Source of the DNA: Marnyiella aurantia
GTDB lineage: Bacteria > Bacteroidota > Bacteroidia > Flavobacteriales > Weeksellaceae
Assembly: GCF_014041915.1 (NCBI RefSeq)
Contig: NZ_CP059472.1
Span: 310,001-374,000 of the forward strand
DNA: 64,000 nt
Reading direction: 5' to 3'
This document shows positions 1 through 64,000 of the stretch, in pieces. A program made the translations under genes and the position numbers. Under the pieces are notes generated by a model. The model had not been told where the DNA came from and made no database searches. It saw nothing but the letters and a program-made list of their open reading frames with translations. The stretch's first letter is position 1, and each line of letters starts with the position of its first letter.

Positions 1-2
1 AC

Positions 3-3000
3 GAGGAAAAGAAAAGAAAAAAAATTCTTAACACGGTTAAAATTAATAATGAGGATGAAATCACATTTCCTGAACTGGAGTACATTAATTTAGTCGTTTC
101 CAAAGAATTAGATCAGGATGAATTCTCATACGCGAAATTCGGTATCAATAAATATTCAGATTTAACAAAAGAACAGCAGAACAAATTCAGTGAAAATGCG
201 GATATAGAAATACTTTTTGGCTTTAGACCATACGATAGTATTGGTAATTACTTTAAAGGTGCTCCAAATTTTTATTTATATTTTCCGCTATCCGAAGAAG
301 TTCATAATTTTAATTTTATTTTACACTGTAATGCCTTTTATCAGGGCGCATCCAGAACTTTTTTACATGAGGGAACTAAAAATGAAGGGGGCATCAATGA
401 ACGGTTATTTGAAGTTATAATAGAAAAGATAGATGATACACTTTCCCGGCTTTCGAAATCTGACAATGCCGCGGACAGTAAAAAGTTTCTGCATTTTTAT
501 GCAGCGCTATTAACTTCGGGCAGAAGCTTTACAAATACGAGAAGATGGATCGACCGACCTTTTGTGGATAAACTCGATAGTCTGTTATTAAAATATATAC
601 CGGTTAAAAAAAATAATCGGGATGAAGGATATATGGTCATCGACAGACCTGATGACGTTTTCATTAAAAAAACTAATCTTGATGTAGATTTTAATAATAT
701 AGATGGTGATAAATATTGGTTCTATTGGGATAATGAAAATTATGAAGACATCTGTATAAAAGCTTCCCAGAAACTTGCACTGAAAGATTTTACGATTTAT
801 AATTTACTCACTGTATCAAAGGTTGAGTACCAACGAATTAACAGTTGGCTGGATAATAATGATGAAAAAACTAAAACCTTTCTTAGAGAAGTTGCTTTAT
901 TGTCAGATGATGAGATAAAAAGTGACCTCTTAAAGTCAAATCTTTTTAATATTGACCTCCTTCATTTTTCAGATAAATCATTCATGTCTTTGAATGAGTT
1001 TGAAGACCGTGAATCAGAAGGTTACTTTCTAATTTATAAAAATCTTAAGGAGATCCGACATTTACTTGAACGTTCAAATCTCAAAATTTCCGTTGCTAAT
1101 ATCGACGAATTTAGGTTTGAAAGATTTTTTAATTACAAACAGAAAAAAGACAGTCAGTTAAGAGGCCATACGGATCTGACGAGATTTTTTTCTAGGCATA
1201 TTGCCGATGAATTCTTAATCAGATTAAATGAGGAAGAGAAATTTCAAATTTTTACCGCTTTCCGAAAGTTTCAGGATGATAATATAACCACTCGTATTAA
1301 AGAACTTAAACTTCTTTCTGATAACACAGGAAAACCTAAAAAATTCAAGAATATTCTTGCATCAACAGATTATCAATGGCTGGAACCATATATGGTACAG
1401 AAAGATAAATATTTCGATGAATACAGGCAATTTCTGATCACATCAAAAGAAGATATTTATCAGAATATTATTTACACTTATTGGAAAAAAATATTTAATG
1501 GGTTAGCATCGAATAATATGCTGACTGATGCAATATCAAAAGATATAGCTGATCTTTACAGCCTAAGTAAGTGGGAAGAAAAAGAACAATCATCACTGGT
1601 AGAAGTAAAATGCATTAAATATAAGAATGAAATAATTGAAGCTGAACCTGTTCTATACAATAGTGCTTTTCTGAAATTTGCTGCGGAAAAGTACACGGAA
1701 TATCAGGACATTTTACTTAAGTACTTTGATACTTATCTTCCAGATATTGAAAATTTAAAATTTGTCACTGCAGGCTCATTTAATTTAGAAGACCAGGAAA
1801 TACCAACGAGATTAAATAAAGAAAACCTATCTGAGGAGGAAATAAAAATAGTACTGGCATTCTTCAAAATCTTAGAATTAAGTTTCTTCGATGTCAATAC
1901 GATTAGTAAAGAAAGAGACTCATTCACAATTTCATCTAGAAATTCGCTGCATCAATTTTTTGTTTCCCATCCTCTAATTCTAGAGGCGGTAAATAAGTCG
2001 AATTTGAAGAATTCCTTTGTTTTACTACCTTCTGAATTTGTTGACTTTTCAAACGATGTTGCATATAACGAACAAAAAATTGCGGGCCATATAATTTCAA
2101 ATTTTACCGATTCCGGATTACGTCGGAATGACTTGTTTAGCGTATTGAAATTTGCTTCTCTGTCATCAAAAAAGACATTTCTGGAGTCAATACCCCACAT
2201 TATTATACATATTGACGGTATTGAATCCGATCTGATGAATGATTACGTGGCCGTACTGGGTGATCTGTTTTCGGGTAACTATTCAGACGAGGAATTAGAT
2301 AAAATCAGTGCTAAAATTAAACTCAAACATGGCGATGAAGAAATCAGTTTAAAATATGTTGATAGTGTCACCAGTACAGTAATCATTAAGGATCTTAACA
2401 ATAATGATATAGCATTATCCAAGTCAAACATATTGGGAATCGATTCAGACATCTGGTTTCAACGCATCTCAGATTTCCATCGAAAAACGGCAACAGAGGG
2501 AATAATATCTGCGAAATCCTCTGAAAAACTTTTTAAGATTACAAGCGAATCTAATAACGAAATGCTCAAAGAAGTATTTTGCAAAAGCATCCCATCCTAT
2601 AGAATCGAAAATAGCCATCAGTTAGCTTTTCTCTTATTTTCAAAGGTTTTCACCACAAAAGAGATAACGCAATTTTATATTTTTAACGCAAATAATGAGT
2701 GGCAAAAATTATCAGGTCAATATTATTTCCATGGAGATCAAAACGCTAAGTTTATTGAGCCGCAATTTATACTCCATGAAAAATTTTCAGAATTAGTTGA
2801 ACTCTTGCATCTAAGTACAAGTAGCATTCTTAATTATGGTCCGCAAAAGGAAGATAGTATTTCTACAACTTTCCTGCTCACAAATGGTGCAGATCCTAAT
2901 GTTTTAATTAAAGATTTATCCTACACATACAAGTTTGCGGATAAGATATCTGAAAGCGAAATGGAAAGGATTGAGTATTTGTACACCGGCTGGCGGGAGT

Positions 3001-5957
3001 TGCCTTTAAATTTGCGTAAGAGTTTTACTGAAAATTTCTATTTTGATAATTGGAAACAGTTTTTAGGGAACGTTGCTCCAATGTTCTATGCATACTCGGG
3101 ATGCACCTTTAACGACGATCTTTTCCCAGCTGCATATAACAAATGGTTAAAGGATAATGATGACAAAATAGCTTTATTAAGAGCGATAGGGTTGTCTGAA
3201 GAAGAAAGTTCTTTGTCAGAATTAAAACATTTCTTCAAGTCAAAAAAAACTGATGAATTTGATATCAGTCGATTAAAAGATATACATCCGGATTTATTAA
3301 TGAAGTTCTTAAAAAATTTATTTTTCACCCATTGCGCTTATAGTTACAATCATCTTTCCTTGGTCACGCAAAAATCAAAAATCGATTGTTTGTGCGAAAT
3401 ACTTCGAATAGTACATAATCAAGATTACACATACATATATTCTTTAGTATATGCCTCCAGAGATACTTTAAAACTCGATTTTGCTCAAAACCATGTTTTA
3501 AAAATTGCTAATAAGGATTTTATCATTGATGATCTTAACATTTATGCTTCAGACGAACTTTTTGAAGAAGATCGTATAGTATATCCAAAATTGTCGCAAT
3601 TAAATTATAAAAGTTCTGAGGAAGTGTATCTTCATGATTCCATTTCAAAAGAAATAGAATGTCAGGAAGAGGATAAAATTATTACTGAAAAATGGAGACC
3701 TGCAGAAGCTGTTTCTGTTAAATATTGCGACAAAATTACGGTGAATTATGATATTCCAATCTTTCCCAAATGGCTTGGTTTTGCCACAAGGAACATTGAT
3801 GATTATTATGTTAATATTATTAATCATTCGGATTATGGTTTTATATCATTTACAGTTTACATAGATAAAAATTATACTTTAGATTATGTCATTGAGCAGT
3901 TAAAAAAAGAAGCAAAGTATGGTGATATTATTCCTGATCTTGAAGAATTATCAAAAATTAAGAAAGATTTTATTACAAACATTGTTCACTCATTGTCGCA
4001 GATTAATCTTAACAATCTTGAGGACGACAATATTGTACAGTTAAAGAAGTTCATTGAACAGCAAGGCGTGAAAGAAGAACGACAGCAGCTTATTGCTTCT
4101 TTGAATAATAATGAAGAAGGATTGGTCAGATATTCATATCTGTGGTTCTACACTTATTTAAAATTACTTGGAACTTTTAACGAAAAATCAAGCAACCGTC
4201 CGCTTAGAAAAATATCATTTAATGCCATTGAAACCACTGGTAAAGACAAATTTTACCTCTTGTCAGGCAACAGCTCTTATCTCTCAGACAGTATTGATGA
4301 TGTTGATAAGCCTTCCTTCAAAATGGTTTTCAAAGATGGTACAAAAGAAATTTTGAACCTTGTTTCCATCTCAAAACAGCATCAGAACCTTATAATTCAA
4401 ACGAGCGAGAAGTTGTCGGAGGAAAAATTCAGAAATGTTTTCCAACTGGAAATTGAGTACGCTCCAATAACTGATCTGTTGGAAAAATTAACCATCGCTT
4501 TTGAAAAATTAAAGCATTGGGAAGATATTAAAGAAGTTTTGCCTTCACTTGAATATGTGTATGGCCCTCCGGGAACTGGGAAAACGCACAATATTTGCCA
4601 AAGAATTATTTCAGAAAATAAAGAAAACGCATCCGCAACTTTTTTTATAATGACTCCTACGAACAAGGCAGCTGACGTAATCGCTGAACGTCTACTGAAG
4701 AATGGTTTTACCAGCTTCCTCCGTTTAAGTGGTCAAACCTCTTTAAACCTACCGGAAGAATATTACACAAACAAATTGTTTGAAGATGATCTGGATGACA
4801 ATAAGGTTTTGATTTCCACAATTCATCGTTTGCCTTACTACGACTTATTCGATGGCGAATCTAATGAAAGATTACATAATTTTAAAAATCACTGGGATTA
4901 CATTGTGGTGGACGAAGCGTCAATGGTAAACTTACCGTATTTGGTTTTTGCACTTCTGAAACTTTCGGAAAGCAACCCACAAGCTAAAATATTGGTTGCG
5001 GGCGATCCTATGCAAATTCCTCCTGTACCGGAAGTTAATGATAGTATCCTGGATGAATTAGATATTGTGGAGGAGAACATTTACAAGATGATGGGTCTTA
5101 AAAGCTTCGATAAAAATAAACAGAATGAGGAAGTTCGTCAGATAGATAAAGTAACCTATCTCGATATTCAGTACAGAAGTATTCCGGAAATTGGAAATCT
5201 CTTTAACCACTACTCTTATGGTGGAAATATTAATAATGAACGTCTTACTGATAGTCAAAAGAAAATTCCCGAGCAATGGAAAAAAATACTGCGCGATACA
5301 TTTAATCTGGTAAATATTCCCGTAAACCAAAATAATGACCTTTACAAGGTCAATAGATTAATTTATAGTTCGTACCATCTATATTCCTGCATACTGACAT
5401 GTGAGATTCTGAAATTCTTAGACGATCACCGGGAAGATGACAAAGTGTGGACCATCGGCATTATAACTCCTTACAAGGCTCAGGCTATTCTGATAAATCG
5501 ATTGAAAGAAAACTTCAATCTCTCAAAAAATCTGAAAATTACTGCCGATACTGTTCATGGTTTTCAAGGAGATCAATGCGAAATCGTTTTCTTCGTGGTA
5601 AATCCCAACAATTACTATTATACAGGTCATGAAAAATCACTTCTTACAAAGCAGTACATCTATAATGTAGCCATAAGTAGAGCGGAAGATTACTTAGTAA
5701 TGATTGCTCCATTTGAAGATATTACCCAAAACACGCATCTTAATAGTCTAATGGAAATTCATGAAAATGAAAACCGTCGAGAGGCCATATGTCTTACTTG
5801 TGACGCGGTGGAAAAATTACTGTTTAAAAATGTAAATTTTATTGAGAAAAACTCTTATGTCACCACACACGACGACATAAATGTTTTTAATAATACTACA
5901 TGGAAATATTACATTAAAAAGGCTTCCACTGCAATTGATTTTCAATTGAATTTTTAA
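3..5957 (+). CDS. Giant sacsin/Hsp90-like protein with C-terminal UPF1-type SF1 helicase (5' partial)
   Basis: The frame is open from the first bases of the window, so the start lies upstream; the GTG at 564 is internal. At least 1984 residues are visible. Residues about 105-125 (LHCNAFYQGASRTFLHEG) resemble the segment that follows the GHKL/Hsp90 ATPase fold in sacsin-like proteins, so an ATPase is expected upstream (inference). A long mostly helical middle of about 1350 residues matches nothing I recognise. The C-terminus is an SF1 helicase: Walker A GPPGTGKT (about 1521), Walker B VVDEAS (1634), AGDPMQIPP (1666), QYRS (1722), VHGFQGDQ (1850) and VAISRAED (1888). A second helicase gene follows after 69 bases (33 if its earlier GTG is used). 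Very AT-rich codon use suggests transfer. A defence role is inferred, not shown. Confidence 0.85.
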   Translation, partial: EEKKRKKILNTVKINNEDEITFPELEYINLVVSKELDQDEFSYAKFGINKYSDLTKEQQNKFSENADIEILFGFRPYDSIGNYFKGAPNFYLYFPLSEEVHNFNFILHCNAFYQGASRTFLHEGTKNEGGINERLFEVIIEKIDDTLSRLSKSDNAADSKKFLHFYAALLTSGRSFTNTRRWIDRPFVDKLDSLLLKYIPVKKNNRDEGYMVIDRPDDVFIKKTNLDVDFNNIDGDKYWFYWDNENYEDICIKASQKLALKDFTIYNLLTVSKVEYQRINSWLDNNDEKTKTFLREVALLSDDEIKSDLLKSNLFNIDLLHFSDKSFMSLNEFEDRESEGYFLIYKNLKEIRHLLERSNLKISVANIDEFRFERFFNYKQKKDSQLRGHTDLTRFFSRHIADEFLIRLNEEEKFQIFTAFRKFQDDNITTRIKELKLLSDNTGKPKKFKNILASTDYQWLEPYMVQKDKYFDEYRQFLITSKEDIYQNIIYTYWKKIFNGLASNNMLTDAISKDIADLYSLSKWEEKEQSSLVEVKCIKYKNEIIEAEPVLYNSAFLKFAAEKYTEYQDILLKYFDTYLPDIENLKFVTAGSFNLEDQEIPTRLNKENLSEEEIKIVLAFFKILELSFFDVNTISKERDSFTISSRNSLHQFFVSHPLILEAVNKSNLKNSFVLLPSEFVDFSNDVAYNEQKIAGHIISNFTDSGLRRNDLFSVLKFASLSSKKTFLESIPHIIIHIDGIESDLMNDYVAVLGDLFSGNYSDEELDKISAKIKLKHGDEEISLKYVDSVTSTVIIKDLNNNDIALSKSNILGIDSDIWFQRISDFHRKTATEGIISAKSSEKLFKITSESNNEMLKEVFCKSIPSYRIENSHQLAFLLFSKVFTTKEITQFYIFNANNEWQKLSGQYYFHGDQNAKFIEPQFILHEKFSELVELLHLSTSSILNYGPQKEDSISTTFLLTNGADPNVLIKDLSYTYKFADKISESEMERIEYLYTGWRELPLNLRKSFTENFYFDNWKQFLGNVAPMFYAYSGCTFNDDLFPAAYNKWLKDNDDKIALLRAIGLSEEESSLSELKHFFKSKKTDEFDISRLKDIHPDLLMKFLKNLFFTHCAYSYNHLSLVTQKSKIDCLCEILRIVHNQDYTYIYSLVYASRDTLKLDFAQNHVLKIANKDFIIDDLNIYASDELFEEDRIVYPKLSQLNYKSSEEVYLHDSISKEIECQEEDKIITEKWRPAEAVSVKYCDKITVNYDIPIFPKWLGFATRNIDDYYVNIINHSDYGFISFTVYIDKNYTLDYVIEQLKKEAKYGDIIPDLEELSKIKKDFITNIVHSLSQINLNNLEDDNIVQLKKFIEQQGVKEERQQLIASLNNNEEGLVRYSYLWFYTYLKLLGTFNEKSSNRPLRKISFNAIETTGKDKFYLLSGNSSYLSDSIDDVDKPSFKMVFKDGTKEILNLVSISKQHQNLIIQTSEKLSEEKFRNVFQLEIEYAPITDLLEKLTIAFEKLKHWEDIKEVLPSLEYVYGPPGTGKTHNICQRIISENKENASATFFIMTPTNKAADVIAERLLKNGFTSFLRLSGQTSLNLPEEYYTNKLFEDDLDDNKVLISTIHRLPYYDLFDGESNERLHNFKNHWDYIVVDEASMVNLPYLVFALLKLSESNPQAKILVAGDPMQIPPVPEVNDSILDELDIVEENIYKMMGLKSFDKNKQNEEVRQIDKVTYLDIQYRSIPEIGNLFNHYSYGGNINNERLTDSQKKIPEQWKKILRDTFNLVNIPVNQNNDLYKVNRLIYSSYHLYSCILTCEILKFLDDHREDDKVWTIGIITPYKAQAILINRLKENFNLSKNLKITADTVHGFQGDQCEIVFFVVNPNNYYYTGHEKSLLTKQYIYNVAISRAEDYLVMIAPFEDITQNTHLNSLMEIHENENRREAICLTCDAVEKLLFKNVNFIEKNSYVTTHDDINVFNNTTWKYYIKKASTAIDFQLNF

Positions 5958-6026
5958 ATCTGAAAGAAGTGATGATAATTCTTTATATAAGTGCATCATT
6001 TAAACGTAACAAATGAAATAAATAAA

Positions 6027-9000
6027 ATGATCAATAAAACTTTACCAACGCGCCACATTTCAGCTAGAGTTCCATGGCACGATAATAAATGGAATGGAAA
6101 AACATGTTGCAATGTTTTAGATAATTCGTTTTGTCGTATCCTTCCGCTAATTGATAATAAAAAAGATGCTGCAATAGAAATAGAAGACCAACTTATTGAT
6201 GGTACTAATATGCCGCCTTGTGTCGCTGAAAAAGGAACTTTTCTATCGCCGCATCCTTTCTCAAGGGAAGTGAGTCACAGTTGGTCACATTTTAATTCTT
6301 TGTTTAAAGAATTCCTTCCAATGAAATATTTTCACAAGCCTTTCTCATTCAATGCAGTTCCCTTTCTTTGGATGATGAAAAAGAAAGGATCTGCGGAAAG
6401 GCCTCACTATTCTGATAAAGCCGGATTATATGAGTTGGATTATGATGTTGATCTTGAAAAGGAAGTGGATTCTAAATTAGGATTTGATGGCAATACATGG
6501 GTGCAGCATCCTCATAACCAAAAAGTGTTGCTTGATGCTTTTTTCGGTTGCCTGAAAAAAGAAAAATCATTGGTGTTTTTTTATAGCAAAGAAACGCCCT
6601 TATCCGAACCGAATGAACGCGTCGTTGTGGGAGTTGCTAAAGTACGTAATAATCCGTCGAATATTTTAGAGTATGAATATCCACCCGGATATAATGGCCA
6701 CAAGAGTTATCCTTGGGACAGATGCGTTGAACATACATTAACTGATAAACAGCCCGATGGTTTTCTGTTGCCTTACCACGAAATATTAGAATTTGCAAAC
6801 AAAAACAACCCGGATATTGACTTACGCGACTATGTTGCTTTTGCTGGCGATCATTTTCAATTCTCTTATGCGTCTGAATTAGTAGAACACGATACTGCCA
6901 TTGATACTTTATTAAATATTGCAGAAAGTCTAAGAAAATCTCAAGAGCTTCTCGGGAAGTCTTTCACATCAGAATTAGATTGGATTGATGAACAGATTTC
7001 ACAAATATGGGATATGCGTGGTGGATTTCCTGGAATGGGCTCAATCTTAACTGCCTTGCAATTTGAAAATGGAAATACAATTGCTTGGGAAATAGAAAAT
7101 CACATTAATAAGAAAGATGGTAATATCCTAACCACCAATCCATGGATGGTTTTTGAGGAAAGCATTTTGGATCCGGAAAAATACTTTGGAAAAAAAGGTG
7201 CTACATTATTTACACCAACTGCCCAAAAGGTTTGGAAATATATTTCCGCTTCAAAAAAAGAATTGTATAAACTTCTCAGCAGATGTCAGCTGAATAATGA
7301 TCAGGCAAAAAATATTATTGAACCAAATGCATATTCTGCGTCGGTTGAAGACATTAAGAACAACCTTTATCTTATTTATGAAATTTTTCGAAAAAAAGGC
7401 TTAAATTTTACTTTTAATCAAATTGACAAAGCACTTTTGCCCCCGGAAAAAATAAGGCAGGCTTTTCCTTTACCAACAGAAAGCGCGCTAACTGATGATC
7501 TTGATCTCAGAAGGATGCGTGCATTAACCGTATCTATTTTAGAAAACTCTTCCTTAGAAGGACATTCCCTCTTGCCTATCAACAATGTAATCGAGAGAAT
7601 AAAAGAAAAGACTGTTAACGACAGCTTTCCAATTAGTACCGACATTTTAACTGCAATAGCGGAAGAAGAATTTTTTCGGCAGGAAGTTTTGAGCATTCTT
7701 CCTTCTAAAGACAACCATATTCATTTTCTAAAATTGAACAGATTGCAGCAGATGAAGGAAGTAATTAGACAGCGTATAAATATTAATAAAATTAAAACTA
7801 AACCGTATAATATAGATAAGGATTGGTTACAAATTGTAAATAATCATCTTCCTTTCAATGAATTAAAAAAATCCGATCAAGATGAAGAGGATGAAAAACT
7901 AGCTCGTGAAGAAAAAGCTCAAGCGCTGAAAATACTTACGAACTATTCTTTCTCCGTATTGATTGGTCCGGCGGGTTCAGGTAAAACTACGTTATTAGAA
8001 ATTTTTGAACAGTTGCCTGAAATAAAAAATGGTGGACTGCTTAAGTTGGCTCCTACCGGAAAAGCCAGGGTGAAATTAGGCTCAAATGCTAAAACTTTGG
8101 CCCAATTTCTTCATCCTCACCGTTATGATGCCGCATCAGGTAATTATCATATTAACCCTGGGATATTAAGATCCTCAAATTATAAAAATGTAATTATAGA
8201 TGAAGCTTCAATGTTGACCGAGGAGCAATTAGCAGCGCTTTTTGATTCCTTAGGACCCGTTGACAGAATAATTCTTGTTGGGGATTATAGACAATTACCA
8301 CCAATCGGAACGGGACGTCCGTTTGTTGATATTATCAACCAGATCAAACCGGAAAACTTCCCCCAAAAAAATATATTTTCAGCAGATGCGTACGCTGAAT
8401 TAAAGAAAATCCGCCGTCAGACGACAGTTGAAGATAGAAGATGGGACGTGGAATTAAGCAGATGTTTTGGCGATAACCCGACAAAAGAGGATTTGGAAGT
8501 ATTCCATGCAGTATCTTCTGGTAAAATATCTTCCAAACATATTAGGTTGGTTAAATGGTATGATAGCAAGGATTTTAGGGAAAAGTTCGAAAGTGCGGTA
8601 ACTGAAGAACTCGAACTTAATCCAGAAGATATTGAAAACTCTTTTAACCAAAAAATCGGCGGAACCCTTTATAATAATAAGGTTTACTTTAAAGCTGGCA
8701 TATCTGAAAAAGCAATCGAACAATGGCAGGTTTTATCACCTGTAAATGGTTACGGATATGGTGTAAAGGAAATCAATAAATTTTTTCAAAAAAAATATAG
8801 GAGTTCCTATATTGCTGACGCACTGAATATTCAAAACGGAGCAAACGGTTTTTTCCAAAAAAGAAAAATTGCAAAGCCTGTCTTGGATGATAACATTGTG
8901 TATGGTGATAAAGTCATAAATCTAAAGAATACAACTTGGGAGAATTGGCAGCAAATAAATCCGTATTCTTCAAAAAACGAGGCGTTAAATTACATAGCCA

Positions 9001-9827
9001 ACGGGGAGATCGGAATTCTTACGGGTGAATATCGGGGAGTAAGCAGTGTTAAAAAAGGAGATTTTAAAATTGAGATAGCGTTTTCGACACAGCCTGGCTA
9101 TAGTTATGTTTTTAAAGAAAAAGATTTGGGCCCGGAAAGTAAATATTCATTTGAATTGGCCTATGCTATTACCGTACATAAATCCCAGGGGAGTGGTTTC
9201 AAGAAGGTCTTCTTTGTTATGCCTTCAAAAGGCGCGATAATGAGTAAAGAATTACTTTATACAGCTTTGACAAGACAGGAAGATAAAATAATCATTTTTC
9301 ATCAGGGGGATTTCCGAGATTTTATTAAGCTTGTTTCCACAGAAGCTTCAGCAACTGCAAAGAGATTTACGGATTTATTTAATTTGCCAGACATTAAGCA
9401 AATTGAAAAAAAATGGTATGATGCTCGATACATTAATATCAGTGAACGGGGGGAGCCAATGATAAGTAAAAATGAAGTAATTATCGCGAACTGTCTTCAT
9501 AAATATAACGATAATCTTACTTATGCCTACGAAGACAAACTTGTCCTAACTAAACCAGATAGAGTGATAAAACCTGATTTTACGATTGATAATCTGACTA
9601 CAGGTAAACGGTTTTATTGGGAGCATTTGGGGATGATGTCAAATGAAGTTTATCGAGAAAAATGGCTACAAAAACTAAAAGCGTATAAAGAGGAAGGTTT
9701 TGTTTTATTTGAAGAATCTAATGAAACAAACGAAAAGATACTAATCATTACAGAAGAAAATCCTAATGGAGGAATCAATTCACAATCAATTAATGACATA
9801 ATAAAAAAATATATCCTCGAAATTTAA
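6027..9827 (+). CDS. RecD2-like SF1 helicase with C-terminal PD-(D/E)XK nuclease-like domain
   Basis: About 1266 residues. The ATG at 6027 is preferred because the recognisable N-terminal motif (TRHISARVPWHDNKWNG, followed by two cysteines) begins just after it; a GTG at 5991 would add 12 residues. Numbered from 5991, the N-terminal 600 residues are unassigned. The helicase core has Walker A GPAGSGKT (about 658), IIDEAS (735), VGDYRQLPP, VHKSQG (1061) and ALTR (1092), the pattern of RecD/RecD2 helicases. The C-terminal 120 residues contain KNEVIIANCL (1159), KPDFTI (1194) and YWEHLGM (1209), whose spaced Glu, Asp and Glu fit a PD-(D/E)XK nuclease. It lies just downstream of the sacsin-like helicase and shares its AT-rich composition; the two probably form one operon. 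It could be repair rather than defence. Confidence 0.85.
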   Translation: MINKTLPTRHISARVPWHDNKWNGKTCCNVLDNSFCRILPLIDNKKDAAIEIEDQLIDGTNMPPCVAEKGTFLSPHPFSREVSHSWSHFNSLFKEFLPMKYFHKPFSFNAVPFLWMMKKKGSAERPHYSDKAGLYELDYDVDLEKEVDSKLGFDGNTWVQHPHNQKVLLDAFFGCLKKEKSLVFFYSKETPLSEPNERVVVGVAKVRNNPSNILEYEYPPGYNGHKSYPWDRCVEHTLTDKQPDGFLLPYHEILEFANKNNPDIDLRDYVAFAGDHFQFSYASELVEHDTAIDTLLNIAESLRKSQELLGKSFTSELDWIDEQISQIWDMRGGFPGMGSILTALQFENGNTIAWEIENHINKKDGNILTTNPWMVFEESILDPEKYFGKKGATLFTPTAQKVWKYISASKKELYKLLSRCQLNNDQAKNIIEPNAYSASVEDIKNNLYLIYEIFRKKGLNFTFNQIDKALLPPEKIRQAFPLPTESALTDDLDLRRMRALTVSILENSSLEGHSLLPINNVIERIKEKTVNDSFPISTDILTAIAEEEFFRQEVLSILPSKDNHIHFLKLNRLQQMKEVIRQRININKIKTKPYNIDKDWLQIVNNHLPFNELKKSDQDEEDEKLAREEKAQALKILTNYSFSVLIGPAGSGKTTLLEIFEQLPEIKNGGLLKLAPTGKARVKLGSNAKTLAQFLHPHRYDAASGNYHINPGILRSSNYKNVIIDEASMLTEEQLAALFDSLGPVDRIILVGDYRQLPPIGTGRPFVDIINQIKPENFPQKNIFSADAYAELKKIRRQTTVEDRRWDVELSRCFGDNPTKEDLEVFHAVSSGKISSKHIRLVKWYDSKDFREKFESAVTEELELNPEDIENSFNQKIGGTLYNNKVYFKAGISEKAIEQWQVLSPVNGYGYGVKEINKFFQKKYRSSYIADALNIQNGANGFFQKRKIAKPVLDDNIVYGDKVINLKNTTWENWQQINPYSSKNEALNYIANGEIGILTGEYRGVSSVKKGDFKIEIAFSTQPGYSYVFKEKDLGPESKYSFELAYAITVHKSQGSGFKKVFFVMPSKGAIMSKELLYTALTRQEDKIIIFHQGDFRDFIKLVSTEASATAKRFTDLFNLPDIKQIEKKWYDARYINISERGEPMISKNEVIIANCLHKYNDNLTYAYEDKLVLTKPDRVIKPDFTIDNLTTGKRFYWEHLGMMSNEVYREKWLQKLKAYKEEGFVLFEESNETNEKILIITEENPNGGINSQSINDIIKKYILEI

Positions 9828-9851
9828 ACCCCCGCCCAGCCGCAGCAAGTA

Positions 9852-9966
9852 ACATAATGACAATTATAGGCACAGGCCAGCCGCAATAACGTTGCCCTTC
9901 TCTCCGCTTCGCTGCGTTACGTTACGTGCAAACCAGCACCATAGTGCCTATAATTGGAAATTATGT
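9852..9966. repeat. 115-bp imperfect inverted repeat with 20-bp arms
   Basis: The outer arms (9852-9873 and 9944-9966) pair as 7 bp plus 13 bp (CAATTATAGGCAC with GTGCCTATAATTG), separated by a 2-versus-3-base internal loop. The 70-base interior has weaker internal complementarity around CGCAATAACG and CGTTACGTGC, so a long single-strand hairpin is possible. It begins 25 bases after the helicase gene stop. It is too bulky, and lacks a T-run, to be a simple terminator. It could be a mobile or recombination-site hairpin, but no integrase or reverse transcriptase is present in the window. Confidence 0.7.
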
Positions 9967-10027
9967 AAAATGCTTTCCTTTCCTTCGGGCAAGCCCTCAG
10001 GAGCCACCGCCTTCCGGCTCCCCGCTA

Positions 10028-10049
10028 CACAAAGTGTTCTCACTTCGTG
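10028..10049. repeat. Short hairpin CACAAAGTG-TTCT-CACTTCGTG
   Basis: Nine-base arms with one G/A mismatch around a TTCT loop. Closely related hairpins (cgaagtg-tcct-cacttcg) occur near 15739-15759, at the other end of the gene-poor stretch, so this is a locally dispersed repeat. Confidence 0.6.
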
Positions 10050-10573
10050 CCCGATTGAAGTGATGTCCGCGGGACGAAGTGGTCTTGTACCTGTACATTT
10101 GTCCCTTTTGCGGTCAGTCTAAAGTACGGATTAAACGCCTTAAAAAAATGTCTTTAGCACTCCCAGTAACAGAACCAGCTGAGCGAACTTAAATTTGGCG
10201 CAGGCATGGCAGATTTTGAACATTCACACACGGTACAGGCAATCAGTATGACGACGGCCAACATCGTAGAGTTGGATATTTTGGCCAAATCCTCCAATTC
10301 CCAAATGGTACCCTATACCGATCACAGATTACATGACCGGAACTGTACCTGCACTAACCTCCAGGCCCTTGACACGTTTCTGCCCACCAAAGGCAGCTGC
10401 TGCCCGTGATGTCATCAGTTCAGCCTGAGGTTGAATCTCTGGGACTTTATGACTAATGTTAAGTGTGCTCCTGCTGGCATTTGTAAGATTCCATTGCCGT
10501 GCAGCCATTAGACAAGAAGAATATAATTTTCTGCGGGTGATTATGTCTGCTTAGAAAGGCTAATCACAAAATA
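10050..10573. other. Gene-free stretch
   Basis: No convincing gene, RNA or site was recognised. A 67-codon open frame at 10206-10409 and a broken frame on the opposite strand look like chance or very decayed sequence. Confidence 0.5.
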
Positions 10574-10595
10574 AATCCTGAGAGGCCTCAGGATT
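10574..10595 (-). terminator. Rho-independent terminator of the XRE regulator
   Basis: A perfect 9-bp stem (AATCCTGAG / CTCAGGATT) with a 4-base loop lies just past the stop codon of the regulator. On the minus strand it is followed by ATTTTG, a short T-run. It could also work weakly on the + strand, where GTTATTATTTT follows. Confidence 0.75.
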
Positions 10596-10599
10596 GTTA

Positions 10600-11010
10600 T
10601 TATTTTAGAAGTTTCTCAAGTCGCTCCATCATCTCATCCTTCTCCTTCAGCATCCTTTCGTACAACGCAATCTTTTCCTCGTGCAACTCAACTAATTTAT
10701 CGATTGGATTGATAGTGGCATCTTTTATATATAAAGAATGCATTACCGAATTATCATTGTTATTAATTGTATTTGCAATAATATTAATCGCAGCTTGCTC
10801 ATCAAAATTCTGAAAAGCCTCCACCGGGATTTTCAGCACTTCCGATATTTTCTTTAATAACGGATCTTCGATCACATCCTTTTGTTCGAGCAGAGATATT
10901 TTGTTCTGGTTCCAGTCCTCACCCAGGTCGAAGGCCAACGCCTCCTGCTTAATGCCCAGCATTTCTCTGAATCTTTTTACGTTGCGTCCCTGATGTATTT
11001 TCTGTTCCAT
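10600..11010 (-). CDS. XRE-family helix-turn-helix regulator with C-terminal coiled coil
   Basis: 136 residues. Residues about 8-65 form an HTH_3-type domain (VKRFREMLGIKQEALAFDLG, then a second helix ending in LLEQ). After a linker the C-terminus (about 100-136) is a charged heptad-like helix rich in E, K, L and M, suitable for dimerisation. Such small XRE proteins are common in flavobacteria as solitary regulators or as repressors in mobile elements. Here it stands alone in a repeat-rich zone. A palindrome just upstream may be its own operator. The target is unknown. Confidence 0.85.
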   Translation of the reverse strand: MEQKIHQGRNVKRFREMLGIKQEALAFDLGEDWNQNKISLLEQKDVIEDPLLKKISEVLKIPVEAFQNFDEQAAINIIANTINNNDNSVMHSLYIKDATINPIDKLVELHEEKIALYERMLKEKDEMMERLEKLLK

Positions 11011-11036
11011 GACTATAGTTTTCTGAGCCTAAAGAT

Positions 11037-11050
11037 AAGGTTATTACCTT
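11037..11050. promoter_or_regulatory. Possible autoregulatory operator AAGGTTATTACCTT
   Basis: A 14-base inverted repeat (AAGGT-TATT-ACCTT) lies 27 bases upstream of the XRE regulator start and next to a TATCTTTA sequence on the minus strand that resembles a -7 element. Its position is what a self-repressing XRE protein would use. The assignment rests on symmetry and location only. Confidence 0.35.
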
Positions 11051-11509
11051 TAAAGTCTAAATTCAAATTGAAAAATCATCCGGGAATTATACTATTCTGA
11101 CGTATAATTTATCCCTTCTTCGGATAAATGATCCTGCGGCACTTTATACATCGTATTCATAATAATTGGAGTCATGGAAAACGAAAAAGAATAAACCTAA
11201 ACTCTAAATTTTGGGGAACCACCGGTCTGACAGCCCCTTTCACCCACTGCTCTTGCAGATCCCTTGCCCGCTTTTAAATCGAAATTTGCAGGATAGTCGT
11301 TGCTCCGGTCTGATTAATCTCACCATGGAATTACGAATCTGTATTATCCTCGCATCGAAACGGTGGTAAAGATTTTCTCTAACGGCGGATAGTACAGCAT
11401 CTAATCAATCTTTAAATTGTTGCCGTGCACGCCAGGGGATATTTTATTCCGCCACTAACTTGAATACCTGCACGCACCCTCTCAAATTTGTTTACTAATC
11501 TTAAAACAA
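11051..11509. other. Intergenic stretch between the XRE regulator and the broken gene
   Basis: It holds one small hairpin (TTTATCC-cttcttc-GGATAAA, 11108-11128) but no open frame or RNA gene that I can support. Confidence 0.45.
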
Positions 11510-13132
11510 ATGATGATGGAAAAATCAGCTCACTCAAATTTTGCAGGACTCCATGATGAAGTCCTGATTAACCGGTTAAAGCAGGCGGCCCGCGACGGTT
11601 GTTTATTAGCGGTTTACCGGGTTCCTCATGGTATACCGGGCAGCGAACGCCTGCTTTTAATTACAGAGACAGAAGCCGCCGCCGACGCACTGCGCACTGC
11701 CAAATGGGTGCTGAAGACGGCCGACCATTCGCCTGTCAGTATCAGCAGCCTCCACCGTGCTGAACGGTTTTTTGAAGTTGGAAATCCTTTTGCATACTGC
11801 TACTACCGACCTTCGTTCCTTGTTTGGTGTCAGGAGAGGTTCGCGGGGCTCTTCAGCAATTACGCCGGCGGCAAAGCTTTCAAGAAGAAATTCTCTTCCT
11901 TTAAGGAATCCTATTATGACGACCGCGATATGCTTCTCTCGGAAGCTGGGCGGTTTTATAACCTCAATTCACCCATCAGTACCTACCTGACTTATATTAC
12001 GATCTTTGAACATGACCTGCGGTATCTGGAAAAGCTGTATGCGGGTGATTTCTATCCGGATGAAAGCCTGCACACCAGAATAACCATCCTGATTCCTTAT
12101 ATACCGGAGCTGCAGAAACTCTTTGTCCGCCAAAACGGAACCAACTACTATCTGATCAACAAGCTGCAAGCTGCAATCGAAGTAGCGCACAATGACGAAA
12201 CCTACATCAACACTGCCCTATATGAGTCCATTAAAATTGTAGAGCGGCAACTGTATAACCGGGTAGCCGCCCGGTATATAGAACTCAAATCTGCCGTTCG
12301 GAAAGAACCCGGACCGACAGCGGTGATTTCCCCAGCCCGGGAAGAACAGCTGGACGATCCGCAGCTTATCATCGTGAGGGACATCCTGATAAAAATAGCG
12401 GCACCCGAAGAAGTCTTTCTATTTCACAAAGCGGAAACCTTTCAGATAAATGCCCACGTTCCCGCCACCGTTTATTATCTTTTTGTCATAGGGCAGCGCA
12501 TAGGAAACACGAGCATTCAAAGTATACAGCAGGCGGTGGCGGCACGTACTCAGAATAATGTTTCTGTGGTTATTCTGGCGCACCGTCGCATCACCGTTCA
12601 GGAAAACCTTTGTTTTCCATCAGCAGTTTATACAGCAGATCATGTCGCCTGCCAACAGGATTTTTTCCTCATCGGACATGCTTCCTGAACTTCACTGGGA
12701 AGTTCCTTATGAAGCTACTTATGGTGATCTGAGCTGTATCACAGGGGAGTTAAACAACACCTTGCACAGTACTTCCACCTGCGGTCACATATGCAGGGTG
12801 ATAACAGTGAAGGCCTGTTTCACCTTTTCGCACAGGGTTATCTGCGGCTGCTTAGGCTCATTACCTACAGTTCACTCTATGCCTACCTGCCCAAATGGAC
12901 CTCCGCTTGGGATACCTGGCAACTCTGTCTCTTTGCAGTCCCCTCTCTGAACGAGCTGGAATATTTGTTTGGCAGGATCGGCCAGGATTTCCACAAACAT
13001 ATTGACTCCCATTTGCGGTACTCTGACCTGGTGGGTAGGCTAAGCTCACAAGAACTTACGGTGATGGATGAGATTCTGACCCGCCTTTCGGAAAAACTGG
13101 CCAGCATTATTAAAGTAAAAAACCTTGAATAA
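11510..13132 (+). pseudogene. Frameshifted gene of unknown function
   Basis: The first frame encodes 392 residues to a stop at 12688. A plausible continuation is found by moving into the next frame near 12600-12615 (HQQFIQQIMSPANRIFSS then LPELHWEVPYEATYGDL), and a second shift near 12732 returns to the original frame (SELYHRGVKQHLAQYF onward to KNLE, stop at 13132). The two shifts compensate (+1 then -1), giving about 540 residues if repaired. The start may be any of three consecutive ATG codons. I do not recognise the family with confidence; the last 120 residues faintly recall HEPN-type helical domains. Either a decaying gene or two local sequence errors. Confidence 0.6.
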
Positions 13133-13195
13133 GACTGAAACTGCTGCGGCTGTTGTCTTCTGTTTTGAAACTGAAAGTTAGAATCTTAATCCGGA

Positions 13196-13849
13196 CTAAC
13201 GGCTGATTAACTCAATGAAGTCCTCTGTTAAAAAGGAGTTCTTTTTAAGTTTTTCCATAATGGCAGGTTCATTATTAGATAATTCAAGTATCTTTCCGGT
13301 ATCTACAATTGGAACAATCATTCTGTGAGCCATATTACCTTTTAGTGGGTACGGATTCTTTTTATCAACTAAAAGTATTTTATAAGAATTACCTTTAGTA
13401 TCCTTCCATGTGCTTTTGGGTTTTATGTTTAATGCCGCGCCAAGTAAACCTCCTCCATACGGGTTATTATACCCGATTGCTTTGCTCTCTTTCGTTTCAT
13501 CCAGCAATACGACCATATACCTGTCATTGATGAAGTCGAATTTAGCGAAAACATTGTTCCTGTAAATAACACCTGCGTTCATCATATTAAAATATAAATT
13601 TTTGCCGTCTGATAATGCCCAGGCAGATGCTGCAGCTTTTGCTTTCTTATTATTGTCAATGTATCTGTAATCTGAAAATTGTATGTATTGATCACTGATT
13701 TCTTTTATTTCGCCGGCAATGCCTGGCTGCATTGCATTACCGGTTAAATAATCCTCATACAAAGCATAAAACTGAAACTCTTTATTATTGGTTTGTGCAG
13801 GGAAAACCTGAACTGTACAGATGAATAGTAACGCAAATAAATGCTTCAT
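13196..13849 (-). CDS. Secreted or periplasmic protein of unknown function
   Basis: 217 residues. The first 18 residues (MKHLFALLFICTVQVFPAQ) form a signal peptide with a cleavage region after FPA; there is no lipobox cysteine. The mature part is mixed alpha/beta with a Gly-rich turn (GYNNPYGGGLLGAAL) near residue 130. Related small exported proteins are frequent in Chryseobacterium-type genomes, often annotated only as DUFs. It stands alone on the minus strand with no operon partner, so no role can be inferred. Confidence 0.75.
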   Translation of the reverse strand: MKHLFALLFICTVQVFPAQTNNKEFQFYALYEDYLTGNAMQPGIAGEIKEISDQYIQFSDYRYIDNNKKAKAAASAWALSDGKNLYFNMMNAGVIYRNNVFAKFDFINDRYMVVLLDETKESKAIGYNNPYGGGLLGAALNIKPKSTWKDTKGNSYKILLVDKKNPYPLKGNMAHRMIVPIVDTGKILELSNNEPAIMEKLKKNSFLTEDFIELISR

Positions 13850-14389
13850 AATTTTTTTATTGAGCCCCTGCTTATGATTTCAGTCTGCAGGGGGTATTAT
13901 TATAAGTCCTTGTAAATATAAGGTATGTACTGCGCTTAAGCTCATTTTTGGCCCGCAATTTCAATTTACTTCATAAGTTTTTCTGTATTTTTTTTGTTTT
14001 GTCCCATGGATACGACAGAACTGCTTTTATCAGGGGTCACAAATGCTGTTTACTAAAATTCTGTTTTTGTAAAAGAGGATTGTTATTTGCTCCCCACAGC
14101 AGCAATCGTCTTCCTTGATCAAAAGCAAATATATACAAAATCCACTTTGGTCATAATCTGGGGTTGGTTCGGACTAATGTTTTGTATATGTAAGAATAGT
14201 ATCCAAAGGCAAATTTCACTGAAAGCGTTTCATTGACCGCCCATGCCTTCCGGACGATCTGCCTGTCGACTTTTACATTTTAAAGAAATTGTCGGTGCAG
14301 CGTAAACGGGAGGGACATAGGTTTGCCGGAATTATCTTTTGTTATCTTTTAATTAGAGTGGTTATAATCCTTACAAATAACTGTACTTA
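13850..14389. other. Intergenic stretch with a hairpin near the secreted-protein start
   Basis: CCCCTGC (13865-13871) pairs with GCAGGGG (13887-13893) just upstream of the start at 13849, so the 5' leader could fold. A minus-strand TATATTTG near 14120 resembles a -7 promoter element. Nothing else was recognised. Confidence 0.4.
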
Positions 14390-15040
14390 TTAATATGATT
14401 CTAAGATTACTGCCCCCTGCAAAAAACCATCGCCAGAAATCATAACAAGATCCGTAAATCCTTTTCTGCTTCTGAACTGTCTTTTAACAATTACTTCGCG
14501 CTCTGCAATCCCGTCCGGATACGAGTGAGAATGCTTTCTGAAAACACCTTTGTTAAAATTGATCTGAACTTCCAGCAGTTCCATGGGTCTGTGGCTTACC
14601 TCCGAAACCTCAATCCTTATTTGCGTGCCCTTCCGCTTTGCGCTAAGTAACTTCGGAAATGCAGCGTGTTTTTTATGGAAATGAAAACCGGCCAACAGCG
14701 CCTGTCCGTCTATTGTATCCAGTCCGCCGGCTACCGTCCTTTCACCCGGCGCGCATGGGTCAAAACTCCGCAGCTGCAGCATCAGCCTGTTTACCCGCTG
14801 GTACAGATACCGGTCATTGAGTTTCAGAAGCTCTTCCGCCACAGCCTGCCTCAGGACTTTTCCAGCTGCTGAAGCCCGGCCGAATTCAGTATTGTAAAGA
14901 ACCCTTTCCTCTTCCCCTTTGGTCTTTGCACCTTTCCTTTTTCCCGCGGCTTTCCTTACTACCTGCTTTCCGTTTAGCACATAATAAACGTACCCGCCCA
15001 CCTTTCCGCTAATTTTAAACAGGGTATGAAACTTTCCCAT
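14390..15040 (-). CDS. Small basic protein of unknown function
   Basis: 216 residues. The N-terminus (KISGKVGGYVYYVLNGKQVV then KAAGKRKGAKTKGEEE) is Gly/Lys/Tyr-rich and strongly basic, like the start of a family of flavobacterial hypothetical proteins with the pattern SGK-G-x-YY-x-NGK. The remainder contains an Arg/Lys-rich beta-like tail. No signal peptide, membrane segment or catalytic motif is visible. Neighbours are repeats and non-coding DNA on both sides. The basic head could bind nucleic acid, but that is speculation. Confidence 0.65.
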   Translation of the reverse strand: MGKFHTLFKISGKVGGYVYYVLNGKQVVRKAAGKRKGAKTKGEEERVLYNTEFGRASAAGKVLRQAVAEELLKLNDRYLYQRVNRLMLQLRSFDPCAPGERTVAGGLDTIDGQALLAGFHFHKKHAAFPKLLSAKRKGTQIRIEVSEVSHRPMELLEVQINFNKGVFRKHSHSYPDGIAEREVIVKRQFRSRKGFTDLVMISGDGFLQGAVILESY

Positions 15041-15400
15041 AGCTAAGACGTATTAATACAAAACAGCATAAATTTACAGAAAGTATTGACTTAAATGCCA
15101 AATATTTACTACATTTAATCCTGCTGCAGATTTTAATGGACCGATATATTCTCTCCTTCGGAAATTTGCATGTTTTAACTCATTAATTTCTCTCCAGCCC
15201 CTTTCCCTAAAGACTTCCCACACCTTGCACCGTAGTTGCAGCATACATACCAGCCGGATACTTCACTGATAACCCGTATCCTCCCCGGGTATACATGGGT
15301 CTTACGTCTATAGTACGCCTGCCGACAACAATAGGAATCAACCATCAGACATTCCGCGTCCGCATCCGCACATTAACCTCCACCTATGGGGCGTGTCAAA
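15041..15400. other. Gene-free stretch
   Basis: No supported gene, RNA or site. Confidence 0.5.
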
Positions 15401-15402
15401 GT

Positions 15403-15431
15403 TTTAAACCTTGACACGGCTCTCAAAACCC
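15403..15431 (+). repeat. Direct repeat copy 1 (TTTAAA..CTTGACACGG type)
   Basis: TTTAAACCTTGACACGGCTC plus eight more bases match 25 of 28 positions of the copy at 15677-15704, in the same orientation. Confidence 0.65.
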
Positions 15432-15676
15432 ACATTGAGATTGCCCAAATAGCTCGCGCAGTCGCAATTGGAACGATGGCATTGTAAAGTTGCGCGGAGA
15501 TTAAGCCAACCTACGGGGTTATTCGATTATAGCGTACCTACGGCACGCCAAAACATCCTGATCTCAACCGCTACACAGATAATGTTCCTATGGAACATAC
15601 ACCCGCATAATTAAGGATGATATGATCAACCGTTGTGGTCTTGTTTTTCTTTTTACTCAAACTAACCGTATCTTGG

Positions 15677-15704
15677 TTTAAAACTTGACACGGTTCTCAG
15701 AACC
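15677..15704 (+). repeat. Direct repeat copy 2
   Basis: Second copy of the 28-base unit, 274 bases downstream of the first. It runs directly into the GCGCGAAGTGT repeat pair. Confidence 0.65.
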
Positions 15705-15760
15705 ACGCTGCGCGAAGTGTTCTCAGAAGCACGCTGCGCGAAGTGTCCTCACTTCGTGCC
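15703..15760. repeat. Tandem CACGCTGCGCGAAGTGT pair with CACTTCG hairpin
   Basis: CACGCTGCGCGAAGTGT occurs twice, 27 bases apart. The second copy forms a hairpin with the following CACTTCG (arms CGAAGTG/CACTTCG, loop TCCT), the same type as the hairpin at 10028-10049. Confidence 0.6.
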
Positions 15761-16004
15761 GGTGAACTTCAAATAGCAGCCTCTTAATCCCGGAGCACCG
15801 ACACCTCTACAACGCTATTTGGGTAGCTGAACGCAATTGAAGCCCGCATAGTTGAAGAAAAAAATGTGACGTGATTATCCTTAATTTGTTCACTCACGGG
15901 TTAAACCCTCTCACGTTTCCTCAACACCAATTTTGGATTTGCCGCGTCCCTACCTTCGTCCGCTCCCTGACAGGACTGCCCCGGTATTTGAGAAGAATAA
16001 TTTC

Positions 16005-16068
16005 ACCCCTTCGGGGTTTCAATGCTGGAACGATACTTAAATCTATAATTATTACACCCCTTCGGGGT
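16005..16068. repeat. Two copies of hairpin ACCCCTTCGGGGT
   Basis: Identical 13-base palindromes (ACCCC-TTC-GGGGT) at 16005-16017 and 16056-16068. They are short GC hairpins in otherwise AT-rich non-coding DNA; neither follows a gene closely enough to be its terminator. Confidence 0.7.
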
Positions 16069-16179
16069 TATTCTAACCTTCGAACCTCTAACCTCTAACT
16101 TCTATACTGTGGTTAGATGAGCGAGAACAAAGAACTAAGAGTAAAGACTTTAAAACGAAAAATGAACCAACGAACGATG

Positions 16180-16480
16180 CCAGATTTACTCCGCGCCCTT
16201 TGCGAAGCCTCCGTGCCTCTGTGGTTAGATTATACGCAAGGATAAAAAGTAACGAACGGTTCCAGATTGACTCTGCGCCCTCTGTAAAGCCTCTGTACCT
16301 CTGTGGTTAGATTAGACGCAAGGATAAAGAACCAACGAACGGTTCCAGATTTACTCTGTGTCCTCTGTGAAGCCTCTGTGCCTCTGTGGTTAGATTAGAC
16401 GCAAGGATAAAGAAGTAACGAACGGTTCCAGATTTACTCTGTGTTCCCTGTGAAGCCTCTGTGCCCTCTGTGGTTAGATT
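16180..16480. repeat. About 83-bp tandem repeat, nearly four copies
   Basis: Units begin at 16180, 16262, 16345 and 16428 (periods 82, 83, 83). Each starts with CCAGATT, continues through a CTCTGTGGTTAGATT-type segment and, except for the last partial unit, ends with CGAACGGTT. A more diverged part-unit precedes them from about 16107. On the minus strand the core reads TAACCACAGAGGCACAGAGG, a word found as intergenic repeats in many bacterial genomes. Units are contiguous with no unique spacers, so this is not a CRISPR. It ends 72 bases from the 3' end of galE. Confidence 0.85.
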
Positions 16481-16551
16481 CAGATTGCTTACCGCAAATA
16501 AACTTCTTACCATTGTACGCCTTCTCGATTTTGCAGCTTTACGCCTCCCCG

Positions 16552-17571
16552 CTACACTTCTCTACTTTCCAGATACTTCTGCCACTGCCAGGTCGTTCTC
16601 AGAGCTTCTTCCAGCGGAGTATCGGCCTTCCAGCCAAGTTCCCGCTCTGCTTTGTTGGCATTGGCATAGGCGATTGTGATGTCGCCCGCTCGGCGGTCAC
16701 AGATCTGGTAGGGAACTTCTACACCATTGGCACGTTCATAGGCCTGCACGACTTCCAGAACTGAGGATCCTTTACCGGTGCCCAGATTGTATATGTCGAT
16801 GACCTTCTCCTCACCCGATGAGATAAGTTTTTGAAGCGCCTGAACATGGGCCTTAGCCAAATCGACTACATAGATATAATCACGGACGGCGGTCCCGTCT
16901 TCGGTGGGATAATCGTTTCCCCAGATATTCAGTTTCTCACGGATTCCCGAGGCCGTTTGGGTCACGTAAGGCACAAGGTTATTTGGTATACCCAAAGGAA
17001 GTTCACCCAGTTTTGCAGAGGGATGGGCACCAATCGGATTGAAATAACGCAGAAGGGATACTTTTCGGTGGTGAGCCTCAGCAAAATCTTTAAGGATCTC
17101 CTCGCCCATCTGTTTGGTCTTGCCATAAGATGATTCGGGCGTTTTCATCGGGGTGCTTTCGTCAATAGGCTGAACATCGGCCTGACCGTACACGGTACAC
17201 GACGAACTGAAAATGAAATTCGAGATATTCCGGACTTTAAATTCCTGCAGGATATTGATAAGCGTAAAAAGATTGTTCTCGTAATAGTCCAGCGGTTTTT
17301 CCTGGCTCTCGCCTACCGCTTTATAGGCAGCGAAATTGATGCAGCCGTCTATCTGGTGGGCATCGAAAACCTGATTGAGCAATTCTTTTCTCTTGAGGTC
17401 AAAGGGATAGAAAATGGGTTTCTTTCCGGTGATCTCCTCAATATTGTTCAGTATAAACCTTTCAGAATTGGAAAGATCATCTACGATCACGACCTCAAAA
17501 TTGCTGTTCAGAAGTTCCACTACAGTATGCGAACCGATATAGCCAAGGCCGCCCGTTACAAGAATTGTCAT
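16552..17571 (-). CDS. galE: UDP-glucose 4-epimerase
   Basis: 339 residues, normal length. It interconverts UDP-glucose and UDP-galactose (and possibly the N-acetyl forms) for polysaccharide and lipopolysaccharide precursors in the cytoplasm. The N-terminal Rossmann motif TGGLGYIGSHT binds NAD, DDLSNS follows, and the short-chain dehydrogenase active site is seen as SSSCTVYG with the YGKTK catalytic Tyr/Lys. A minus-strand -7 element lies 18 bases upstream of the start. The gene stands at the edge of the conserved chromosome, next to the repeat-rich zone. Confidence 0.95.
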   Translation of the reverse strand: MTILVTGGLGYIGSHTVVELLNSNFEVVIVDDLSNSERFILNNIEEITGKKPIFYPFDLKRKELLNQVFDAHQIDGCINFAAYKAVGESQEKPLDYYENNLFTLINILQEFKVRNISNFIFSSSCTVYGQADVQPIDESTPMKTPESSYGKTKQMGEEILKDFAEAHHRKVSLLRYFNPIGAHPSAKLGELPLGIPNNLVPYVTQTASGIREKLNIWGNDYPTEDGTAVRDYIYVVDLAKAHVQALQKLISSGEEKVIDIYNLGTGKGSSVLEVVQAYERANGVEVPYQICDRRAGDITIAYANANKAERELGWKADTPLEEALRTTWQWQKYLESREV

Positions 17572-17588
17572 AAAAATTGTGCTTTGGG

Positions 17589-17596
17589 CAAATATA
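17589..17596 (-). promoter_or_regulatory. galE -7 promoter element TATATTTG
   Basis: Matches the Bacteroidota -7 consensus TAnnTTTG on the minus strand, 17 bases before the galE start. No clear -33 TTG is present at the expected distance. Confidence 0.5.
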
Positions 17597-17773
17597 CAAA
17601 AAGAAGTGCCCCGAAAAATTCAGGACACTTCTCCAAAAATAAAAAAATTGAAAAAAAATTACTCACCCAAAAGGGTTATCTATCTGATTGGTTAGGACAA
17701 ATGTATCATCTGGAATTATTTCATCCAATACGTATAGTTACGTAATTTTTTTTATTTCTTAATATCAACACAG

Positions 17774-18433
17774 TTAAATCCATTTATTCTTATAGGCCAG
17801 ATTGATGATCTGGCTCCGCGAGTTAAGATGCAGTTTTTTGTAGATATTGTTTACATGGGTCCGCACCGTATTAGGGCTTATAAACAGCCTTTCGGCAATC
17901 TGCACCGGCGAAAGTCCCTTTACGATTTCAGTCAGGATTTCGGTTTCCCTGTCGCTGAGCTGATAATCTTTGGGTGTCTGCACAGCCTGCTCCGGCTGCA
18001 CACCGTCACTAAGCAGTTTCATGGCGCGCCGCGCGATGGCCGGACTCATAGGAATCCCGTCATGCTCCACTACATTGCGGATGGCCTCTATAATGTTCAC
18101 TCCTTTGTCTTCTTTAAGGAGATAACCGCTGGCACCGGCTTTTATGGCTTCAAAAATCTTTTCGTTATCTTCAAAAATAGTGAGGACGATAAATTTGATT
18201 CCGGGATACCGGATCACGGCGCTCGAAATCGCTGCGATGCCGTCCAATACAGGCATCTCCAGATCCATTAAAACCACCTGCGGATAATCTGCCGCTGGAA
18301 TCCGTTCCAGTTGCCCAAAGAAATCATCACCGTTCCTGGCTTCAAAATCCACTACAATATTGGTGTTTGTAATCTTTTCCCTTATAGTGTTACGGTTCAG
18401 TGCATTATCGTCTACAATTGCAACTTTTATCAT
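17774..18433 (-). CDS. NarL/FixJ-family response regulator
   Basis: 219 residues. The receiver domain (1-125) carries the acidic pair VDDN, phospho-acceptor Asp in MDLEMPVLDG, and a conserved Lys in LLKEDKG. The C-terminus (about 155-219) is a LuxR-type helix-turn-helix (LSDRETEILTEIVKGLS, then SPNTVRTHVNNIYKKL). It lies 43 bases downstream of a HisKA_3 sensor kinase, its evident partner, and regulates transcription. The target genes are not identified; the flanking envelope genes are candidates. Confidence 0.93.
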   Translation of the reverse strand: MIKVAIVDDNALNRNTIREKITNTNIVVDFEARNGDDFFGQLERIPAADYPQVVLMDLEMPVLDGIAAISSAVIRYPGIKFIVLTIFEDNEKIFEAIKAGASGYLLKEDKGVNIIEAIRNVVEHDGIPMSPAIARRAMKLLSDGVQPEQAVQTPKDYQLSDRETEILTEIVKGLSPVQIAERLFISPNTVRTHVNNIYKKLHLNSRSQIINLAYKNKWI

Positions 18434-18476
18434 ATCTGTGTTTTATAGTGCTAATATACTGTTTGTACCGGTTCTG

Positions 18477-21203
18477 CTATTGTTCTTCAATAGTAATTTC
18501 GGTTCCTTCCGGTCCGGTCTTCATTTTAAGTTCAAATCCCATCTCATTGGCCCTGGCTTTCATATTGCTTATTCCGAATCCGTTCGACTTTTCATTATCA
18601 CTGAATCCCTTACCGTTGTCACGCACGGTAAGACGGAGTTTATCGGTACTCTCAAAATGGATATCTACCCTATCAGCACCCGAGTGTTTTACAATATTGT
18701 GCAAAGCTTCCTGAACGATACGGAACACGCTGATGGATTTGGAAGATTCCATGCTGCGGTTTACAGCAATATTTTCGGTAATATTTAACTGAATGTCCGG
18801 CACGGTTTTAAAATAACGTGTGCTGTAGCTTAATAAACCCTCGTAGCAGTTCTCTACTGTGGTTTCACGCATCTTGAGCACCCAAATGGTCTGTCTCAGC
18901 AGACTCATAATCTGATAGGAGATTTCACGGATATCTTTTAGATCCCCAATACGGTCGCCATGCTTTTGCTCAAGATTTTCTATCCGCATAATCAGGCTGG
19001 TGGTATAGGCACCTATATTATCGTGCAGGTCGCGGCTTATACGGCGGCGCTCATCTTCAATCTCTTCATTTAATTTGGATTCATGCAGTTTGCTTTCGTA
19101 TTTTGAACGGTAATACTGATAAACTACAAAACTACTCACGCCTACAAGGGTGAGAATCGCACTCAGGACAAACCACCAACTCCTGTAGAAAGGCGGCTGT
19201 ACCCAGATCTGAATGTCAGCCGGATACATTTTCTCATAGCCATCCTGGTTTCTGCTCTTCACCTGAAGCAGGTGCCGGCCGGAACTCTGGTGCGTAATTT
19301 TCAGTAGATTACCGTCTGTGAACGGAAGCCAGTCTGCACCACCCAGCTTATAATACAGTTTAGAATAATCCAGAAAATCCTTATCCACCGTCCGGAAACT
19401 AAAAACAGTAAGCAGATTATCGTGTTGCAGCTCCACATGGTTTGAGGGGGTTATTACTTTTCCGTCTGCCTCAATATGCTTTAATACTGGTGTTTCAACT
19501 TTTCTGTTAGGTTCCATTTCACGCATTGCAAAAACAGAAAGTCTGTTCTTTGTAGCAATCAGCAGTTCATCTTTTTCGGGGATATAATGTGCATAGGTGA
19601 TGTAAGGACTGTTACCGCCATAGCCGCTGAATGAACCAAATGGCCGCAGTTCTTCTTTCACCTTCTCCATAATCATCCTGTTGGTTACGATCCATAACCT
19701 TCCCTGTTTGCAGCGGAAGATACACTTTACCTGGTGGCCGGAGAAACCCTGCTCAGCACTTAGGCTCTGGAATTGTTTATTATTTAATCTGCCCGAAAGA
19801 CCTGTTGGAGAACCTACCCACAAAGTATCCTTCTCGCTGAAGAGGTAGTTTATATTATTGGAGTTCAGGCCGTTTTCCCTGCTGTAACTTTTGACGGCCT
19901 GCAGATCACTGTTCAGTTCAGTATAGCCGGACTCATAAGATGTGGCAAAATAATTTCCTTTTTGCCCTTTGAATAAATTTTCAATATTGTTGAAAACCGG
20001 AAGCCGGATATTCCGGAATTCCTCACCTTCCTGAATGAACATTCCGTTTCCGTAGGAAGAGAATGCTGTTTTCCCGTCAGCGGTTTTGAATATCCTGGAT
20101 ATTCCGTCGGTAAAGGGTATGCTTTTTAAGAGCCTGATGTCCTTTTCACCTAATCTGTAAATGACCAATCCTTTAAATGTTCCTGCATACAGCAGGTCCT
20201 TATCAATAAACAGCGTCAGTGCGTCACGGCCCAGCGATAGCCTGGATTCAATTTTTCTGGAGTTTAGTACAAAAACACTTCCGCGGGACAGAACGTAATA
20301 TTTATTATTGTGAAAGCCTATAGCTCTCACCTTTCCGTTCTCCAGAGGGTAGGCTTTTCGGTGCCCTTCGTTTCTTATAAAGGAAAATCCCCCGCCAAGC
20401 GAAGAGAAATAAAGGTGACCATCCGCTGTTCTGTGAAAGTCCGTAAGCATATGGCTTTCAAGTCCGTTTTTCTCACTTATAGTATCCAGAACATTTCCTT
20501 TGGCTGAGCGCACAATCCCGACACCAAATTTTGGGCTGTACTTAATACCGCTCTGCATCACGTGCGTTTTTTCATTTTTGAACCTGCCGGTAGCCACCAG
20601 GACTCTGCGGCCGTCTATCAGGCTGAAATACTGTTCCGCACCTTTGCCATCCGTTTGCTTTTGGGCAAAGATTTTAATTATTTCTGTTAAACGGTTTCTG
20701 TTAATCGCATAAATAAATGGCTCACTTTCACTTGCAAATACTGTAAAGTCCGGATGTACATCAGACCGGTATAATCCATAAGTCAAGCCTTTCCGGCCAA
20801 GGTTATGGTACCTGTGTGTAACCCGCGTTCTATTGGTATCGAAAAATACCAGATCTTTTCCTGCCGCACAAATGAACATCCCCGATTTCCCATCAGCCAC
20901 AGCATGATGGATATAATTTCCTGGCAGGCCACTATTGTCGGCGTCGTAAGTCAGAAATTTGCCGTTGGAGTATTTAATTAATCCTTTGTCCGAACCTAAC
21001 CAAAGAAAACCATTGTGATCCTGTGTAATATTGAAAATATAATTGGTTGGCAGCCCTTCATTTTCCGTAATATTTTCAATTACGGAAGCATATTGCGCAT
21101 TGCCGGACTGCCAGCACAGAATAAACAGTATAAGCAGCGCGCCAAAGGATGGCTGCCATCTGGAATTCGGGTATTTATGGGTAACAATTGTACCACTTTG
21201 CAT
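18477..21203 (-). CDS. Propeller-type sensor histidine kinase (HisKA_3)
   Basis: About 908 residues from the ATG at 21203; the longer frame needs a TTG at 21218. Order of parts: signal peptide ending near GNAQ; about 550 residues of two-component-regulator propeller repeats (EGLPTNYIFNITQDHNGFLW, LWVGSPTGL); a Y_Y_Y domain; one membrane segment (WWFVLSAILTLVGVSSFVVY); a HisKA_3 dimerisation helix with the phospho-acceptor in RRRISRDLHDNIG; and a GHKL ATPase with RDNGKGF and GFGISNM. The sensor part is periplasmic. In Bacteroidota such kinases often sense polysaccharide pieces; here a DUF4838 protein sits just upstream. It pairs with the NarL-type regulator. Confidence 0.93.
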   Translation of the reverse strand: MQSGTIVTHKYPNSRWQPSFGALLILFILCWQSGNAQYASVIENITENEGLPTNYIFNITQDHNGFLWLGSDKGLIKYSNGKFLTYDADNSGLPGNYIHHAVADGKSGMFICAAGKDLVFFDTNRTRVTHRYHNLGRKGLTYGLYRSDVHPDFTVFASESEPFIYAINRNRLTEIIKIFAQKQTDGKGAEQYFSLIDGRRVLVATGRFKNEKTHVMQSGIKYSPKFGVGIVRSAKGNVLDTISEKNGLESHMLTDFHRTADGHLYFSSLGGGFSFIRNEGHRKAYPLENGKVRAIGFHNNKYYVLSRGSVFVLNSRKIESRLSLGRDALTLFIDKDLLYAGTFKGLVIYRLGEKDIRLLKSIPFTDGISRIFKTADGKTAFSSYGNGMFIQEGEEFRNIRLPVFNNIENLFKGQKGNYFATSYESGYTELNSDLQAVKSYSRENGLNSNNINYLFSEKDTLWVGSPTGLSGRLNNKQFQSLSAEQGFSGHQVKCIFRCKQGRLWIVTNRMIMEKVKEELRPFGSFSGYGGNSPYITYAHYIPEKDELLIATKNRLSVFAMREMEPNRKVETPVLKHIEADGKVITPSNHVELQHDNLLTVFSFRTVDKDFLDYSKLYYKLGGADWLPFTDGNLLKITHQSSGRHLLQVKSRNQDGYEKMYPADIQIWVQPPFYRSWWFVLSAILTLVGVSSFVVYQYYRSKYESKLHESKLNEEIEDERRRISRDLHDNIGAYTTSLIMRIENLEQKHGDRIGDLKDIREISYQIMSLLRQTIWVLKMRETTVENCYEGLLSYSTRYFKTVPDIQLNITENIAVNRSMESSKSISVFRIVQEALHNIVKHSGADRVDIHFESTDKLRLTVRDNGKGFSDNEKSNGFGISNMKARANEMGFELKMKTGPEGTEITIEEQ

Positions 21204-21415
21204 AGTTAAATTTAACAATTAAAGCTGAAAAACGGTACTGTTTGATGAAATATTTATAACATTTATGCCTCCGTAGCTGATAATTTCGTAAAGTTTCGCT
21301 GTTTGGTACAAGGCCTGCAGTTTTTCTACCTGTGTTATTGTAACATATATGTTTTGCCAACGCTTCCATCTGCCAATACATTACCTCAGATTAAGAACCT
21401 GGGCAAACACAGTTG

Positions 21416-23632
21416 CTAGTTCACCCAAATTTCATCGATGCCAACCAGAGGTTTTTTGGTAGGATGACTCATCCAATCCGGTAAATGTTCTAAGGTATCG
21501 AAGGACACTCTGATATACCTTATTTTTTGATCAACAGTGATATTCACCGGATGTATTGAAGCGCCCGGGCTTTCAGAAGCCGCAAAATTAAATGCCGGAA
21601 ATTCCTTATAGAGCGAGCCGTCTGCAGAGACGGCCACCCGTACTGTTTTCGGCATGATAATCCAGTGCCTCTGGTCTTCCAGAAAAGTAGAAGAAATGGT
21701 TGAAACGGTAGTTTCTTTCAGCAAATCGATGGTTATCGTATTACCACCGTCGAAGAGCAACCAGTTTAAACTGAAATCACGCATTCCGTACATCCCATCG
21801 GTTAAAGTAGCTGCACCTTTTGCAGGATAGTCAGAAATCCAGGGTTTTTCAAAGCGGACCACAGCACCGGTCGCGATCGTGGACGGCAACTCTTTATTAA
21901 CTGTTTCAGCCCATTCTTTTACATACCACTCAGGAGTTTGGCCGTTCTCAGAGAGTTCCCGGATACCATAGGCTTTCAGATTTTTTCCGAACATCCGAAT
22001 TTTCTTCTTCAGACTTTCTCTTACCACCCATTCACCGGGTTTGCGTTCCGTATATATTCCGTGCGCTTCTTTGCCAAATAATTTCGCCTGCTGAAGAACG
22101 GTATAGTCCAATGAAAGACTTAATTTCCTGAGGCGCTTCCGGATAATTTCCGTACCGGCTGCTCTACCGGCGTCTTTCAGTATAAGATAGTATTCCTTTA
22201 GCTTTTCAGGTGCGAGATAGGAATTATGTTCACTAACCGGATTTCCGTAAATATCAAGATTGCGTCCGGACTGATCCAGGTTTGATTTTAAATGTAGAAG
22301 ATAATCTTTTACAAAGGGAGCCGCCTTGCCGTAATAACCGCTCAAAAATTCGTCGGTTAATCGTTCTTCATTCAGTTGAGCATTCCAGAGTTTCCGTGCA
22401 AGAATATAAGTTTTCAGTTCACCCTGATCAACGTAGTTGCGGCCCCCCAACTGAGCAAATACACCCTGAACCTTTCTTTTACTGTAATAATCCAAATTCC
22501 CGCCTGAATTCAAAACATCGGGAAACGGTGCCAGGTAATTGGTGAACTGTGTATGATAGTCCCAAACAAACACATTAGGGGTTTTAGCCAGCCAGCCTTC
22601 AAGATTATTTCTGAAACCTGCCGCAGATTTTTCAGTAGCTACCGGACTATTTCGGAAAATTTCTATGCTGCTGAGCAGAATAATTACATTATTTTCGGGT
22701 TTGGTCTGAAGTGGTGGTTTTACCGTAGCACCATAAGCCAGTGTGGTGAACGTTCTTTCCGGATAACGGACCGCAATTTTATTTACAAACCGAATCAGGG
22801 AACCCTGCGGACCGCCCTCAATTGAGTTAACTGCGCTGCAGCGGTCGCATTCGCAATGACTGCCGTTATCGTTTGGGCTCACTGACCAGAATTTCTTATT
22901 TGGGTCATCCGCAAATAATACCTCAAGTTTCTGAAGGGTAAGTTCCAGTACTTTGGGGTTAGACAGGCAGAGCTGCTGTGAAGTCCTTTTTCCCTTTGAT
23001 ATAGCAAAATATTCGGGATTAGATCTAAAATTCTCGGCCGGAACCAGCACAGAAAAAGAATGACCCCATAAACCCCAGTAGTCATCCAGACTCTGAAGCT
23101 TATACCAGTCCATATATTCCTGATCTGTTTCCGCTGTTGAATATACCTCGCGGTACGGGAATGAAGCACTTTGGCTAACGGCTAACGGCAGGCTGATACG
23201 GAGATTACGGGTCTGCGGACATTCCGCTGGTTCGTTCGGTGCCCACTTCCGGCAGTTCAGATAGTTTTCAATGAAATGATAAACCGCAAACAGTATACTT
23301 CGGTGGCCATCTCCCGCCAAAATTATATGTTTGCCCTTATCCGAAACAGTAAATGAATCGCTTGATAAAGCTTGAGGCACATAAGCTGTCCTGCCAATAC
23401 TGATGGCAGGCCTGTCTCCCGCATCTTTGGAAGCCGGAAGTGCCGCGCCGGTAACTTTCCTGAAATAATGCTGCAGAATTTCAGCGGCTTTCTTTTCATT
23501 TTCGGTAGCTTCTGAAGGTACAAGTAGTACGTAATCCGATTTTCCCCCTTTCACAACGTCCAGTGAGGATTTCTGTGCTGCTGAATCGCCCGGCATCAGA
23601 AACAGGAATATAAGAACATAAAAGATTTTCAT
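21416..23632 (-). CDS. Exported DUF4838 protein (glycoside-hydrolase-like)
   Basis: 738 residues with a signal peptide (MKIFYVLIFLFLMPGDSAAQ). The first 130 residues resemble the alpha/beta domain that precedes the barrel in GH20 and GH67 enzymes (AAEILQHYFRKVTGAALP). The centre is the DUF4838 region with a Cys cluster (CECDRC) and FVWDYHTQFTNYL. The last 130 residues look like an F5/8-type carbohydrate-binding sandwich (GNTITIDLLKETTVS, RVAVSADGSLYKEF). DUF4838 proteins are thought to act on glycans, but no reaction is established, so substrate is unknown. It is transcribed in the same direction as the sensor kinase, about 200 bases upstream of it. Confidence 0.85.
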   Translation of the reverse strand: MKIFYVLIFLFLMPGDSAAQKSSLDVVKGGKSDYVLLVPSEATENEKKAAEILQHYFRKVTGAALPASKDAGDRPAISIGRTAYVPQALSSDSFTVSDKGKHIILAGDGHRSILFAVYHFIENYLNCRKWAPNEPAECPQTRNLRISLPLAVSQSASFPYREVYSTAETDQEYMDWYKLQSLDDYWGLWGHSFSVLVPAENFRSNPEYFAISKGKRTSQQLCLSNPKVLELTLQKLEVLFADDPNKKFWSVSPNDNGSHCECDRCSAVNSIEGGPQGSLIRFVNKIAVRYPERTFTTLAYGATVKPPLQTKPENNVIILLSSIEIFRNSPVATEKSAAGFRNNLEGWLAKTPNVFVWDYHTQFTNYLAPFPDVLNSGGNLDYYSKRKVQGVFAQLGGRNYVDQGELKTYILARKLWNAQLNEERLTDEFLSGYYGKAAPFVKDYLLHLKSNLDQSGRNLDIYGNPVSEHNSYLAPEKLKEYYLILKDAGRAAGTEIIRKRLRKLSLSLDYTVLQQAKLFGKEAHGIYTERKPGEWVVRESLKKKIRMFGKNLKAYGIRELSENGQTPEWYVKEWAETVNKELPSTIATGAVVRFEKPWISDYPAKGAATLTDGMYGMRDFSLNWLLFDGGNTITIDLLKETTVSTISSTFLEDQRHWIIMPKTVRVAVSADGSLYKEFPAFNFAASESPGASIHPVNITVDQKIRYIRVSFDTLEHLPDWMSHPTKKPLVGIDEIWVN

Positions 23633-23728
23633 TTAATTTGCTAAGGCGCAAAAGTAACATTATAAACCGTACCGGGCGCGAATATCGTTATGGTATACCA
23701 AAGGGACTTTATTAACCTAAAAGTTCAA

Positions 23729-23736
23729 TATATTTG
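23729..23736 (+). promoter_or_regulatory. Promoter -7 element TATATTTG of the YaiO-like gene
   Basis: Matches TAnnTTTG and lies 18 bases before the ATG at 23754, supporting that start. No clear -33 TTG was seen. Confidence 0.5.
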
Positions 23737-23753
23737 TTCCGCAAAACATCTTC

Positions 23754-25022
23754 ATGAATTCAGATCATATTTCCTTTATTTCTTCTCCTGCAAAAACAGT
23801 CGCCGCAGCTGCTTTCTGCCTGTTACCTTTAAGCACATTTGCACAGCAGGAGGTCAGTTCGGACGGACTGTTCACGCAGGCACGCACAACCGCATTTGAA
23901 AATAAAGATTATCCGAAAGCTATTGCGCTTGCTGAGCAGGCACTGGAAAAATCGCCCGACTATACAGATATCGCTGTTTTTCTGGGCCGACTGTATACAT
24001 GGAATGACAACCCGGCCGATGCGCGCAAAGTGTTTACCGATCTGGATAAAAAACAGGTAACAGATGCCGATTTCTACCTGGCTTATGCCTCTTTGGAATA
24101 CTGGAATGATGACAACACTAAGGCCCTGGAGATTCTGGACAAGGGAACCACTCAAAATCCGGATTCGGAGGCTTTATGGCTTCTGAAAGCAAAGGTTCAA
24201 AACAGCTCGGATCAACATCTTGAGGCTGAAGAAGCTGCCAACAGAGTTCTGCAGATTAACCCTGAAAATACCGAGGCCCGGGAATTACTGGTGAGGCTTA
24301 ACGAGATTACCTCCAAAAACGCTGTCGGAATTACATACAGCTATACACACTTCGACAAACAGTTCGCCCAGGACTGGCACACCGTGGGAATAAGTTACAA
24401 GCGCGTAACACCAATAGGATCGGTGATACTGAAAGGAAATATTGCCAACAAATTTGGCGAAACAGGTACGCAGGCAGAACTTGAAGCCTATCCAAAGCTT
24501 TCAGATATGTTCTATCTCTATTTGGGGGCAGGATACTCCAGTGATGTCGGGATCTTCCCCAAATACAGAACAGGCGTGTCATTAAACGCCAATCTCCCAA
24601 AAAGTTTTGAGGCTGAATTAGGTTACCGCCAGCTTTATTTTTCCGATAATATCTGGCTTTACACGGCCGCGGTGGGTAAATATTATAAGAATTTCTGGTT
24701 CAACCTGAGAACGTATATCACACCGGGCGACAATAATATTTCTCACTCCTACACCGGTACTGTACGTTACTATACCAAAGGTGCAGCCGATTATATCTCT
24801 TTTCAGGCAGGAACAGGAATCAGTCCGGTCGATAACCGCAGTAACCTGCTGGAAAACGAAAGCTATAAACTGAAAACCTATAAAATTGGCGCAGAATATA
24901 ATTTTTCGGTTAAAACAACGAACCTGTTTTCCTTAGGCGCTATGTATTTCAATCAGGAGTACAGACCCAATACACGCGGGAATCAGGTAGATGTCACTTT
25001 GGCTTATACGAAACGGTTTTAG
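23754..25022 (+). CDS. YaiO-family outer-membrane barrel with N-terminal TPRs
   Basis: 422 residues. A signal peptide (cleavage near STFAQ) is followed by about 150 residues of TPR-like helices (KDYPKAIALAEQALEKSPDY, ALWLLKAKVQ) and then a beta-barrel of repeated amphipathic aromatic strands ending in LAYTKRF, a typical outer-membrane C-terminus. YaiO-type proteins accompany GT2 exopolysaccharide synthases. It converges with the GT2-LtaS fusion gene, 36 bases apart, which suggests it serves the outer-membrane step or sensing for that polymer. The role is inferred from architecture and position. Confidence 0.85.
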   Translation: MNSDHISFISSPAKTVAAAAFCLLPLSTFAQQEVSSDGLFTQARTTAFENKDYPKAIALAEQALEKSPDYTDIAVFLGRLYTWNDNPADARKVFTDLDKKQVTDADFYLAYASLEYWNDDNTKALEILDKGTTQNPDSEALWLLKAKVQNSSDQHLEAEEAANRVLQINPENTEARELLVRLNEITSKNAVGITYSYTHFDKQFAQDWHTVGISYKRVTPIGSVILKGNIANKFGETGTQAELEAYPKLSDMFYLYLGAGYSSDVGIFPKYRTGVSLNANLPKSFEAELGYRQLYFSDNIWLYTAAVGKYYKNFWFNLRTYITPGDNNISHSYTGTVRYYTKGAADYISFQAGTGISPVDNRSNLLENESYKLKTYKIGAEYNFSVKTTNLFSLGAMYFNQEYRPNTRGNQVDVTLAYTKRF

Positions 25023-25058
25023 ATTTTTACTGCTGAATATTCTTTACTATCTGATTGT

Positions 25059-28000
25059 TTAACGGCTTCGGAAGAAATTCACCACTGTGCTGTCCGGTAT
25101 CAGTTTGTTTGATGAGGTGAAGCTGTTGTTCATCCCCCGGAAATTATTAAAGTAACTCAGTACTTTTTTACGCTCTTTTAGATCAGATACAGGGTCCTCC
25201 TGCATATCTGTAAGGCGAAAGACCTGCTTGTCCTGCAGGTGGTAGTTTGCGAAAACGAAATTCTGGAGCTGGTCTTTGCTTTTCATGATCGGTATGCCAC
25301 TTCCCGCCTTGTTTGCGGAGCCTTTCAGACCGTCACCAATCCAGGCTACGGTTTTAGGCGTGCTCAGATTATAATTATTCCGGTAATAAGCCAGAAGCGT
25401 GGGTGCCACATCAAAATGACTGACCATAGAGTTAAAGCGTTTCGGCTGTTTAACCATATCTGAATAGATAACCAACGGCACCCGGAACCGGTCAATCTTG
25501 GACTGGAGGATAACCTCCGGCATACTGTGGTCGCCTGTTATCACAAAGATGGTATTGGCAAAATCTGCACGTTTTCTGTAGTTCGCAAACAACTCTCTCA
25601 GGGCATCATCTGCATTCAGCATTGCCGTTAACTGCTTTTTATGCTCTGCCGCCAAGTCGCGCTGCTGCTTATTAAGTTTAGGTGATTTCAGGGCAGCATT
25701 GAATTTTTTCCCGTAGTAACCTGCACTGTTAATGAGGAAAGGACTGTGAGTAGACAGGGTGAAAACCGTGTTGAAATAGGGTCGGTTCTGCACAGGCTGA
25801 GTATCAAGCATTTTGCTGAAAACCGCCTGATCTTCATAGCCCCAACTCTCACCATTTTTAGACGGTAATTTGGAGTAGCCTTTTGAAAATGAAGTCTGGT
25901 CAATAAGATTGTCAGCGCCGCTGAACTTAACAAAACGGTCCATTTTATCAAACTGACCTTGCCCACCATAGTAAAAGCCCGTAGTAAAACCGTTCTTTTT
26001 CAGGACATTGAAAAGATTGAAGTGAGGCGGAGTTTTATCAATTTCGAGAAATCCGCTTTGACCAAACGGGAGTGATCCCGTAAGCGTTGGCAGTGCCCCG
26101 AAAGTTCGTCCGGAAGAGCTCAGCGCCTGATCCCAAACCAGACCTTTGCCCGAAAGCGAATCCAGGAAAGGTGCGAAGTTACCAATATAACCGTCATGTG
26201 AGGTGTAAGCATGACCGAAGCCCTCCATAACGATAAGTACGAGATTAGGAGTCTTATCTGATTTGGTAAGGAGCGGTCCCAGGAAGTCAGGTGTATCCTC
26301 TTTTTTCCAGAAAGGGTAATCTTTGTCCAGCATTTCTGCATGAGGATTAAACTTTCCCGACTGACCCAAAAGACCCGCGATTTCCGGACGGTTAAGGTAA
26401 TTATTACTGTTGGAGCTGAAAAAATTTTCCCATTTGCTTTTTGCGGCCATCTGCCCGAATTCATTAAACTCCGAAGTCATACCCAGCGGCCGCGGTATAA
26501 AAAAGGACAGAATTCCCAATGACAGGATTGTTATCCCGGCCACTGGCGTTTTAAAAGAAGTTCTGCCGGCAAAGTAAAAGGGTATAATAGCTGTAACAGC
26601 CAGAATCAGCATAATCAGCATGTTCTTTAAACTCAGCATGCCGCCTGATTCCAGTGTCTGCATTATTTCCGCTTTGGTATAGAACTGAATATCGGCGCCC
26701 AGCATACTCCCTGATTCCGAGAAATAGATGAAGAGCACAAATTGGAATATGATCATGGCACTGAAAAGAATAAGGGCGAAATTCCTGGCCCAACCTGCTT
26801 TCACAAAATTCAGCAGCAGATACCCAACTCCCAAACCTAACAGTATCCGGAAAGCAAAAAGCAAATTGTCCAGCAGCAGCGGAAGAGCGATGAGTTCTGT
26901 TTTAAAAGTATCGAACGCATAATGGTACCAGACCCATTCGGCTCCAACTGTAAGTAAAAAGAAAATAATAAATACTGACGAAACTGCTCCCCAGGACTGA
27001 AGTCCGAATTTGAGGATGGCAAGCATTCTTTTACCCCAGGGCAAATTCTTAACCTCCTGGTTAAAACCCTGCCTGGTCATCTCGCCCCAGGAATGTGACT
27101 TCTTGAAATAATCTACGAACCCTTTCACACCGGCCTTAACTACGATGGGATGGAAATAAAAGGGCTCCAGGAGTGCTGTGCTTATCAGGGACAGGAAATC
27201 TTTGCGTTTGGTATAGACCTGTCGGCTTACCAGATCTACCAGAATGGCGTAAAAAGAATACAAAAATCCTGCAGAAATGACCAGCGCACAAAGGACCAGA
27301 AAGAATGACCAGTTAATAATTCCGAGAATTAAAAAAAGGATAAAGAAGAAGTATCCTGCAAATTCAATAAGAGGTCCCAGAAATTCAAAAGTGAACCAGT
27401 AAGGTAAACTTACCGTGCCCAGTTTTCCGTACTTTGGGTTAAACATCATCTTCCGGTGTTTCCATAGGGTCTCCATAGTACCACGCATCCAGCGGTTACG
27501 CTGCTTTACAAGAATTTCTTTGGATTCAGGAGCTTCCGTCCAGCAAAGCGGGTCCGGAATGGTAATCACTTCGTAAGCTTCATTGCGTTCTTCCATGTAT
27601 TGGCGCATGCGGACCACCAATTCCATATCCTCACCTACCGTATTCTTATCATAACCACCGCAGGCCAACACAATTTTCCTGTCGAAGACACCGAAAGCAC
27701 CCGAAATGAGAATTAATCCCGAGGCGCGCGACCAGGCCATCCGGCCCAGTACAAATGCGCGGATGTATTCCAGAACCTGAGTCCTGCCCAACAAAGTGCG
27801 GGGCAAATTTACTTCGACAACTTTACCGTTCTCAATCCGGCAGTTATTGGCCAGACGGATCACACCTCCGCATGCAATGAGTTTTTTATCCGTTTGTTGC
27901 AGGAAAGGTTTAGCAAGTTTCAGTATAGCATCCTGCTCCAGAATACAGTCTACATCAATACAGACAAGATAGTCGCCACCGGAAATGTTTACACCCACAT

Positions 28001-28472
28001 TCAGTGCATCTGCCTTACCACCATTTGCTTTGTCAACTACAATAAGTTTCTTGAAAGCGGGGTTTTTACTTTTATAAACACCGCGAACTTCAGCTGTTGG
28101 AATATCTCCCTGTATGAAAAAGGATATGCATTCCAGTTCATAGGCTTCAATCAGTTTCTGAATGGAATCATCCTTACTTCCGTCATTAACAATGATAATC
28201 TCCAGATTATGGTAAAACAGTGAAAGCAGTGAACGTACATTTTCCACAATTGTCATCCCTTCATTGTATGCCGGTGCAATGAGGCTGAATATAGGCGCGT
28301 TCGGGTTGGAGGCAATGATGCTGTAGTCTGTAAAGGTATTTTCGCGTTTATACTGAAGAATTGCTCCCAGCGCATAGATACCCATCCAACTGTACACCAG
28401 CAGTACACCAGTCGCGTAAAGCAGGAAAAACCATATTACAGCTTCATATACAATGTGGGAAAACTCTGTCAT
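25059..28472 (-). CDS. GT2 glycosyltransferase fused to a complete LtaS-like phosphotransferase
   Basis: 1137 residues. The N-terminal part (about 1-480) is a membrane GT2 synthase like PgaC/BcsA: an initial TM, PAYNEG (68), NDGSKDDS, DVDC (about 173), GEDMEL (about 278) and QRNRW (about 322), then two to three TMs. After about residue 480 come some five more TMs and a C-terminal sulfatase-fold domain of the lipoteichoic acid synthase type: IVMEGFGHAY (about 748), Thr in GRTFGALPTL (about 785, expected nucleophile) and ITGDHSMPE (about 977). The likely sense is polymerisation of a sugar inside and addition of a phospho-group (glycerol-P or ethanolamine-P) outside; the substrate is unknown. 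It overlaps the HEAT gene by 4 bases. Confidence 0.9.
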   Translation of the reverse strand: MTEFSHIVYEAVIWFFLLYATGVLLVYSWMGIYALGAILQYKRENTFTDYSIIASNPNAPIFSLIAPAYNEGMTIVENVRSLLSLFYHNLEIIIVNDGSKDDSIQKLIEAYELECISFFIQGDIPTAEVRGVYKSKNPAFKKLIVVDKANGGKADALNVGVNISGGDYLVCIDVDCILEQDAILKLAKPFLQQTDKKLIACGGVIRLANNCRIENGKVVEVNLPRTLLGRTQVLEYIRAFVLGRMAWSRASGLILISGAFGVFDRKIVLACGGYDKNTVGEDMELVVRMRQYMEERNEAYEVITIPDPLCWTEAPESKEILVKQRNRWMRGTMETLWKHRKMMFNPKYGKLGTVSLPYWFTFEFLGPLIEFAGYFFFILFLILGIINWSFFLVLCALVISAGFLYSFYAILVDLVSRQVYTKRKDFLSLISTALLEPFYFHPIVVKAGVKGFVDYFKKSHSWGEMTRQGFNQEVKNLPWGKRMLAILKFGLQSWGAVSSVFIIFFLLTVGAEWVWYHYAFDTFKTELIALPLLLDNLLFAFRILLGLGVGYLLLNFVKAGWARNFALILFSAMIIFQFVLFIYFSESGSMLGADIQFYTKAEIMQTLESGGMLSLKNMLIMLILAVTAIIPFYFAGRTSFKTPVAGITILSLGILSFFIPRPLGMTSEFNEFGQMAAKSKWENFFSSNSNNYLNRPEIAGLLGQSGKFNPHAEMLDKDYPFWKKEDTPDFLGPLLTKSDKTPNLVLIVMEGFGHAYTSHDGYIGNFAPFLDSLSGKGLVWDQALSSSGRTFGALPTLTGSLPFGQSGFLEIDKTPPHFNLFNVLKKNGFTTGFYYGGQGQFDKMDRFVKFSGADNLIDQTSFSKGYSKLPSKNGESWGYEDQAVFSKMLDTQPVQNRPYFNTVFTLSTHSPFLINSAGYYGKKFNAALKSPKLNKQQRDLAAEHKKQLTAMLNADDALRELFANYRKRADFANTIFVITGDHSMPEVILQSKIDRFRVPLVIYSDMVKQPKRFNSMVSHFDVAPTLLAYYRNNYNLSTPKTVAWIGDGLKGSANKAGSGIPIMKSKDQLQNFVFANYHLQDKQVFRLTDMQEDPVSDLKERKKVLSYFNNFRGMNNSFTSSNKLIPDSTVVNFFRSR

Positions 28473-29530
28473 ATCTTTTCCTGTAAGGCGTGCTTTATAA
28501 TTGAACTCAGCTCAGCTGAAATATCTGCTTGGGAACTCATACTGATAAGCTGTTCGGTCATTCCTAAATCGCACAGTCCCTGTGCAGCCAGAATTTTTAC
28601 ACCTGCGGAAGCACTACTAAGCAATTTTTCTGTATAAAACTCAGCAGCGCGTCGGTCTCCCATTTTGATCACAGCTTTCATAATTTCTATCCGAACCGGT
28701 TCGGGCTGCAGGTCGTAGGAGGTCTCAAGATGCCGCAGGGTATCGCTGTTTTCCAACGCCTGCAGGCTCTGTACTGACTGATTGCGGACTTCTGTTTCCC
28801 TATGACTTAATAACTGTAACACATCGGTATACATGTTGAGTAACTGATATTTACGGATCAGACGAAGAACAAAAATGATAACTGACGAATTTTCGCTTTG
28901 CAGCCATTGGCGAATTTTACTGTCGGCATCCTGCGGAACGGCTGGAATTGAATTAAGCAACCGCAGTTGCTGCCATTCTGAAAGTATTCCCTGCGCATCG
29001 TTCAGAAACGTCAAACCATCAAAACCTTCAAATCGTACAACAGAATACTGTGCCTCCTGATACACCTGAGGCGATTCATGCTGAAGAAGCTGTGAAATTG
29101 CAGGAAGCGCTTTTTCCACTTTCATGGCAGTTAATTCCTGAATTCCGCCCGCAATCATATAAGGCCGCTTCTTCTTTAGTTTGCATAAACTTTCTTTTTC
29201 AAGACCGTACACCTCAAAAAGGGATCGGATTACATGACCTGCACCACCGGAAAACTTTTTTTCTGCACTCACCAGTTTTTCAAGAAAAACCCGCCGAAAA
29301 CCGGATTTATGCGTGGCGTCTGATATTTTGGAATGCCTGGCTACATCACCACTATTCACGATGGCATCGGCAATTTCGGAATCAATGGCTGCGGTCCAGG
29401 ACTGAATGCTAACCTGCCTCCTGTATTGAAGTAAACCATAAACAAGAACTGCCAAAATTAAAAGAAAAACCACGCCAAGAAGTATGATAAAAGCTATTAC
29501 AAGAAAATGCAGGGAAATACTGAGCAACAT
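28469..29530 (-). CDS. Membrane-anchored HEAT-repeat protein
   Basis: 353 residues. One N-terminal membrane segment (about 8-36, a Leu/Val/Ile stretch) is followed by a cytoplasmic array of HEAT-like helical pairs (for example ETEVRNQSVQSLQALE, VRIEIMKAVIKMGD, AGVKILAAQGLCDLG). HEAT repeats bind other proteins, so this is probably a scaffold or adaptor for the synthase. The stop overlaps the start of the GT2-LtaS gene and the response regulator ends 1 base before its start, so all are translated together. No enzymatic motif is present. Confidence 0.85.
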   Translation of the reverse strand: MLLSISLHFLVIAFIILLGVVFLLILAVLVYGLLQYRRQVSIQSWTAAIDSEIADAIVNSGDVARHSKISDATHKSGFRRVFLEKLVSAEKKFSGGAGHVIRSLFEVYGLEKESLCKLKKKRPYMIAGGIQELTAMKVEKALPAISQLLQHESPQVYQEAQYSVVRFEGFDGLTFLNDAQGILSEWQQLRLLNSIPAVPQDADSKIRQWLQSENSSVIIFVLRLIRKYQLLNMYTDVLQLLSHRETEVRNQSVQSLQALENSDTLRHLETSYDLQPEPVRIEIMKAVIKMGDRRAAEFYTEKLLSSASAGVKILAAQGLCDLGMTEQLISMSSQADISAELSSIIKHALQEKI

Positions 29531-29531
29531 A

Positions 29532-29888
29532 TCAGGATCCTGTTATCCGCTTAACCCGCAGCATTAATTCACTTGGACTGAAAGGCTTAACGATAAAATC
29601 GGCCGCGCCAAGATCAAAAGCATTCAGAATGACATCTTCCTGTCCCATGCTCGAAAGCATAATTACAGGAACTTTTTTTCCTGCAGATTTTATAGCCGAA
29701 AGAATTTCCACACCCGAAGCGAAGGGCATCATGATATCAGTGATAACCAGATCTACATCCGTAGACAGAATTGTATCAATAGCTTCTTTACCGTTTCGGG
29801 TCAGAATAACCTCATATCCTTCCTTCATCAGTTTATGTTCGATTGTTTTCAAAATCAGTTCATCATCTTCAGCAATTAAAATCGGCAT
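29532..29888 (-). CDS. Single-domain response regulator
   Basis: 118 residues, receiver domain only: AEDDE acidic pair, phospho-acceptor Asp in VITDIMMPF, Thr/Ser switch in MLSS and Lys in VKPFS. Without an output domain it probably acts by protein contact, for example on the HEAT protein or the synthase, or as a phosphate shuttle from the hybrid kinase encoded 9 bases upstream. The same four-gene order suggests direct post-translational control of polymer synthesis; that is inference. Confidence 0.93.
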   Translation of the reverse strand: MPILIAEDDELILKTIEHKLMKEGYEVILTRNGKEAIDTILSTDVDLVITDIMMPFASGVEILSAIKSAGKKVPVIMLSSMGQEDVILNAFDLGAADFIVKPFSPSELMLRVKRITGS

Positions 29889-29897
29889 ATTCTCTTT

Positions 29898-32800
29898 TTA
29901 TTTTATTAATCTTTTTATAGTTTCCAGGCCAGACATGATGCCGGAACGGATTTCGGTCTCTAAAGTGGCATAGTCTGGATTGCGCTCTACGGTATTTTCC
30001 CATCGTGCGGCAATCTCTGCCAGGCTGAAAAGTCCGGCAGTACCTGCAGTTCCCTTTAACTTATGCAGAACTTTTTTAATTTCTTCAACACTTCCTTTTT
30101 GGCAGGCTTCTGCGAGAGCAGTTCCTGAGGCTTCGGTTTCCTGAACCACCAAATTAAGAAACATATTCCGGAAATCTTCATCCTCGCCCATCTGCTCTTC
30201 CAGATGCTTCATATCCAGATGAAGTTCAGCAGTGACTGTTGCGTTATCCTCATCAGATTTCCCGTAAATGTGAGTTTTGAGGGCTTCCAGAAGTTCGCCC
30301 TGGCGCAGCGGTTTTGTAAGGAAATCATCCATGCCGGCAGCCAGACACTTTTCCTTTTCACCCAATACATTGCCTGCGGTAACACCAATGATTACGGGCT
30401 TCTGGTCCGGCAATAGGCGAATCATCTTCGTGGATTCAATACCATCCATCACAGGCATCTGAACATCCATAAGAATCAGGTCAAATATTTGGTCACGGCA
30501 ATAATCCAGTGCCTGTTTCCCATCAGTAGCCTCAATAAATGTGGCCTCAGGAACCAGGGACTGCATCATCCGGTTGTTAAGAACCATATTTACAGGATTG
30601 TCATCAACCAACAGAACCTTCAGACCGGTCAATAGGGCATCATTTGTTTCGGGCTGAGGAGCAGCGGTGTGTTCATCTGAATGTCTTACAGCCTGTTTCA
30701 GCGTATTGTACAGGTCTTTTGATTTGATAGGTTTCAGAAGACAGAAGCTGTTCTCATTCTGTCGGAAAGAGTTGATGACTTCATGCTCTTCGGATGAAGT
30801 ATGGAGAACGACCAGCGGAGAAACCTCGGACTGTTCCTTAAACAGCTCACGGATTTTCGTAATCGTCTCCAGTCCGGAAATGACCGGCATATGATAATCC
30901 ATTAAAATAATATCAAAACGGTCACCTGCCATCAGGATTTGCAGCGCTTCCATTCCATTTGCGGCCAATCGGGAATCAATACCTTTATAGGCCAGCATAT
31001 GCTGCAGGATAATCCTGTTATTCTCGTTGTCATCCACAATGAGCACGCTTTTAATACCAAGTTCAGCGATATCCTCATCCTCCTCGGCGTTGCCCTCTTC
31101 ATAAGGTACTTCTATATCAAAATAAAACTCCGAACCTTCTCCTAAAGTACTTTTTAATGAAAGCGATGTTCCCATGTACTTTAATATATTGTTTGAAATG
31201 GTAAGCCCTAAGCCCGTACCGCCATACTTTTTACTTACAGAACTGTCTTCCTGTGTAAAAGCATCAAAAATTCGCTGCTGCTTATCATCAGGAATTCCAA
31301 TGCCCGTATCGCGCACCGCAAATCGTAGGGTAATGTGATCTGATTCAATATGCAATTTCTGCACTTTCAGCTCAATTTCACCTTTGGAAGTGAATTTAAC
31401 CGCATTTCCCAGAAGATTAATAAGTATCTGACGAATCCGGGATTCATCCATTAGCAGTATTTCCGGAATTCCGGGCTCAATATTGAGGAGAAGTTCCAGA
31501 TCTTTCTTCTGTGACTGGAAAAGAATAACATTCATTACCTGACCCACCATGTCGTACACATGAGTGCGCTCAATCATCAGTTCTAACTTACCTGATTCGA
31601 TTTTAGAAAAATCGAGAATGTCATTGATGATTGAAAGAAGGCTTTCGCCGGATTCATTTATGTAGTTGAGGTACTGAGTCTGCATCTCGTTAAGCGGAGT
31701 TCTAAGCAATAGATCTGAAAATCCGATTACCCCATTAAGAGGTGTACGGATCTCGTGGCTCATATTAGCCAGGAATTCAGATTTTGCTTTACTTGCAATT
31801 ACTGCAGCTTCCTTAGCTGTCCTCAGCTCTCTTGTAGTTCTTTCCCTTTCGGTAACATTCTGCACTGTTACAATAACGCCTCCTATTACCTCATTGGCCA
31901 GGTACCATGGTCCTACCTCCAGACTGTAATTTTGCGGTTCGCTTTTGTTTGACACTGGTACTACCAGATTTTCGTTTTTATACGATTTACCAGACAGTGC
32001 GTCCATATATATTTTCACACGCTGTGCAGGTATATTAGGTGAAACTTCAAATATATTCCGGCCTGTAATAGCCTCTACGTCCATGGAGAACTCCTCGGTC
32101 CAGCAACGGCTTACAGAAAGATATTTAAGTTCCTGGTCAAACATGGCCACAGCAACCGGAACGTCACTGATGAACGACTGCAGCATAGCCTCCTTCTTTT
32201 CCAGTTCCAAATAAGTCCTTTTGGCATCGTCAATATCCTGAATAATTCCGAAAACCTTGCGGCATACACCGTTCTCAAATTCGGGGATACCAATAGACCG
32301 TACCCAGATGCGCTTGCCATCTGGCAGGATCATTTCCAGCTCTTCATCATAAGGTTCTCCCATTCCGATGGCACGGTTGAAAAGATCAGTCACCTTTTCC
32401 CTGCTTTCTTCGGTATAAAACCCAAGCGCCGAATTAAGGTCCGGTTGGTAACCAGGTGCCATCATGTGAATTTCACGGGTGGTATCGGACCAATACGTTT
32501 TCTGTGTAATCAGATTTACTTCCCAGCCACCTACCCTTGCGGCAGCACTGGTCTGCTCCAGGATCTTCTTGGTGTAGACCAGGTCTTTTTCAAGTGCCAT
32601 TTTGTCGGTAACGTTCAGAGCGGTGCTCAGCACATAAGGTTCACCCACCTCATTCATCTCTACCATGTTATGGTACATCCAGACAAATTCCTGACCGTCC
32701 CGTGAATGCAACACCATATAGCCGGAATCTTCACCATTCTGTGTAATTCTCTGCAGGTATTCATTAAGTTCAAACCAACGGCTCTGAGGTACAAGGTCAC

Positions 32801-33794
32801 GCAGGTTTAGTTCTCTGGCTTCTTCTGAGGTATACTGGAGCATTTCCCGTCCTTTTTCGTTCACGGCCAGTATATTGCCTTCCACATCATGCATACTCAT
32901 TAAACCGATGGCATTTTCAAAGAAGCTGCGAAACCTTTTTTCAGACCTTTGCAACCGCTGTCTATCCTCCACCAGCTGCGTTATATTCCGGCCAAAGCAA
33001 AATATTTCAGTGCCGCTTTGATTACGCTTGAAAAACCAGTCAATCACTAAGGTTTCACCTATGCCGGAAGCAATACGGCTGACAAAGGAGTACTCGCCGT
33101 TACTGTCCAGCTGCTGCTCATTCAGTGCCAATTCTTCACTGTTTTCATTTAAGATCTCAAGAAAATTTATTCCTGAGACCTCGTCTTTAAATTCATAGGT
33201 ATCTCTAAATGCAGAATTGACTTTTTTGACCCTAAAATTATTATCCAAAACACAGATAAGGTTATTAGTGACGGAAAATAACTGCTCAAAATATTCGGCA
33301 TTTGCCAGCCTGCGTTTGGTCATTAGCTGTCTTGCAACTGCTTCCCCTATTTTTTCCAGTGCTGCAACCTGTTGTGAAGTTAGCGTGCGCGGGTTAAAAT
33401 CAATTACGCAAAGTGTCCCGAGTACAAGACCCTCATCATCCAAAAGAGGAATACCCGCATAAAACCTAATACCTCCAGCCAGGATAAGTTCATTGGAAGA
33501 CGTACGTTCGTCCCGCAGTGTGTCCTTGATAACAAGTGTTTTACCGCTTTCAACAGTATACTGACAAACCGTATCCCCCCGGTCCACCCGCTCAAAGTCC
33601 AGACCAATGCAACTCTGTACCGTTTGCGCATCGCGCTCCATCACCCCGATCAGAGCAACAGGACAGTCCGTAATAAGGCTGGCGGCTTCAGAAAAAACAT
33701 CAAGATCCTGATCTTCGGCCAAATTTACCAGATCGTAATAGGCCAGTTTATTCAACCTTGCCTCTTCATTTGCTGGAAGGGGAAATTGCTTCAT
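29898..33794 (-). CDS. Soluble hybrid histidine kinase (GAF, four PAS, HisKA, two REC, Hpt)
   Basis: 1298 residues, no membrane segments. Order: GAF (1-160; CPVALIGVMERDAQTVQSC), four PAS-like units (about 165-655), HisKA with phospho-His in ANMSHEIRTPLNGVIGF (about 675), GHKL ATPase (FAVRDTGIGIPDD, GGTGLGLTIS), REC1 (LIVDDNENN, ILMDYHMPV), REC2 (LLVDDNPVN, LILMDVQMPVMDG) and a C-terminal Hpt with His in LHKLKGTAGTAG. This gives a full internal phosphorelay, probably ending on the adjacent single-domain regulator. It opens the four-gene operon that includes the GT2-LtaS fusion. The signal is likely cytoplasmic; the ligand is unknown. Confidence 0.95.
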   Translation of the reverse strand: MKQFPLPANEEARLNKLAYYDLVNLAEDQDLDVFSEAASLITDCPVALIGVMERDAQTVQSCIGLDFERVDRGDTVCQYTVESGKTLVIKDTLRDERTSSNELILAGGIRFYAGIPLLDDEGLVLGTLCVIDFNPRTLTSQQVAALEKIGEAVARQLMTKRRLANAEYFEQLFSVTNNLICVLDNNFRVKKVNSAFRDTYEFKDEVSGINFLEILNENSEELALNEQQLDSNGEYSFVSRIASGIGETLVIDWFFKRNQSGTEIFCFGRNITQLVEDRQRLQRSEKRFRSFFENAIGLMSMHDVEGNILAVNEKGREMLQYTSEEARELNLRDLVPQSRWFELNEYLQRITQNGEDSGYMVLHSRDGQEFVWMYHNMVEMNEVGEPYVLSTALNVTDKMALEKDLVYTKKILEQTSAAARVGGWEVNLITQKTYWSDTTREIHMMAPGYQPDLNSALGFYTEESREKVTDLFNRAIGMGEPYDEELEMILPDGKRIWVRSIGIPEFENGVCRKVFGIIQDIDDAKRTYLELEKKEAMLQSFISDVPVAVAMFDQELKYLSVSRCWTEEFSMDVEAITGRNIFEVSPNIPAQRVKIYMDALSGKSYKNENLVVPVSNKSEPQNYSLEVGPWYLANEVIGGVIVTVQNVTERERTTRELRTAKEAAVIASKAKSEFLANMSHEIRTPLNGVIGFSDLLLRTPLNEMQTQYLNYINESGESLLSIINDILDFSKIESGKLELMIERTHVYDMVGQVMNVILFQSQKKDLELLLNIEPGIPEILLMDESRIRQILINLLGNAVKFTSKGEIELKVQKLHIESDHITLRFAVRDTGIGIPDDKQQRIFDAFTQEDSSVSKKYGGTGLGLTISNNILKYMGTSLSLKSTLGEGSEFYFDIEVPYEEGNAEEDEDIAELGIKSVLIVDDNENNRIILQHMLAYKGIDSRLAANGMEALQILMAGDRFDIILMDYHMPVISGLETITKIRELFKEQSEVSPLVVLHTSSEEHEVINSFRQNENSFCLLKPIKSKDLYNTLKQAVRHSDEHTAAPQPETNDALLTGLKVLLVDDNPVNMVLNNRMMQSLVPEATFIEATDGKQALDYCRDQIFDLILMDVQMPVMDGIESTKMIRLLPDQKPVIIGVTAGNVLGEKEKCLAAGMDDFLTKPLRQGELLEALKTHIYGKSDEDNATVTAELHLDMKHLEEQMGEDEDFRNMFLNLVVQETEASGTALAEACQKGSVEEIKKVLHKLKGTAGTAGLFSLAEIAARWENTVERNPDYATLETEIRSGIMSGLETIKRLIK

Positions 33795-33877
33795 ATATAA
33801 ATTGTGAGGTATGGATGGCTAAGCCGTAATAGTCAGGCGTACCTGTGGCTGGGCGCATGAGAAAATTTGAAGAATAT

Positions 33878-35014
33878 TTAATGCTGTTGGGCTGTCATAA
33901 ATTCCAGAACGGAGTCCGTAATGTATTTCAATTGCTCTTCTTCCAACTCTGTATGCATGGGCAGCGAAAGTACCTGATCCAGTAACAGATCTGTATTTTT
34001 AAAGTCGGCGGGGTCACTGTCCTGAAAATAAGCTTTCTGTTTCCGCAATGCGACCGGATAGTAAATCATGGCAGGAATCTCTTTTTCAGCCAGAAACTTC
34101 TGAAGTTCATTTCGCTTACCGTTTAGAATCCTTAAAGTATATTGATGAAAAACATGTGTAGAATAGTCTGCCCGCACCGGTGTAAGAAGATCAGGCTGAT
34201 CCGCAAATGCCTCATCGTAATAATCGGCCGCTTTTCTGCGGGCTTCATTATAACCGTCTAACAGAGGCAGTTTTTTCCGCAGAACGGTAGCCTGAACACT
34301 GTCCAGTCGGGAATTTACGCCCACTTCGTCATGATAATACCGTTCGTACATACCGTGATTCACTATTCCGCGCAGTTTATGCGCCAGCTCGTCACTGTTG
34401 GTGAAGATAGCTCCTCCGTCGCCATAACAGCCTAAATTTTTAGACGGAAAAAATGATGTTGTACCCATTGTACCCATAGTCCCGGCCTTATGTGCGCGCC
34501 CTCCGGCAAAGGTAAACTCGGCACCGATAGCCTGAGCATTATCTTCAATAACCTCCAGCTTATTCGCTTCGGCAATCTTAAGAATATCCTGCATATTTGC
34601 GCACTGACCAAAAAGATGTACCGGAATAATCACTTTTGTCCGTGGTGTAATAGCTGCCTTCAGCTTTTCCGTGTCCATTGTGAACGTATCGTAATCAACG
34701 TCAATAAGTACAGCTTTCAGTTTCAGCAGGTGAATGACTTCAACAGTGGCGGCAAAGGTAAAATCTGCGGTAATCACTTCATCACCTTCCTCCAGGCCAA
34801 GTGCCATAAGTGCAATCTGAAGTGCATCGGTTCCGTTGGCACAGGGAATAACATGTTTCACATCCAGATAGCTTTCCAGTTCGGACTGAAAGGATTTAAC
34901 CTCGGGTCCGTTTATAAATGCGGCAGATTCCAGCACATTGAGGACTGCATTGTCTACATCGCTTTTTATCTTGAAATACTGCGTTTGCAGATCTACCATC
35001 TGAATTTTCTTCAT
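33878..35014 (-). CDS. DegT/DnrJ/EryC1-family sugar aminotransferase
   Basis: 378 residues. It is a PLP enzyme that aminates keto-sugar nucleotides used in cell-surface polysaccharides. Visible: MVDLQTQYFKIK start, NGTDALQIAL cofactor region, DFTFAATVEVI, VHLFGQ, EDNAQAIGA and the PLP lysine in TSFFPSKNLGCYGDGGA. It stands alone with no sugar cluster beside it, opposite in direction to the subtilase gene whose start is 54 bases away. The exact sugar cannot be told from the sequence. Confidence 0.93.
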   Translation of the reverse strand: MKKIQMVDLQTQYFKIKSDVDNAVLNVLESAAFINGPEVKSFQSELESYLDVKHVIPCANGTDALQIALMALGLEEGDEVITADFTFAATVEVIHLLKLKAVLIDVDYDTFTMDTEKLKAAITPRTKVIIPVHLFGQCANMQDILKIAEANKLEVIEDNAQAIGAEFTFAGGRAHKAGTMGTMGTTSFFPSKNLGCYGDGGAIFTNSDELAHKLRGIVNHGMYERYYHDEVGVNSRLDSVQATVLRKKLPLLDGYNEARRKAADYYDEAFADQPDLLTPVRADYSTHVFHQYTLRILNGKRNELQKFLAEKEIPAMIYYPVALRKQKAYFQDSDPADFKNTDLLLDQVLSLPMHTELEEEQLKYITDSVLEFMTAQQH

Positions 35015-35067
35015 ACTAAATACAATATGGTGTAAATTTACATATATTTATATATCTAAAGAAATTT

Positions 35068-36672
35068 ATGAAAAAGTTTAGCTGTACCCTGCTCCTGCTA
35101 CTTTCGGCCAGCATTTATGCACAGTCCGAACTTGTTTTTGTATACTTTGCCGACAAACCAAACAAGTCTGCTTTTTACGCCAACCCGCTGTCCGAACTTA
35201 CACAGAAATCACTGAGCCGCCGGATCGCGCAGGGCATTCCGCTGAACGACCAGGACGCGCCTGTTGAACCCACCTACCTGCAGAATATCCAAAATATGGG
35301 TTTCCAGGTCGCAGATTATTCAAAATGGCTGAACGGTGTAGCAGTAATGGCTAACGCAAACCAGATACTACAGCTTCAGAATCAGCCTTTTGTACAGTCT
35401 GTTGAGAGTTTTGCCAGAAACTCCAATGCAATAGTTAAAGGACCTGCTTCGCAGAATAAATTCCCCAGTACAGCCAAGGGGCCTGCTGTTGTCTTTAATT
35501 ACGGTACGGCGCTGGCGCAGACAGAACAGATTAATCTGAAAAGTTTGCATCTCGCCGGGTACACGGGTGCCGGGATAACCATTGCGGTGCTGGACACGGG
35601 ATTCCCTACGGTAGATATAGGTTCCGCTTATCAGCGGCTGTGGAACAACAGTCAGATAAAAGGCGGCTACAACTTCATCAGCAAGAATACCGATATCTAC
35701 AACACTTCTTTCAATCCTCATGGGTCCTATGTGCTTGGTGCAATAAGTGGCTATATTGACCAGTCCTTTGTAGGTACTGCACCGGATGCGGACCTTTATC
35801 TCTATGCCACCGAAGATGCTTCAGTGGAGATTCCGCAGGAAGAGATTTACTGGATCATGGCCGCGGAGGAAGCCGACCGGAAAGGTGTAGACGTGATAAA
35901 TTCTTCACTGGGATACACCACTTTTGACGACTCCCGCTACAATTATACCTATACTGATATGAACGGCACTACTTCCTTCATCGCCCGGGGAGCACAAATT
36001 GCAGCGGAGAAAGGTATTTTTGTTGTTTCCGCAGCGGGAAACTCCGGGGCACTGACCTGGCACTATATCAGCACACCGGCCGACAACCAAAAGGTTTTTA
36101 CAATCGGTTCCGTAGACTCCAGCGGAAATCCTTCGGACTTCTCCTCTTACGGGCCAAATTCGGCAGGCGTGGTGAAACCTGATGCAAGCGCGCGCGGCAC
36201 CACAACAGCCACAGTATTTAATAACAATACTGTATCGGCTAGCGGCACTTCATTGGCTTCACCGCTGGCAGCGGGAGGTATTGCCTGTCTGTTGCAGGCA
36301 ACTGCGCCGGGAACTTCGCGCGAATATCTGAGATCTTTACTGAGGCAAACTGCATCTCTTTTTCCAGGGACGAATCCGCAGATGGGCTACGGAATACTGA
36401 ATTTCGGCAATGCATTGCAACAGTATCTGTCTACCCAATCTACCACTTTGGTAACATTCCGCATGTACCCAAACCCTGCGCGGGACCGGGTACTTTTCCA
36501 AACGTCTGAAAAAATCGAGAAAATCGAGATCTACGATCCAGCCGGCAGACTAATCCGCAGAAAACTTCCTGTGGATAACACTCTTGAAGTTGGCAGCCTG
36601 CGTCCCGGCATTTATTACCTTAACATAAAGACTGCTAAGTCTCACTATTCTGAAAAACTGATTAAAAAGTAG
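35068..36672 (+). CDS. Secreted S8 subtilisin-like protease with T9SS sorting domain
   Basis: 534 residues. Signal peptide (about 1-18, ending SIYAQ), a propeptide-like region with SLSRR near residue 50, then the S8 catalytic domain: Asp in IAVLDTGF (about 172), His in NPHGSYVLG (about 217) and Ser in GTSLASPLAAGG (about 393). The last 75 residues start with FRMYPNPARD and end GIYYLNIKTAK...IKK, the type A C-terminal domain used by the Por/type IX secretion system. It is thus exported across both membranes and anchored or released. It is transcribed alone. Confidence 0.95.
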   Translation: MKKFSCTLLLLLSASIYAQSELVFVYFADKPNKSAFYANPLSELTQKSLSRRIAQGIPLNDQDAPVEPTYLQNIQNMGFQVADYSKWLNGVAVMANANQILQLQNQPFVQSVESFARNSNAIVKGPASQNKFPSTAKGPAVVFNYGTALAQTEQINLKSLHLAGYTGAGITIAVLDTGFPTVDIGSAYQRLWNNSQIKGGYNFISKNTDIYNTSFNPHGSYVLGAISGYIDQSFVGTAPDADLYLYATEDASVEIPQEEIYWIMAAEEADRKGVDVINSSLGYTTFDDSRYNYTYTDMNGTTSFIARGAQIAAEKGIFVVSAAGNSGALTWHYISTPADNQKVFTIGSVDSSGNPSDFSSYGPNSAGVVKPDASARGTTTATVFNNNTVSASGTSLASPLAAGGIACLLQATAPGTSREYLRSLLRQTASLFPGTNPQMGYGILNFGNALQQYLSTQSTTLVTFRMYPNPARDRVLFQTSEKIEKIEIYDPAGRLIRRKLPVDNTLEVGSLRPGIYYLNIKTAKSHYSEKLIKK

Positions 36673-36673
36673 A

Positions 36674-39385
36674 TTAAAGATCCAGGATTTCATGTACGGC
36701 TTCCGTGAAAGGAATTTCCGGATCCAGGATTTCAAGTATCAGGTTTTTTATCGAGACCATTGCGTCCTGTAACTCCCCTTTTGCAAACTGAAGCGGGACC
36801 ACTCCTTTGCTTACTTCCGCAAAACTCCAGATTCCAGTCTGCACGTTTCGTCCTTCAAATTGTGGAAGGTTATTAATTACATAATTATAGATACAGAGCT
36901 GAAGCGCCTGTTTTTTGGAATCATTAAAGAAGAAATCTTCACGGTTTTTGTCGTCTAGAGAAACTTTCAGTTCCCTGGTTTTTCCGGTTTTATAGTCAAT
37001 GATCCTCAGTGTGCCGTCCAGTTCGTCTATCCTGTCTATAAAACCGTAGAAGGAAACTTTATTGCTGTGGTTTTCATCAAGGTAAAAATCAACATCCTGA
37101 AATTCATGCTCCAATGCTATAATCCGCAGTTTGTGTCCACTCTCAATCAGCTCCCGGTCATGCTGCACTACTTTTTTTACCGCCCGAAATGCTACATTCT
37201 TATGAATATAGTTCATGCCTTTGTCATAAAACTCAGGTTGATGATTCAGATTCTCAATAGATTTGTTAATCACCTCCAGTAGCTGGTCATCAGTAAAAGT
37301 CAGATCCTGTTCTTTGAGTATCTCATTGCCAACACCTTCGTAAATAATCTGAAGGGCGTAATGAACAAGGTTACCGTAGTTCATCACTGAAAGCTCTTCT
37401 TCAATCTGGCTGGCTTCTTTGGTTTTAAGCACTTTGGTAAGATAAAAGTCAAGCGGATTATAAAGATAACCTGTAAGATGTGTTGCCGAAACCCGTGATT
37501 TCCAAATGTCCAGCTGCTCCATTACAGCCGTCGTTTTTTCTATAACAACAGGTCGTTTACTCATAGGTTCGGAAGCATTTTCAATAACTACATGTTCTAT
37601 TGAGTGGAACTGATCCTCAAATTCCAACTGGGTAATAAACCGGCTCTTTTCACCCGTATTCACGCCGGAGCTAAGCGCGTTGAATAGAAGGTGGACATTC
37701 TCCGCATCCTGCAGCAAGCGGTAGAAGTGGTAGGCATAAATGCTGTCATTTTCCAGAAAAGTATGAAGATCGAAATGCGTTCTTACATCAAACGGAAGGT
37801 AAGAGTTCTGGGTATTGCCCAAAGGAAGTTTGCCTTCATTTACTGAAAGCAGAATTATATTCCGGAAATTGAGTAAACGCGTTTCCAGCAGCCCCATTAC
37901 CTGTAAGCCCTGCAGCGGCTCGCCCTGAAAATCGATAGCTTCAGAATTGACCAGCTGGTTCACCAAAACTTCCAGAGTTTCCATTTTTACGGGAAAGCGG
38001 TATGGAGCAAGTTGGTTTCGTATCACTCGGAACGACTTTTCAAAATGCGAAATGTTCTCGTACTGAATATCATCCAAATCATTAAACTTCAGGTTGAAGC
38101 AGAAATCGATAATCAAATCCAGGAATGACTGTACATCCGCTGGTGGCAGGAAAAGACTGAAGTAAGACAGCTCACTTAAATGCTCCCGAAGCAGCCGTTC
38201 GGACAGATAAACAATATTTCTGGACTCAATAAAGGATTTGAATTCTGTTATGATTTCAAGATCTCTGCCGGAGTGTGGCAGTTCCTCCAGAATAGAAAAC
38301 AAGTCGTTATAATAGTATGAGCCCGACTTGGTTTCCAGTTGTTTATGCAGATGAAAAAGATGTTTTACCGCATTACTGAATCCCAGATTACGCAGCGGGA
38401 AGCCCATCGTTATATTCAGAATTTCAACTTCAGACAATGCATCCAGCGTTGCTGGCAGAAGATTTTCGTCCAGCAGAACAATAGCGGTATCAGACAGATC
38501 AGGTGTTGCTTGCTTCATGCCGTCCAGGATACCCGGAAGGATCTTTGTCTGCGAGATATTCCCTGAAACTTCGTATACTTTAATATTTTTTGGCTTTTGG
38601 AAATCGTTTTCAATCCAACGGAAATCGCGGACGTTATTGAACTCTTTCCATTTTCGGTGCTCGCGCAGGAACTTTCCGGCTTCCTGTCTTTCGTCATCCA
38701 CATAATAACTGTCGCCCTGAAAAAATACCTGCGCACTGTCCCACTGCAAGAGACTGCGTACAAGCTGTTCCTCTACTTTTGTAAATGCATTGAAGCCACA
38801 GAACACAAATATCTTCTCCGTTTCCTTTGCAAAGGACTCAATTTTATGTTTCACCTCCTCATGGATCATCCCGGAGGTAGCCCAGTTTTTCTCACGGAGC
38901 TTTTGCTTCAGTGCTGGTAAGAAAATGTTCATATTACGCCAGAAGGTCAGGTATTTCCTGCGAGGCATATCTTCCTGCTCACCAAGATCCTGAGCCCAGG
39001 CTTTTATACGCTCTTCATCAAACATATACTCCAGAACCGCGGAATCACTGTCGGCAAATTTCAGGATATCGTCCCAGTCTTTCAACACCGTAGGAAACCA
39101 TTTTACAAATCCTGAAAAATCATCTTTCGGCAGCAGATTCAGCTCACTGTAAACTTCAAAAGCAAAAAGCCAGAGGCCGATGCCCTGCAGTCTCTGTTTT
39201 CCGGAGATTTCCAGGATCAGGTCTTCTACAGTATGAAAAGTGGGCAGAAATCCGGAGTAGCCCTTTTCCATTAGAATCCTTTTGATGAAAACAATAGGTC
39301 TCTTACCCGGCAGTACAATATTAAACCCTGATAAATCAGGGTTTTGTTTAAGAAGTTCTGTAAAAATCTTATCTAAAAAGCGCAT
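36674..39385 (-). CDS. AddB-like PD-(D/E)XK nuclease with inactive helicase fold
   Basis: 903 residues, typical for the flavobacterial form. The N-terminal 550 residues follow the UvrD/AddB layout without a good Walker A motif (VLPGKRPIVFIKRIL at the place where it would be), so helicase activity is probably lost. The C-terminal domain (about 640-903) is a PD-(D/E)XK nuclease: YGNLVHYALQ, FIDRIDE and IIDYKTG supply the His, Asp and Glu-x-Lys-like residues. The partner AddA-type helicase is not in this window. It likely resects double-strand breaks as in RecBCD/AddAB. It converges with the subtilase with only one base between. Confidence 0.85.
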   Translation of the reverse strand: MRFLDKIFTELLKQNPDLSGFNIVLPGKRPIVFIKRILMEKGYSGFLPTFHTVEDLILEISGKQRLQGIGLWLFAFEVYSELNLLPKDDFSGFVKWFPTVLKDWDDILKFADSDSAVLEYMFDEERIKAWAQDLGEQEDMPRRKYLTFWRNMNIFLPALKQKLREKNWATSGMIHEEVKHKIESFAKETEKIFVFCGFNAFTKVEEQLVRSLLQWDSAQVFFQGDSYYVDDERQEAGKFLREHRKWKEFNNVRDFRWIENDFQKPKNIKVYEVSGNISQTKILPGILDGMKQATPDLSDTAIVLLDENLLPATLDALSEVEILNITMGFPLRNLGFSNAVKHLFHLHKQLETKSGSYYYNDLFSILEELPHSGRDLEIITEFKSFIESRNIVYLSERLLREHLSELSYFSLFLPPADVQSFLDLIIDFCFNLKFNDLDDIQYENISHFEKSFRVIRNQLAPYRFPVKMETLEVLVNQLVNSEAIDFQGEPLQGLQVMGLLETRLLNFRNIILLSVNEGKLPLGNTQNSYLPFDVRTHFDLHTFLENDSIYAYHFYRLLQDAENVHLLFNALSSGVNTGEKSRFITQLEFEDQFHSIEHVVIENASEPMSKRPVVIEKTTAVMEQLDIWKSRVSATHLTGYLYNPLDFYLTKVLKTKEASQIEEELSVMNYGNLVHYALQIIYEGVGNEILKEQDLTFTDDQLLEVINKSIENLNHQPEFYDKGMNYIHKNVAFRAVKKVVQHDRELIESGHKLRIIALEHEFQDVDFYLDENHSNKVSFYGFIDRIDELDGTLRIIDYKTGKTRELKVSLDDKNREDFFFNDSKKQALQLCIYNYVINNLPQFEGRNVQTGIWSFAEVSKGVVPLQFAKGELQDAMVSIKNLILEILDPEIPFTEAVHEILDL

Positions 39386-39402
39386 ATGAGTTTGATGTAA
39401 AA

Positions 39403-40038
39403 TCAGGAAGCAAAATTCCCTTTGGATAAATATACCACTTTTTTGGTCTCAAAAAATTCCTCTTCAAAATGATCTTTCAGCAAATGAACTTCACAACGCA
39501 GGCCGGCAAGTTCCTCACCCAAATCACCTCCTTTTAAATAGAGCACACCGTTATGTTTTTCGTTAAACTGTTCTTTTTCAAACTTCCCGCGGAGCCATCT
39601 AAGGAATTCCGGCATCTGCGTTACTGCACGGCTCACCACGAAATGAAACTTTTCCTTCAGTTTCTCGGCACGTTCATGGATCGCAGTCACGTTCTGAAGT
39701 TCCAGAGCTTCTGCAACTGCCCGAACTACAGTTATTTTTTTACCGATGCTGTCAATAAGCGTGAATTGTGTGCCGGGAAACAGAATTGCCAGCGGAATGC
39801 CTGGAAAGCCACCGCCAGTACCGATATCCAGGACTTTGGTGCCCGGTGCGAACTCCATGATCTGAGCGATTCCCAGCGAATGCAGTACATGTTTTTCATA
39901 TAGCGATTCTGTGTCTTTTCTGGAGATGACATTGATTTTCTCGTTCCAGTCTGCATAAAGGCCTTCCAGCGCATCAAACTGTTTTTTCTGGGTTTCCGTG
40001 AGTTCAGGAAAATATTTTAAAATTAGATCTGCAGACAT
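39403..40038 (-). CDS. rsmG: 16S rRNA (guanine-527-N7)-methyltransferase
   Basis: 211 residues from the ATG at 40038. A longer frame to 40119 is rejected because a minus-strand promoter lies at 40056-40085, upstream of 40038 but inside that extension, and because the family begins with MSADLILKYFPELTE-like sequence. S-adenosylmethionine site: VLDIGTGGGFPGIPLAIL and SIGKKITVV. It methylates G527 of 16S rRNA. It is separated from the AddB-like gene by only 17 bases and may be co-transcribed with it. Confidence 0.95.
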   Translation of the reverse strand: MSADLILKYFPELTETQKKQFDALEGLYADWNEKINVISRKDTESLYEKHVLHSLGIAQIMEFAPGTKVLDIGTGGGFPGIPLAILFPGTQFTLIDSIGKKITVVRAVAEALELQNVTAIHERAEKLKEKFHFVVSRAVTQMPEFLRWLRGKFEKEQFNEKHNGVLYLKGGDLGEELAGLRCEVHLLKDHFEEEFFETKKVVYLSKGNFAS

Positions 40039-40055
40039 TTTTAGTATTCTTCGCA

Positions 40056-40085
40056 CAAAAATACTTTTCCTTTTGCGCCCGGCAA
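40056..40085 (-). promoter_or_regulatory. rsmG promoter TTG-N19-TATTTTTG
   Basis: On the minus strand TTG (40085-40083), 19 bases, then TATTTTTG (40063-40056): a full match to the Bacteroidota vegetative consensus. The predicted start of transcription is about 40052, leaving a leader of about 14 bases before the ATG at 40038. Confidence 0.75.
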
Positions 40086-40101
40086 AATAATTTACAAACC
40101 C

Positions 40102-40109
40102 TATCTTTG
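40102..40109 (+). promoter_or_regulatory. -7 element TATCTTTG of the aspartate aminotransferase gene
   Basis: Fits TAnnTTTG. Transcription would start near 40113, after the ATG at 40111, so that ATG would not be transcribed; the next ATG at 40129 fits. No TTG at 19 bases, so the site is weaker evidence than the others. Confidence 0.5.
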
Positions 40110-40128
40110 TATGAATCACAATTCATCT

Positions 40129-41352
40129 ATGGACAGACTATCAAACCGGTTAAAACGCCTGGGCTATTCCCAAACATTTGTAATGAGTAATAAGGCGCGT
40201 GAGATGCGTGCAAACGGAGCCGACGTTATAAGCCTTACGCTGGGTGAACCCGATTTTGATGTGCCTGAAAAGGTAAAACAGGCCGCGCATGATGCCATAG
40301 ACCAGAATTACAGTCATTATTCGCCGGTGCCGGGTTTTCTGGAGCTACGCGAAGCCATTGCAGCAAAACTTAAACGCGATAACGGTTTAAATTACAAGCC
40401 CACGCAGATCTGTGTATCCAACGGTGCTAAGCAGGCCATCCTTAATGTACTGGCAGCCGTACTGAATGAAGGCGACGAGGTGATCCTGCCAGCGCCTTTT
40501 TGGGTAAGCTACGACGAAATGGTGAAAATGATGGACGGGACATCGGTCGTCATTAATACGTCCTACGAAAATGATTTCAAGATTACCGCAGAACAGCTGG
40601 AAGAAGCTATAACTCCGCGGACCAAAGTACTGCTGTACAGTTCGCCCTGCAATCCGTCAGGCAGCTATTATACTTATGACGAATTAAAGTCTCTGGCTGA
40701 GGTCATCGCCAAACATCCTCATATAACCGTAATTTCTGATGAGATTTACGAATATATCAACTACGAAACTACAACAAAATCCATTGCCGCCTTTGATGAA
40801 ATTTACGATCAGGTAGCGGTCATCAACGGTATGTCCAAAGGCTTCGCTATGACTGGATGGCGTATAGGTTATTCCGCATGTCCTGACTGGCTGGCCAAGG
40901 CCTGCGAGAAAATTCAGGGACAAATGACGAGTGGCGCCAATACCGTAGCCCAGCGCGCTTCCTTAGCCGCACTTAATACCGATCCTGCAGAATTCAGATA
41001 TATGATTGAAGAATTTCGGAAAAGAAGAGATATTTTTTACGATCTGATGAAGGACATTCCGGGATTCAAAGTTCTGCTGCCGAAGTCGGCTTTCTATCTA
41101 TTTCCGGACATCTCCTATTATATCGGAAAAACGCTGAATGGGCAGGAAATTGAAAATTCAGATGATCTGGCCATGTATCTATTGGAAAATGCTCATGTAG
41201 GATCCGTGGGCGGAGTGTCTTTCGGCAGCCCTGAATGCCTAAGATTTTCTTATGCAGCTTCTGAAGCTGACCTTAGAGAGGCCGTGCGCAGAATAAAAAA
41301 GTGCCTGCAGGAATCTGTAATTGGTTCAGTAGATGAAATAAATGCGTTCTAA
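40129..41352 (+). CDS. Pyridoxal-phosphate aspartate/aromatic aminotransferase
   Basis: 407 residues from the ATG at 40129 (a 6-residue longer start at 40111 is disfavoured by the -7 element). Class I fold: SLTLGEPDFDVP, SPCNPSG, SDEIYEYI and the PLP lysine in NGMSKGFAMTGWRIGYS. It transfers amino groups between aspartate and 2-oxo acids in amino-acid metabolism. It is divergent from rsmG and closes with an intergenic gap before the peroxiredoxin operon. Exact substrate range cannot be read from motifs. Confidence 0.92.
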   Translation: MDRLSNRLKRLGYSQTFVMSNKAREMRANGADVISLTLGEPDFDVPEKVKQAAHDAIDQNYSHYSPVPGFLELREAIAAKLKRDNGLNYKPTQICVSNGAKQAILNVLAAVLNEGDEVILPAPFWVSYDEMVKMMDGTSVVINTSYENDFKITAEQLEEAITPRTKVLLYSSPCNPSGSYYTYDELKSLAEVIAKHPHITVISDEIYEYINYETTTKSIAAFDEIYDQVAVINGMSKGFAMTGWRIGYSACPDWLAKACEKIQGQMTSGANTVAQRASLAALNTDPAEFRYMIEEFRKRRDIFYDLMKDIPGFKVLLPKSAFYLFPDISYYIGKTLNGQEIENSDDLAMYLLENAHVGSVGGVSFGSPECLRFSYAASEADLREAVRRIKKCLQESVIGSVDEINAF

Positions 41353-41384
41353 TCATCCTGATAGTTTTTATAAATTGAAACCTG

Positions 41385-41415
41385 TTGTTTTAATAGACGG
41401 AACTCCGTACATTTG
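41385..41415 (+). promoter_or_regulatory. Peroxiredoxin operon promoter TTG-N20-TACATTTG
   Basis: TTG at 41385-41387 and TACATTTG at 41408-41415. The start of transcription falls near 41419, about 32 bases upstream of the peroxiredoxin ATG. The leader is AT-rich. Confidence 0.75.
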
Positions 41416-41450
41416 TATTACGAAATTAACAACAATAAATAATTAAAATT

Positions 41451-42089
41451 ATGTCATTAGTAGGAAGAAAATTTCCAAGCATTACAGTAGATGCAATGTC
41501 TGAAATGGGTGATGATCTGAAAATTAACATTTTCGAGGAGGCAACTAAGAACAATGAGAAAATTCTGCTTTTCTGGTACCCAAAGGATTTTACCTTTGTA
41601 TGCCCAACAGAACTTCACGCTTTCCAGGAAGCTTTAGGCGAATTTGAAAAAAGAAATACAAAAGTAATCGGTGCTTCCTGCGATACTAACGAGGTGCACT
41701 TCGCATGGCTTAACACAGCTAAAGAAAACGGAGGTATTGAAGGCGTAACTTATCCTATCCTTGCAGATACACACCGTCAGTTAGCCAACACTTTAGGAAT
41801 CGTAGATCAGGATTTTGAGTACGATGAAGAAGGCAACGAAACCTTTACAGGTTCCAATGTAACTTACAGAGCTACTTATCTTGTTGATGAGACCGGTAAA
41901 ATTTTCCATGAGTCTGTAAACGATATGCCTCTTGGCAGAAACGTTAAGGAATATCTAAGACTTATTGATGCTTATACCCACGTACAGAAGCATGGTGAGG
42001 TTTGCCCTGCCAACTGGGAAGAAGGAAAAGATGCTATGAACGCTAACCGCGAGTCTACAGCAGAATACCTTGCCAAACATCAGAACTAA
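41451..42089 (+). CDS. Typical 2-Cys peroxiredoxin (AhpC/Prx1)
   Basis: 212 residues. It reduces hydrogen peroxide and organic peroxides. The peroxidatic Cys is in FVCPTEL (about 49) and the resolving Cys in GEVCPANW (about 170), giving the typical 2-Cys dimer type. It leads a three-gene operon with a thioredoxin-like protein (20 bases downstream) and a small partner, which suggests that the thioredoxin reduces it. It has a strong promoter match upstream. Confidence 0.96.
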   Translation: MSLVGRKFPSITVDAMSEMGDDLKINIFEEATKNNEKILLFWYPKDFTFVCPTELHAFQEALGEFEKRNTKVIGASCDTNEVHFAWLNTAKENGGIEGVTYPILADTHRQLANTLGIVDQDFEYDEEGNETFTGSNVTYRATYLVDETGKIFHESVNDMPLGRNVKEYLRLIDAYTHVQKHGEVCPANWEEGKDAMNANRESTAEYLAKHQN

Positions 42090-42109
42090 CATTTAAACTT
42101 TTTGAAGAT

Positions 42110-42418
42110 ATGTATACAGAACTGACTGAAGACATCCTTCAGGAAAAAATTGCAGAACACGGAAAAGTTGTAGTACAGTACGGCGCCACATGGTGCGGAA
42201 ACTGCAGGATTATGAAGCCTAAGTTCAAAAAGCTGGCTGCCGAAAACGATGATATCCCATTCTATTATGTAGATGCGGAAAAGTTACCGGAAAGCAGAAA
42301 GCTGGCGAAGGTGGACAATCTGCCAACTTTTGCAGTGTTCAAAGATGGCGAACTGCTTAACCAGGTACAAACCAATCAGCAGGACAGCCTTATTAACCTT
42401 TTTAAAGAGCTAGTATAA
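42110..42418 (+). CDS. Thioredoxin-like protein (WCGNC)
   Basis: 102 residues, a single thioredoxin fold. Active site ATWCGNCRIMKP, cis-Pro region NLPTFAVFKDG. The CGNC centre differs from the usual CGPC, which would alter its redox potential. Its place right after the peroxiredoxin suggests that it is the dedicated electron donor; the next gene begins within its stop codon. Confidence 0.93.
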   Translation: MYTELTEDILQEKIAEHGKVVVQYGATWCGNCRIMKPKFKKLAAENDDIPFYYVDAEKLPESRKLAKVDNLPTFAVFKDGELLNQVQTNQQDSLINLFKELV

Positions 42419-42666
42419 TGAAATTACCTGTTATAAGACAGTTTTACCAAAATCAAACCCCGGAAAATCTGGAGGCCACGCTGGAGGTACTGGAATCTTT
42501 TTCAGAATTCAGAGGTACTACAGAAGAAGATCTGAATGTGGTGGGAGAACTAATCACCAATATCTGCGGTGCTCTGGAGGCGCATGCCAATGTAAAAAAT
42601 GGCATGAGCGAGAAAGACGCACTAAACAGCTTTGCCCAGAAAGTAATGGGCTCCATCGACAAATAA
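42418..42666 (+). CDS. Small helical protein of the thioredoxin operon (DUF6952-like)
   Basis: 82 residues, predicted all-helical, without membrane or signal segments. It starts in the stop codon of the thioredoxin gene (overlap of one base), so they are translationally coupled. I believe this is the Bacteroidota DUF6952 family, always small and in this setting, but I could not check. A role in peroxide defence is inferred only from the operon. Confidence 0.75.
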   Translation: MKLPVIRQFYQNQTPENLEATLEVLESFSEFRGTTEEDLNVVGELITNICGALEAHANVKNGMSEKDALNSFAQKVMGSIDK

Positions 42667-42685
42667 CTTTTCGGTTTAGAACAGA

Positions 42686-42714
42686 AAAGGACTTCAGCTA
42701 AGCTGAGGTCCTTT
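42686..42714. terminator. Bidirectional terminator between peroxiredoxin operon and acyl-CoA reductase
   Basis: AAAGGACTTCAGCT pairs with AGCTGAGGTCCTTT around a single A, with one G-T mismatch; a T-run follows on the + strand and AAAA precedes it for the minus strand. Confidence 0.85.
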
Positions 42715-42741
42715 TTTATTTACAGTTACAGGTATTAAACC

Positions 42742-43776
42742 TTATATAACCTCGAGGAAGCGCATAGTATCCACGTTATCGGCATAGGTGTCCAGACCGG
42801 GATTCTGAGCCTCACCAAAGCCTATCGAGTTAAGTCCAAGTTCTGACTTTGCAACGACGGTTTGAATATCCTGCTCATTTTTGGCCAGGAATTTTTTTAC
42901 ATCATCCAAATCAGTGTAGCGCGAAACATTGATAACGGAAAGCGGTGAGAAAAGTTTATCATCCTCTTTAAGCATCACAAAGTTATTGTCCCAGAACTGC
43001 TCAAGATTAAGCAGATAAACCGCACGGTTGTATTCGTAATTATTAGCGTATTTGTTATGGTTAATGACATCTTTGAAACCTATGAAGTTCTCAAAAAGCC
43101 TGTCAACCAGAAAATCATCCGGCATCAGGATCCGCGTAACATTACGGCAGCCAAGTCCGTAATAGCGAAAAATGTCTTCAGCCAAAAGCTGCAGTTCTTC
43201 GGGTGTTTCGTCACCTCTCAGCACAGCAACAGAAGTTCTGTTCTTGCGTATGATGCTTAAATGTTCTCTGAAGTAGAATTCGAGGTATCGCGCCGTATTA
43301 TTACTGCCTGTGGCTATTACAGCATTGAAATCCTGCAACCTTTCTACAGTTTCAAACGGAACAGTCCCTCCTGACTTTTCATTCCACATTTCCAATAGGA
43401 ACGGCAGCATATGCCTGTCCTTGGACGATAGTTTGATTACCGGAATATGATTGCTCAGCACCACGGCCAGAACATCATGGAAACCAACCATCGGTATATT
43501 CCCGGCCAGGATAAGTCCTACTCTTTTGGATTGCTCAGCCGTCCTGTAATCCGAAAGCCACTCTTTTAAATTCTGTTCGGTAAGCAGGCTGCTCCACTGC
43601 TTCAATGCAAAACGCTGATTTTCCTGAGTAAACCATGGATTTTCGTTCTCTGATTTCTTCAAAACGGCTTTAAAATCCAGGTCTGTTTCGTTATAGTCCG
43701 CCGGTTCCTTAGCCAGAAAATTCTGTATAAACGCGCTAACTTCACACAGTCCTGCAATCTGGTTTTCTTGATTCAT
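42742..43776 (-). CDS. LuxC-like acyl-CoA reductase
   Basis: 344 residues from the ATG at 43776; a longer frame to 43869 lacks homology-like sequence. The fold is an aldehyde-dehydrogenase/LuxC type: LILAGNIPMVGFHDVLAVVL, VIKLSSKDRHMLPF, GSNNTARYLEFYF, LRGDETPEELQLLAEDIF, with the catalytic Cys probably in YYGLGCRNVTR. Members reduce acyl-CoA or acyl-thioesters to aldehydes with NADPH. No LuxD/LuxE partners are present, so it is not a light system; in flavobacteria it sits beside a ferredoxin as here. Its in vivo substrate is unknown. Confidence 0.85.
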   Translation of the reverse strand: MNQENQIAGLCEVSAFIQNFLAKEPADYNETDLDFKAVLKKSENENPWFTQENQRFALKQWSSLLTEQNLKEWLSDYRTAEQSKRVGLILAGNIPMVGFHDVLAVVLSNHIPVIKLSSKDRHMLPFLLEMWNEKSGGTVPFETVERLQDFNAVIATGSNNTARYLEFYFREHLSIIRKNRTSVAVLRGDETPEELQLLAEDIFRYYGLGCRNVTRILMPDDFLVDRLFENFIGFKDVINHNKYANNYEYNRAVYLLNLEQFWDNNFVMLKEDDKLFSPLSVINVSRYTDLDDVKKFLAKNEQDIQTVVAKSELGLNSIGFGEAQNPGLDTYADNVDTMRFLEVI

Positions 43777-43944
43777 ATAAATTAATTGCGGGCCGAATGT
43801 TACAACCCATACAGGTGCAAAATTAACCAATTTAGGCCGAACGGAACGGAAGAGGGGCTTCCATTTCACTTTAGATTACAGAGCTTGATTAAAACCGGTG
43901 ATTTTACTGGTGAAAAATCAGTTGTACAGTACGGTTTTACGCTT

Positions 43945-43971
43945 TTGGATGCACTATTTTTCGTAACTTTG
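43945..43971 (+). promoter_or_regulatory. Ferredoxin promoter TTG-N16-TAACTTTG
   Basis: TTG at 43945-43947 and TAACTTTG at 43964-43971. Spacing is 16, slightly short. Predicted start of transcription is about 43975, about 23 bases before the ATG. Confidence 0.55.
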
Positions 43972-43997
43972 CACCAAATTTAAAATAAGAAGTAGCT

Positions 43998-44348
43998 ATG
44001 GCTATCAAAATAACAGATGAATGTATAAACTGTGGTGCCTGCGAACCGGAATGCCCTAATAATGCAATCTACGAAGGAGCTGTGGACTGGAAAGCTTCCG
44101 AAGGAACAGCGCTTTCCGGACGTGTGGTTATGAAGTCGGGTCTTACTGTGGATGCAGATGCGCCGCAGGAACCCGTGAGCGACGATGTTTACTTTATTGT
44201 AACCGATAAATGTACCGAGTGCATCGGCTTCCACGAGGAGCCTCAATGTGCGGCTGTTTGTCCGGTGGACTGCTGCGTACCGGATGAGGATCATGTGGAA
44301 TCCCCTGAAAGTTTACTGGAGAAAAAAGCCTTCTTACACGGAGAATAA
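43998..44348 (+). CDS. 2[4Fe-4S] ferredoxin
   Basis: 116 residues. Two cluster sites: CINCGACEPECPNNAI near the N-terminus and CTECIGF...CAAVCPVDCC in the second half, eight cysteines as in dicluster (YfhL-like/Alvin-type) ferredoxins. It carries electrons in the cytoplasm. It is divergent from the acyl-CoA reductase and ends at a strong terminator. Confidence 0.95.
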   Translation: MAIKITDECINCGACEPECPNNAIYEGAVDWKASEGTALSGRVVMKSGLTVDADAPQEPVSDDVYFIVTDKCTECIGFHEEPQCAAVCPVDCCVPDEDHVESPESLLEKKAFLHGE

Positions 44349-44351
44349 TTT

Positions 44352-44381
44352 TAAGCCCGCTCATTTTTGGTGGGCTTTTTT
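44352..44381 (+). terminator. Ferredoxin terminator
   Basis: AAGCCCGC pairs with GTGGGCTT (one G-T pair) and is followed by eight T residues. Confidence 0.9.
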
Positions 44382-44430
44382 TTCGCCTTGTCCATCTGAC
44401 AGTACACAAAATACACAACAAAAATATTAA

Positions 44431-45492
44431 ATGATGAAAAAACACAACTTTAGCGCAGGACCCTGCATCTTACCTCAGGAAGTTTTTACCAAATCTGCCG
44501 AAGCAATTCTGGATTTCAACGGCAGCGGACTTTCACTGCTTGAAATTTCTCACCGCAGTAAAGATTTTGTAGCCGTAATGGATGAAGCACGTGCTATTGT
44601 AAAAAGACTTATGAACCTTGGCGACGATTATGAGGTGCTCTACTTGGGTGGAGGCGCAAGCCTTCAGTTTGCTATGGTTCCTTTTAACCTTATGAAATCT
44701 GAAAACGGTAAGGCTGCTTACCTCGATACAGGCACATGGGCGGCAGGCGCAATCAAGGAAGCAAAGAAATTCGGTACGGTAGATATCCTGGGATCTTCTC
44801 AAGAATCTAACTACTCATTTATTCCAAAAGAGTACACCGCGGACAGCAGCTACGATTATTTCCACTGCACATCCAACAATACAATCTACGGCACGCAGAT
44901 GAAGGAATTCCCAAAGGTTGATACACTGATGGTGTGCGATATGAGCTCCGATATTTTCTCACGCGTGGTAGATTACTCCCAATTTGACCTGATCTACGCA
45001 GGTGCGCAGAAAAACATGGGCCCCGCAGGTGTAACCCTGGTAGTGGTAAAGAAAAGTATTTTGGGCCAGACGGGTCGCGACATACCTTCCATCCTGGATT
45101 ATGAGCAGCATATCTCTAAAGAATCGATGTACAACACCCCTCCGGTATTTCCGGTATATGCCACTTTGCTTACACTGCAGCACCTGGAAAATAATGGCGG
45201 AATTGCCGCGGCTGAGGCAAGAAACACTGCAAAAGCAGCACTGCTGTACGGAGAAATCGACAGAAACCCCCTTTTTGAAACCTTCTGCGTTCCGGAAGAC
45301 CGTTCCGTGATGAATATCTCCTTTAAACTTCTGGATGAGTCCAAAAAAGAAGCATTCGAAAGCGCCTGGAAAGCTGCGGGAATCAGCGGACTTAACGGAC
45401 ACCGAAGTCTGGGTGGCTACCGCGCCAGTATGTACAATGCACTGCCACTGGAAAGTGTAGAGGTTCTTGTTAATGTAATGAAATCCTTGTAA
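44431..45492 (+). CDS. serC: Phosphoserine aminotransferase
   Basis: 353 residues; start is one of two adjacent ATG codons. It makes 3-phosphoserine from 3-phosphohydroxypyruvate and glutamate (second step of serine synthesis; also used in B6 synthesis). Typical sequence: HNFSAGPCILP, GGGASLQFAMVPFNL, CDMSSDIFSR and the PLP lysine in GAQKNMGPAG. It is followed by serA and a DUF1015 gene in a compact operon, the common flavobacterial order. Confidence 0.97.
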   Translation: MMKKHNFSAGPCILPQEVFTKSAEAILDFNGSGLSLLEISHRSKDFVAVMDEARAIVKRLMNLGDDYEVLYLGGGASLQFAMVPFNLMKSENGKAAYLDTGTWAAGAIKEAKKFGTVDILGSSQESNYSFIPKEYTADSSYDYFHCTSNNTIYGTQMKEFPKVDTLMVCDMSSDIFSRVVDYSQFDLIYAGAQKNMGPAGVTLVVVKKSILGQTGRDIPSILDYEQHISKESMYNTPPVFPVYATLLTLQHLENNGGIAAAEARNTAKAALLYGEIDRNPLFETFCVPEDRSVMNISFKLLDESKKEAFESAWKAAGISGLNGHRSLGGYRASMYNALPLESVEVLVNVMKSL

Positions 45493-45529
45493 ACGAATAA
45501 TAAAACTTACCCTCTATATTCCAAAATTT

Positions 45530-46492
45530 ATGAAAGTTTTAGCTAACGACGGAATTTCCAAAGCAGGAGAAAATAAACTTAAAGAAGGCGGCATTGAACT
45601 TGTGGACGCAAAAGTATCACAGGAACATCTGATCGGTTTCATTAACGATAATAAAGTAGACGTGCTGCTTGTACGCAGCGCCACTAAAGTTAGACAAGAT
45701 CTCATTGATGCCTGTCCTACACTGAAAATTATAGGACGCGGCGGCGTGGGCATGGATAATATTGATGTTGAATACGCAATTGAAAAAGGTCTTTATGTCA
45801 TAAATACACCAAATGCTTCTTCACGATCTGTAGCCGAATTGGTTTTTGCTCATTTCTTCAGCCTCGCAAGATTTCTGCACGAATCCAACCGTATGATGCC
45901 GCTGGAAGGCGATACACAGTTTAACGCACTCAAAAAATCTTACAGCAATGCCTCCGAACTTGAAGCCAAGACGCTGGGTGTGATTGGTTTTGGCGGCATA
46001 GGCCAGGAGGTGGTTAAGATGGGAATTTCACTGGGGATGAAGGTGAAAGTGCTTACCCGAAAACCACGGACTGAAACACTTAGCCTGAACTTTTTTGACG
46101 GCCAAACAGTAAGTTTTGATATTACTTCCACTACTGACTATGCAGAGTTTCTGAAGGATACAGATTTCATCAGCATTAACACACCTAAAACTGAGGGCTA
46201 TGTTTTAGATACACCTCAGTTCGGGATGATGAAGGATGGTGTTTATATCGTGAATACGGCCAGAGGCGGTGTTGTAAACGAAGTAACGCTTCTCGATTTC
46301 ATTGAATCGGGCAAGATTGCCGGTGCGGCACTGGACGTTTTTGAAAATGAACCGACTCCCGAACTGCCTTTACTTATGAATCCCAATCTTTCGCTTACTC
46401 CGCACCTTGGCGGTAACACGCTGGATGCGCAGGAAAAGATTGGCACTGAGCTGGCTGAGCAGATCATCGCAATTAAGAACTCAATTGCGTAA
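45530..46492 (+). CDS. serA: D-3-phosphoglycerate dehydrogenase-type D-2-hydroxyacid dehydrogenase
   Basis: 320 residues, the short form without ACT regulatory domain. NAD fold [13 protein letters not shown], the Arg in TARGGVVNE, Glu in NEPTPELP and His in [10 protein letters not shown]. It oxidises 3-phosphoglycerate, supplying serC just upstream (37-base gap). Operon context makes serA more likely than a general D-2-hydroxyacid dehydrogenase, although the two are hard to tell apart by motif alone. Confidence 0.9.
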
Positions 46493-46494
46493 CG

Positions 46495-47736
46495 ATGCCT
46501 ATATTCAAACCATTTCGCGGCATCCGTCCGCACGAAGACTTTCTGGATGTTTTTCCCACACATCCGCTGGATAATTTTACGCAGGAAGAGATCAACAGGA
46601 AAGCGCAGGAGGACTACTCCTATGTACAGATGATCAAGCCGTATGTTGTAAGCAAATCCAAAGATATTGACCGTAACCTCAGAAAGATAAGGACGAATTT
46701 TGAAGAACTTCTGGATGAAAAGAAACTGATTCAGGACGCCTCATCCTACTATCTATATGAACAGATTAAGCCCGATAAAACCGTTTTCCGCGGCCTGCTC
46801 GGCCTTGTCTCTGTGGAGGATTTCTGGGACGGAAAAATAAAAAGGCATGAAAGTACTATCCCGCAGAAAAAGGAAAAATTAGCGCAGTACCTTGATAAAG
46901 TGAGCCTGCAGGCCGAACCTGTACTTCTAACTTATCCGGCCAACTCCAAAGTGGAGCTGCTGATGAACCATGAGGAGAAAAATGTACCTCTGCTTAATTA
47001 CTATGACAGTCAAGGCATCCGCCACAAGGTGTGGAAAATTGACAACCGTCTGAAAATGCAGCAGTTCAAGGAAGTTTTGGAGCAAATTGACTCTTTTTAT
47101 ATTGCCGATGGACATCACAGGATCGGGTCTACAGCTCTGAACGCGAAAAATCATAAGGAGAAAAACAAAAAGCATAAAGGTACTGAAGCCTATAATTATG
47201 TCTTTAGCTTCATTGTTTCCAATCAGTCTATTAAGATCCACGATTATAACCGGATTGTAAAGGACAGGAACGGACTTACCAGCGAACAGATCCTGGAGAA
47301 ACTGGACCGGTATTTCGATATACATGATAAAGGCGAAGAACCTTATTATCCCTCACAGAAATTCCACATCTCAATGTACATGGATGGGAAATTTTATTCA
47401 CTGCACGTAAAGCACAGTCTGCGTAATGCTGATGTCTCCAAAGATAATTTGGACCATCACCTGCTGGATAAATATGTCCTGAAGGATATCCTTGCAATTG
47501 AAAATACAGACAGCTCAGACCGAATAAAATACGTTAAAGGAAATTCAACTGTGGAAGGTATCCGCAAAATGAAGGCTGAGGCTGACCTGGACGAAGGGCA
47601 GATTGGTTTTGGTGTCTATCCTGTGAGTTTCAATGAGATGCTTAAGATTTCGGACAACAGGATTAGCATGCCGCCCAAATGTACTTATATTGAACCGAAG
47701 CTCATTACTGCTTTGGTCATGTATGACATGAAGTAA
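46495..47736 (+). CDS. DUF1015 family protein
   Basis: 413 residues. It begins 2 bases after the serA stop, so it is coupled. Family hallmarks: FKPFRGIRP at the start, DGHHRIGSTALNA in the centre, and the C-terminal MPPKCTYIEPK. DUF1015 accompanies serine biosynthesis genes in many bacteria, and its exact reaction is not established. No membrane or signal segments. Confidence 0.9.
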   Translation: MPIFKPFRGIRPHEDFLDVFPTHPLDNFTQEEINRKAQEDYSYVQMIKPYVVSKSKDIDRNLRKIRTNFEELLDEKKLIQDASSYYLYEQIKPDKTVFRGLLGLVSVEDFWDGKIKRHESTIPQKKEKLAQYLDKVSLQAEPVLLTYPANSKVELLMNHEEKNVPLLNYYDSQGIRHKVWKIDNRLKMQQFKEVLEQIDSFYIADGHHRIGSTALNAKNHKEKNKKHKGTEAYNYVFSFIVSNQSIKIHDYNRIVKDRNGLTSEQILEKLDRYFDIHDKGEEPYYPSQKFHISMYMDGKFYSLHVKHSLRNADVSKDNLDHHLLDKYVLKDILAIENTDSSDRIKYVKGNSTVEGIRKMKAEADLDEGQIGFGVYPVSFNEMLKISDNRISMPPKCTYIEPKLITALVMYDMK

Positions 47737-47768
47737 ATTTCTTATTTTTGGTTCCTGAAAGGAAAAAA

Positions 47769-49151
47769 ATGAAAAAAACCATATTTATCATTCCACTCTT
47801 TTTGGGTGGAATTTTACTTTCCCAGCGTAAACCTGCTCCACAGCCCAGGGTAGATTTCGCAGGTGAATTCCGCAGGATTTCCGATGAAGTTATGCTGAAC
47901 AGCAATGCTTACGAAAACCTGCGCGAATTGGTGAAGGGCATCGGTCCCCGTTTTGCCGCAACCCCGGCATATGACAAAGCAGTTATCTGGGCAGAGAAAA
48001 AATTTGCGGAGAATGGTGCTTCCACTGTCCGGAGGCAGGATGTTATGGTCCCCATCTGGGAACGTGGCCGCGAAAGCGTACAGATAAAGACAGCCGGTGG
48101 CAGCTGGAAAAGTTTGCCGGCGCTGGCTTTAGGAACATCTGAAGGCACCGCCGGTAAAGACCTCACAGGCGAAATTATTTTCGCCAAAGACCTGGCTGAA
48201 TTTGCCAAAATGTTTCCGAGTGATGTGAAGGATAAGATTGTTTTCTTCAATTACGGCTTTGACCAAACCATCATTAACCCAAATGAAGCCTATCTTATTG
48301 CGGGAAAATACCGTTGGTCTACACCTTCCCTGGCCAGCAGGAAAGGGGCAAAAGCTGTGCTTACGCGCTCGGCAACGTCGGCTTCAGACGATGTGCCGCA
48401 TACAGGAAGTGTATATTATGACGTACTGGACAAGAACAAGATTCCAGCTCTGTCCATCGGTGCCCGCAGTGCAGATGAACTGGAACAGTTGCTGAAGAAG
48501 CAGACCGTCACAGTTAAAATTAACACAACTTCTGCAACCAAAGGTGAAAAGGTCAACCATAATGTGATTGCTGAGATTCCGGGGAATAAGGACAACAGTG
48601 TAATCGTAATCGGAGCCCATTTGGATTCCTGGGATATTTCTGAGGGGGCACATGATAATGGTGCCGGCGTGGTGCAGGTTCTTGAAGTACTGCGGGTCTT
48701 TAAAAAACTGGAAATCAAAAACAGGCATACTTTGCGTTTTGTTCTTTTTGCCAATGAAGAAAACGGCGTACATGGCGGCGAAACCTATGCAGCTGGCGTA
48801 AAAAAATCCGGTGAGAAACATATTTTCGCCATAGAAAGCGATGCCGGTGGCTATTCGCCACGCGGGATTTCACTGGATATGATTCCGCAGCGACGGCGGC
48901 TCGTATTTGCATGGAAAAACCTTTTCCTGCCTTACGGAGTGTACGATTTCTCCCAGGAAACTTCCGGACAGGATATAGCGCCCCTCAAAAAACTGGGAGT
49001 GCCTCTGGCAGAACTTGTTCCGGATATGCAGCGCTACTTCGACATCCATCATACCAGCCAGGACACTTTTGACAAAGTAAACAAACGTGAACTTAACCTG
49101 GGCGCCGTGGCTATGGCACAGATGGTTTATATGATAGACCAAAACTGGTAA
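47769..49151 (+). CDS. Secreted M28 family zinc peptidase
   Basis: 460 residues from the ATG at 47769 with a signal peptide (MKKTIFIIPLFLGGILLSQ); an upstream TTG at 47748 is not preferred. The PA-like insert at about 120-260 separates the two halves. Zinc ligands are visible: His in GAHLDSWD, Asp in EGAHDNGAG, Glu in NEENGVHGG, Asp in ESDAGGYSP and His in HHTSQDTFD. Such enzymes are aminopeptidases or carboxypeptidases acting on peptides outside the cytoplasmic membrane. It is transcribed alone. Confidence 0.93.
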   Translation: MKKTIFIIPLFLGGILLSQRKPAPQPRVDFAGEFRRISDEVMLNSNAYENLRELVKGIGPRFAATPAYDKAVIWAEKKFAENGASTVRRQDVMVPIWERGRESVQIKTAGGSWKSLPALALGTSEGTAGKDLTGEIIFAKDLAEFAKMFPSDVKDKIVFFNYGFDQTIINPNEAYLIAGKYRWSTPSLASRKGAKAVLTRSATSASDDVPHTGSVYYDVLDKNKIPALSIGARSADELEQLLKKQTVTVKINTTSATKGEKVNHNVIAEIPGNKDNSVIVIGAHLDSWDISEGAHDNGAGVVQVLEVLRVFKKLEIKNRHTLRFVLFANEENGVHGGETYAAGVKKSGEKHIFAIESDAGGYSPRGISLDMIPQRRRLVFAWKNLFLPYGVYDFSQETSGQDIAPLKKLGVPLAELVPDMQRYFDIHHTSQDTFDKVNKRELNLGAVAMAQMVYMIDQNW

Positions 49152-49193
49152 TGAAAAAACCATATTATAGTTTTCCGGGTGGTAACAAAAATA

Positions 49194-49225
49194 AAACAGG
49201 CTGTCCCGAAAGAGACAGCCTGTTT
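49194..49225. terminator. Bidirectional terminator between M28 peptidase and PPIase
   Basis: AACAGGCTGTC pairs perfectly with GACAGCCTGTT around CCGAAAGA. A-rich and T-rich flanks on both sides serve both convergent genes. Confidence 0.85.
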
Positions 49226-49241
49226 ATATTAATTGATTTGA

Positions 49242-50351
49242 TTAATTAATTTTAACCAATTCCACATCGAAAACCAACCACGCATTTGGTGGGATAATTC
49301 CGCCGGCACCGTTTGGACCGTAAGCAAGGTCAGAAGGAATAAGCAAAGTAGCGGTTTCGCCTTCTTTCAGCATCAGGATACCTTCGTCCCATCCTTTGAT
49401 TACGCGTCCTGTTCCTACCGGAAACTCCAGAGGCTCACCTCTTTTGTATGAGCTGTCGAACTCCATTCCGTCAATCAGGCGGCCTGCATAATGTACAGCA
49501 ACCATATCACCTGCTTTAGGCTCTTTACCCGCAACGGTTTTTGTAATCTTATAATAAAGACCGGATGCAGTTTTCTGCATACCAGCGGCCATTTCATCTA
49601 CCAGTCTCTGCTGATTGGCTTTGAATTCAGCTTCTTTTTTTGCCTTCTCTTCTTCCATTCTGGAAAGAAACGTCTTGTTATTTTCCTGAATCTTACCTTT
49701 ACCCTCTTCGAAAAGCTTTGTAGCATCGTAGTTCTTGTATCTGTCGCCTTTGCTGAAAATTGAAACCTTCTCCAGAACGATGTCCGTTTTAGGCTTATCC
49801 TGAGGCCCTTTTTCTACTGCTGCAATGGTATCGATAACGTCCACACCGTTTACCACTTTTCCAAAAACTGTATGTTTTCCGTCCAGCCATGGTGTCGGTA
49901 TCTGAGTGATGAAAAACTGGGATCCGTTGGTGTTTGGACCGGAGTTCGCCATGGAAAGTACCCCTTTCACATCATGCTTAAGGTCGTTTTTCTCATCAGC
50001 AAACTTGTAGCCCGGATCGCCCATACCTGTTCCCTGGGGGTCGCCACCCTGGATCATGAAATCCGAGATCACACGGTGAAAGATAGTACCGTCGTAAAAT
50101 GGAATTCCCTTTGATTTGGATTTGTTAGCAATAGTTCCCTCGGCAAGCCCTACAAAGTTAGCCACTGTAACCGGCGATTTCACATCTTCCAGTTTTACGA
50201 TCATGTTACCCTTGGTGGTTTGGAGGTGAGCATAAAGCCCGTCATTCAAACCTTCGTACGTTTGTTTGTCTACATTCATCTTTTTATATATTGGTGTGCA
50301 GCTAAATAGCGTTAATCCCGCTATTGCCAAAATTGTATATTTCCTGAACAT
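49242..50351 (-). CDS. Lipoprotein cyclophilin-FKBP fusion peptidyl-prolyl isomerase
   Basis: 369 residues from the ATG at 50351 (the longer frame to 50432 is unlikely). A lipobox (LTLFSC) near residue 18 indicates a lipoprotein. Residues about 40-200 form a cyclophilin domain (IFHRVISDFMIQGGDP, SQFFITQIPTPWLDGKHTVF). After a coiled linker the C-terminal about 100 residues form an FKBP domain (VAVHYAGRLIDGMEFDSSY, LLIPSDLAYG). Both families catalyse proline isomerisation. The joint protein is probably a periplasmic folding factor. Confidence 0.93.
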   Translation of the reverse strand: MFRKYTILAIAGLTLFSCTPIYKKMNVDKQTYEGLNDGLYAHLQTTKGNMIVKLEDVKSPVTVANFVGLAEGTIANKSKSKGIPFYDGTIFHRVISDFMIQGGDPQGTGMGDPGYKFADEKNDLKHDVKGVLSMANSGPNTNGSQFFITQIPTPWLDGKHTVFGKVVNGVDVIDTIAAVEKGPQDKPKTDIVLEKVSIFSKGDRYKNYDATKLFEEGKGKIQENNKTFLSRMEEEKAKKEAEFKANQQRLVDEMAAGMQKTASGLYYKITKTVAGKEPKAGDMVAVHYAGRLIDGMEFDSSYKRGEPLEFPVGTGRVIKGWDEGILMLKEGETATLLIPSDLAYGPNGAGGIIPPNAWLVFDVELVKIN

Positions 50352-50423
50352 TCCTGTTTTATTAAAGTTAATGCTAAAAGCATGGCGAAAATACGGAATT
50401 CGGCCCAAATAATAAAACAAAAA

Positions 50424-50443
50424 GTCAGGCAAGAATGCCTGAC
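50424..50443 (-). terminator. ilvE terminator
   Basis: GTCAGGCA pairs with TGCCTGAC around AGAA. On the minus strand it is followed by TTTTTGTTTTATT, just after the ilvE stop. Confidence 0.85.
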
Positions 50444-50465
50444 CCTGATCTTAAAAGTATATTAA

Positions 50466-51539
50466 TTATACAGTCTGAAGTACATCTTTTTCAACCTTCT
50501 CTCTCCAGCCGAAAGGATCTTCAGCCGCATTGGTCTGAATGTCCACAAGAGCTTTCTTCAGCGAAAGCGCAAAGCTTTCCTCTTCCGAAAGTACAGGAAG
50601 TTCAAAATTCTCGCCCTGATACCCGTAAGATTTAAAAGCTGTAGTTACAACCGCGGTTCCTACACCCCAAATTTCCTTAAGGCTTCCGTCTTTCTGAGCT
50701 GCCAGAACATCTTTTACTGCAATAGGTTCTACCCTTACGTCAATGCCTTTATGCTTAGCCAGTGTAATGAAACTGTCTCTTGTAACGCCGTCCAGAATCT
50801 TTTCAGAAGTTGGAGGTGTATATATAGTATTGCCTATTCTTACAAACACGTTCATCGTACCGCTTTCTTCAAAATACTCGTGCGTACTGTCGTCAGTCCA
50901 GATAATCTGCTCGTAACCTTCGTCGTTAGCAAGTTGTGTAGGATAGAAAGATGCTGCATAGTTGCCGGCCGCTTTTGCAAATCCAACGCCGCCGCTGGCC
51001 GCACGGGAATAATAATCTGAGATCTTAACAGAAACCGGTGCGCTGTAATAACTTGTAGCCGGTGCAGCTACGATTGCGAACATGTATTTATTGGATACCC
51101 TGGCCTTCAAACCTTCCTCAGTAGCAAATATAAGCGGACGGATGTAAAGTGATTTTCCTTCTCCTGTAGGAATCCATGCTCGGTCTATATCCATAAGCGC
51201 TTTCAGACCGCCTACGAAAACCTCTTCAGGAATTTCAGGCATTGCAAGACGCTTAGCGGATTTATTGATCCTCTCGAAATTTTTATTTACACGGAAAAGG
51301 TATACTTCATCACTACTGTCTTTATACGCCTTCATACCTTCAAAACAGGCTTGGCCATAATTGAAAGCCATATTGGACGGAGAAAATGGAAGAGGTCCGT
51401 AAGGCATTAACTTTGCCTCACCCCAGGCACCGTTTTCATACTCACATATAATCATATGGTCTGTGAAGTGGTCTCCGAATGAGTAGTTTTCTGGATCAAA
51501 GGAAGAAATCCTTGAATTTTCGGTTTTTTGGATTATCAT
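50466..51539 (-). CDS. ilvE: Branched-chain amino acid aminotransferase
   Basis: 357 residues, class IV PLP fold. It catalyses the last step in valine, leucine and isoleucine synthesis and the first in their breakdown. Seen: MAFNYGQACFEGMKAYK, YIRPLIFATEEG, GAAGNYAASF-like FAKAAGNYAASFYP with the PLP Lys, FVRIGNTIYTPP and WGVGTAVVTTAFKS. It is divergent from mnmD and ends at a clear terminator. Confidence 0.96.
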   Translation of the reverse strand: MIIQKTENSRISSFDPENYSFGDHFTDHMIICEYENGAWGEAKLMPYGPLPFSPSNMAFNYGQACFEGMKAYKDSSDEVYLFRVNKNFERINKSAKRLAMPEIPEEVFVGGLKALMDIDRAWIPTGEGKSLYIRPLIFATEEGLKARVSNKYMFAIVAAPATSYYSAPVSVKISDYYSRAASGGVGFAKAAGNYAASFYPTQLANDEGYEQIIWTDDSTHEYFEESGTMNVFVRIGNTIYTPPTSEKILDGVTRDSFITLAKHKGIDVRVEPIAVKDVLAAQKDGSLKEIWGVGTAVVTTAFKSYGYQGENFELPVLSEEESFALSLKKALVDIQTNAAEDPFGWREKVEKDVLQTV

Positions 51540-51603
51540 TTCTTAATTTTTTTAAACGTGTTTTACAACTCTAAATAATTTTTTAAATATACATATTTTA
51601 GTT

Positions 51604-51611
51604 TAAATTTG
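51604..51611 (+). promoter_or_regulatory. -7 element TAAATTTG of mnmD
   Basis: Fits TAnnTTTG and overlaps an in-frame TTG (51609-51611). Transcription would start near 51615, so that TTG cannot be the start codon. Confidence 0.55.
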
Positions 51612-51623
51612 GAAAAAAATAAG

Positions 51624-52316
51624 TTGAAAAGAGAAGTAAAAGTCACCAGTGACGGCAGTAAAACATTGCATATCAATGATTTAAATGAAAGTTACCATTC
51701 GCATCATGGTGCCCTTCAGGAAGCCAAACATGTATTTATAGATAATGGATTAAAACTGATTGATGATTACGAAATTAATATTTTAGAACTGGGTTTTGGA
51801 ACAGGTTTGAATGTTTTAGTAACTATTAATGAGTTTTTAAAAACTGATAAAAATCATAAAATTAACTATTTCGCGCTTGAAAAGTATCCCGTAACAATGT
51901 CTGAGGTTGAAGATTTGGGCTATAATACACTTTTTGAGCGTGACGAGTTAAAGCAGTTTTATAAAAAAATCCATGAGGCAGACTGGGAGGCGGAGGTAGA
52001 AATATTGCCCAACTTTACCCTCAAAAAGATAAGATGCGATTTTCACGACCTGCCAACTATAGAACTCAGAAAAATTAACCTGGTATATTATGACTGTTTT
52101 GGTGCGCGGGTACAGCCAGACCTATGGGAGCTGCCCCTTTTTGCTGCTGTAGCCAATAAAATGAGCGCCGGCGGATTGCTTACAACCTACTCCAGTAAAG
52201 GATCGGTACGCCGGAATCTGAAATCACTGGATTTTGAAGTGGAGAAAAAGGCAGGACCACCGGGAAAACGCGAGATGCTCATCGCCTGGAAAAAATTGAC
52301 CGAAACCAAAAAATAA
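51624..52316 (+). CDS. mnmD: tRNA 5-methylaminomethyl-2-thiouridine methyltransferase MnmD
   Basis: 230 residues. The start is a TTG at 51624 because the family begins MKRE-like and a more upstream in-frame TTG (51609) lies in the -7 element. SAM-binding fold ILELGFGTGLNVLV, catalytic-region YYDCFGARVQPDLWE and TYSSKGSVRRNLK. It completes the modified wobble uridine of tRNAs without the FAD domain of MnmC. It is divergent from ilvE and precedes a NUDIX gene by 26 bases. Confidence 0.9.
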   Translation: MKREVKVTSDGSKTLHINDLNESYHSHHGALQEAKHVFIDNGLKLIDDYEINILELGFGTGLNVLVTINEFLKTDKNHKINYFALEKYPVTMSEVEDLGYNTLFERDELKQFYKKIHEADWEAEVEILPNFTLKKIRCDFHDLPTIELRKINLVYYDCFGARVQPDLWELPLFAAVANKMSAGGLLTTYSSKGSVRRNLKSLDFEVEKKAGPPGKREMLIAWKKLTETKK

Positions 52317-52342
52317 TGTACTTTTAGACCAAACTATAGTTA

Positions 52343-52762
52343 ATGATCAATAAGACGAACGTTCGGATTTATGCGTGCGCTATAAAAAACGGGAGCGTAC
52401 TGGTGCTTCATGAAGAATATGCAGGTGAACACCTTATGAAGTTTCCCGGTGGCGGGCTGGAATATGGCGAAGGCGTACTGGACTGCCTGCACCGTGAGTT
52501 TGAAGAGGAACTGAATGCGAAGATACGCGTTATCGGACATCTGTATACTCAGGAAAATTTTGAAGTTTCACGCTTCCGGGAAAACGAACAGCTTCTTACC
52601 ATTTATTATATGGTAGAAATTTTAGATGAAACCGACTTCCTTATAATGGACCCCTGCATTGAAAAAGTAGAATGGCTGCCAGTTGATACACCGGAAAATA
52701 ATTTTCCACTCCCTGTAGATAGGATAGCTTTTGACAAGCTTAAAGAAAGGTTAGCCGGATAA
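52343..52762 (+). CDS. NUDIX hydrolase
   Basis: 139 residues with a complete Nudix box (GGGLEYGEGVLDCLHREFEEEL; the G-x5-E-x7-RE-x-x-EE spacing is intact). It cleaves a nucleoside diphosphate linked to another group; the substrate cannot be told. It is close behind mnmD and may be co-transcribed. Confidence 0.93.
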   Translation: MINKTNVRIYACAIKNGSVLVLHEEYAGEHLMKFPGGGLEYGEGVLDCLHREFEEELNAKIRVIGHLYTQENFEVSRFRENEQLLTIYYMVEILDETDFLIMDPCIEKVEWLPVDTPENNFPLPVDRIAFDKLKERLAG

Positions 52763-53464
52763 TCACTTTGTGACTCTGTAGTTCTGCGCGCCAGGATAGG
52801 GCTGCAGGTAACCATAGTTCCAGTTGGACTGAAGAAGCGACTCTATATAAAGGTCCGTGCGGTTGCGGTAGGGATCGTAAGGTTCCTTGATGTCAACTTC
52901 GGCAATATTTCCCTTTACATTCCACCAAAAGGCGCTCCAGCCACCACGTAACTCCCGGATAATCTCGAATACTGTTTTGCCAGTTCCGCGGTGCATCAGT
53001 TTAGCAAAGACACGACCTTCAGTTGTTGTTAAATCACGCAATTGTTTTTCGTACTGATTAGCCAGATTTGCCTGACGTTCTCTAATATATTTCTTTTGTG
53101 TATTTCGGTCCATGGTCGCGATATCAGCTTGGATTCCATTGTACTGCGCAAGTGCAGCTACAAAAAGCGGGTAAACACGGGCCAGCTTTTTATTAAGGAA
53201 AAAATAATAATTGCGGTCCAGCTGATTATTAAAGACAGGGCCTTTCTTAAGCACCAATTCATCCATAATTACAACAGTCTCACCATTGATTTCATAAATT
53301 TTTGCTTTCTGATCTTCATCGTAGAAGTACTTCTGACCAAATTCATCCACCTTTAGTTGATCTTGGGGATATTCACTCAGAGATTTTACCATTATCGTGT
53401 CCTGCGCCTTTACGGACACCGTTACAAACAGGAGAAAGACCAAAAGGGTCTGATATATTTTCAT
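52763..53464 (-). CDS. Exported DUF4294 protein
   Basis: 233 residues from the ATG at 53464; the longer frame (53491) lacks a signal-like start. N-terminal signal peptide (MKIYQTLLVFLLFVTVSVKAQ). The mature part contains the family core (RNYYFFLNKKLARVYPLFVAALAQYN and KLMHRGTGKTVFEIIRELRG). DUF4294 is a Bacteroidota exported family of unknown role. It converges with the NUDIX gene with no gap. Confidence 0.88.
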   Translation of the reverse strand: MKIYQTLLVFLLFVTVSVKAQDTIMVKSLSEYPQDQLKVDEFGQKYFYDEDQKAKIYEINGETVVIMDELVLKKGPVFNNQLDRNYYFFLNKKLARVYPLFVAALAQYNGIQADIATMDRNTQKKYIRERQANLANQYEKQLRDLTTTEGRVFAKLMHRGTGKTVFEIIRELRGGWSAFWWNVKGNIAEVDIKEPYDPYRNRTDLYIESLLQSNWNYGYLQPYPGAQNYRVTK

Positions 53465-53517
53465 TATTTTTACAGTCTCAAAAATCCACAAACTAACGCA
53501 AATATTATTCCCTTTCC

Positions 53518-54600
53518 ATGAATTTCAGCAAGAAATCAATTAAGTTTTTAGAATCATATTTAAATACTTCATCTCCAACCGGTTACGAACACGACGGCCA
53601 GAAAATATGGATGGATTATATTCGACCGTATGTTGATAAAGTTGAATTTGACCATTATGGGACCTGTTACGGAATTGTAAATCCTGAAGCACCCTTCAAG
53701 GTGGTAATTGAAGCTCATGCAGATGAGATTTCATGGTACGTAAATTACATCACGGACGACGGCCTGATTTATGTGATCCGTAACGGCGGTTCCGACCAAA
53801 TGATCGCACCTTCGAAAGTGGTACATATTCATGGTGAAAAAGGAATTGTGAAAGGAGTCTTCGGCTGGCCTGCTATCCATACCAGAGGTATAAGTTCAGA
53901 TGAACCGGTCCCTAAGCTTGAAAATATATTTATTGACTGTGGTGCTACTACTAAGAAGGAGGTTGAGGAGCTGGGAGTTTTTGTAGGCTGTATGATTACC
54001 TACCCCGATGAGTTCTTTGAACTGAATGACCGCTATTTCGTGTGCCGTGCTCTGGATAACAGAATTGGAGGTTTTATGATTGCGGAAGTGGCGCGCCTTC
54101 TTAAGGAAAACGGAAACCAACTGCCTTTTGGCCTTTACGTTACCAATTCGGTGCAGGAAGAAGTGGGTCTGTACGGTGCACATATGATTGCTGAAACACT
54201 GAAACCCAATATCGCCATCGTTACGGATGTTACTCATGACACCACTACCCCGATGATCGAGAAGAAAAAAGAGGGCGACCAGAAATGCGGCGACGGACCT
54301 GTTGTGTTTTATGCACCAAGTGTCCATCACAACATTCGCCAACTCATAGTAGATACGGCCAAACTTAAAGAAATACCCTTCCAGCGTGCGGCTGCCAGCC
54401 GTGCCACAGGTACAGACACCGACGCCTTTGCCCATTCTAATGGTGGTGTTCCGTCGGCGTTGATATCACTTCCACTACGCTATATGCACACAACCGTGGA
54501 AATGGTTTCCAAAGAAGATGTTGCCAATGTAATCCAGCTCATCTACGAAACACTGCTTCGAATTGAACCTGAAATGAATTTGAAATATCACGCTAAGTAA
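53518..54600 (+). CDS. M42-family metallopeptidase
   Basis: 360 residues. Glutamyl-aminopeptidase/endoglucanase-like M42 fold: HADEISWYVNYI (first zinc ligand), RALDNRIGG, NSVQEEVGLYGAHMI (Glu pair), TDVTHD and TGTDTDAFAHSNGG. These form oligomeric cytosolic aminopeptidases. It runs on the + strand with rpe 7 bases downstream, so both may share a message. Confidence 0.92.
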   Translation: MNFSKKSIKFLESYLNTSSPTGYEHDGQKIWMDYIRPYVDKVEFDHYGTCYGIVNPEAPFKVVIEAHADEISWYVNYITDDGLIYVIRNGGSDQMIAPSKVVHIHGEKGIVKGVFGWPAIHTRGISSDEPVPKLENIFIDCGATTKKEVEELGVFVGCMITYPDEFFELNDRYFVCRALDNRIGGFMIAEVARLLKENGNQLPFGLYVTNSVQEEVGLYGAHMIAETLKPNIAIVTDVTHDTTTPMIEKKKEGDQKCGDGPVVFYAPSVHHNIRQLIVDTAKLKEIPFQRAAASRATGTDTDAFAHSNGGVPSALISLPLRYMHTTVEMVSKEDVANVIQLIYETLLRIEPEMNLKYHAK

Positions 54601-54607
54601 ATATATA

Positions 54608-55258
54608 ATGAAGAACAAAATGATTGCCCCTTCCCTGCTGTCCGCAGATTTCGGTAACCTGGAAAGGGATATTAACATGCTGAACAACTCCCAGGCAGAC
54701 TGGCTGCATATCGATGTTATGGACGGGCGCTTTGTGCCGAACATTTCATTTGGCTTTCCTGTGATGAAAACTGTACAGCAGCATGCGAAAAAGTTTGTGG
54801 ACGTGCACCTTATGATTGTAGAGCCGGAAAAGTATGTGGAAGATTTTATTGCGCACGGTGCCGACCTCGTTTCCGTTCATTATGAAGCATGTGTGCACCT
54901 GCACCGTACCATCAGACTAATTCAGGACAATGGAGCAAAAGCCGGAGTGGTTCTTAATCCTTCAACCCCGGTACTGATGCTGGAAGACATTATTTCTGAG
55001 GTGGATCTCGTACTGCTGATGAGTGTGAACCCCGGATTTGGCGGTCAGAAATTCATTGAAAACACATACAAGAAGATTTCAGAAACCAAAGACCTTATCC
55101 TTAACAATAATTCAACAGCGCTTATTCAGGTGGACGGTGGTGTCAATTTGGAGAACGCCTCCCGACTGTTTGAAGCCGGTGCCGACGTTCTTGTAGCCGG
55201 AAATGCTGTTTTCAGCAGCGAAAACCCGGAAAAGACTATCGAGCTACTGAAAATATAG
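54608..55258 (+). CDS. rpe: Ribulose-phosphate 3-epimerase
   Basis: 216 residues, full-length TIM barrel. SADFGNLERDI, HIDVMDGRFVPNISFG, DVHLMI, SVNPGFGGQKFI, VDGGVN and GNAVF match the family. It interconverts ribulose-5-phosphate and xylulose-5-phosphate in the pentose phosphate pathway. Confidence 0.97.
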   Translation: MKNKMIAPSLLSADFGNLERDINMLNNSQADWLHIDVMDGRFVPNISFGFPVMKTVQQHAKKFVDVHLMIVEPEKYVEDFIAHGADLVSVHYEACVHLHRTIRLIQDNGAKAGVVLNPSTPVLMLEDIISEVDLVLLMSVNPGFGGQKFIENTYKKISETKDLILNNNSTALIQVDGGVNLENASRLFEAGADVLVAGNAVFSSENPEKTIELLKI

Positions 55259-55332
55259 CTGATTAAAGCGAAGGAGCATACTAAACTGTAACTTAATCAC
55301 TTGCGCGGGCGTATTATTTATAAACGCCTGCC

Positions 55333-55632
55333 ATGTTTGAAAAGTTTATTGAAGGTTATTCGTTCTTCAAGATCGTGCTCTCGCCTCTGCTAATTGGATC
55401 CGTGCTGGGCTTAGCCCTTTATCTCTATACGGACCGCAGCCAAACGGGAGCAGTGCTTTTCGGAGCGTGCATCCTTCTCGGTTTGATTAGCGGTATCATT
55501 TGGGCAGCCCGGATAAGCGGTAAATATGGCGCACACTATTTTATATCGCGCACTGAGGCCAGCGAAGATATAAGCGAGGCCGTAAGAGAAGACAAGATGA
55601 AAAGCGACACTGCAGACACCGATAATTTGTAA
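55333..55632 (+). CDS. Small two-helix membrane protein
   Basis: 99 residues with two predicted membrane segments (about 15-33 and 40-60) and an acidic cytoplasmic tail (EASEDISEAVREDKMKSD). No family recognised. It follows rpe by 74 bases and ends before a bidirectional terminator. Confidence 0.7.
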   Translation: MFEKFIEGYSFFKIVLSPLLIGSVLGLALYLYTDRSQTGAVLFGACILLGLISGIIWAARISGKYGAHYFISRTEASEDISEAVREDKMKSDTADTDNL

Positions 55633-55688
55633 AACAGATCACTGTACGATATAAATTTCAGCGTTTTTGCCTGATTTTTATTGACAAA

Positions 55689-55725
55689 AAAAGCCGTACT
55701 TTTCTAATTGAACAGTACGGCTTTT
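55689..55725. terminator. Bidirectional terminator between membrane protein and ndk
   Basis: AAAAGCCGTACT pairs perfectly with AGTACGGCTTTT around a 13-base loop. Confidence 0.85.
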
Positions 55726-55749
55726 ATATTTACTAAATTAAATTATAAC

Positions 55750-56166
55750 TTAGAATATTTCTCTGCCGGAAAAATGGAACTGAGCTTCAATAAGTGCATT
55801 TTCATCAGAATCTGAACCATGTACCGCATTCTCGCCTACACTTCTTGCGAACATTTTTCTGATTGTACCTTCTGCAGCATCAGCAGGGTTGGTAGCACCA
55901 ATAAGCGTTCTGAAATCTTCAACAGCATTTTCCTTCTCCAATACTGCGGCAACAATAGGACCTGAACTCATAAATTCCACCAGCTCGCCGTAAAAAGGAC
56001 GCTCACTGTGAACTTCGTAAAATTTCTTAGCGTCGCCTAATGTAAGTTGGGTAAGCTTCAGCGCTTTAATTTTGAATCCGGCTTCGGCAATTTTTCCTAA
56101 AATTGCGCCTATGTGCCCGTCTGCAACTGCATCCGGCTTAATCATCGTAAATGTGATCCCTGACAT
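55750..56166 (-). CDS. ndk: Nucleoside-diphosphate kinase
   Basis: 138 residues, usual length. It transfers the terminal phosphate from ATP to other NDPs. MIKPDAV at the start, [19 protein letters not shown] and the active-site His in [12 protein letters not shown] are all present. It is the first gene after a -7 promoter element and is followed by a strong terminator. Confidence 0.97.
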
Positions 56167-56191
56167 ATATCTATATATTTATTTTCGAGCG

Positions 56192-56199
56192 CAAATTTA
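56192..56199 (-). promoter_or_regulatory. ndk -7 element TAAATTTG
   Basis: Matches TAnnTTTG on the minus strand, 25 bases before the ndk start. No well-spaced -33 TTG was found. Confidence 0.5.
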
Positions 56200-56252
56200 C
56201 GCTTTTAATCAATTCATCAGAAAAAAAACTTTATTTAAACCTGACTGTACTT

Positions 56253-56269
56253 TTGGCACGCAACTTGCT
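56253..56269 (+). promoter_or_regulatory. Sigma-54 (RpoN) promoter TTGGCACG-N4-TTGCT
   Basis: TTGGCACGCAACTTGCT fits the -24/-12 consensus fully, with GG at 56255-56256 and GC at 56267-56268, exactly 12 apart. Transcription should start near 56279. It lies between ndk and rsgA, both on the other strand, and reads into a transcript that ends at a strong terminator at about 56345. Confidence 0.8.
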
Positions 56270-56278
56270 CACTAAAAT

Positions 56279-56345
56279 CAGATTCTCATGTTTAATTTGA
56301 GTTTTCATGGTTATTAGTTTTTACCCAGCTTCGGCTGGGTTTTTT
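56279..56345 (+). ncRNA. Candidate RpoN-driven tiny RNA or micro-ORF transcript
   Basis: Starts about 12 bases after the -12 element and ends at the hairpin at 56323-56340. It contains an ATG at 56288 followed by eight codons and a stop (peptide MFNLSFHGY). No larger open frame exists on this strand. Either a short regulatory RNA or a micropeptide; which one cannot be decided from sequence. Confidence 0.55.
56323..56345 (+). terminator. Terminator of the RpoN-driven small transcript
   Basis: ACCCAGC-TTCG-GCTGGGT hairpin followed by TTTTTTATTTC on the + strand. On the minus strand no T-run follows, so it belongs to the small + strand transcript and not to rsgA. Confidence 0.85.
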
Positions 56346-56349
56346 ATTT

Positions 56350-57282
56350 CTAAAAACCTTCCTGCTCCAGGGCGTCTGCCTCCTCCATCAGCTTAATATA
56401 GGTTGAATATCGGGTCTCTTCAATTTCACCCGATTCAATTCCTGCTAATACCGCACACTTAGGTTCATTGATGTGAAGGCAGTTATAGAATTTACATTCA
56501 TCTGATTTTCGGAAAATATCCGGAAAATAATGCTGCACCTCCTCTTTCAGCACATCAATCATTGCAAATTCGCGTACTCCAGGCGTATCAATAACACTGC
56601 CGCCAAAATCCCAGAAATGCATTTGTGCAAAAGTGGTTGTATGCTTTCCTTTAAGATGTGTTTCAGAAATTTCCGTTGTCTTTAGGTTAAGGTTTGGCTG
56701 AAAAGCATTTACCAGTGTGGACTTTCCGGCTCCTGAGTGTCCGAAGACTACTGAAACCCGGTCTTTAAGTCGGTCCTGCAGCATATCCAGATTAAGTTTT
56801 GTGTAGGACGACACCTGAAGGGTTTCATAGCCGATGGTATGATACATCTCTTCTATGTTTCGTATGATTTCCGCTTCACCTTCACTGAGGGTATCCATTT
56901 TACTCATCAGGATAAGAGGCTCAATATTGTAGGCCTCACAGCAGGCCAGGAAACGGTCTAAAAAACCAAGTGAGGTCTCCGGAAACTTGAGTGTATAGAT
57001 AAAGCAGGCGATATCGATATTGGAAGCAATAATATGGGCTTCCTTTGAAAGGTTCACCGACTTCCTGATCAAATAATTGCGGCGGGTTTCAATCTTTGTA
57101 ATCCAGGCTACATTATCCTGCTCCAGCTGAAACTCAACATGGTCACCCACAGCCAGCGGATTGGTTAAACGCGTTTTAATAAGCTTAAATTTCCCTCTGA
57201 TCCGCGCTTCATAAACCTCTTTGGTGTCATGGTCCATTACCTGATACCAGCTGCCGGTAGATTTTATAACAAGTCCTTTCAT
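56350..57282 (-). CDS. rsgA: Ribosome small subunit-dependent GTPase A
   Basis: 310 residues. An OB fold opens the protein, followed by a circularly permuted GTPase (LILMSKMD, then GHSGAGKSTLVNAF, then DTPGVREF) and a zinc site (CKFYNCLHINEPKCAV). It assists late maturation of the 30S subunit. It is transcribed with the aro gene upstream, 9 bases apart. Confidence 0.96.
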   Translation of the reverse strand: MKGLVIKSTGSWYQVMDHDTKEVYEARIRGKFKLIKTRLTNPLAVGDHVEFQLEQDNVAWITKIETRRNYLIRKSVNLSKEAHIIASNIDIACFIYTLKFPETSLGFLDRFLACCEAYNIEPLILMSKMDTLSEGEAEIIRNIEEMYHTIGYETLQVSSYTKLNLDMLQDRLKDRVSVVFGHSGAGKSTLVNAFQPNLNLKTTEISETHLKGKHTTTFAQMHFWDFGGSVIDTPGVREFAMIDVLKEEVQHYFPDIFRKSDECKFYNCLHINEPKCAVLAGIESGEIEETRYSTYIKLMEEADALEQEGF

Positions 57283-57291
57283 ACTTTCCGC

Positions 57292-58371
57292 TTATTTGCT
57301 TTTCATGATGTCGTTTTGCACCACCACAGACTGTTCATGAATGGTCTTAAAAATACTTTCAATAAATTCCTGGGACATTCCGGTTTCTTCAGCTTTCCTT
57401 TTAGCGTATTCTGTAACGGCTTTCCACCGGTCCGGCTGGAAAACCGTGAGGTTATTGTCACTTTTCAGCATACCTATCTTTTCTGAAAGTTTCATCCGCT
57501 GTGACAGAAGGTCAATCACCTGATAGTCTACATCGGAAATAAGTGTGCGGTACCTTTCAAGTTCTTCGTCAAAACCTGCGCATTCTTCATTCCGAACTAC
57601 AAGTCCGCTCAGTAATGAAGCAAGAGTTTCCGGTGTAATTTGCTGTCTGGCGTCACTCCAGGCTTCATCCGGATTGCAGTGGGTCTCAATCATCACACCC
57701 TGATAGCCTAAATTCAGAGCCTCCTGAGCTACTGATGATAGTCCGGTGCGGTTCCCGCAGATGTGGGACGGATCGATGATCAACGGTATATTCGGCAACT
57801 GATTCTTAAAGTCGAGCGCGATTTGCCAGTTGGGAATATTGCGGTAGTTTGTTTTCCTGTAGGTTGAAAATCCACGGTGTATCGCGCCTAAATTATGGAT
57901 ATCGGCACCTGCAAGTCTTTCCAGAGCACCGATCCAAAGTGCAAGATCAGGATTAACAGGATTCTTTACAAGCACAATCCTGTCTGTACCCTGCAGCGCA
58001 TTTGCGATTTCCTGCACGGCAAAAGGGTTCACAGTAGTTCTGGCACCAATCCATAAAACATCAACGTCTGCTTCCAAAGCTGCCTGTACATGGTGCATAT
58101 TGGCCACTTCAGTTGCTGTTTTATAACCGAATTCCTGCTTCACCTTTCGGAGCCATCCCAAACCCATGCTGCCCACTCCTTCGAAACCGTTAGGCTTGGT
58201 GCGTGGTTTCCAGATTCCGGCACGGAACACCGGTACGGCTGCACCGGCTTCTTTCATCCGGGCTGCCGTTTCCAACATCTGCGTCTCGCTCTCGGCACTG
58301 CAGGGACCTGCAATCACCAGCGGGTGGTTAAACTGAGAAATCCAGTCGTTTTTTATATCGGTTAACTGCAT
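57292..58371 (-). CDS. Bifunctional 3-deoxy-7-phosphoheptulonate synthase/chorismate mutase
   Basis: 359 residues. The N-terminal part (1-260) is a DAHP synthase of the KDO8P-like type (VIAGPCSAESE, WIGARTTVNPFAVQEIA, DPSHICGNRTG); the C-terminal 95 residues form a type II chorismate mutase (DVDYQVIDLLSQRMKLSEKIG). It starts aromatic amino-acid synthesis and branches to phenylalanine/tyrosine; the fused mutase also works as feedback sensor in the family. It ends 9 bases before rsgA. Confidence 0.95.
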   Translation of the reverse strand: MQLTDIKNDWISQFNHPLVIAGPCSAESETQMLETAARMKEAGAAVPVFRAGIWKPRTKPNGFEGVGSMGLGWLRKVKQEFGYKTATEVANMHHVQAALEADVDVLWIGARTTVNPFAVQEIANALQGTDRIVLVKNPVNPDLALWIGALERLAGADIHNLGAIHRGFSTYRKTNYRNIPNWQIALDFKNQLPNIPLIIDPSHICGNRTGLSSVAQEALNLGYQGVMIETHCNPDEAWSDARQQITPETLASLLSGLVVRNEECAGFDEELERYRTLISDVDYQVIDLLSQRMKLSEKIGMLKSDNNLTVFQPDRWKAVTEYAKRKAEETGMSQEFIESIFKTIHEQSVVVQNDIMKSK

Positions 58372-58390
58372 CTATTTGTAAAAGTGGTTA

Positions 58391-58993
58391 TTAACTAAGG
58401 TCAAGTTTAAACAGGTCATCAAGTTCTTTCAGTACCGGATTGATCTGTACATATTTTTCGAAGAGGCTGCGTTTGGTTACTATTTCTTTCTTCAGGTTTA
58501 CAGCATCCATTTTATATTCCACGCGGAATCTGTAGTTATGGACTTTGTGCCGAAAGTGATTCAGGAAATCGTGGGATACTTTGTCGAATTCAGATTTTGC
58601 CGTATCCGAGGGATAAAAGATACGGATAAGGTCTTCATCTTCCTTATGGACTTTAAAACCGCTTATCGCATTGTAAATTACAATATCTTTTTGCTGAATT
58701 TGGTCCAAAAACCATTTCCATTCGGTCTGAAGGTCAGTTTCAGTAAAATGACTGTTGGGCAACTCCTCTGTCGGACTTTGGACCATCGTCTTTTTCTCCT
58801 CTTCTTCTTCAACTGTCAGCTTTCGGGTGATGCTGAATCTGGACGGTGTAGCAGGTTTAGCCTTTATTACAGGTTTTTCCGCTTTTTGAATAACAGGTAT
58901 TTCCGGTTCAGGTAGTACCTCTTTTGGTTTTTCCTGAACCTGCGTGACTTCTCTCTCAACCCGCGGGGCTAAAATCAGGAATTTTTTTTTTTG
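58391..58993 (-). CDS. dnaX: dnaX tau-specific C-terminal segment (reached by -1 frameshift)
   Basis: This frame continues from the run of eleven A residues: KKKKFLILAPRVEREVTQV, a Pro/Lys/Glu-rich linker, and a folded end (TEWKWFLDQIQQKDIVIYNA to LDDLFKLDLS). It has no start codon of its own before residue 60 or so and is in the -1 frame relative to dnaX, so it should be the C-terminus of a longer tau-like subunit (about 556 residues). An assembly error in the A-run is the other explanation. Confidence 0.75.
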   Translation of the reverse strand, partial: QKKKFLILAPRVEREVTQVQEKPKEVLPEPEIPVIQKAEKPVIKAKPATPSRFSITRKLTVEEEEEKKTMVQSPTEELPNSHFTETDLQTEWKWFLDQIQQKDIVIYNAISGFKVHKEDEDLIRIFYPSDTAKSEFDKVSHDFLNHFRHKVHNYRFRVEYKMDAVNLKKEIVTKRSLFEKYVQINPVLKELDDLFKLDLS

Positions 58994-60060
58994 ACGGGAG
59001 CATTCGCTGCGGTAAGGCTGGCTAACTGCATAAGTGCAATTTCAACCATCAGCCGCGGATTTTTAGAATTCTTATAGTTGATATCCGCATGGTTACAGAT
59101 CTCAATACTGTCCACCAGTTGCTGTGGAGACCATTTCCGACTCTGCTCGCCGAAACGCTCTTTGGTTTTTTCGCCTACCTCAATAAGTGATAGCGTGGTT
59201 GGATTCTGTGCCATCATAAGATCGCGGAAATGACTTCCGAGACCGGCAATGAAAAGATGCGGGTCAAATCCTTTCTTTACAATCTCGTTGAAAGCTGTAA
59301 GGATTTCGGGAATCTTATTTTCGTGCGCAAGATCAGCGATGTTCAGGTACTGGTCGTAATCCAGGATATTCAGAACTTCTGCTGCTTTCTGCAGTGTAAT
59401 ATTTTTCTGGGTAAATGTGGAAAGTCTGTCAAATATCGAAAGGGCATCCCGTAATGCGCCGTCAGCCTTTTGAGCTACAAGATAAAGCGCATCATCGTCA
59501 TATCGTATATTCTCGGCTTCGGCGATCTTGCGAAGATGCTGCTGAATATCTTCAATTGTTATCCTTTTAAAATCATAGATCTGACATCTGGAAAGAATGG
59601 TCGGGATGATCTTATGCTTCTCCGTTGTTGCCAGGATAAAGATGGCGTGTGCGGGCGGCTCCTCCAGGGTTTTGAGGAAGGCATTGAAAGCTGCTGACGA
59701 AAGCATGTGTACCTCGTCTATAATATAAACTTTGTAAGTTCCTACCTGAGGAGCAAAGCGAACCTGGTCTATAAGGTCACGGATATCATCCACGGAGTTA
59801 TTGGAAGCAGCATCAAGTTCGTGAATATTATAGGTAAATCCATCTTCGGAAGTTGCGCCGTCCCGTTCATTGATCTTGCGGGCCAGAATCCTGGCGCAGG
59901 TGGTTTTTCCTACCCCACGAGGACCGCAAAAAAGCAGCGCCTGGGCAAGTTGGTTTTCCTCAATAGCGTGCTCCAGCGTATCCGTAATATGCGCCTGCCC
60001 CACAACAGTATCAAACTCCTGCGGACGGTATTTTCGGGCTGAAACAACGAAGTTTTCCAT
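58975..60060 (-). CDS. dnaX: DNA polymerase III subunit gamma/tau (short form)
   Basis: 361 residues from the ATG at 60060 (MENFVVSARKYRP is the conserved start; the frame runs further to 60135 without family sequence). It is the clamp-loader ATPase: GPRGVGKTTCARILA Walker A, VYIIDEVHMLS Walker B, ATTEKHKIIPTILSRCQ sensor region, domains I-III intact. It stops at once after the A-run (VKKKNS). The E. coli and Thermus genes make both gamma and tau by slippage at an A-run. A close TTG-N19-TATTTTTG promoter is just upstream, with almost no leader. Confidence 0.93.
   Translation of the reverse strand: MENFVVSARKYRPQEFDTVVGQAHITDTLEHAIEENQLAQALLFCGPRGVGKTTCARILARKINERDGATSEDGFTYNIHELDAASNNSVDDIRDLIDQVRFAPQVGTYKVYIIDEVHMLSSAAFNAFLKTLEEPPAHAIFILATTEKHKIIPTILSRCQIYDFKRITIEDIQQHLRKIAEAENIRYDDDALYLVAQKADGALRDALSIFDRLSTFTQKNITLQKAAEVLNILDYDQYLNIADLAHENKIPEILTAFNEIVKKGFDPHLFIAGLGSHFRDLMMAQNPTTLSLIEVGEKTKERFGEQSRKWSPQQLVDSIEICNHADINYKNSKNPRLMVEIALMQLASLTAANAPVKKKNS
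58982..58992 (-). promoter_or_regulatory. Slippery run of eleven A residues in dnaX
   Basis: On the coding strand GTC is followed by eleven A, then TTCCTGA. In frame 0 this gives VKKKNS-stop; a -1 shift gives VKKKKFLIL and opens the 190-residue tau segment. Comparable A-runs are known in dnaX of other bacteria, where ribosomal (-1) or transcriptional slippage gives two products. Confidence 0.7.
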
Positions 60061-60065
60061 GGGGT

Positions 60066-60095
60066 CAAAAATAAGCGAAATATTATGAACTACAA
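60066..60095 (-). promoter_or_regulatory. dnaX promoter TTG-N19-TATTTTTG
   Basis: TTG (60095-60093), 19 bases, then TATTTTTG (60073-60066). Transcription should begin about 60062, two bases before the dnaX ATG, so the message is probably leaderless. Confidence 0.65.
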
Positions 60096-60222
60096 AACCT
60101 GAATTTAAAAAACCAGCAGGTGTCACGCACCCCACCAGGTGGTTCAGGTAAGTATTATCGTACCTGATGATTCAGGAATAAAGGCTCATTTTCAGGAGTC
60201 ATTTTAAGGTATTTCTCCGGGA

Positions 60223-60250
60223 CAAAAAAAAGCGGCCTTTAGAAGCCGCC
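60223..60250 (-). terminator. DUF465 gene terminator
   Basis: GCGGC (60232-60236) pairs with GCCGC (60245-60249); on the minus strand eight T residues follow. Confidence 0.8.
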
Positions 60251-60271
60251 ACGGTAATTGTAATCCGGAAA

Positions 60272-60508
60272 TCAGTTGGAGTGCAGATAAGAATAAATAC
60301 TATCCTTTAGATGCAGCCTCTTCCTGCGAAGTTCAGTAAGGTGCTCATCCGTGGTGTGATTAACTTCGCCGTCTTCATAATGCTGAATGAGGGCATTCAC
60401 CTCCTCATAGTTGACGTACATCTTACGGAATGCATCGTCGTTGGTTTTCAGCTCTGCGATTTTCTGCACATACTCAGGAAACTCGTTAGTTAAAATGTGG
60501 TTTTCCAT
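60272..60508 (-). CDS. DUF465/YdcH-like small protein
   Basis: 78 residues, a helical hairpin with the family signature (NHTTDEHLTELRRKRLHLKDSIYSYL). Distribution is broad in bacteria but no function is settled. It stands alone with its own terminator. Confidence 0.88.
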   Translation of the reverse strand: MENHILTNEFPEYVQKIAELKTNDDAFRKMYVNYEEVNALIQHYEDGEVNHTTDEHLTELRRKRLHLKDSIYSYLHSN

Positions 60509-60725
60509 GGTGTAAACTTTTTGTGGATTATTACAGACTAAAGTTAAACACTTTTTCGTCGTCAGTCAATATGAAACATATCATCAGCAAAAAAATAGCT
60601 GGATTTTGGGAGGGCTCCGTAAGGTCTCTGCTTCATGTGCCGGATGATTGGTGTACTGCCCTTCAACATAAAAACGACGGAATTTAATGGAGTTGCACAT
60701 AATGCAATTTTGATGAATTATTCCT

Positions 60726-60755
60726 TTGAAAAACTTAAGCATTTCCTTACTTTTG
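60726..60755 (+). promoter_or_regulatory. Antiporter promoter TTG-N19-TACTTTTG
   Basis: TTG at 60726-60728, 19 bases, then TACTTTTG at 60748-60755, a complete match. Transcription should start near 60759, about 19 bases before the ATG. Confidence 0.75.
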
Positions 60756-60777
60756 GGAAAATACAGATTTACGCAAA

Positions 60778-63036
60778 ATGGGACACCTACCAAAGTTGAT
60801 AGAGGATTTAGCATTGATATTGATAGTGGCGGCTTTTGTCGTTATTATTTTCAGAAAAATCAAGCAGCCTCTTGTACTGGGATATATTATCGCGGGTTTC
60901 CTGGTGAGCCCTAACCTGAACATCTTCCCTTCGGTTGTGGACAGTGCCAATATTAAGACCCTGGCAGAGATCGGTGTGATATTTCTCCTGTTCAGTCTCG
61001 GACTCGAATTCAGTTTCAAGAAACTTATGAATGTGGGCGGTTCGGCTTCGGTCACGGCCTTTGTTGAAATCATCTTCATAACGATCGCAGGTTATTTTAC
61101 CGGGCGATGGCTCGGCTGGAGCATCATGGACAGTATGTTCCTCGGCGGTATGTTGGCAAGCTCGTCTACAACCATCATTATCAGGGCGTTTGACGAGCTT
61201 GGGGTCAAGACAAAAAGCTTTGCAAAGACGGTTTTTGGTGTTCTTGTGGTTGAAGATATCGTGGTGATTCTGCTTATGGTACTGCTTTCCACCATTGCTG
61301 TAACTAAAGAATTTGAAGGTACACAGATCCTGTTTACCGTTGTAAAGCTGCTTTTCTTTCTTATTTTATGGTTCCTGCTTGGTATATTTCTGGTACCTAC
61401 CCTGCTCAAGAAAATCAAGCCTCTTGTTGATGATGAAATCCTGCTTATCCTTTCCATTGGCCTTTGTTTGGGTATGGTTTTGATTGCTGTAAAAGTAGGC
61501 TTTTCGGCAGAACTTGGTGCCTTCGTCATGGGATCCATTATTGCTGAAACTACCGTCGCGGAGAAGGTGGAGCATACCTTAAAGTCAGTAAAAGACCTTT
61601 TTGCCGCGGTGTTTTTCGTATCCGTAGGTATGATGATTGATTATGAAGCTATGATCACTTATGCCTGGCCAATATTTATCGTTACCATCCTAACTATTTT
61701 TGGCAAACTGTTCAGCTCGGCATTGGGTGCATTAATATCGGGACAGCCGCTGAAACAGTCCATTCAGGTGGGGATGAGTATGGCTCAAATTGGCGAATTT
61801 GCCTTTATTGTGGCCACACTTGGACTTTCGCTGGGGGTAATTTCAGACTTCCTTTTCCCGGTTGCAGTAGGTGTTTCGGCCATCACAACATTTACAACGC
61901 CTTACCTGATCAAACTTTCTGAACCGTTTTATAAATGGCTGGTGAAGGTAGTTCCGCCTAAATATATTGAAAAGATCAACCGCTATTCCTCGAACACGCA
62001 GAATATCCAGGCCGAAAACAGCTGGAAGACCATCCTTACCAGCTATGCAAGGATCATCGTGATCAACGGAATCATTATCATGGCCATTTATCTGCTTTTT
62101 GCCAGATTTATTATTCCGGCCATCAACGATAACCTGGAAAGCAACAGCCTGAAAAATATTATAGGAAACGGGCTGCCGGTACTTTTTATACTTCCTTTCC
62201 TTTGGGCACTAATGGTAAAGAGACCCAACTCGGTGGCTTACCGTGAACTCTGGACCAAGACCAAATACAGCCGCGGACCGCTGCTTATTATTGAAATTGT
62301 CCGGTTTTCCATTGGTATCGGTATCCTGGGCTTTTTCCTGGACCGTTTTGCCTCAACAACAATATCATTCTTCATTACGATTCCTGTGGCGATTGTCCTG
62401 ATGGTGATCTTCTCCAACAGGCTGAACAAATTTTACAGCCGTATTGAAAGAAGGTTTATCACCAACCTGAATGACCGTTCGGAGATGGGACACCCTGAAG
62501 CTGTAGCCACGCTTGCCGGCACTTCCAATATAAAGGAGAGTCTGGCTGCCTGGGACGTACACATTATTGAACTTGAAGTAAAGCCGCTGGCCGATTATAT
62601 AGGTAAAAGTCTGGTAGACCTGCAGTGGCGGGAGAAATATGGAATCAATATCGGCTATATACGCCGTGGCGGTAAACTCATTCACACGCCGGACCGGTAC
62701 CAGGTCCTCATGCCTTATGACAAAGTAGGCATCATTGCCACCGATGATCAGTTCCAGATCTTTAAAGAGGTTTTTGACAGTCAGGAAATTATTGAAGAAG
62801 AGAATATTGACCACATTAAACTTGGCAAAATCCTGATTAACCATCATTCACCCAAGAAAGGCCTTACCATACAGGAATCAGGCATCCGCGACAAGACAGA
62901 CGGACTTGTAATTGCCATACGAAGAGGAGATGAACGTATCCTGAACCCCGAATCGTCTGAAATACTGCAGCTGGACGATATCGTTTGGGTGGTAGGTAAC
63001 CGGAAGAAAATTGAAAAACTAAATGTGGAAATCTAA
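60778..63036 (+). CDS. CPA2-family cation:proton antiporter with two C-terminal RCK_C domains
   Basis: 752 residues. Residues 1-385 are a KefB-type transporter (about 12 TMs; LLFSLGLEFSFKKL, ASSSTTIIIRAFDELG, VVEDIVVILL, SMAQIGEFAFI). A second membrane block with about four TMs (420-545) follows. The tail has two RCK_C/TrkA-C modules (about 590-665 and 677-750) but no Rossmann RCK_N between them, unlike KefB/KefC. It probably exchanges K+ or Na+ for H+; the ligand that controls it is unknown. The HD gene begins 7 bases downstream. Confidence 0.9.
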   Translation: MGHLPKLIEDLALILIVAAFVVIIFRKIKQPLVLGYIIAGFLVSPNLNIFPSVVDSANIKTLAEIGVIFLLFSLGLEFSFKKLMNVGGSASVTAFVEIIFITIAGYFTGRWLGWSIMDSMFLGGMLASSSTTIIIRAFDELGVKTKSFAKTVFGVLVVEDIVVILLMVLLSTIAVTKEFEGTQILFTVVKLLFFLILWFLLGIFLVPTLLKKIKPLVDDEILLILSIGLCLGMVLIAVKVGFSAELGAFVMGSIIAETTVAEKVEHTLKSVKDLFAAVFFVSVGMMIDYEAMITYAWPIFIVTILTIFGKLFSSALGALISGQPLKQSIQVGMSMAQIGEFAFIVATLGLSLGVISDFLFPVAVGVSAITTFTTPYLIKLSEPFYKWLVKVVPPKYIEKINRYSSNTQNIQAENSWKTILTSYARIIVINGIIIMAIYLLFARFIIPAINDNLESNSLKNIIGNGLPVLFILPFLWALMVKRPNSVAYRELWTKTKYSRGPLLIIEIVRFSIGIGILGFFLDRFASTTISFFITIPVAIVLMVIFSNRLNKFYSRIERRFITNLNDRSEMGHPEAVATLAGTSNIKESLAAWDVHIIELEVKPLADYIGKSLVDLQWREKYGINIGYIRRGGKLIHTPDRYQVLMPYDKVGIIATDDQFQIFKEVFDSQEIIEEENIDHIKLGKILINHHSPKKGLTIQESGIRDKTDGLVIAIRRGDERILNPESSEILQLDDIVWVVGNRKKIEKLNVEI

Positions 63037-63043
63037 ATAACAG

Positions 63044-63484
63044 ATGAAAGAGGAACTTCTGAACAAAGCTGTAAACATCGCGACAAAAGCCCACAGGAAC
63101 CAAACCGATAAATTCGGCGCGCCTTATATAGGGCATATTATGAGGGTGATGAATTACGGCAAAACATACGACGAAAAAATCGTAGGCGTACTGCACGATG
63201 TGATAGAAGACTGTCCGGAAATCAGTCTGGATTATCTGCTGCAGGAAGGTTTCCCTAATCATATTGTTTTTGCTGTGGAATGCCTTACGAAAACTCCCTC
63301 CGACCAGGATTATACCGAATTCATCAAACAAACGGAAAGGTCACCACTGGCCGTAGCGGTTAAGCTGAATGACCTGCGCGACAATATGGACCTTAGACGG
63401 TTCACCAAACCGATAACGGAGAAAGATATGAAGAGACTTAACAAGTATCTGAAGGCCTACCTCTATCTCAAGGAGAAATACTGA
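63044..63484 (+). CDS. HD-domain hydrolase (SpoT/MESH1-like)
   Basis: 146 residues, a stand-alone HD domain: H in IATKAHRNQTDKFGAPYIGH, the HD pair in GVLHDVIEDCPE, and Asp in KLNDLRDNMDLRR. The arrangement resembles the N-terminal hydrolase half of Rel/SpoT, so it may hydrolyse (p)ppGpp or a related nucleotide. It is probably co-transcribed with the antiporter. Confidence 0.82.
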   Translation: MKEELLNKAVNIATKAHRNQTDKFGAPYIGHIMRVMNYGKTYDEKIVGVLHDVIEDCPEISLDYLLQEGFPNHIVFAVECLTKTPSDQDYTEFIKQTERSPLAVAVKLNDLRDNMDLRRFTKPITEKDMKRLNKYLKAYLYLKEKY

Positions 63485-63502
63485 TTTTAAATAGCAGTCC
63501 GC

Positions 63503-64000
63503 TTATAAACCGATACGGTAATTAAATCCAAGCTGAAACCATCTGCCCGGCATAGGTACACCAAAGGTCTCTGTATACCGGGTTGATGTAAGGTTATTTA
63601 TAAGTAGAAACAGCTGAAGGTCATTATACTGCCAGTTCAGTTTTAAATCCAGAAGGTGATAACTTCCCGTTGTGACTCTTTCATTATAGCGGTAAACCCA
63701 CTGAGCGGTTAGCTCTTTGTAAAGTTTATTCTCCATTTTCGCCACAACCTGATGCTTCAGGTTTTCCATTATATAGCGGGACCACAGGTTTTCCAGTTTC
63801 TCTGCCCTGCTGTCCAGGAAAGTGTAACCCAACGACCAGGACTGAACGAATGAATTAAGTTGCTGGCGGAGTTCCAGTTCAATTCCCTGCGTATAAATAC
63901 TTCCGATGTTTTCGGCGCGCCAAAGTTCGTTTTCGCTGGCTTTAACCCAGTCAATGGAATTGTCTGTATCCCGCAGGAAACCACTGGCTTTCAGCTCCAG
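63503..64000 (-). CDS. TonB-dependent receptor, C-terminal part (5' partial)
   Basis: The frame is open to the right edge of the window, about 165 visible residues in codon phase with base 64000. The segment is the last barrel part: SGFLRDTDNSIDWVKASEN, ENIGSIYTQGIELELRQ, then NLTSTRYTETFGVPMPGRWF and a final strand ending YRIGL. These features are typical of the C-terminus of TonB-dependent outer-membrane receptors (siderophore or vitamin type). The plug and start lie outside the window. Confidence 0.92.
   Translation of the reverse strand: MELKASGFLRDTDNSIDWVKASENELWRAENIGSIYTQGIELELRQQLNSFVQSWSLGYTFLDSRAEKLENLWSRYIMENLKHQVVAKMENKLYKELTAQWVYRYNERVTTGSYHLLDLKLNWQYNDLQLFLLINNLTSTRYTETFGVPMPGRWFQLGFNYRIGL

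Follow-up and report, generated by a model that had tools for sequence, protein, structure and literature searches.

Tiamat is known as a single-gene system, and its protein TmtA carries a GHKL/sacsin-type ATPase at the N-terminus. PDC-S68 is classed in PADLOC as a single-gene candidate, unvalidated, and nothing on this family, functional tests included, was found in the literature. PMC12988326, citing Payne et al. (2024), describes the PDC families as identified by "guilt-by-embedding", so that cargo embedded in other defence loci is the kind of gene expected among them. In the MORC/paraMORC-type restriction-modification (R-M) operons described by Iyer et al. (2008; PMC2292703), GHKL-S5 ATPases, helicases and nucleases of the restriction-endonuclease (RE) fold occur together beside DNA methylases. 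Helicases and nucleases are also combined in Gabija and in Hachiman, where a sensor helicase frees a nuclease (PMC12278908); Mokosh has a PLD-family nuclease, either as a partner or as a fused domain (PMC10952713). In the GHKL-Shedu protein VcSduA, a GHKL ATPase has been proposed to gate a PD-(D/E)xK nuclease (PMC12137116).

The window analysed here is a stretch of 64,000 nt from Marnyiella aurantia. Near its left end the earlier note had described two giant genes read in the same direction about 70 bases apart, and proposed them as a new defence operon. The arrangement is as described (Table 1): the gap is 33 bp to the GTG at 5991 (1,278 aa) and 69 bp to the ATG at 6027 (1,266 aa), and the latter, which agrees with the spacing given in the earlier note, is likely the true start of gene 2 because homologues begin there.

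Table 1. Positions of the gene pair, its domains and the surrounding island in the window.
Feature	Position	Strand	Basis
Right-hand half of ~34-kb strain-specific island	1..16560	.	Comparison with congeneric genomes
Gene 1, in-window part (residues 312-2295)	3..5957	+	ORF open at left window edge
Gene 1, UPF1/IGHMBP2/DNA2-type SF1 helicase core (residues ~1826-2215)	4545..5714	+	Pfam AAA_19/AAA_11/AAA_12, PDB profiles
Gene 2, RecD2-type helicase with nuclease-like tail (PADLOC PDC-S68)	5991..9827	+	ORF, PDC-S68 match
Gene 2, N-terminal H/W/C motif (H22, W29-H30, C39, C48, C77)	6054..6221	+	Conservation
Gene 2, RecD/RecD2-like SF1B helicase region (residues ~458-1125)	7362..9365	+	3e1s match, structure model
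Gene 2, nuclease-like tail domain (E1162, D1196, E1211-H1212, K1228)	9447..9785	+	Invariant residues, predicted topology

Gene 1 encodes, in one protein, a GHKL-S5 ATPase of the sacsin/MORC/Hsp90-like kind, a middle region and, at the C-terminus, a UPF1-type SF1 helicase. In the genome record it spans G000:C1:309070-315957 and encodes 2,295 aa; it starts at window coordinate -930, 931 bp left of the window, which opens at residue 312. The GHKL ATPase that the earlier note had only inferred is real and lies in this outside part, where Pfam HATPase_c_3 matches residues 62-157, SACS scores 46.4 bits against a cut-off of 32.8, and a PDB profile search matched the sacsin crystal structures 5v44-5v47. 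A structural model was built on residues 1-1200 of homologue L057, standing in for gene 1 with its own start outside the window, and in fold searches this N-terminal half resembles sacsin SR1, MORC, SMCHD1 and Hsp90. The helicase matches Pfam AAA_12 (78 bits), AAA_11 (48 bits) and AAA_19, and its best solved relatives in the PDB profile search are IGHMBP2/SMUBP-2, DNA2, SETX/SEN1 and UPF1. Both ATPase and helicase motifs are kept among homologues, the Walker A GPPGTGKT and the DEAS box of the helicase being invariant in 18 of them.

Gene 2 is a RecD2-type helicase bearing a conserved nuclease-like tail, as the earlier note had also read it. Deinococcus radiodurans RecD2 (3e1s) matches at 9.9e-48 in a profile search, and a structure model gives RecD/RecD2 matches with Z of 15-17 across ~450 residues. 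The N-terminal motif has H22 in 19 of 19 homologues and H30, C39, C48 and C77 in 18, the exception being a Vibrio copy; it is possibly a metal-binding site. In the tail, E1162, PDF1195-1197, E1211, H1212 and K1228 are unchanged across the 19 homologues, and the predicted order of elements is alpha-beta-beta-beta-alpha-beta, which places D1196 and E1211 on consecutive strands. The lysine is displaced relative to the PD-(D/E)XK pattern, and the tail is probably a putative nuclease domain of that type. Pfam, which finds the GHKL/sacsin and UPF1-type parts of gene 1, matches no family to this tail, and whole-protein fold searches list no match for it or for the N-terminus; the ATPase and helicase parts outweigh the rest in such searches, so a known fold is still compatible.

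Neither the PADLOC models nor a literature search yielded a named system for the pair, in agreement with the earlier note, but each half alone does match a PADLOC model. Residues 1-1808 of gene 1 align to positions 1-1530 of the 1552 in TmtA model PDLC03970 (2.5e-161); the match stops there, whereas gene 1 goes on to its helicase core and is partnered with a RecD2-nuclease gene. Gene 2 matches PDC-S68 model PDLC05065 over profile positions 3-1219 of 1221 (E=0, 1324 bits), but here and at nine other loci it adjoins a GHKL-UPF1 gene. Compared with the MORC/paraMORC-type operons, where the helicases are SF2, both helicases here, one UPF1-type and one RecD2-type, are SF1, and it is the second that bears the nuclease-like domain. 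Mokosh resembles only the helicase part of gene 1 (5e-31 to MkoA, 1e-23 to MkoC, PADLOC); the GHKL part is outside these matches, and Pfam and PADLOC scans found no PLD domain in either gene. The helicase-plus-nuclease logic of Hachiman and Gabija is shared, but PADLOC gave no HamA (DUF1837) or HamB match in the pair and no match to GajA (a TOPRIM nuclease), and the UvrD-like GajB matched only at ~1e-4, through generic helicase motifs. VcSduA differs in being one protein with DUF4263 and without a helicase.

Directly upstream of the pair, left of the window and also on the + strand, is a BREX type III operon with the full set of genes on a single strand (PADLOC: BrxF 4e-7, BrxC 3e-273, PglXI 2e-276, BrxHI 2e-257, PglZ 5e-47, BrxA 2e-9). 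The proposal of a new defence operon stands as to domains, defence character and recurrence, but the pair is not free-standing here, since it trails this operon. Both lie in a strain-specific island at G000:C1 ~291.9-326.6 kb; in two congeneric genomes (G436, G437) the island-flanking genes are joined, with merely ~0.7-1.8 kb between them, and gene 1 is absent from all three congeneric genomes compared. The pair is AT-rich, as had been noted, at 32.7% and 35.3% GC versus ~44% in the flanks and 41% in the BREX operon. The low-gene zone beside it forms the right part of this island. Its tandem repeats, also remarked on earlier, are ordinary and consist chiefly of an array of four copies of an ~83-bp unit at 16161-16465. 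DISARM was considered and rejected, its marker PF09369 having no match in the window's genome.

The earlier note would have been refuted by relatives that invariably stand alone or scattered, or belong to the core genome, with no defence genes nearby, and this is not what is seen. Besides the window, a tight same-strand pair is found at nine Bacteroidota loci, in both gene orders and with gaps of 0-17 bp. At four of these (L052, L055, L057, L063) it is inserted between hsdS and hsdR of a type I R-M operon, at L069 it follows hsdM-hsdS in another, and at L086 it adjoins BREX type I. At the remaining three (L053, L054, L056; gaps of 9-12 bp) no R-M or BREX gene was detected within ~10 kb, and so the pair can travel without such neighbours. 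In L067, gene 2 lies within a BREX III operon and gene 1 at its end. The pair is not a core component of BREX, occurring as it does in type I R-M operons and BREX-free loci as well. Among 395 sampled Bacteroidota genomes, nine have gene 2-like proteins and seven gene 1-like matches (full length at high identity only in the window's genome and one other); because both are rare, chance adjacency is negligible. Pairwise distances of gene 1 and gene 2 proteins from ten genomes correlate (r=0.53, p=0.02), and r rises to 0.84 once L086, which shows a partner swap, is left out.

Genes of BREX and type I R-M are over-represented at the loci holding these genes. R-M or BREX genes lie near the close gene 1 family at 14 of 22 loci, versus 2 of 24 for GHKL relatives without a fused helicase (Fisher p~1e-4), in a hand count of fetched neighbourhoods that includes some short control contigs. 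The BREX marker PglZ (PF08665) was counted only when beside brxC/pglX or brxH. Bare matches were rejected as BREX evidence; most of those of ~520 aa are probably PorX-like response regulators, common in Bacteroidota.

The preferred reading, which seems about evenly balanced between right and wrong, is that genes 1 and 2 would act against phage as a modular pair, which methylation-based defence loci carry as cargo either within them or alongside. Gene 1 would be a sensor or platform gated by ATP: its GHKL domains would clamp, as a dimer, around a nucleic-acid intermediate that is aberrant or invading, and its helicase would then engage this intermediate. Gene 2 would be the effector, a 5'-3' RecD2-type motor unwinding the captured DNA and so enabling its PD-(D/E)XK-like domain to cleave it. 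From the neighbouring R-M or BREX system might come a self/non-self mark or damaged DNA ends, or the benefit might be no more than joint expression and transfer. By analogy, this logic would be similar to that of MutL (a GHKL protein) with UvrD and MutH, and to that of Hachiman. A stronger form, in which the two genes are a defence system of their own and complete in themselves, seems improbable: the GHKL-UPF1 sensor would license the RecD2-nuclease effector as a portable degradation module for BREX I, BREX III and type I R-M, reading the DNA state they leave and docking to none in particular.

Against a functional pair, each gene is found intact without the other, so neither needs its partner. 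Gene 1 relatives without gene 2 include L060, L062, L065, L073 and G033; gene 2 stands without gene 1 in G143, G292 and plasmids of Rhizobium and Vibrio, and alone within R-M operons of G143, G053 and G292. The gene 2 proteins that are paired do not group as a single clade but are scattered over the gene 2 tree in several places, and gene 1 was not detected in G194, which has the nearest relative (65%) of the window's gene 2. Together with the L086 swap, this scatter means that some of the pairs may be neighbours through use of a common insertion hotspot. It also makes it possible, if on the doubtful side, that these are two independent defence genes, one Tiamat-like with a fused helicase and the other a single-gene PDC-S68 as classed by PADLOC, which are neighbours as recurrent cargo of common insertion sites (hsdS-hsdR, within or after BREX operons). 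Variable gene order fits such a history, and unrelated cargo is documented at the hsdS-hsdR site (DarTG2, PMC12255303). However, either order is still same-strand and tight, the 9-12 bp gaps persist at the three loci with no R-M or BREX detected nearby, and the protein distances correlate, one swap excepted.

Distant GHKL-helicase fusions adjoin type III R-M. In split relatives a GHKL gene is followed directly by a UPF1-type helicase gene, sometimes a helicase-PIN fusion, and this adjacency argues, Rosetta-stone fashion, for GHKL-helicase cooperation. Viral contigs yielded one distant relative of gene 1 (L095) and none of gene 2. UPF1-type helicases and PIN-fused relatives could equally be compatible with an RNA target, and gene 1 might be a UPF1-like RNA helicase under GHKL gating, sensing phage transcripts or taking them apart, perhaps with an abortive outcome, while gene 2 acts on DNA. 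Many members of the UPF1/SETX/IGHMBP2 branch are RNA helicases, the helicase is fused to a PIN_4 RNase in the split relatives L080 and L082, and the nearest PADLOC helicases are MkoA and MkoC; but DNA2 is about equally close, the neighbours in the window are DNA systems, and the DarT-fused neighbour of split relative L079 is a DNA modifier; this division of labour appears unlikely. Least probable is that the pair are accessory subunits of BREX or type I R-M, inert without their host system, whose restriction arm they would extend, for instance through degradation of DNA that it has captured or cut: the neighbourhood enrichment, the precedent of Iyer et al. (2008) and the association of one gene family with BREX I, BREX III, type I R-M and, for distant relatives, type III R-M are in its favour, but four unrelated systems would all have to accept the same protein family as a docking partner, no such system was detected near three of the pair loci, and the GC gap between pair and BREX operon suggests separate acquisition.

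Many BREX and R-M operons hold unexplained extra genes, and to our knowledge the mechanism of BREX phage exclusion is still not understood. As a pair recurring in both contexts, these helicase and nuclease genes are candidates for a degradation step that both would have in common or, failing that, for a second layer of immunity. The fused and adjacent arrangements also suggest that Tiamat-type GHKL proteins are often partnered with a UPF1-type helicase, which would alter how that family is annotated and tested.

Three gene 1 proteins (GHKL/sacsin-type ATPase plus UPF1-type helicase) were aligned and the alignment used to scan genome contigs; the resulting 44 loci include nine in which a relative of gene 2, the RecD2-type helicase with a nuclease-like tail, directly adjoins the gene 1 relative on the same strand, with gaps of 0–17 bp. 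Gene 2 comes first in L052, L053, L056, L057, L063, L069, and L086, whereas L054 and L055 share the window's order, with gene 1 first. At L052, L055, L057, and L063 a type I restriction-modification (R-M) operon ending in a YgjP-like metallopeptidase gene holds the pair between its hsdS and hsdR (hsd operon genes identified by PADLOC and Pfam in L052 and L055, by profile in L057 and L063). At L069, hsdM-hsdS lie upstream of the pair, and at L086 the pair follows a same-strand BREX type I operon at a distance of ~8 kb. At L053, L054, and L056 the fetched ~10 kb yielded neither R-M nor BREX genes. A ~345-aa gene directly upstream of gene 2 in L053 and L069, with a PD-DExK-like match in both and DUF6602 in L053, is a possible optional third component.

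Other arrangements also occur. In Pontibacter (L067), brxC and pglXI of a BREX III operon flank gene 2, with gene 1 convergent at the operon end. Gene 1 without a nearby gene 2 is found beside type I R-M genes (L051, L058, L062, L073, and weakly L059) and, in genome G033, beside BREX I and Qat; at L058 and L062 its neighbors are a PtuA-like AAA ATPase gene and hsdM/hsdS genes (MADS-like matches). In Balneola (G297, L087), a BREX I operon has a more distant fused relative of 1,783 aa between its pglX and pglZ, and a TmtA-helicase fusion relative is encoded on an IMG/VR contig classed as viral (L095). Both genes are present as decayed copies in L061; because gene 1 copies there and in L059 and L066 are interrupted by stops or frameshifts, the module probably decays if not maintained.

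Relatives of gene 2 were found in just 9 of 395 sampled Bacteroidota genomes, and gene 1 had seven matches, with high identity over the whole protein only in the genome of the window and G033; with relatives so rare in the sample, nine tight adjacencies are not attributable to chance. A shared hotspot explains part of the pairing, since a search with gene 1 supplied the loci and each gene also occurs alone as R-M cargo (gene 2 in G143, G053, and G292). Methylation-system genes were present in the fetched stretch at 14 of 22 close gene 1 loci, compared with 2 of 24 for GHKL relatives lacking the fused helicase (Fisher p~1e-4), a hand count biased by short contigs; for longer, hand-chosen contigs only, p~0.002. 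In trees, paired gene 2 proteins are scattered over at least four positions, interspersed with unpaired ones. Pairwise distances for the two proteins correlate (r=0.53, permutation p=0.02, ten genomes; r=0.84 without L086). In L086, identity to the L052 group is ~70% for gene 2 but only ~30% for gene 1, which marks a partner swap.

In the Marnyiella genome, a single 2.6 Mb contig of which the window is G000:C1:310001-374000, both reading frames described in the earlier note are present, and the block upstream of gene 1, with 193 bp from brxA to the gene 1 start, is a BREX type III operon carrying extra cargo. PDC-M64A and an HTH gene lie between its brxC and pglXI.

Positions of features in the window, in its genome (G000:C1), in the stretch to its left (L002), and in other fetched loci
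Feature	Position	Strand	Remarks
Gene 1	window 3-5957, open at left edge; complete, G000:C1:309070-315957	+	2,295 aa; window covers residues 312-2295
Gene 2	window 5991-9827	+	reads from GTG 5991
BREX III operon	directly upstream of gene 1	same as gene 1	brxF, brxC, PDC-M64A, HTH gene, 144-aa gene, pglXI, hipB-like gene, hipA, brxHI, pglZ, brxA
hipB-like HTH gene and hipA toxin gene	L002:10386-12043 = G000:C1:302386-304043, left of window		between pglXI and brxHI
VapE-like gene	L002:745-1740		left end of island
Tandem repeat	window 16161-16465		~83-bp unit, four copies
~345-aa gene	L053:5305-6342; L069:2293-3327
TmtA-helicase fusion relative	L095:9845-14614
UPF1-PIN_4 fusion	L080:9122-11422; L082:14692-17034
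DarT-domain gene	L079:13410-15779
Plasmid pHsw1 cluster	L023:4688-26891
Plasmid pA2BH1 cluster	L024:12155-24532

Genes flanking the BREX-pair block are ~0.7–1.8 kb apart in two congeneric genomes, compared with ~35 kb in this genome. A single strain-specific island therefore comprises BREX, the pair, and the low-gene zone to ~16.5 kb. Gene 1 was missing from all three congeneric genomes examined. The difference in GC content (32.7% for the gene 1 part, 35.3% for gene 2, 40.8% for BREX, ~44% for the flanks) suggests that the BREX operon and the pair were acquired separately. The tandem repeat lies within the island, close to its right end; the VapE-like gene hints at a mobile-element origin.

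Residues 62-157 of gene 1 match Pfam SACS (46.4 bits, cut-off 32.8) and HATPase_c_3, and residues ~1826-2215 match AAA_19/AAA_11/AAA_12. Profile searches with 18 homologues linked the N-terminus to sacsin crystal structures and the C-terminus to SMUBP-2/IGHMBP2, DNA2, SETX/SEN1, and UPF1. Modelled over residues 1-1200, the L057 homologue (mean pLDDT 79.5, with poor stretches at 14-76 and 129-148) resembles sacsin SR1 (Z 10.4), MORC3, SMCHD1, MLH1, and Hsp90 over residues ~36-576; as the Z values of these families differ by only about 1–2, the model supports the GHKL-S5 fold class and picks out no single closest relative. PADLOC assigns residues 1-1808 to the Tiamat protein TmtA (2.5e-161) and calls the helicase part Mokosh-like (5e-31). 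The Pfam, structural, and TmtA matches together therefore bear out the GHKL part that the earlier note had inferred, which lies outside the window.

Homologues of gene 2 start closer to an ATG at 6027, which follows an A-rich stretch. The protein matches the whole PADLOC PDC-S68 model (E=0), a candidate single-gene defence family, and in profile searches D. radiodurans RecD2 (9.9e-48) and E. coli RecD (4.8e-43); its structure model (residues 79-1278, mean pLDDT 66.9) resembles RecD/RecD2 over ~450 residues (Z 15–17). In the tail, E1162, P1195-D1196-F1197, E1211-H1212, and K1228 are invariant among 19 sequences and the predicted order is alpha-beta-beta-beta-alpha-beta, an arrangement expected of a PD-(D/E)XK domain whose lysine is displaced; the tail is called only “nuclease-like” because a Pfam search recognized no family there. 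Near the N-terminus, where Pfam likewise gave no known family, H22 is invariant and H30, C39, C48, and C77 are kept in 18 of the 19 sequences.

In L072, L076, L078, L080, and L082, more distant GHKL genes without the fused helicase have a separate UPF1-type helicase gene directly after them; in L080 and L082 this helicase, directly 3' of a TmtA-like GHKL gene, is fused to an RNase-like PIN_4 domain. In Dolichospermum (L079) a gene with a DarT (ssDNA ADP-ribosyltransferase) domain, not a helicase, comes next after the TmtA-like gene. On the Hymenobacter plasmid pHsw1, where the cluster includes a gene 2 relative, and on the Chryseobacterium plasmid pA2BH1, type III mod-res genes precede distant GHKL-helicase fusions. 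GHKL plus UPF1-type helicase is thus a unit that recurs, fused or split, with differing partners.

PADLOC has one model for each gene, separately. The PDC families originate from a published “guilt-by-embedding” survey, as described in PMC12988326, and DarTG2 is on record as cargo at the hsdS-hsdR site (PMC12255303). In the open literature no description was found of the GHKL-UPF1 fusion or of its recurrent pairing with PDC-S68, nor any account linking the gene 1 family to BREX I, BREX III, type I or, for distant relatives, type III R-M.

GHKL-S5 ATPases such as MutL, MORC, TopoVI-B, and Hsp90 close as dimeric clamps on binding ATP, and MutL couples this closure to a helicase and a nuclease of restriction fold. 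For MORC/paraMORC proteins encoded in R-M operons that have SF2 helicases, Iyer et al. (2008; PMC2292703) put forward the same logic; the Hachiman nuclease is gated by a sensor helicase (PMC12278908), and the GHKL domain of VcSduA has been proposed as the gate of a PD-(D/E)xK nuclease (PMC12137116). The target may alternatively be RNA, given the links to UPF1 and to PIN. By analogy with MutL, MORC/paraMORC, Hachiman, and VcSduA, gene 1 would be the sensor and clamp and gene 2 the effector, unwinding and cutting DNA.
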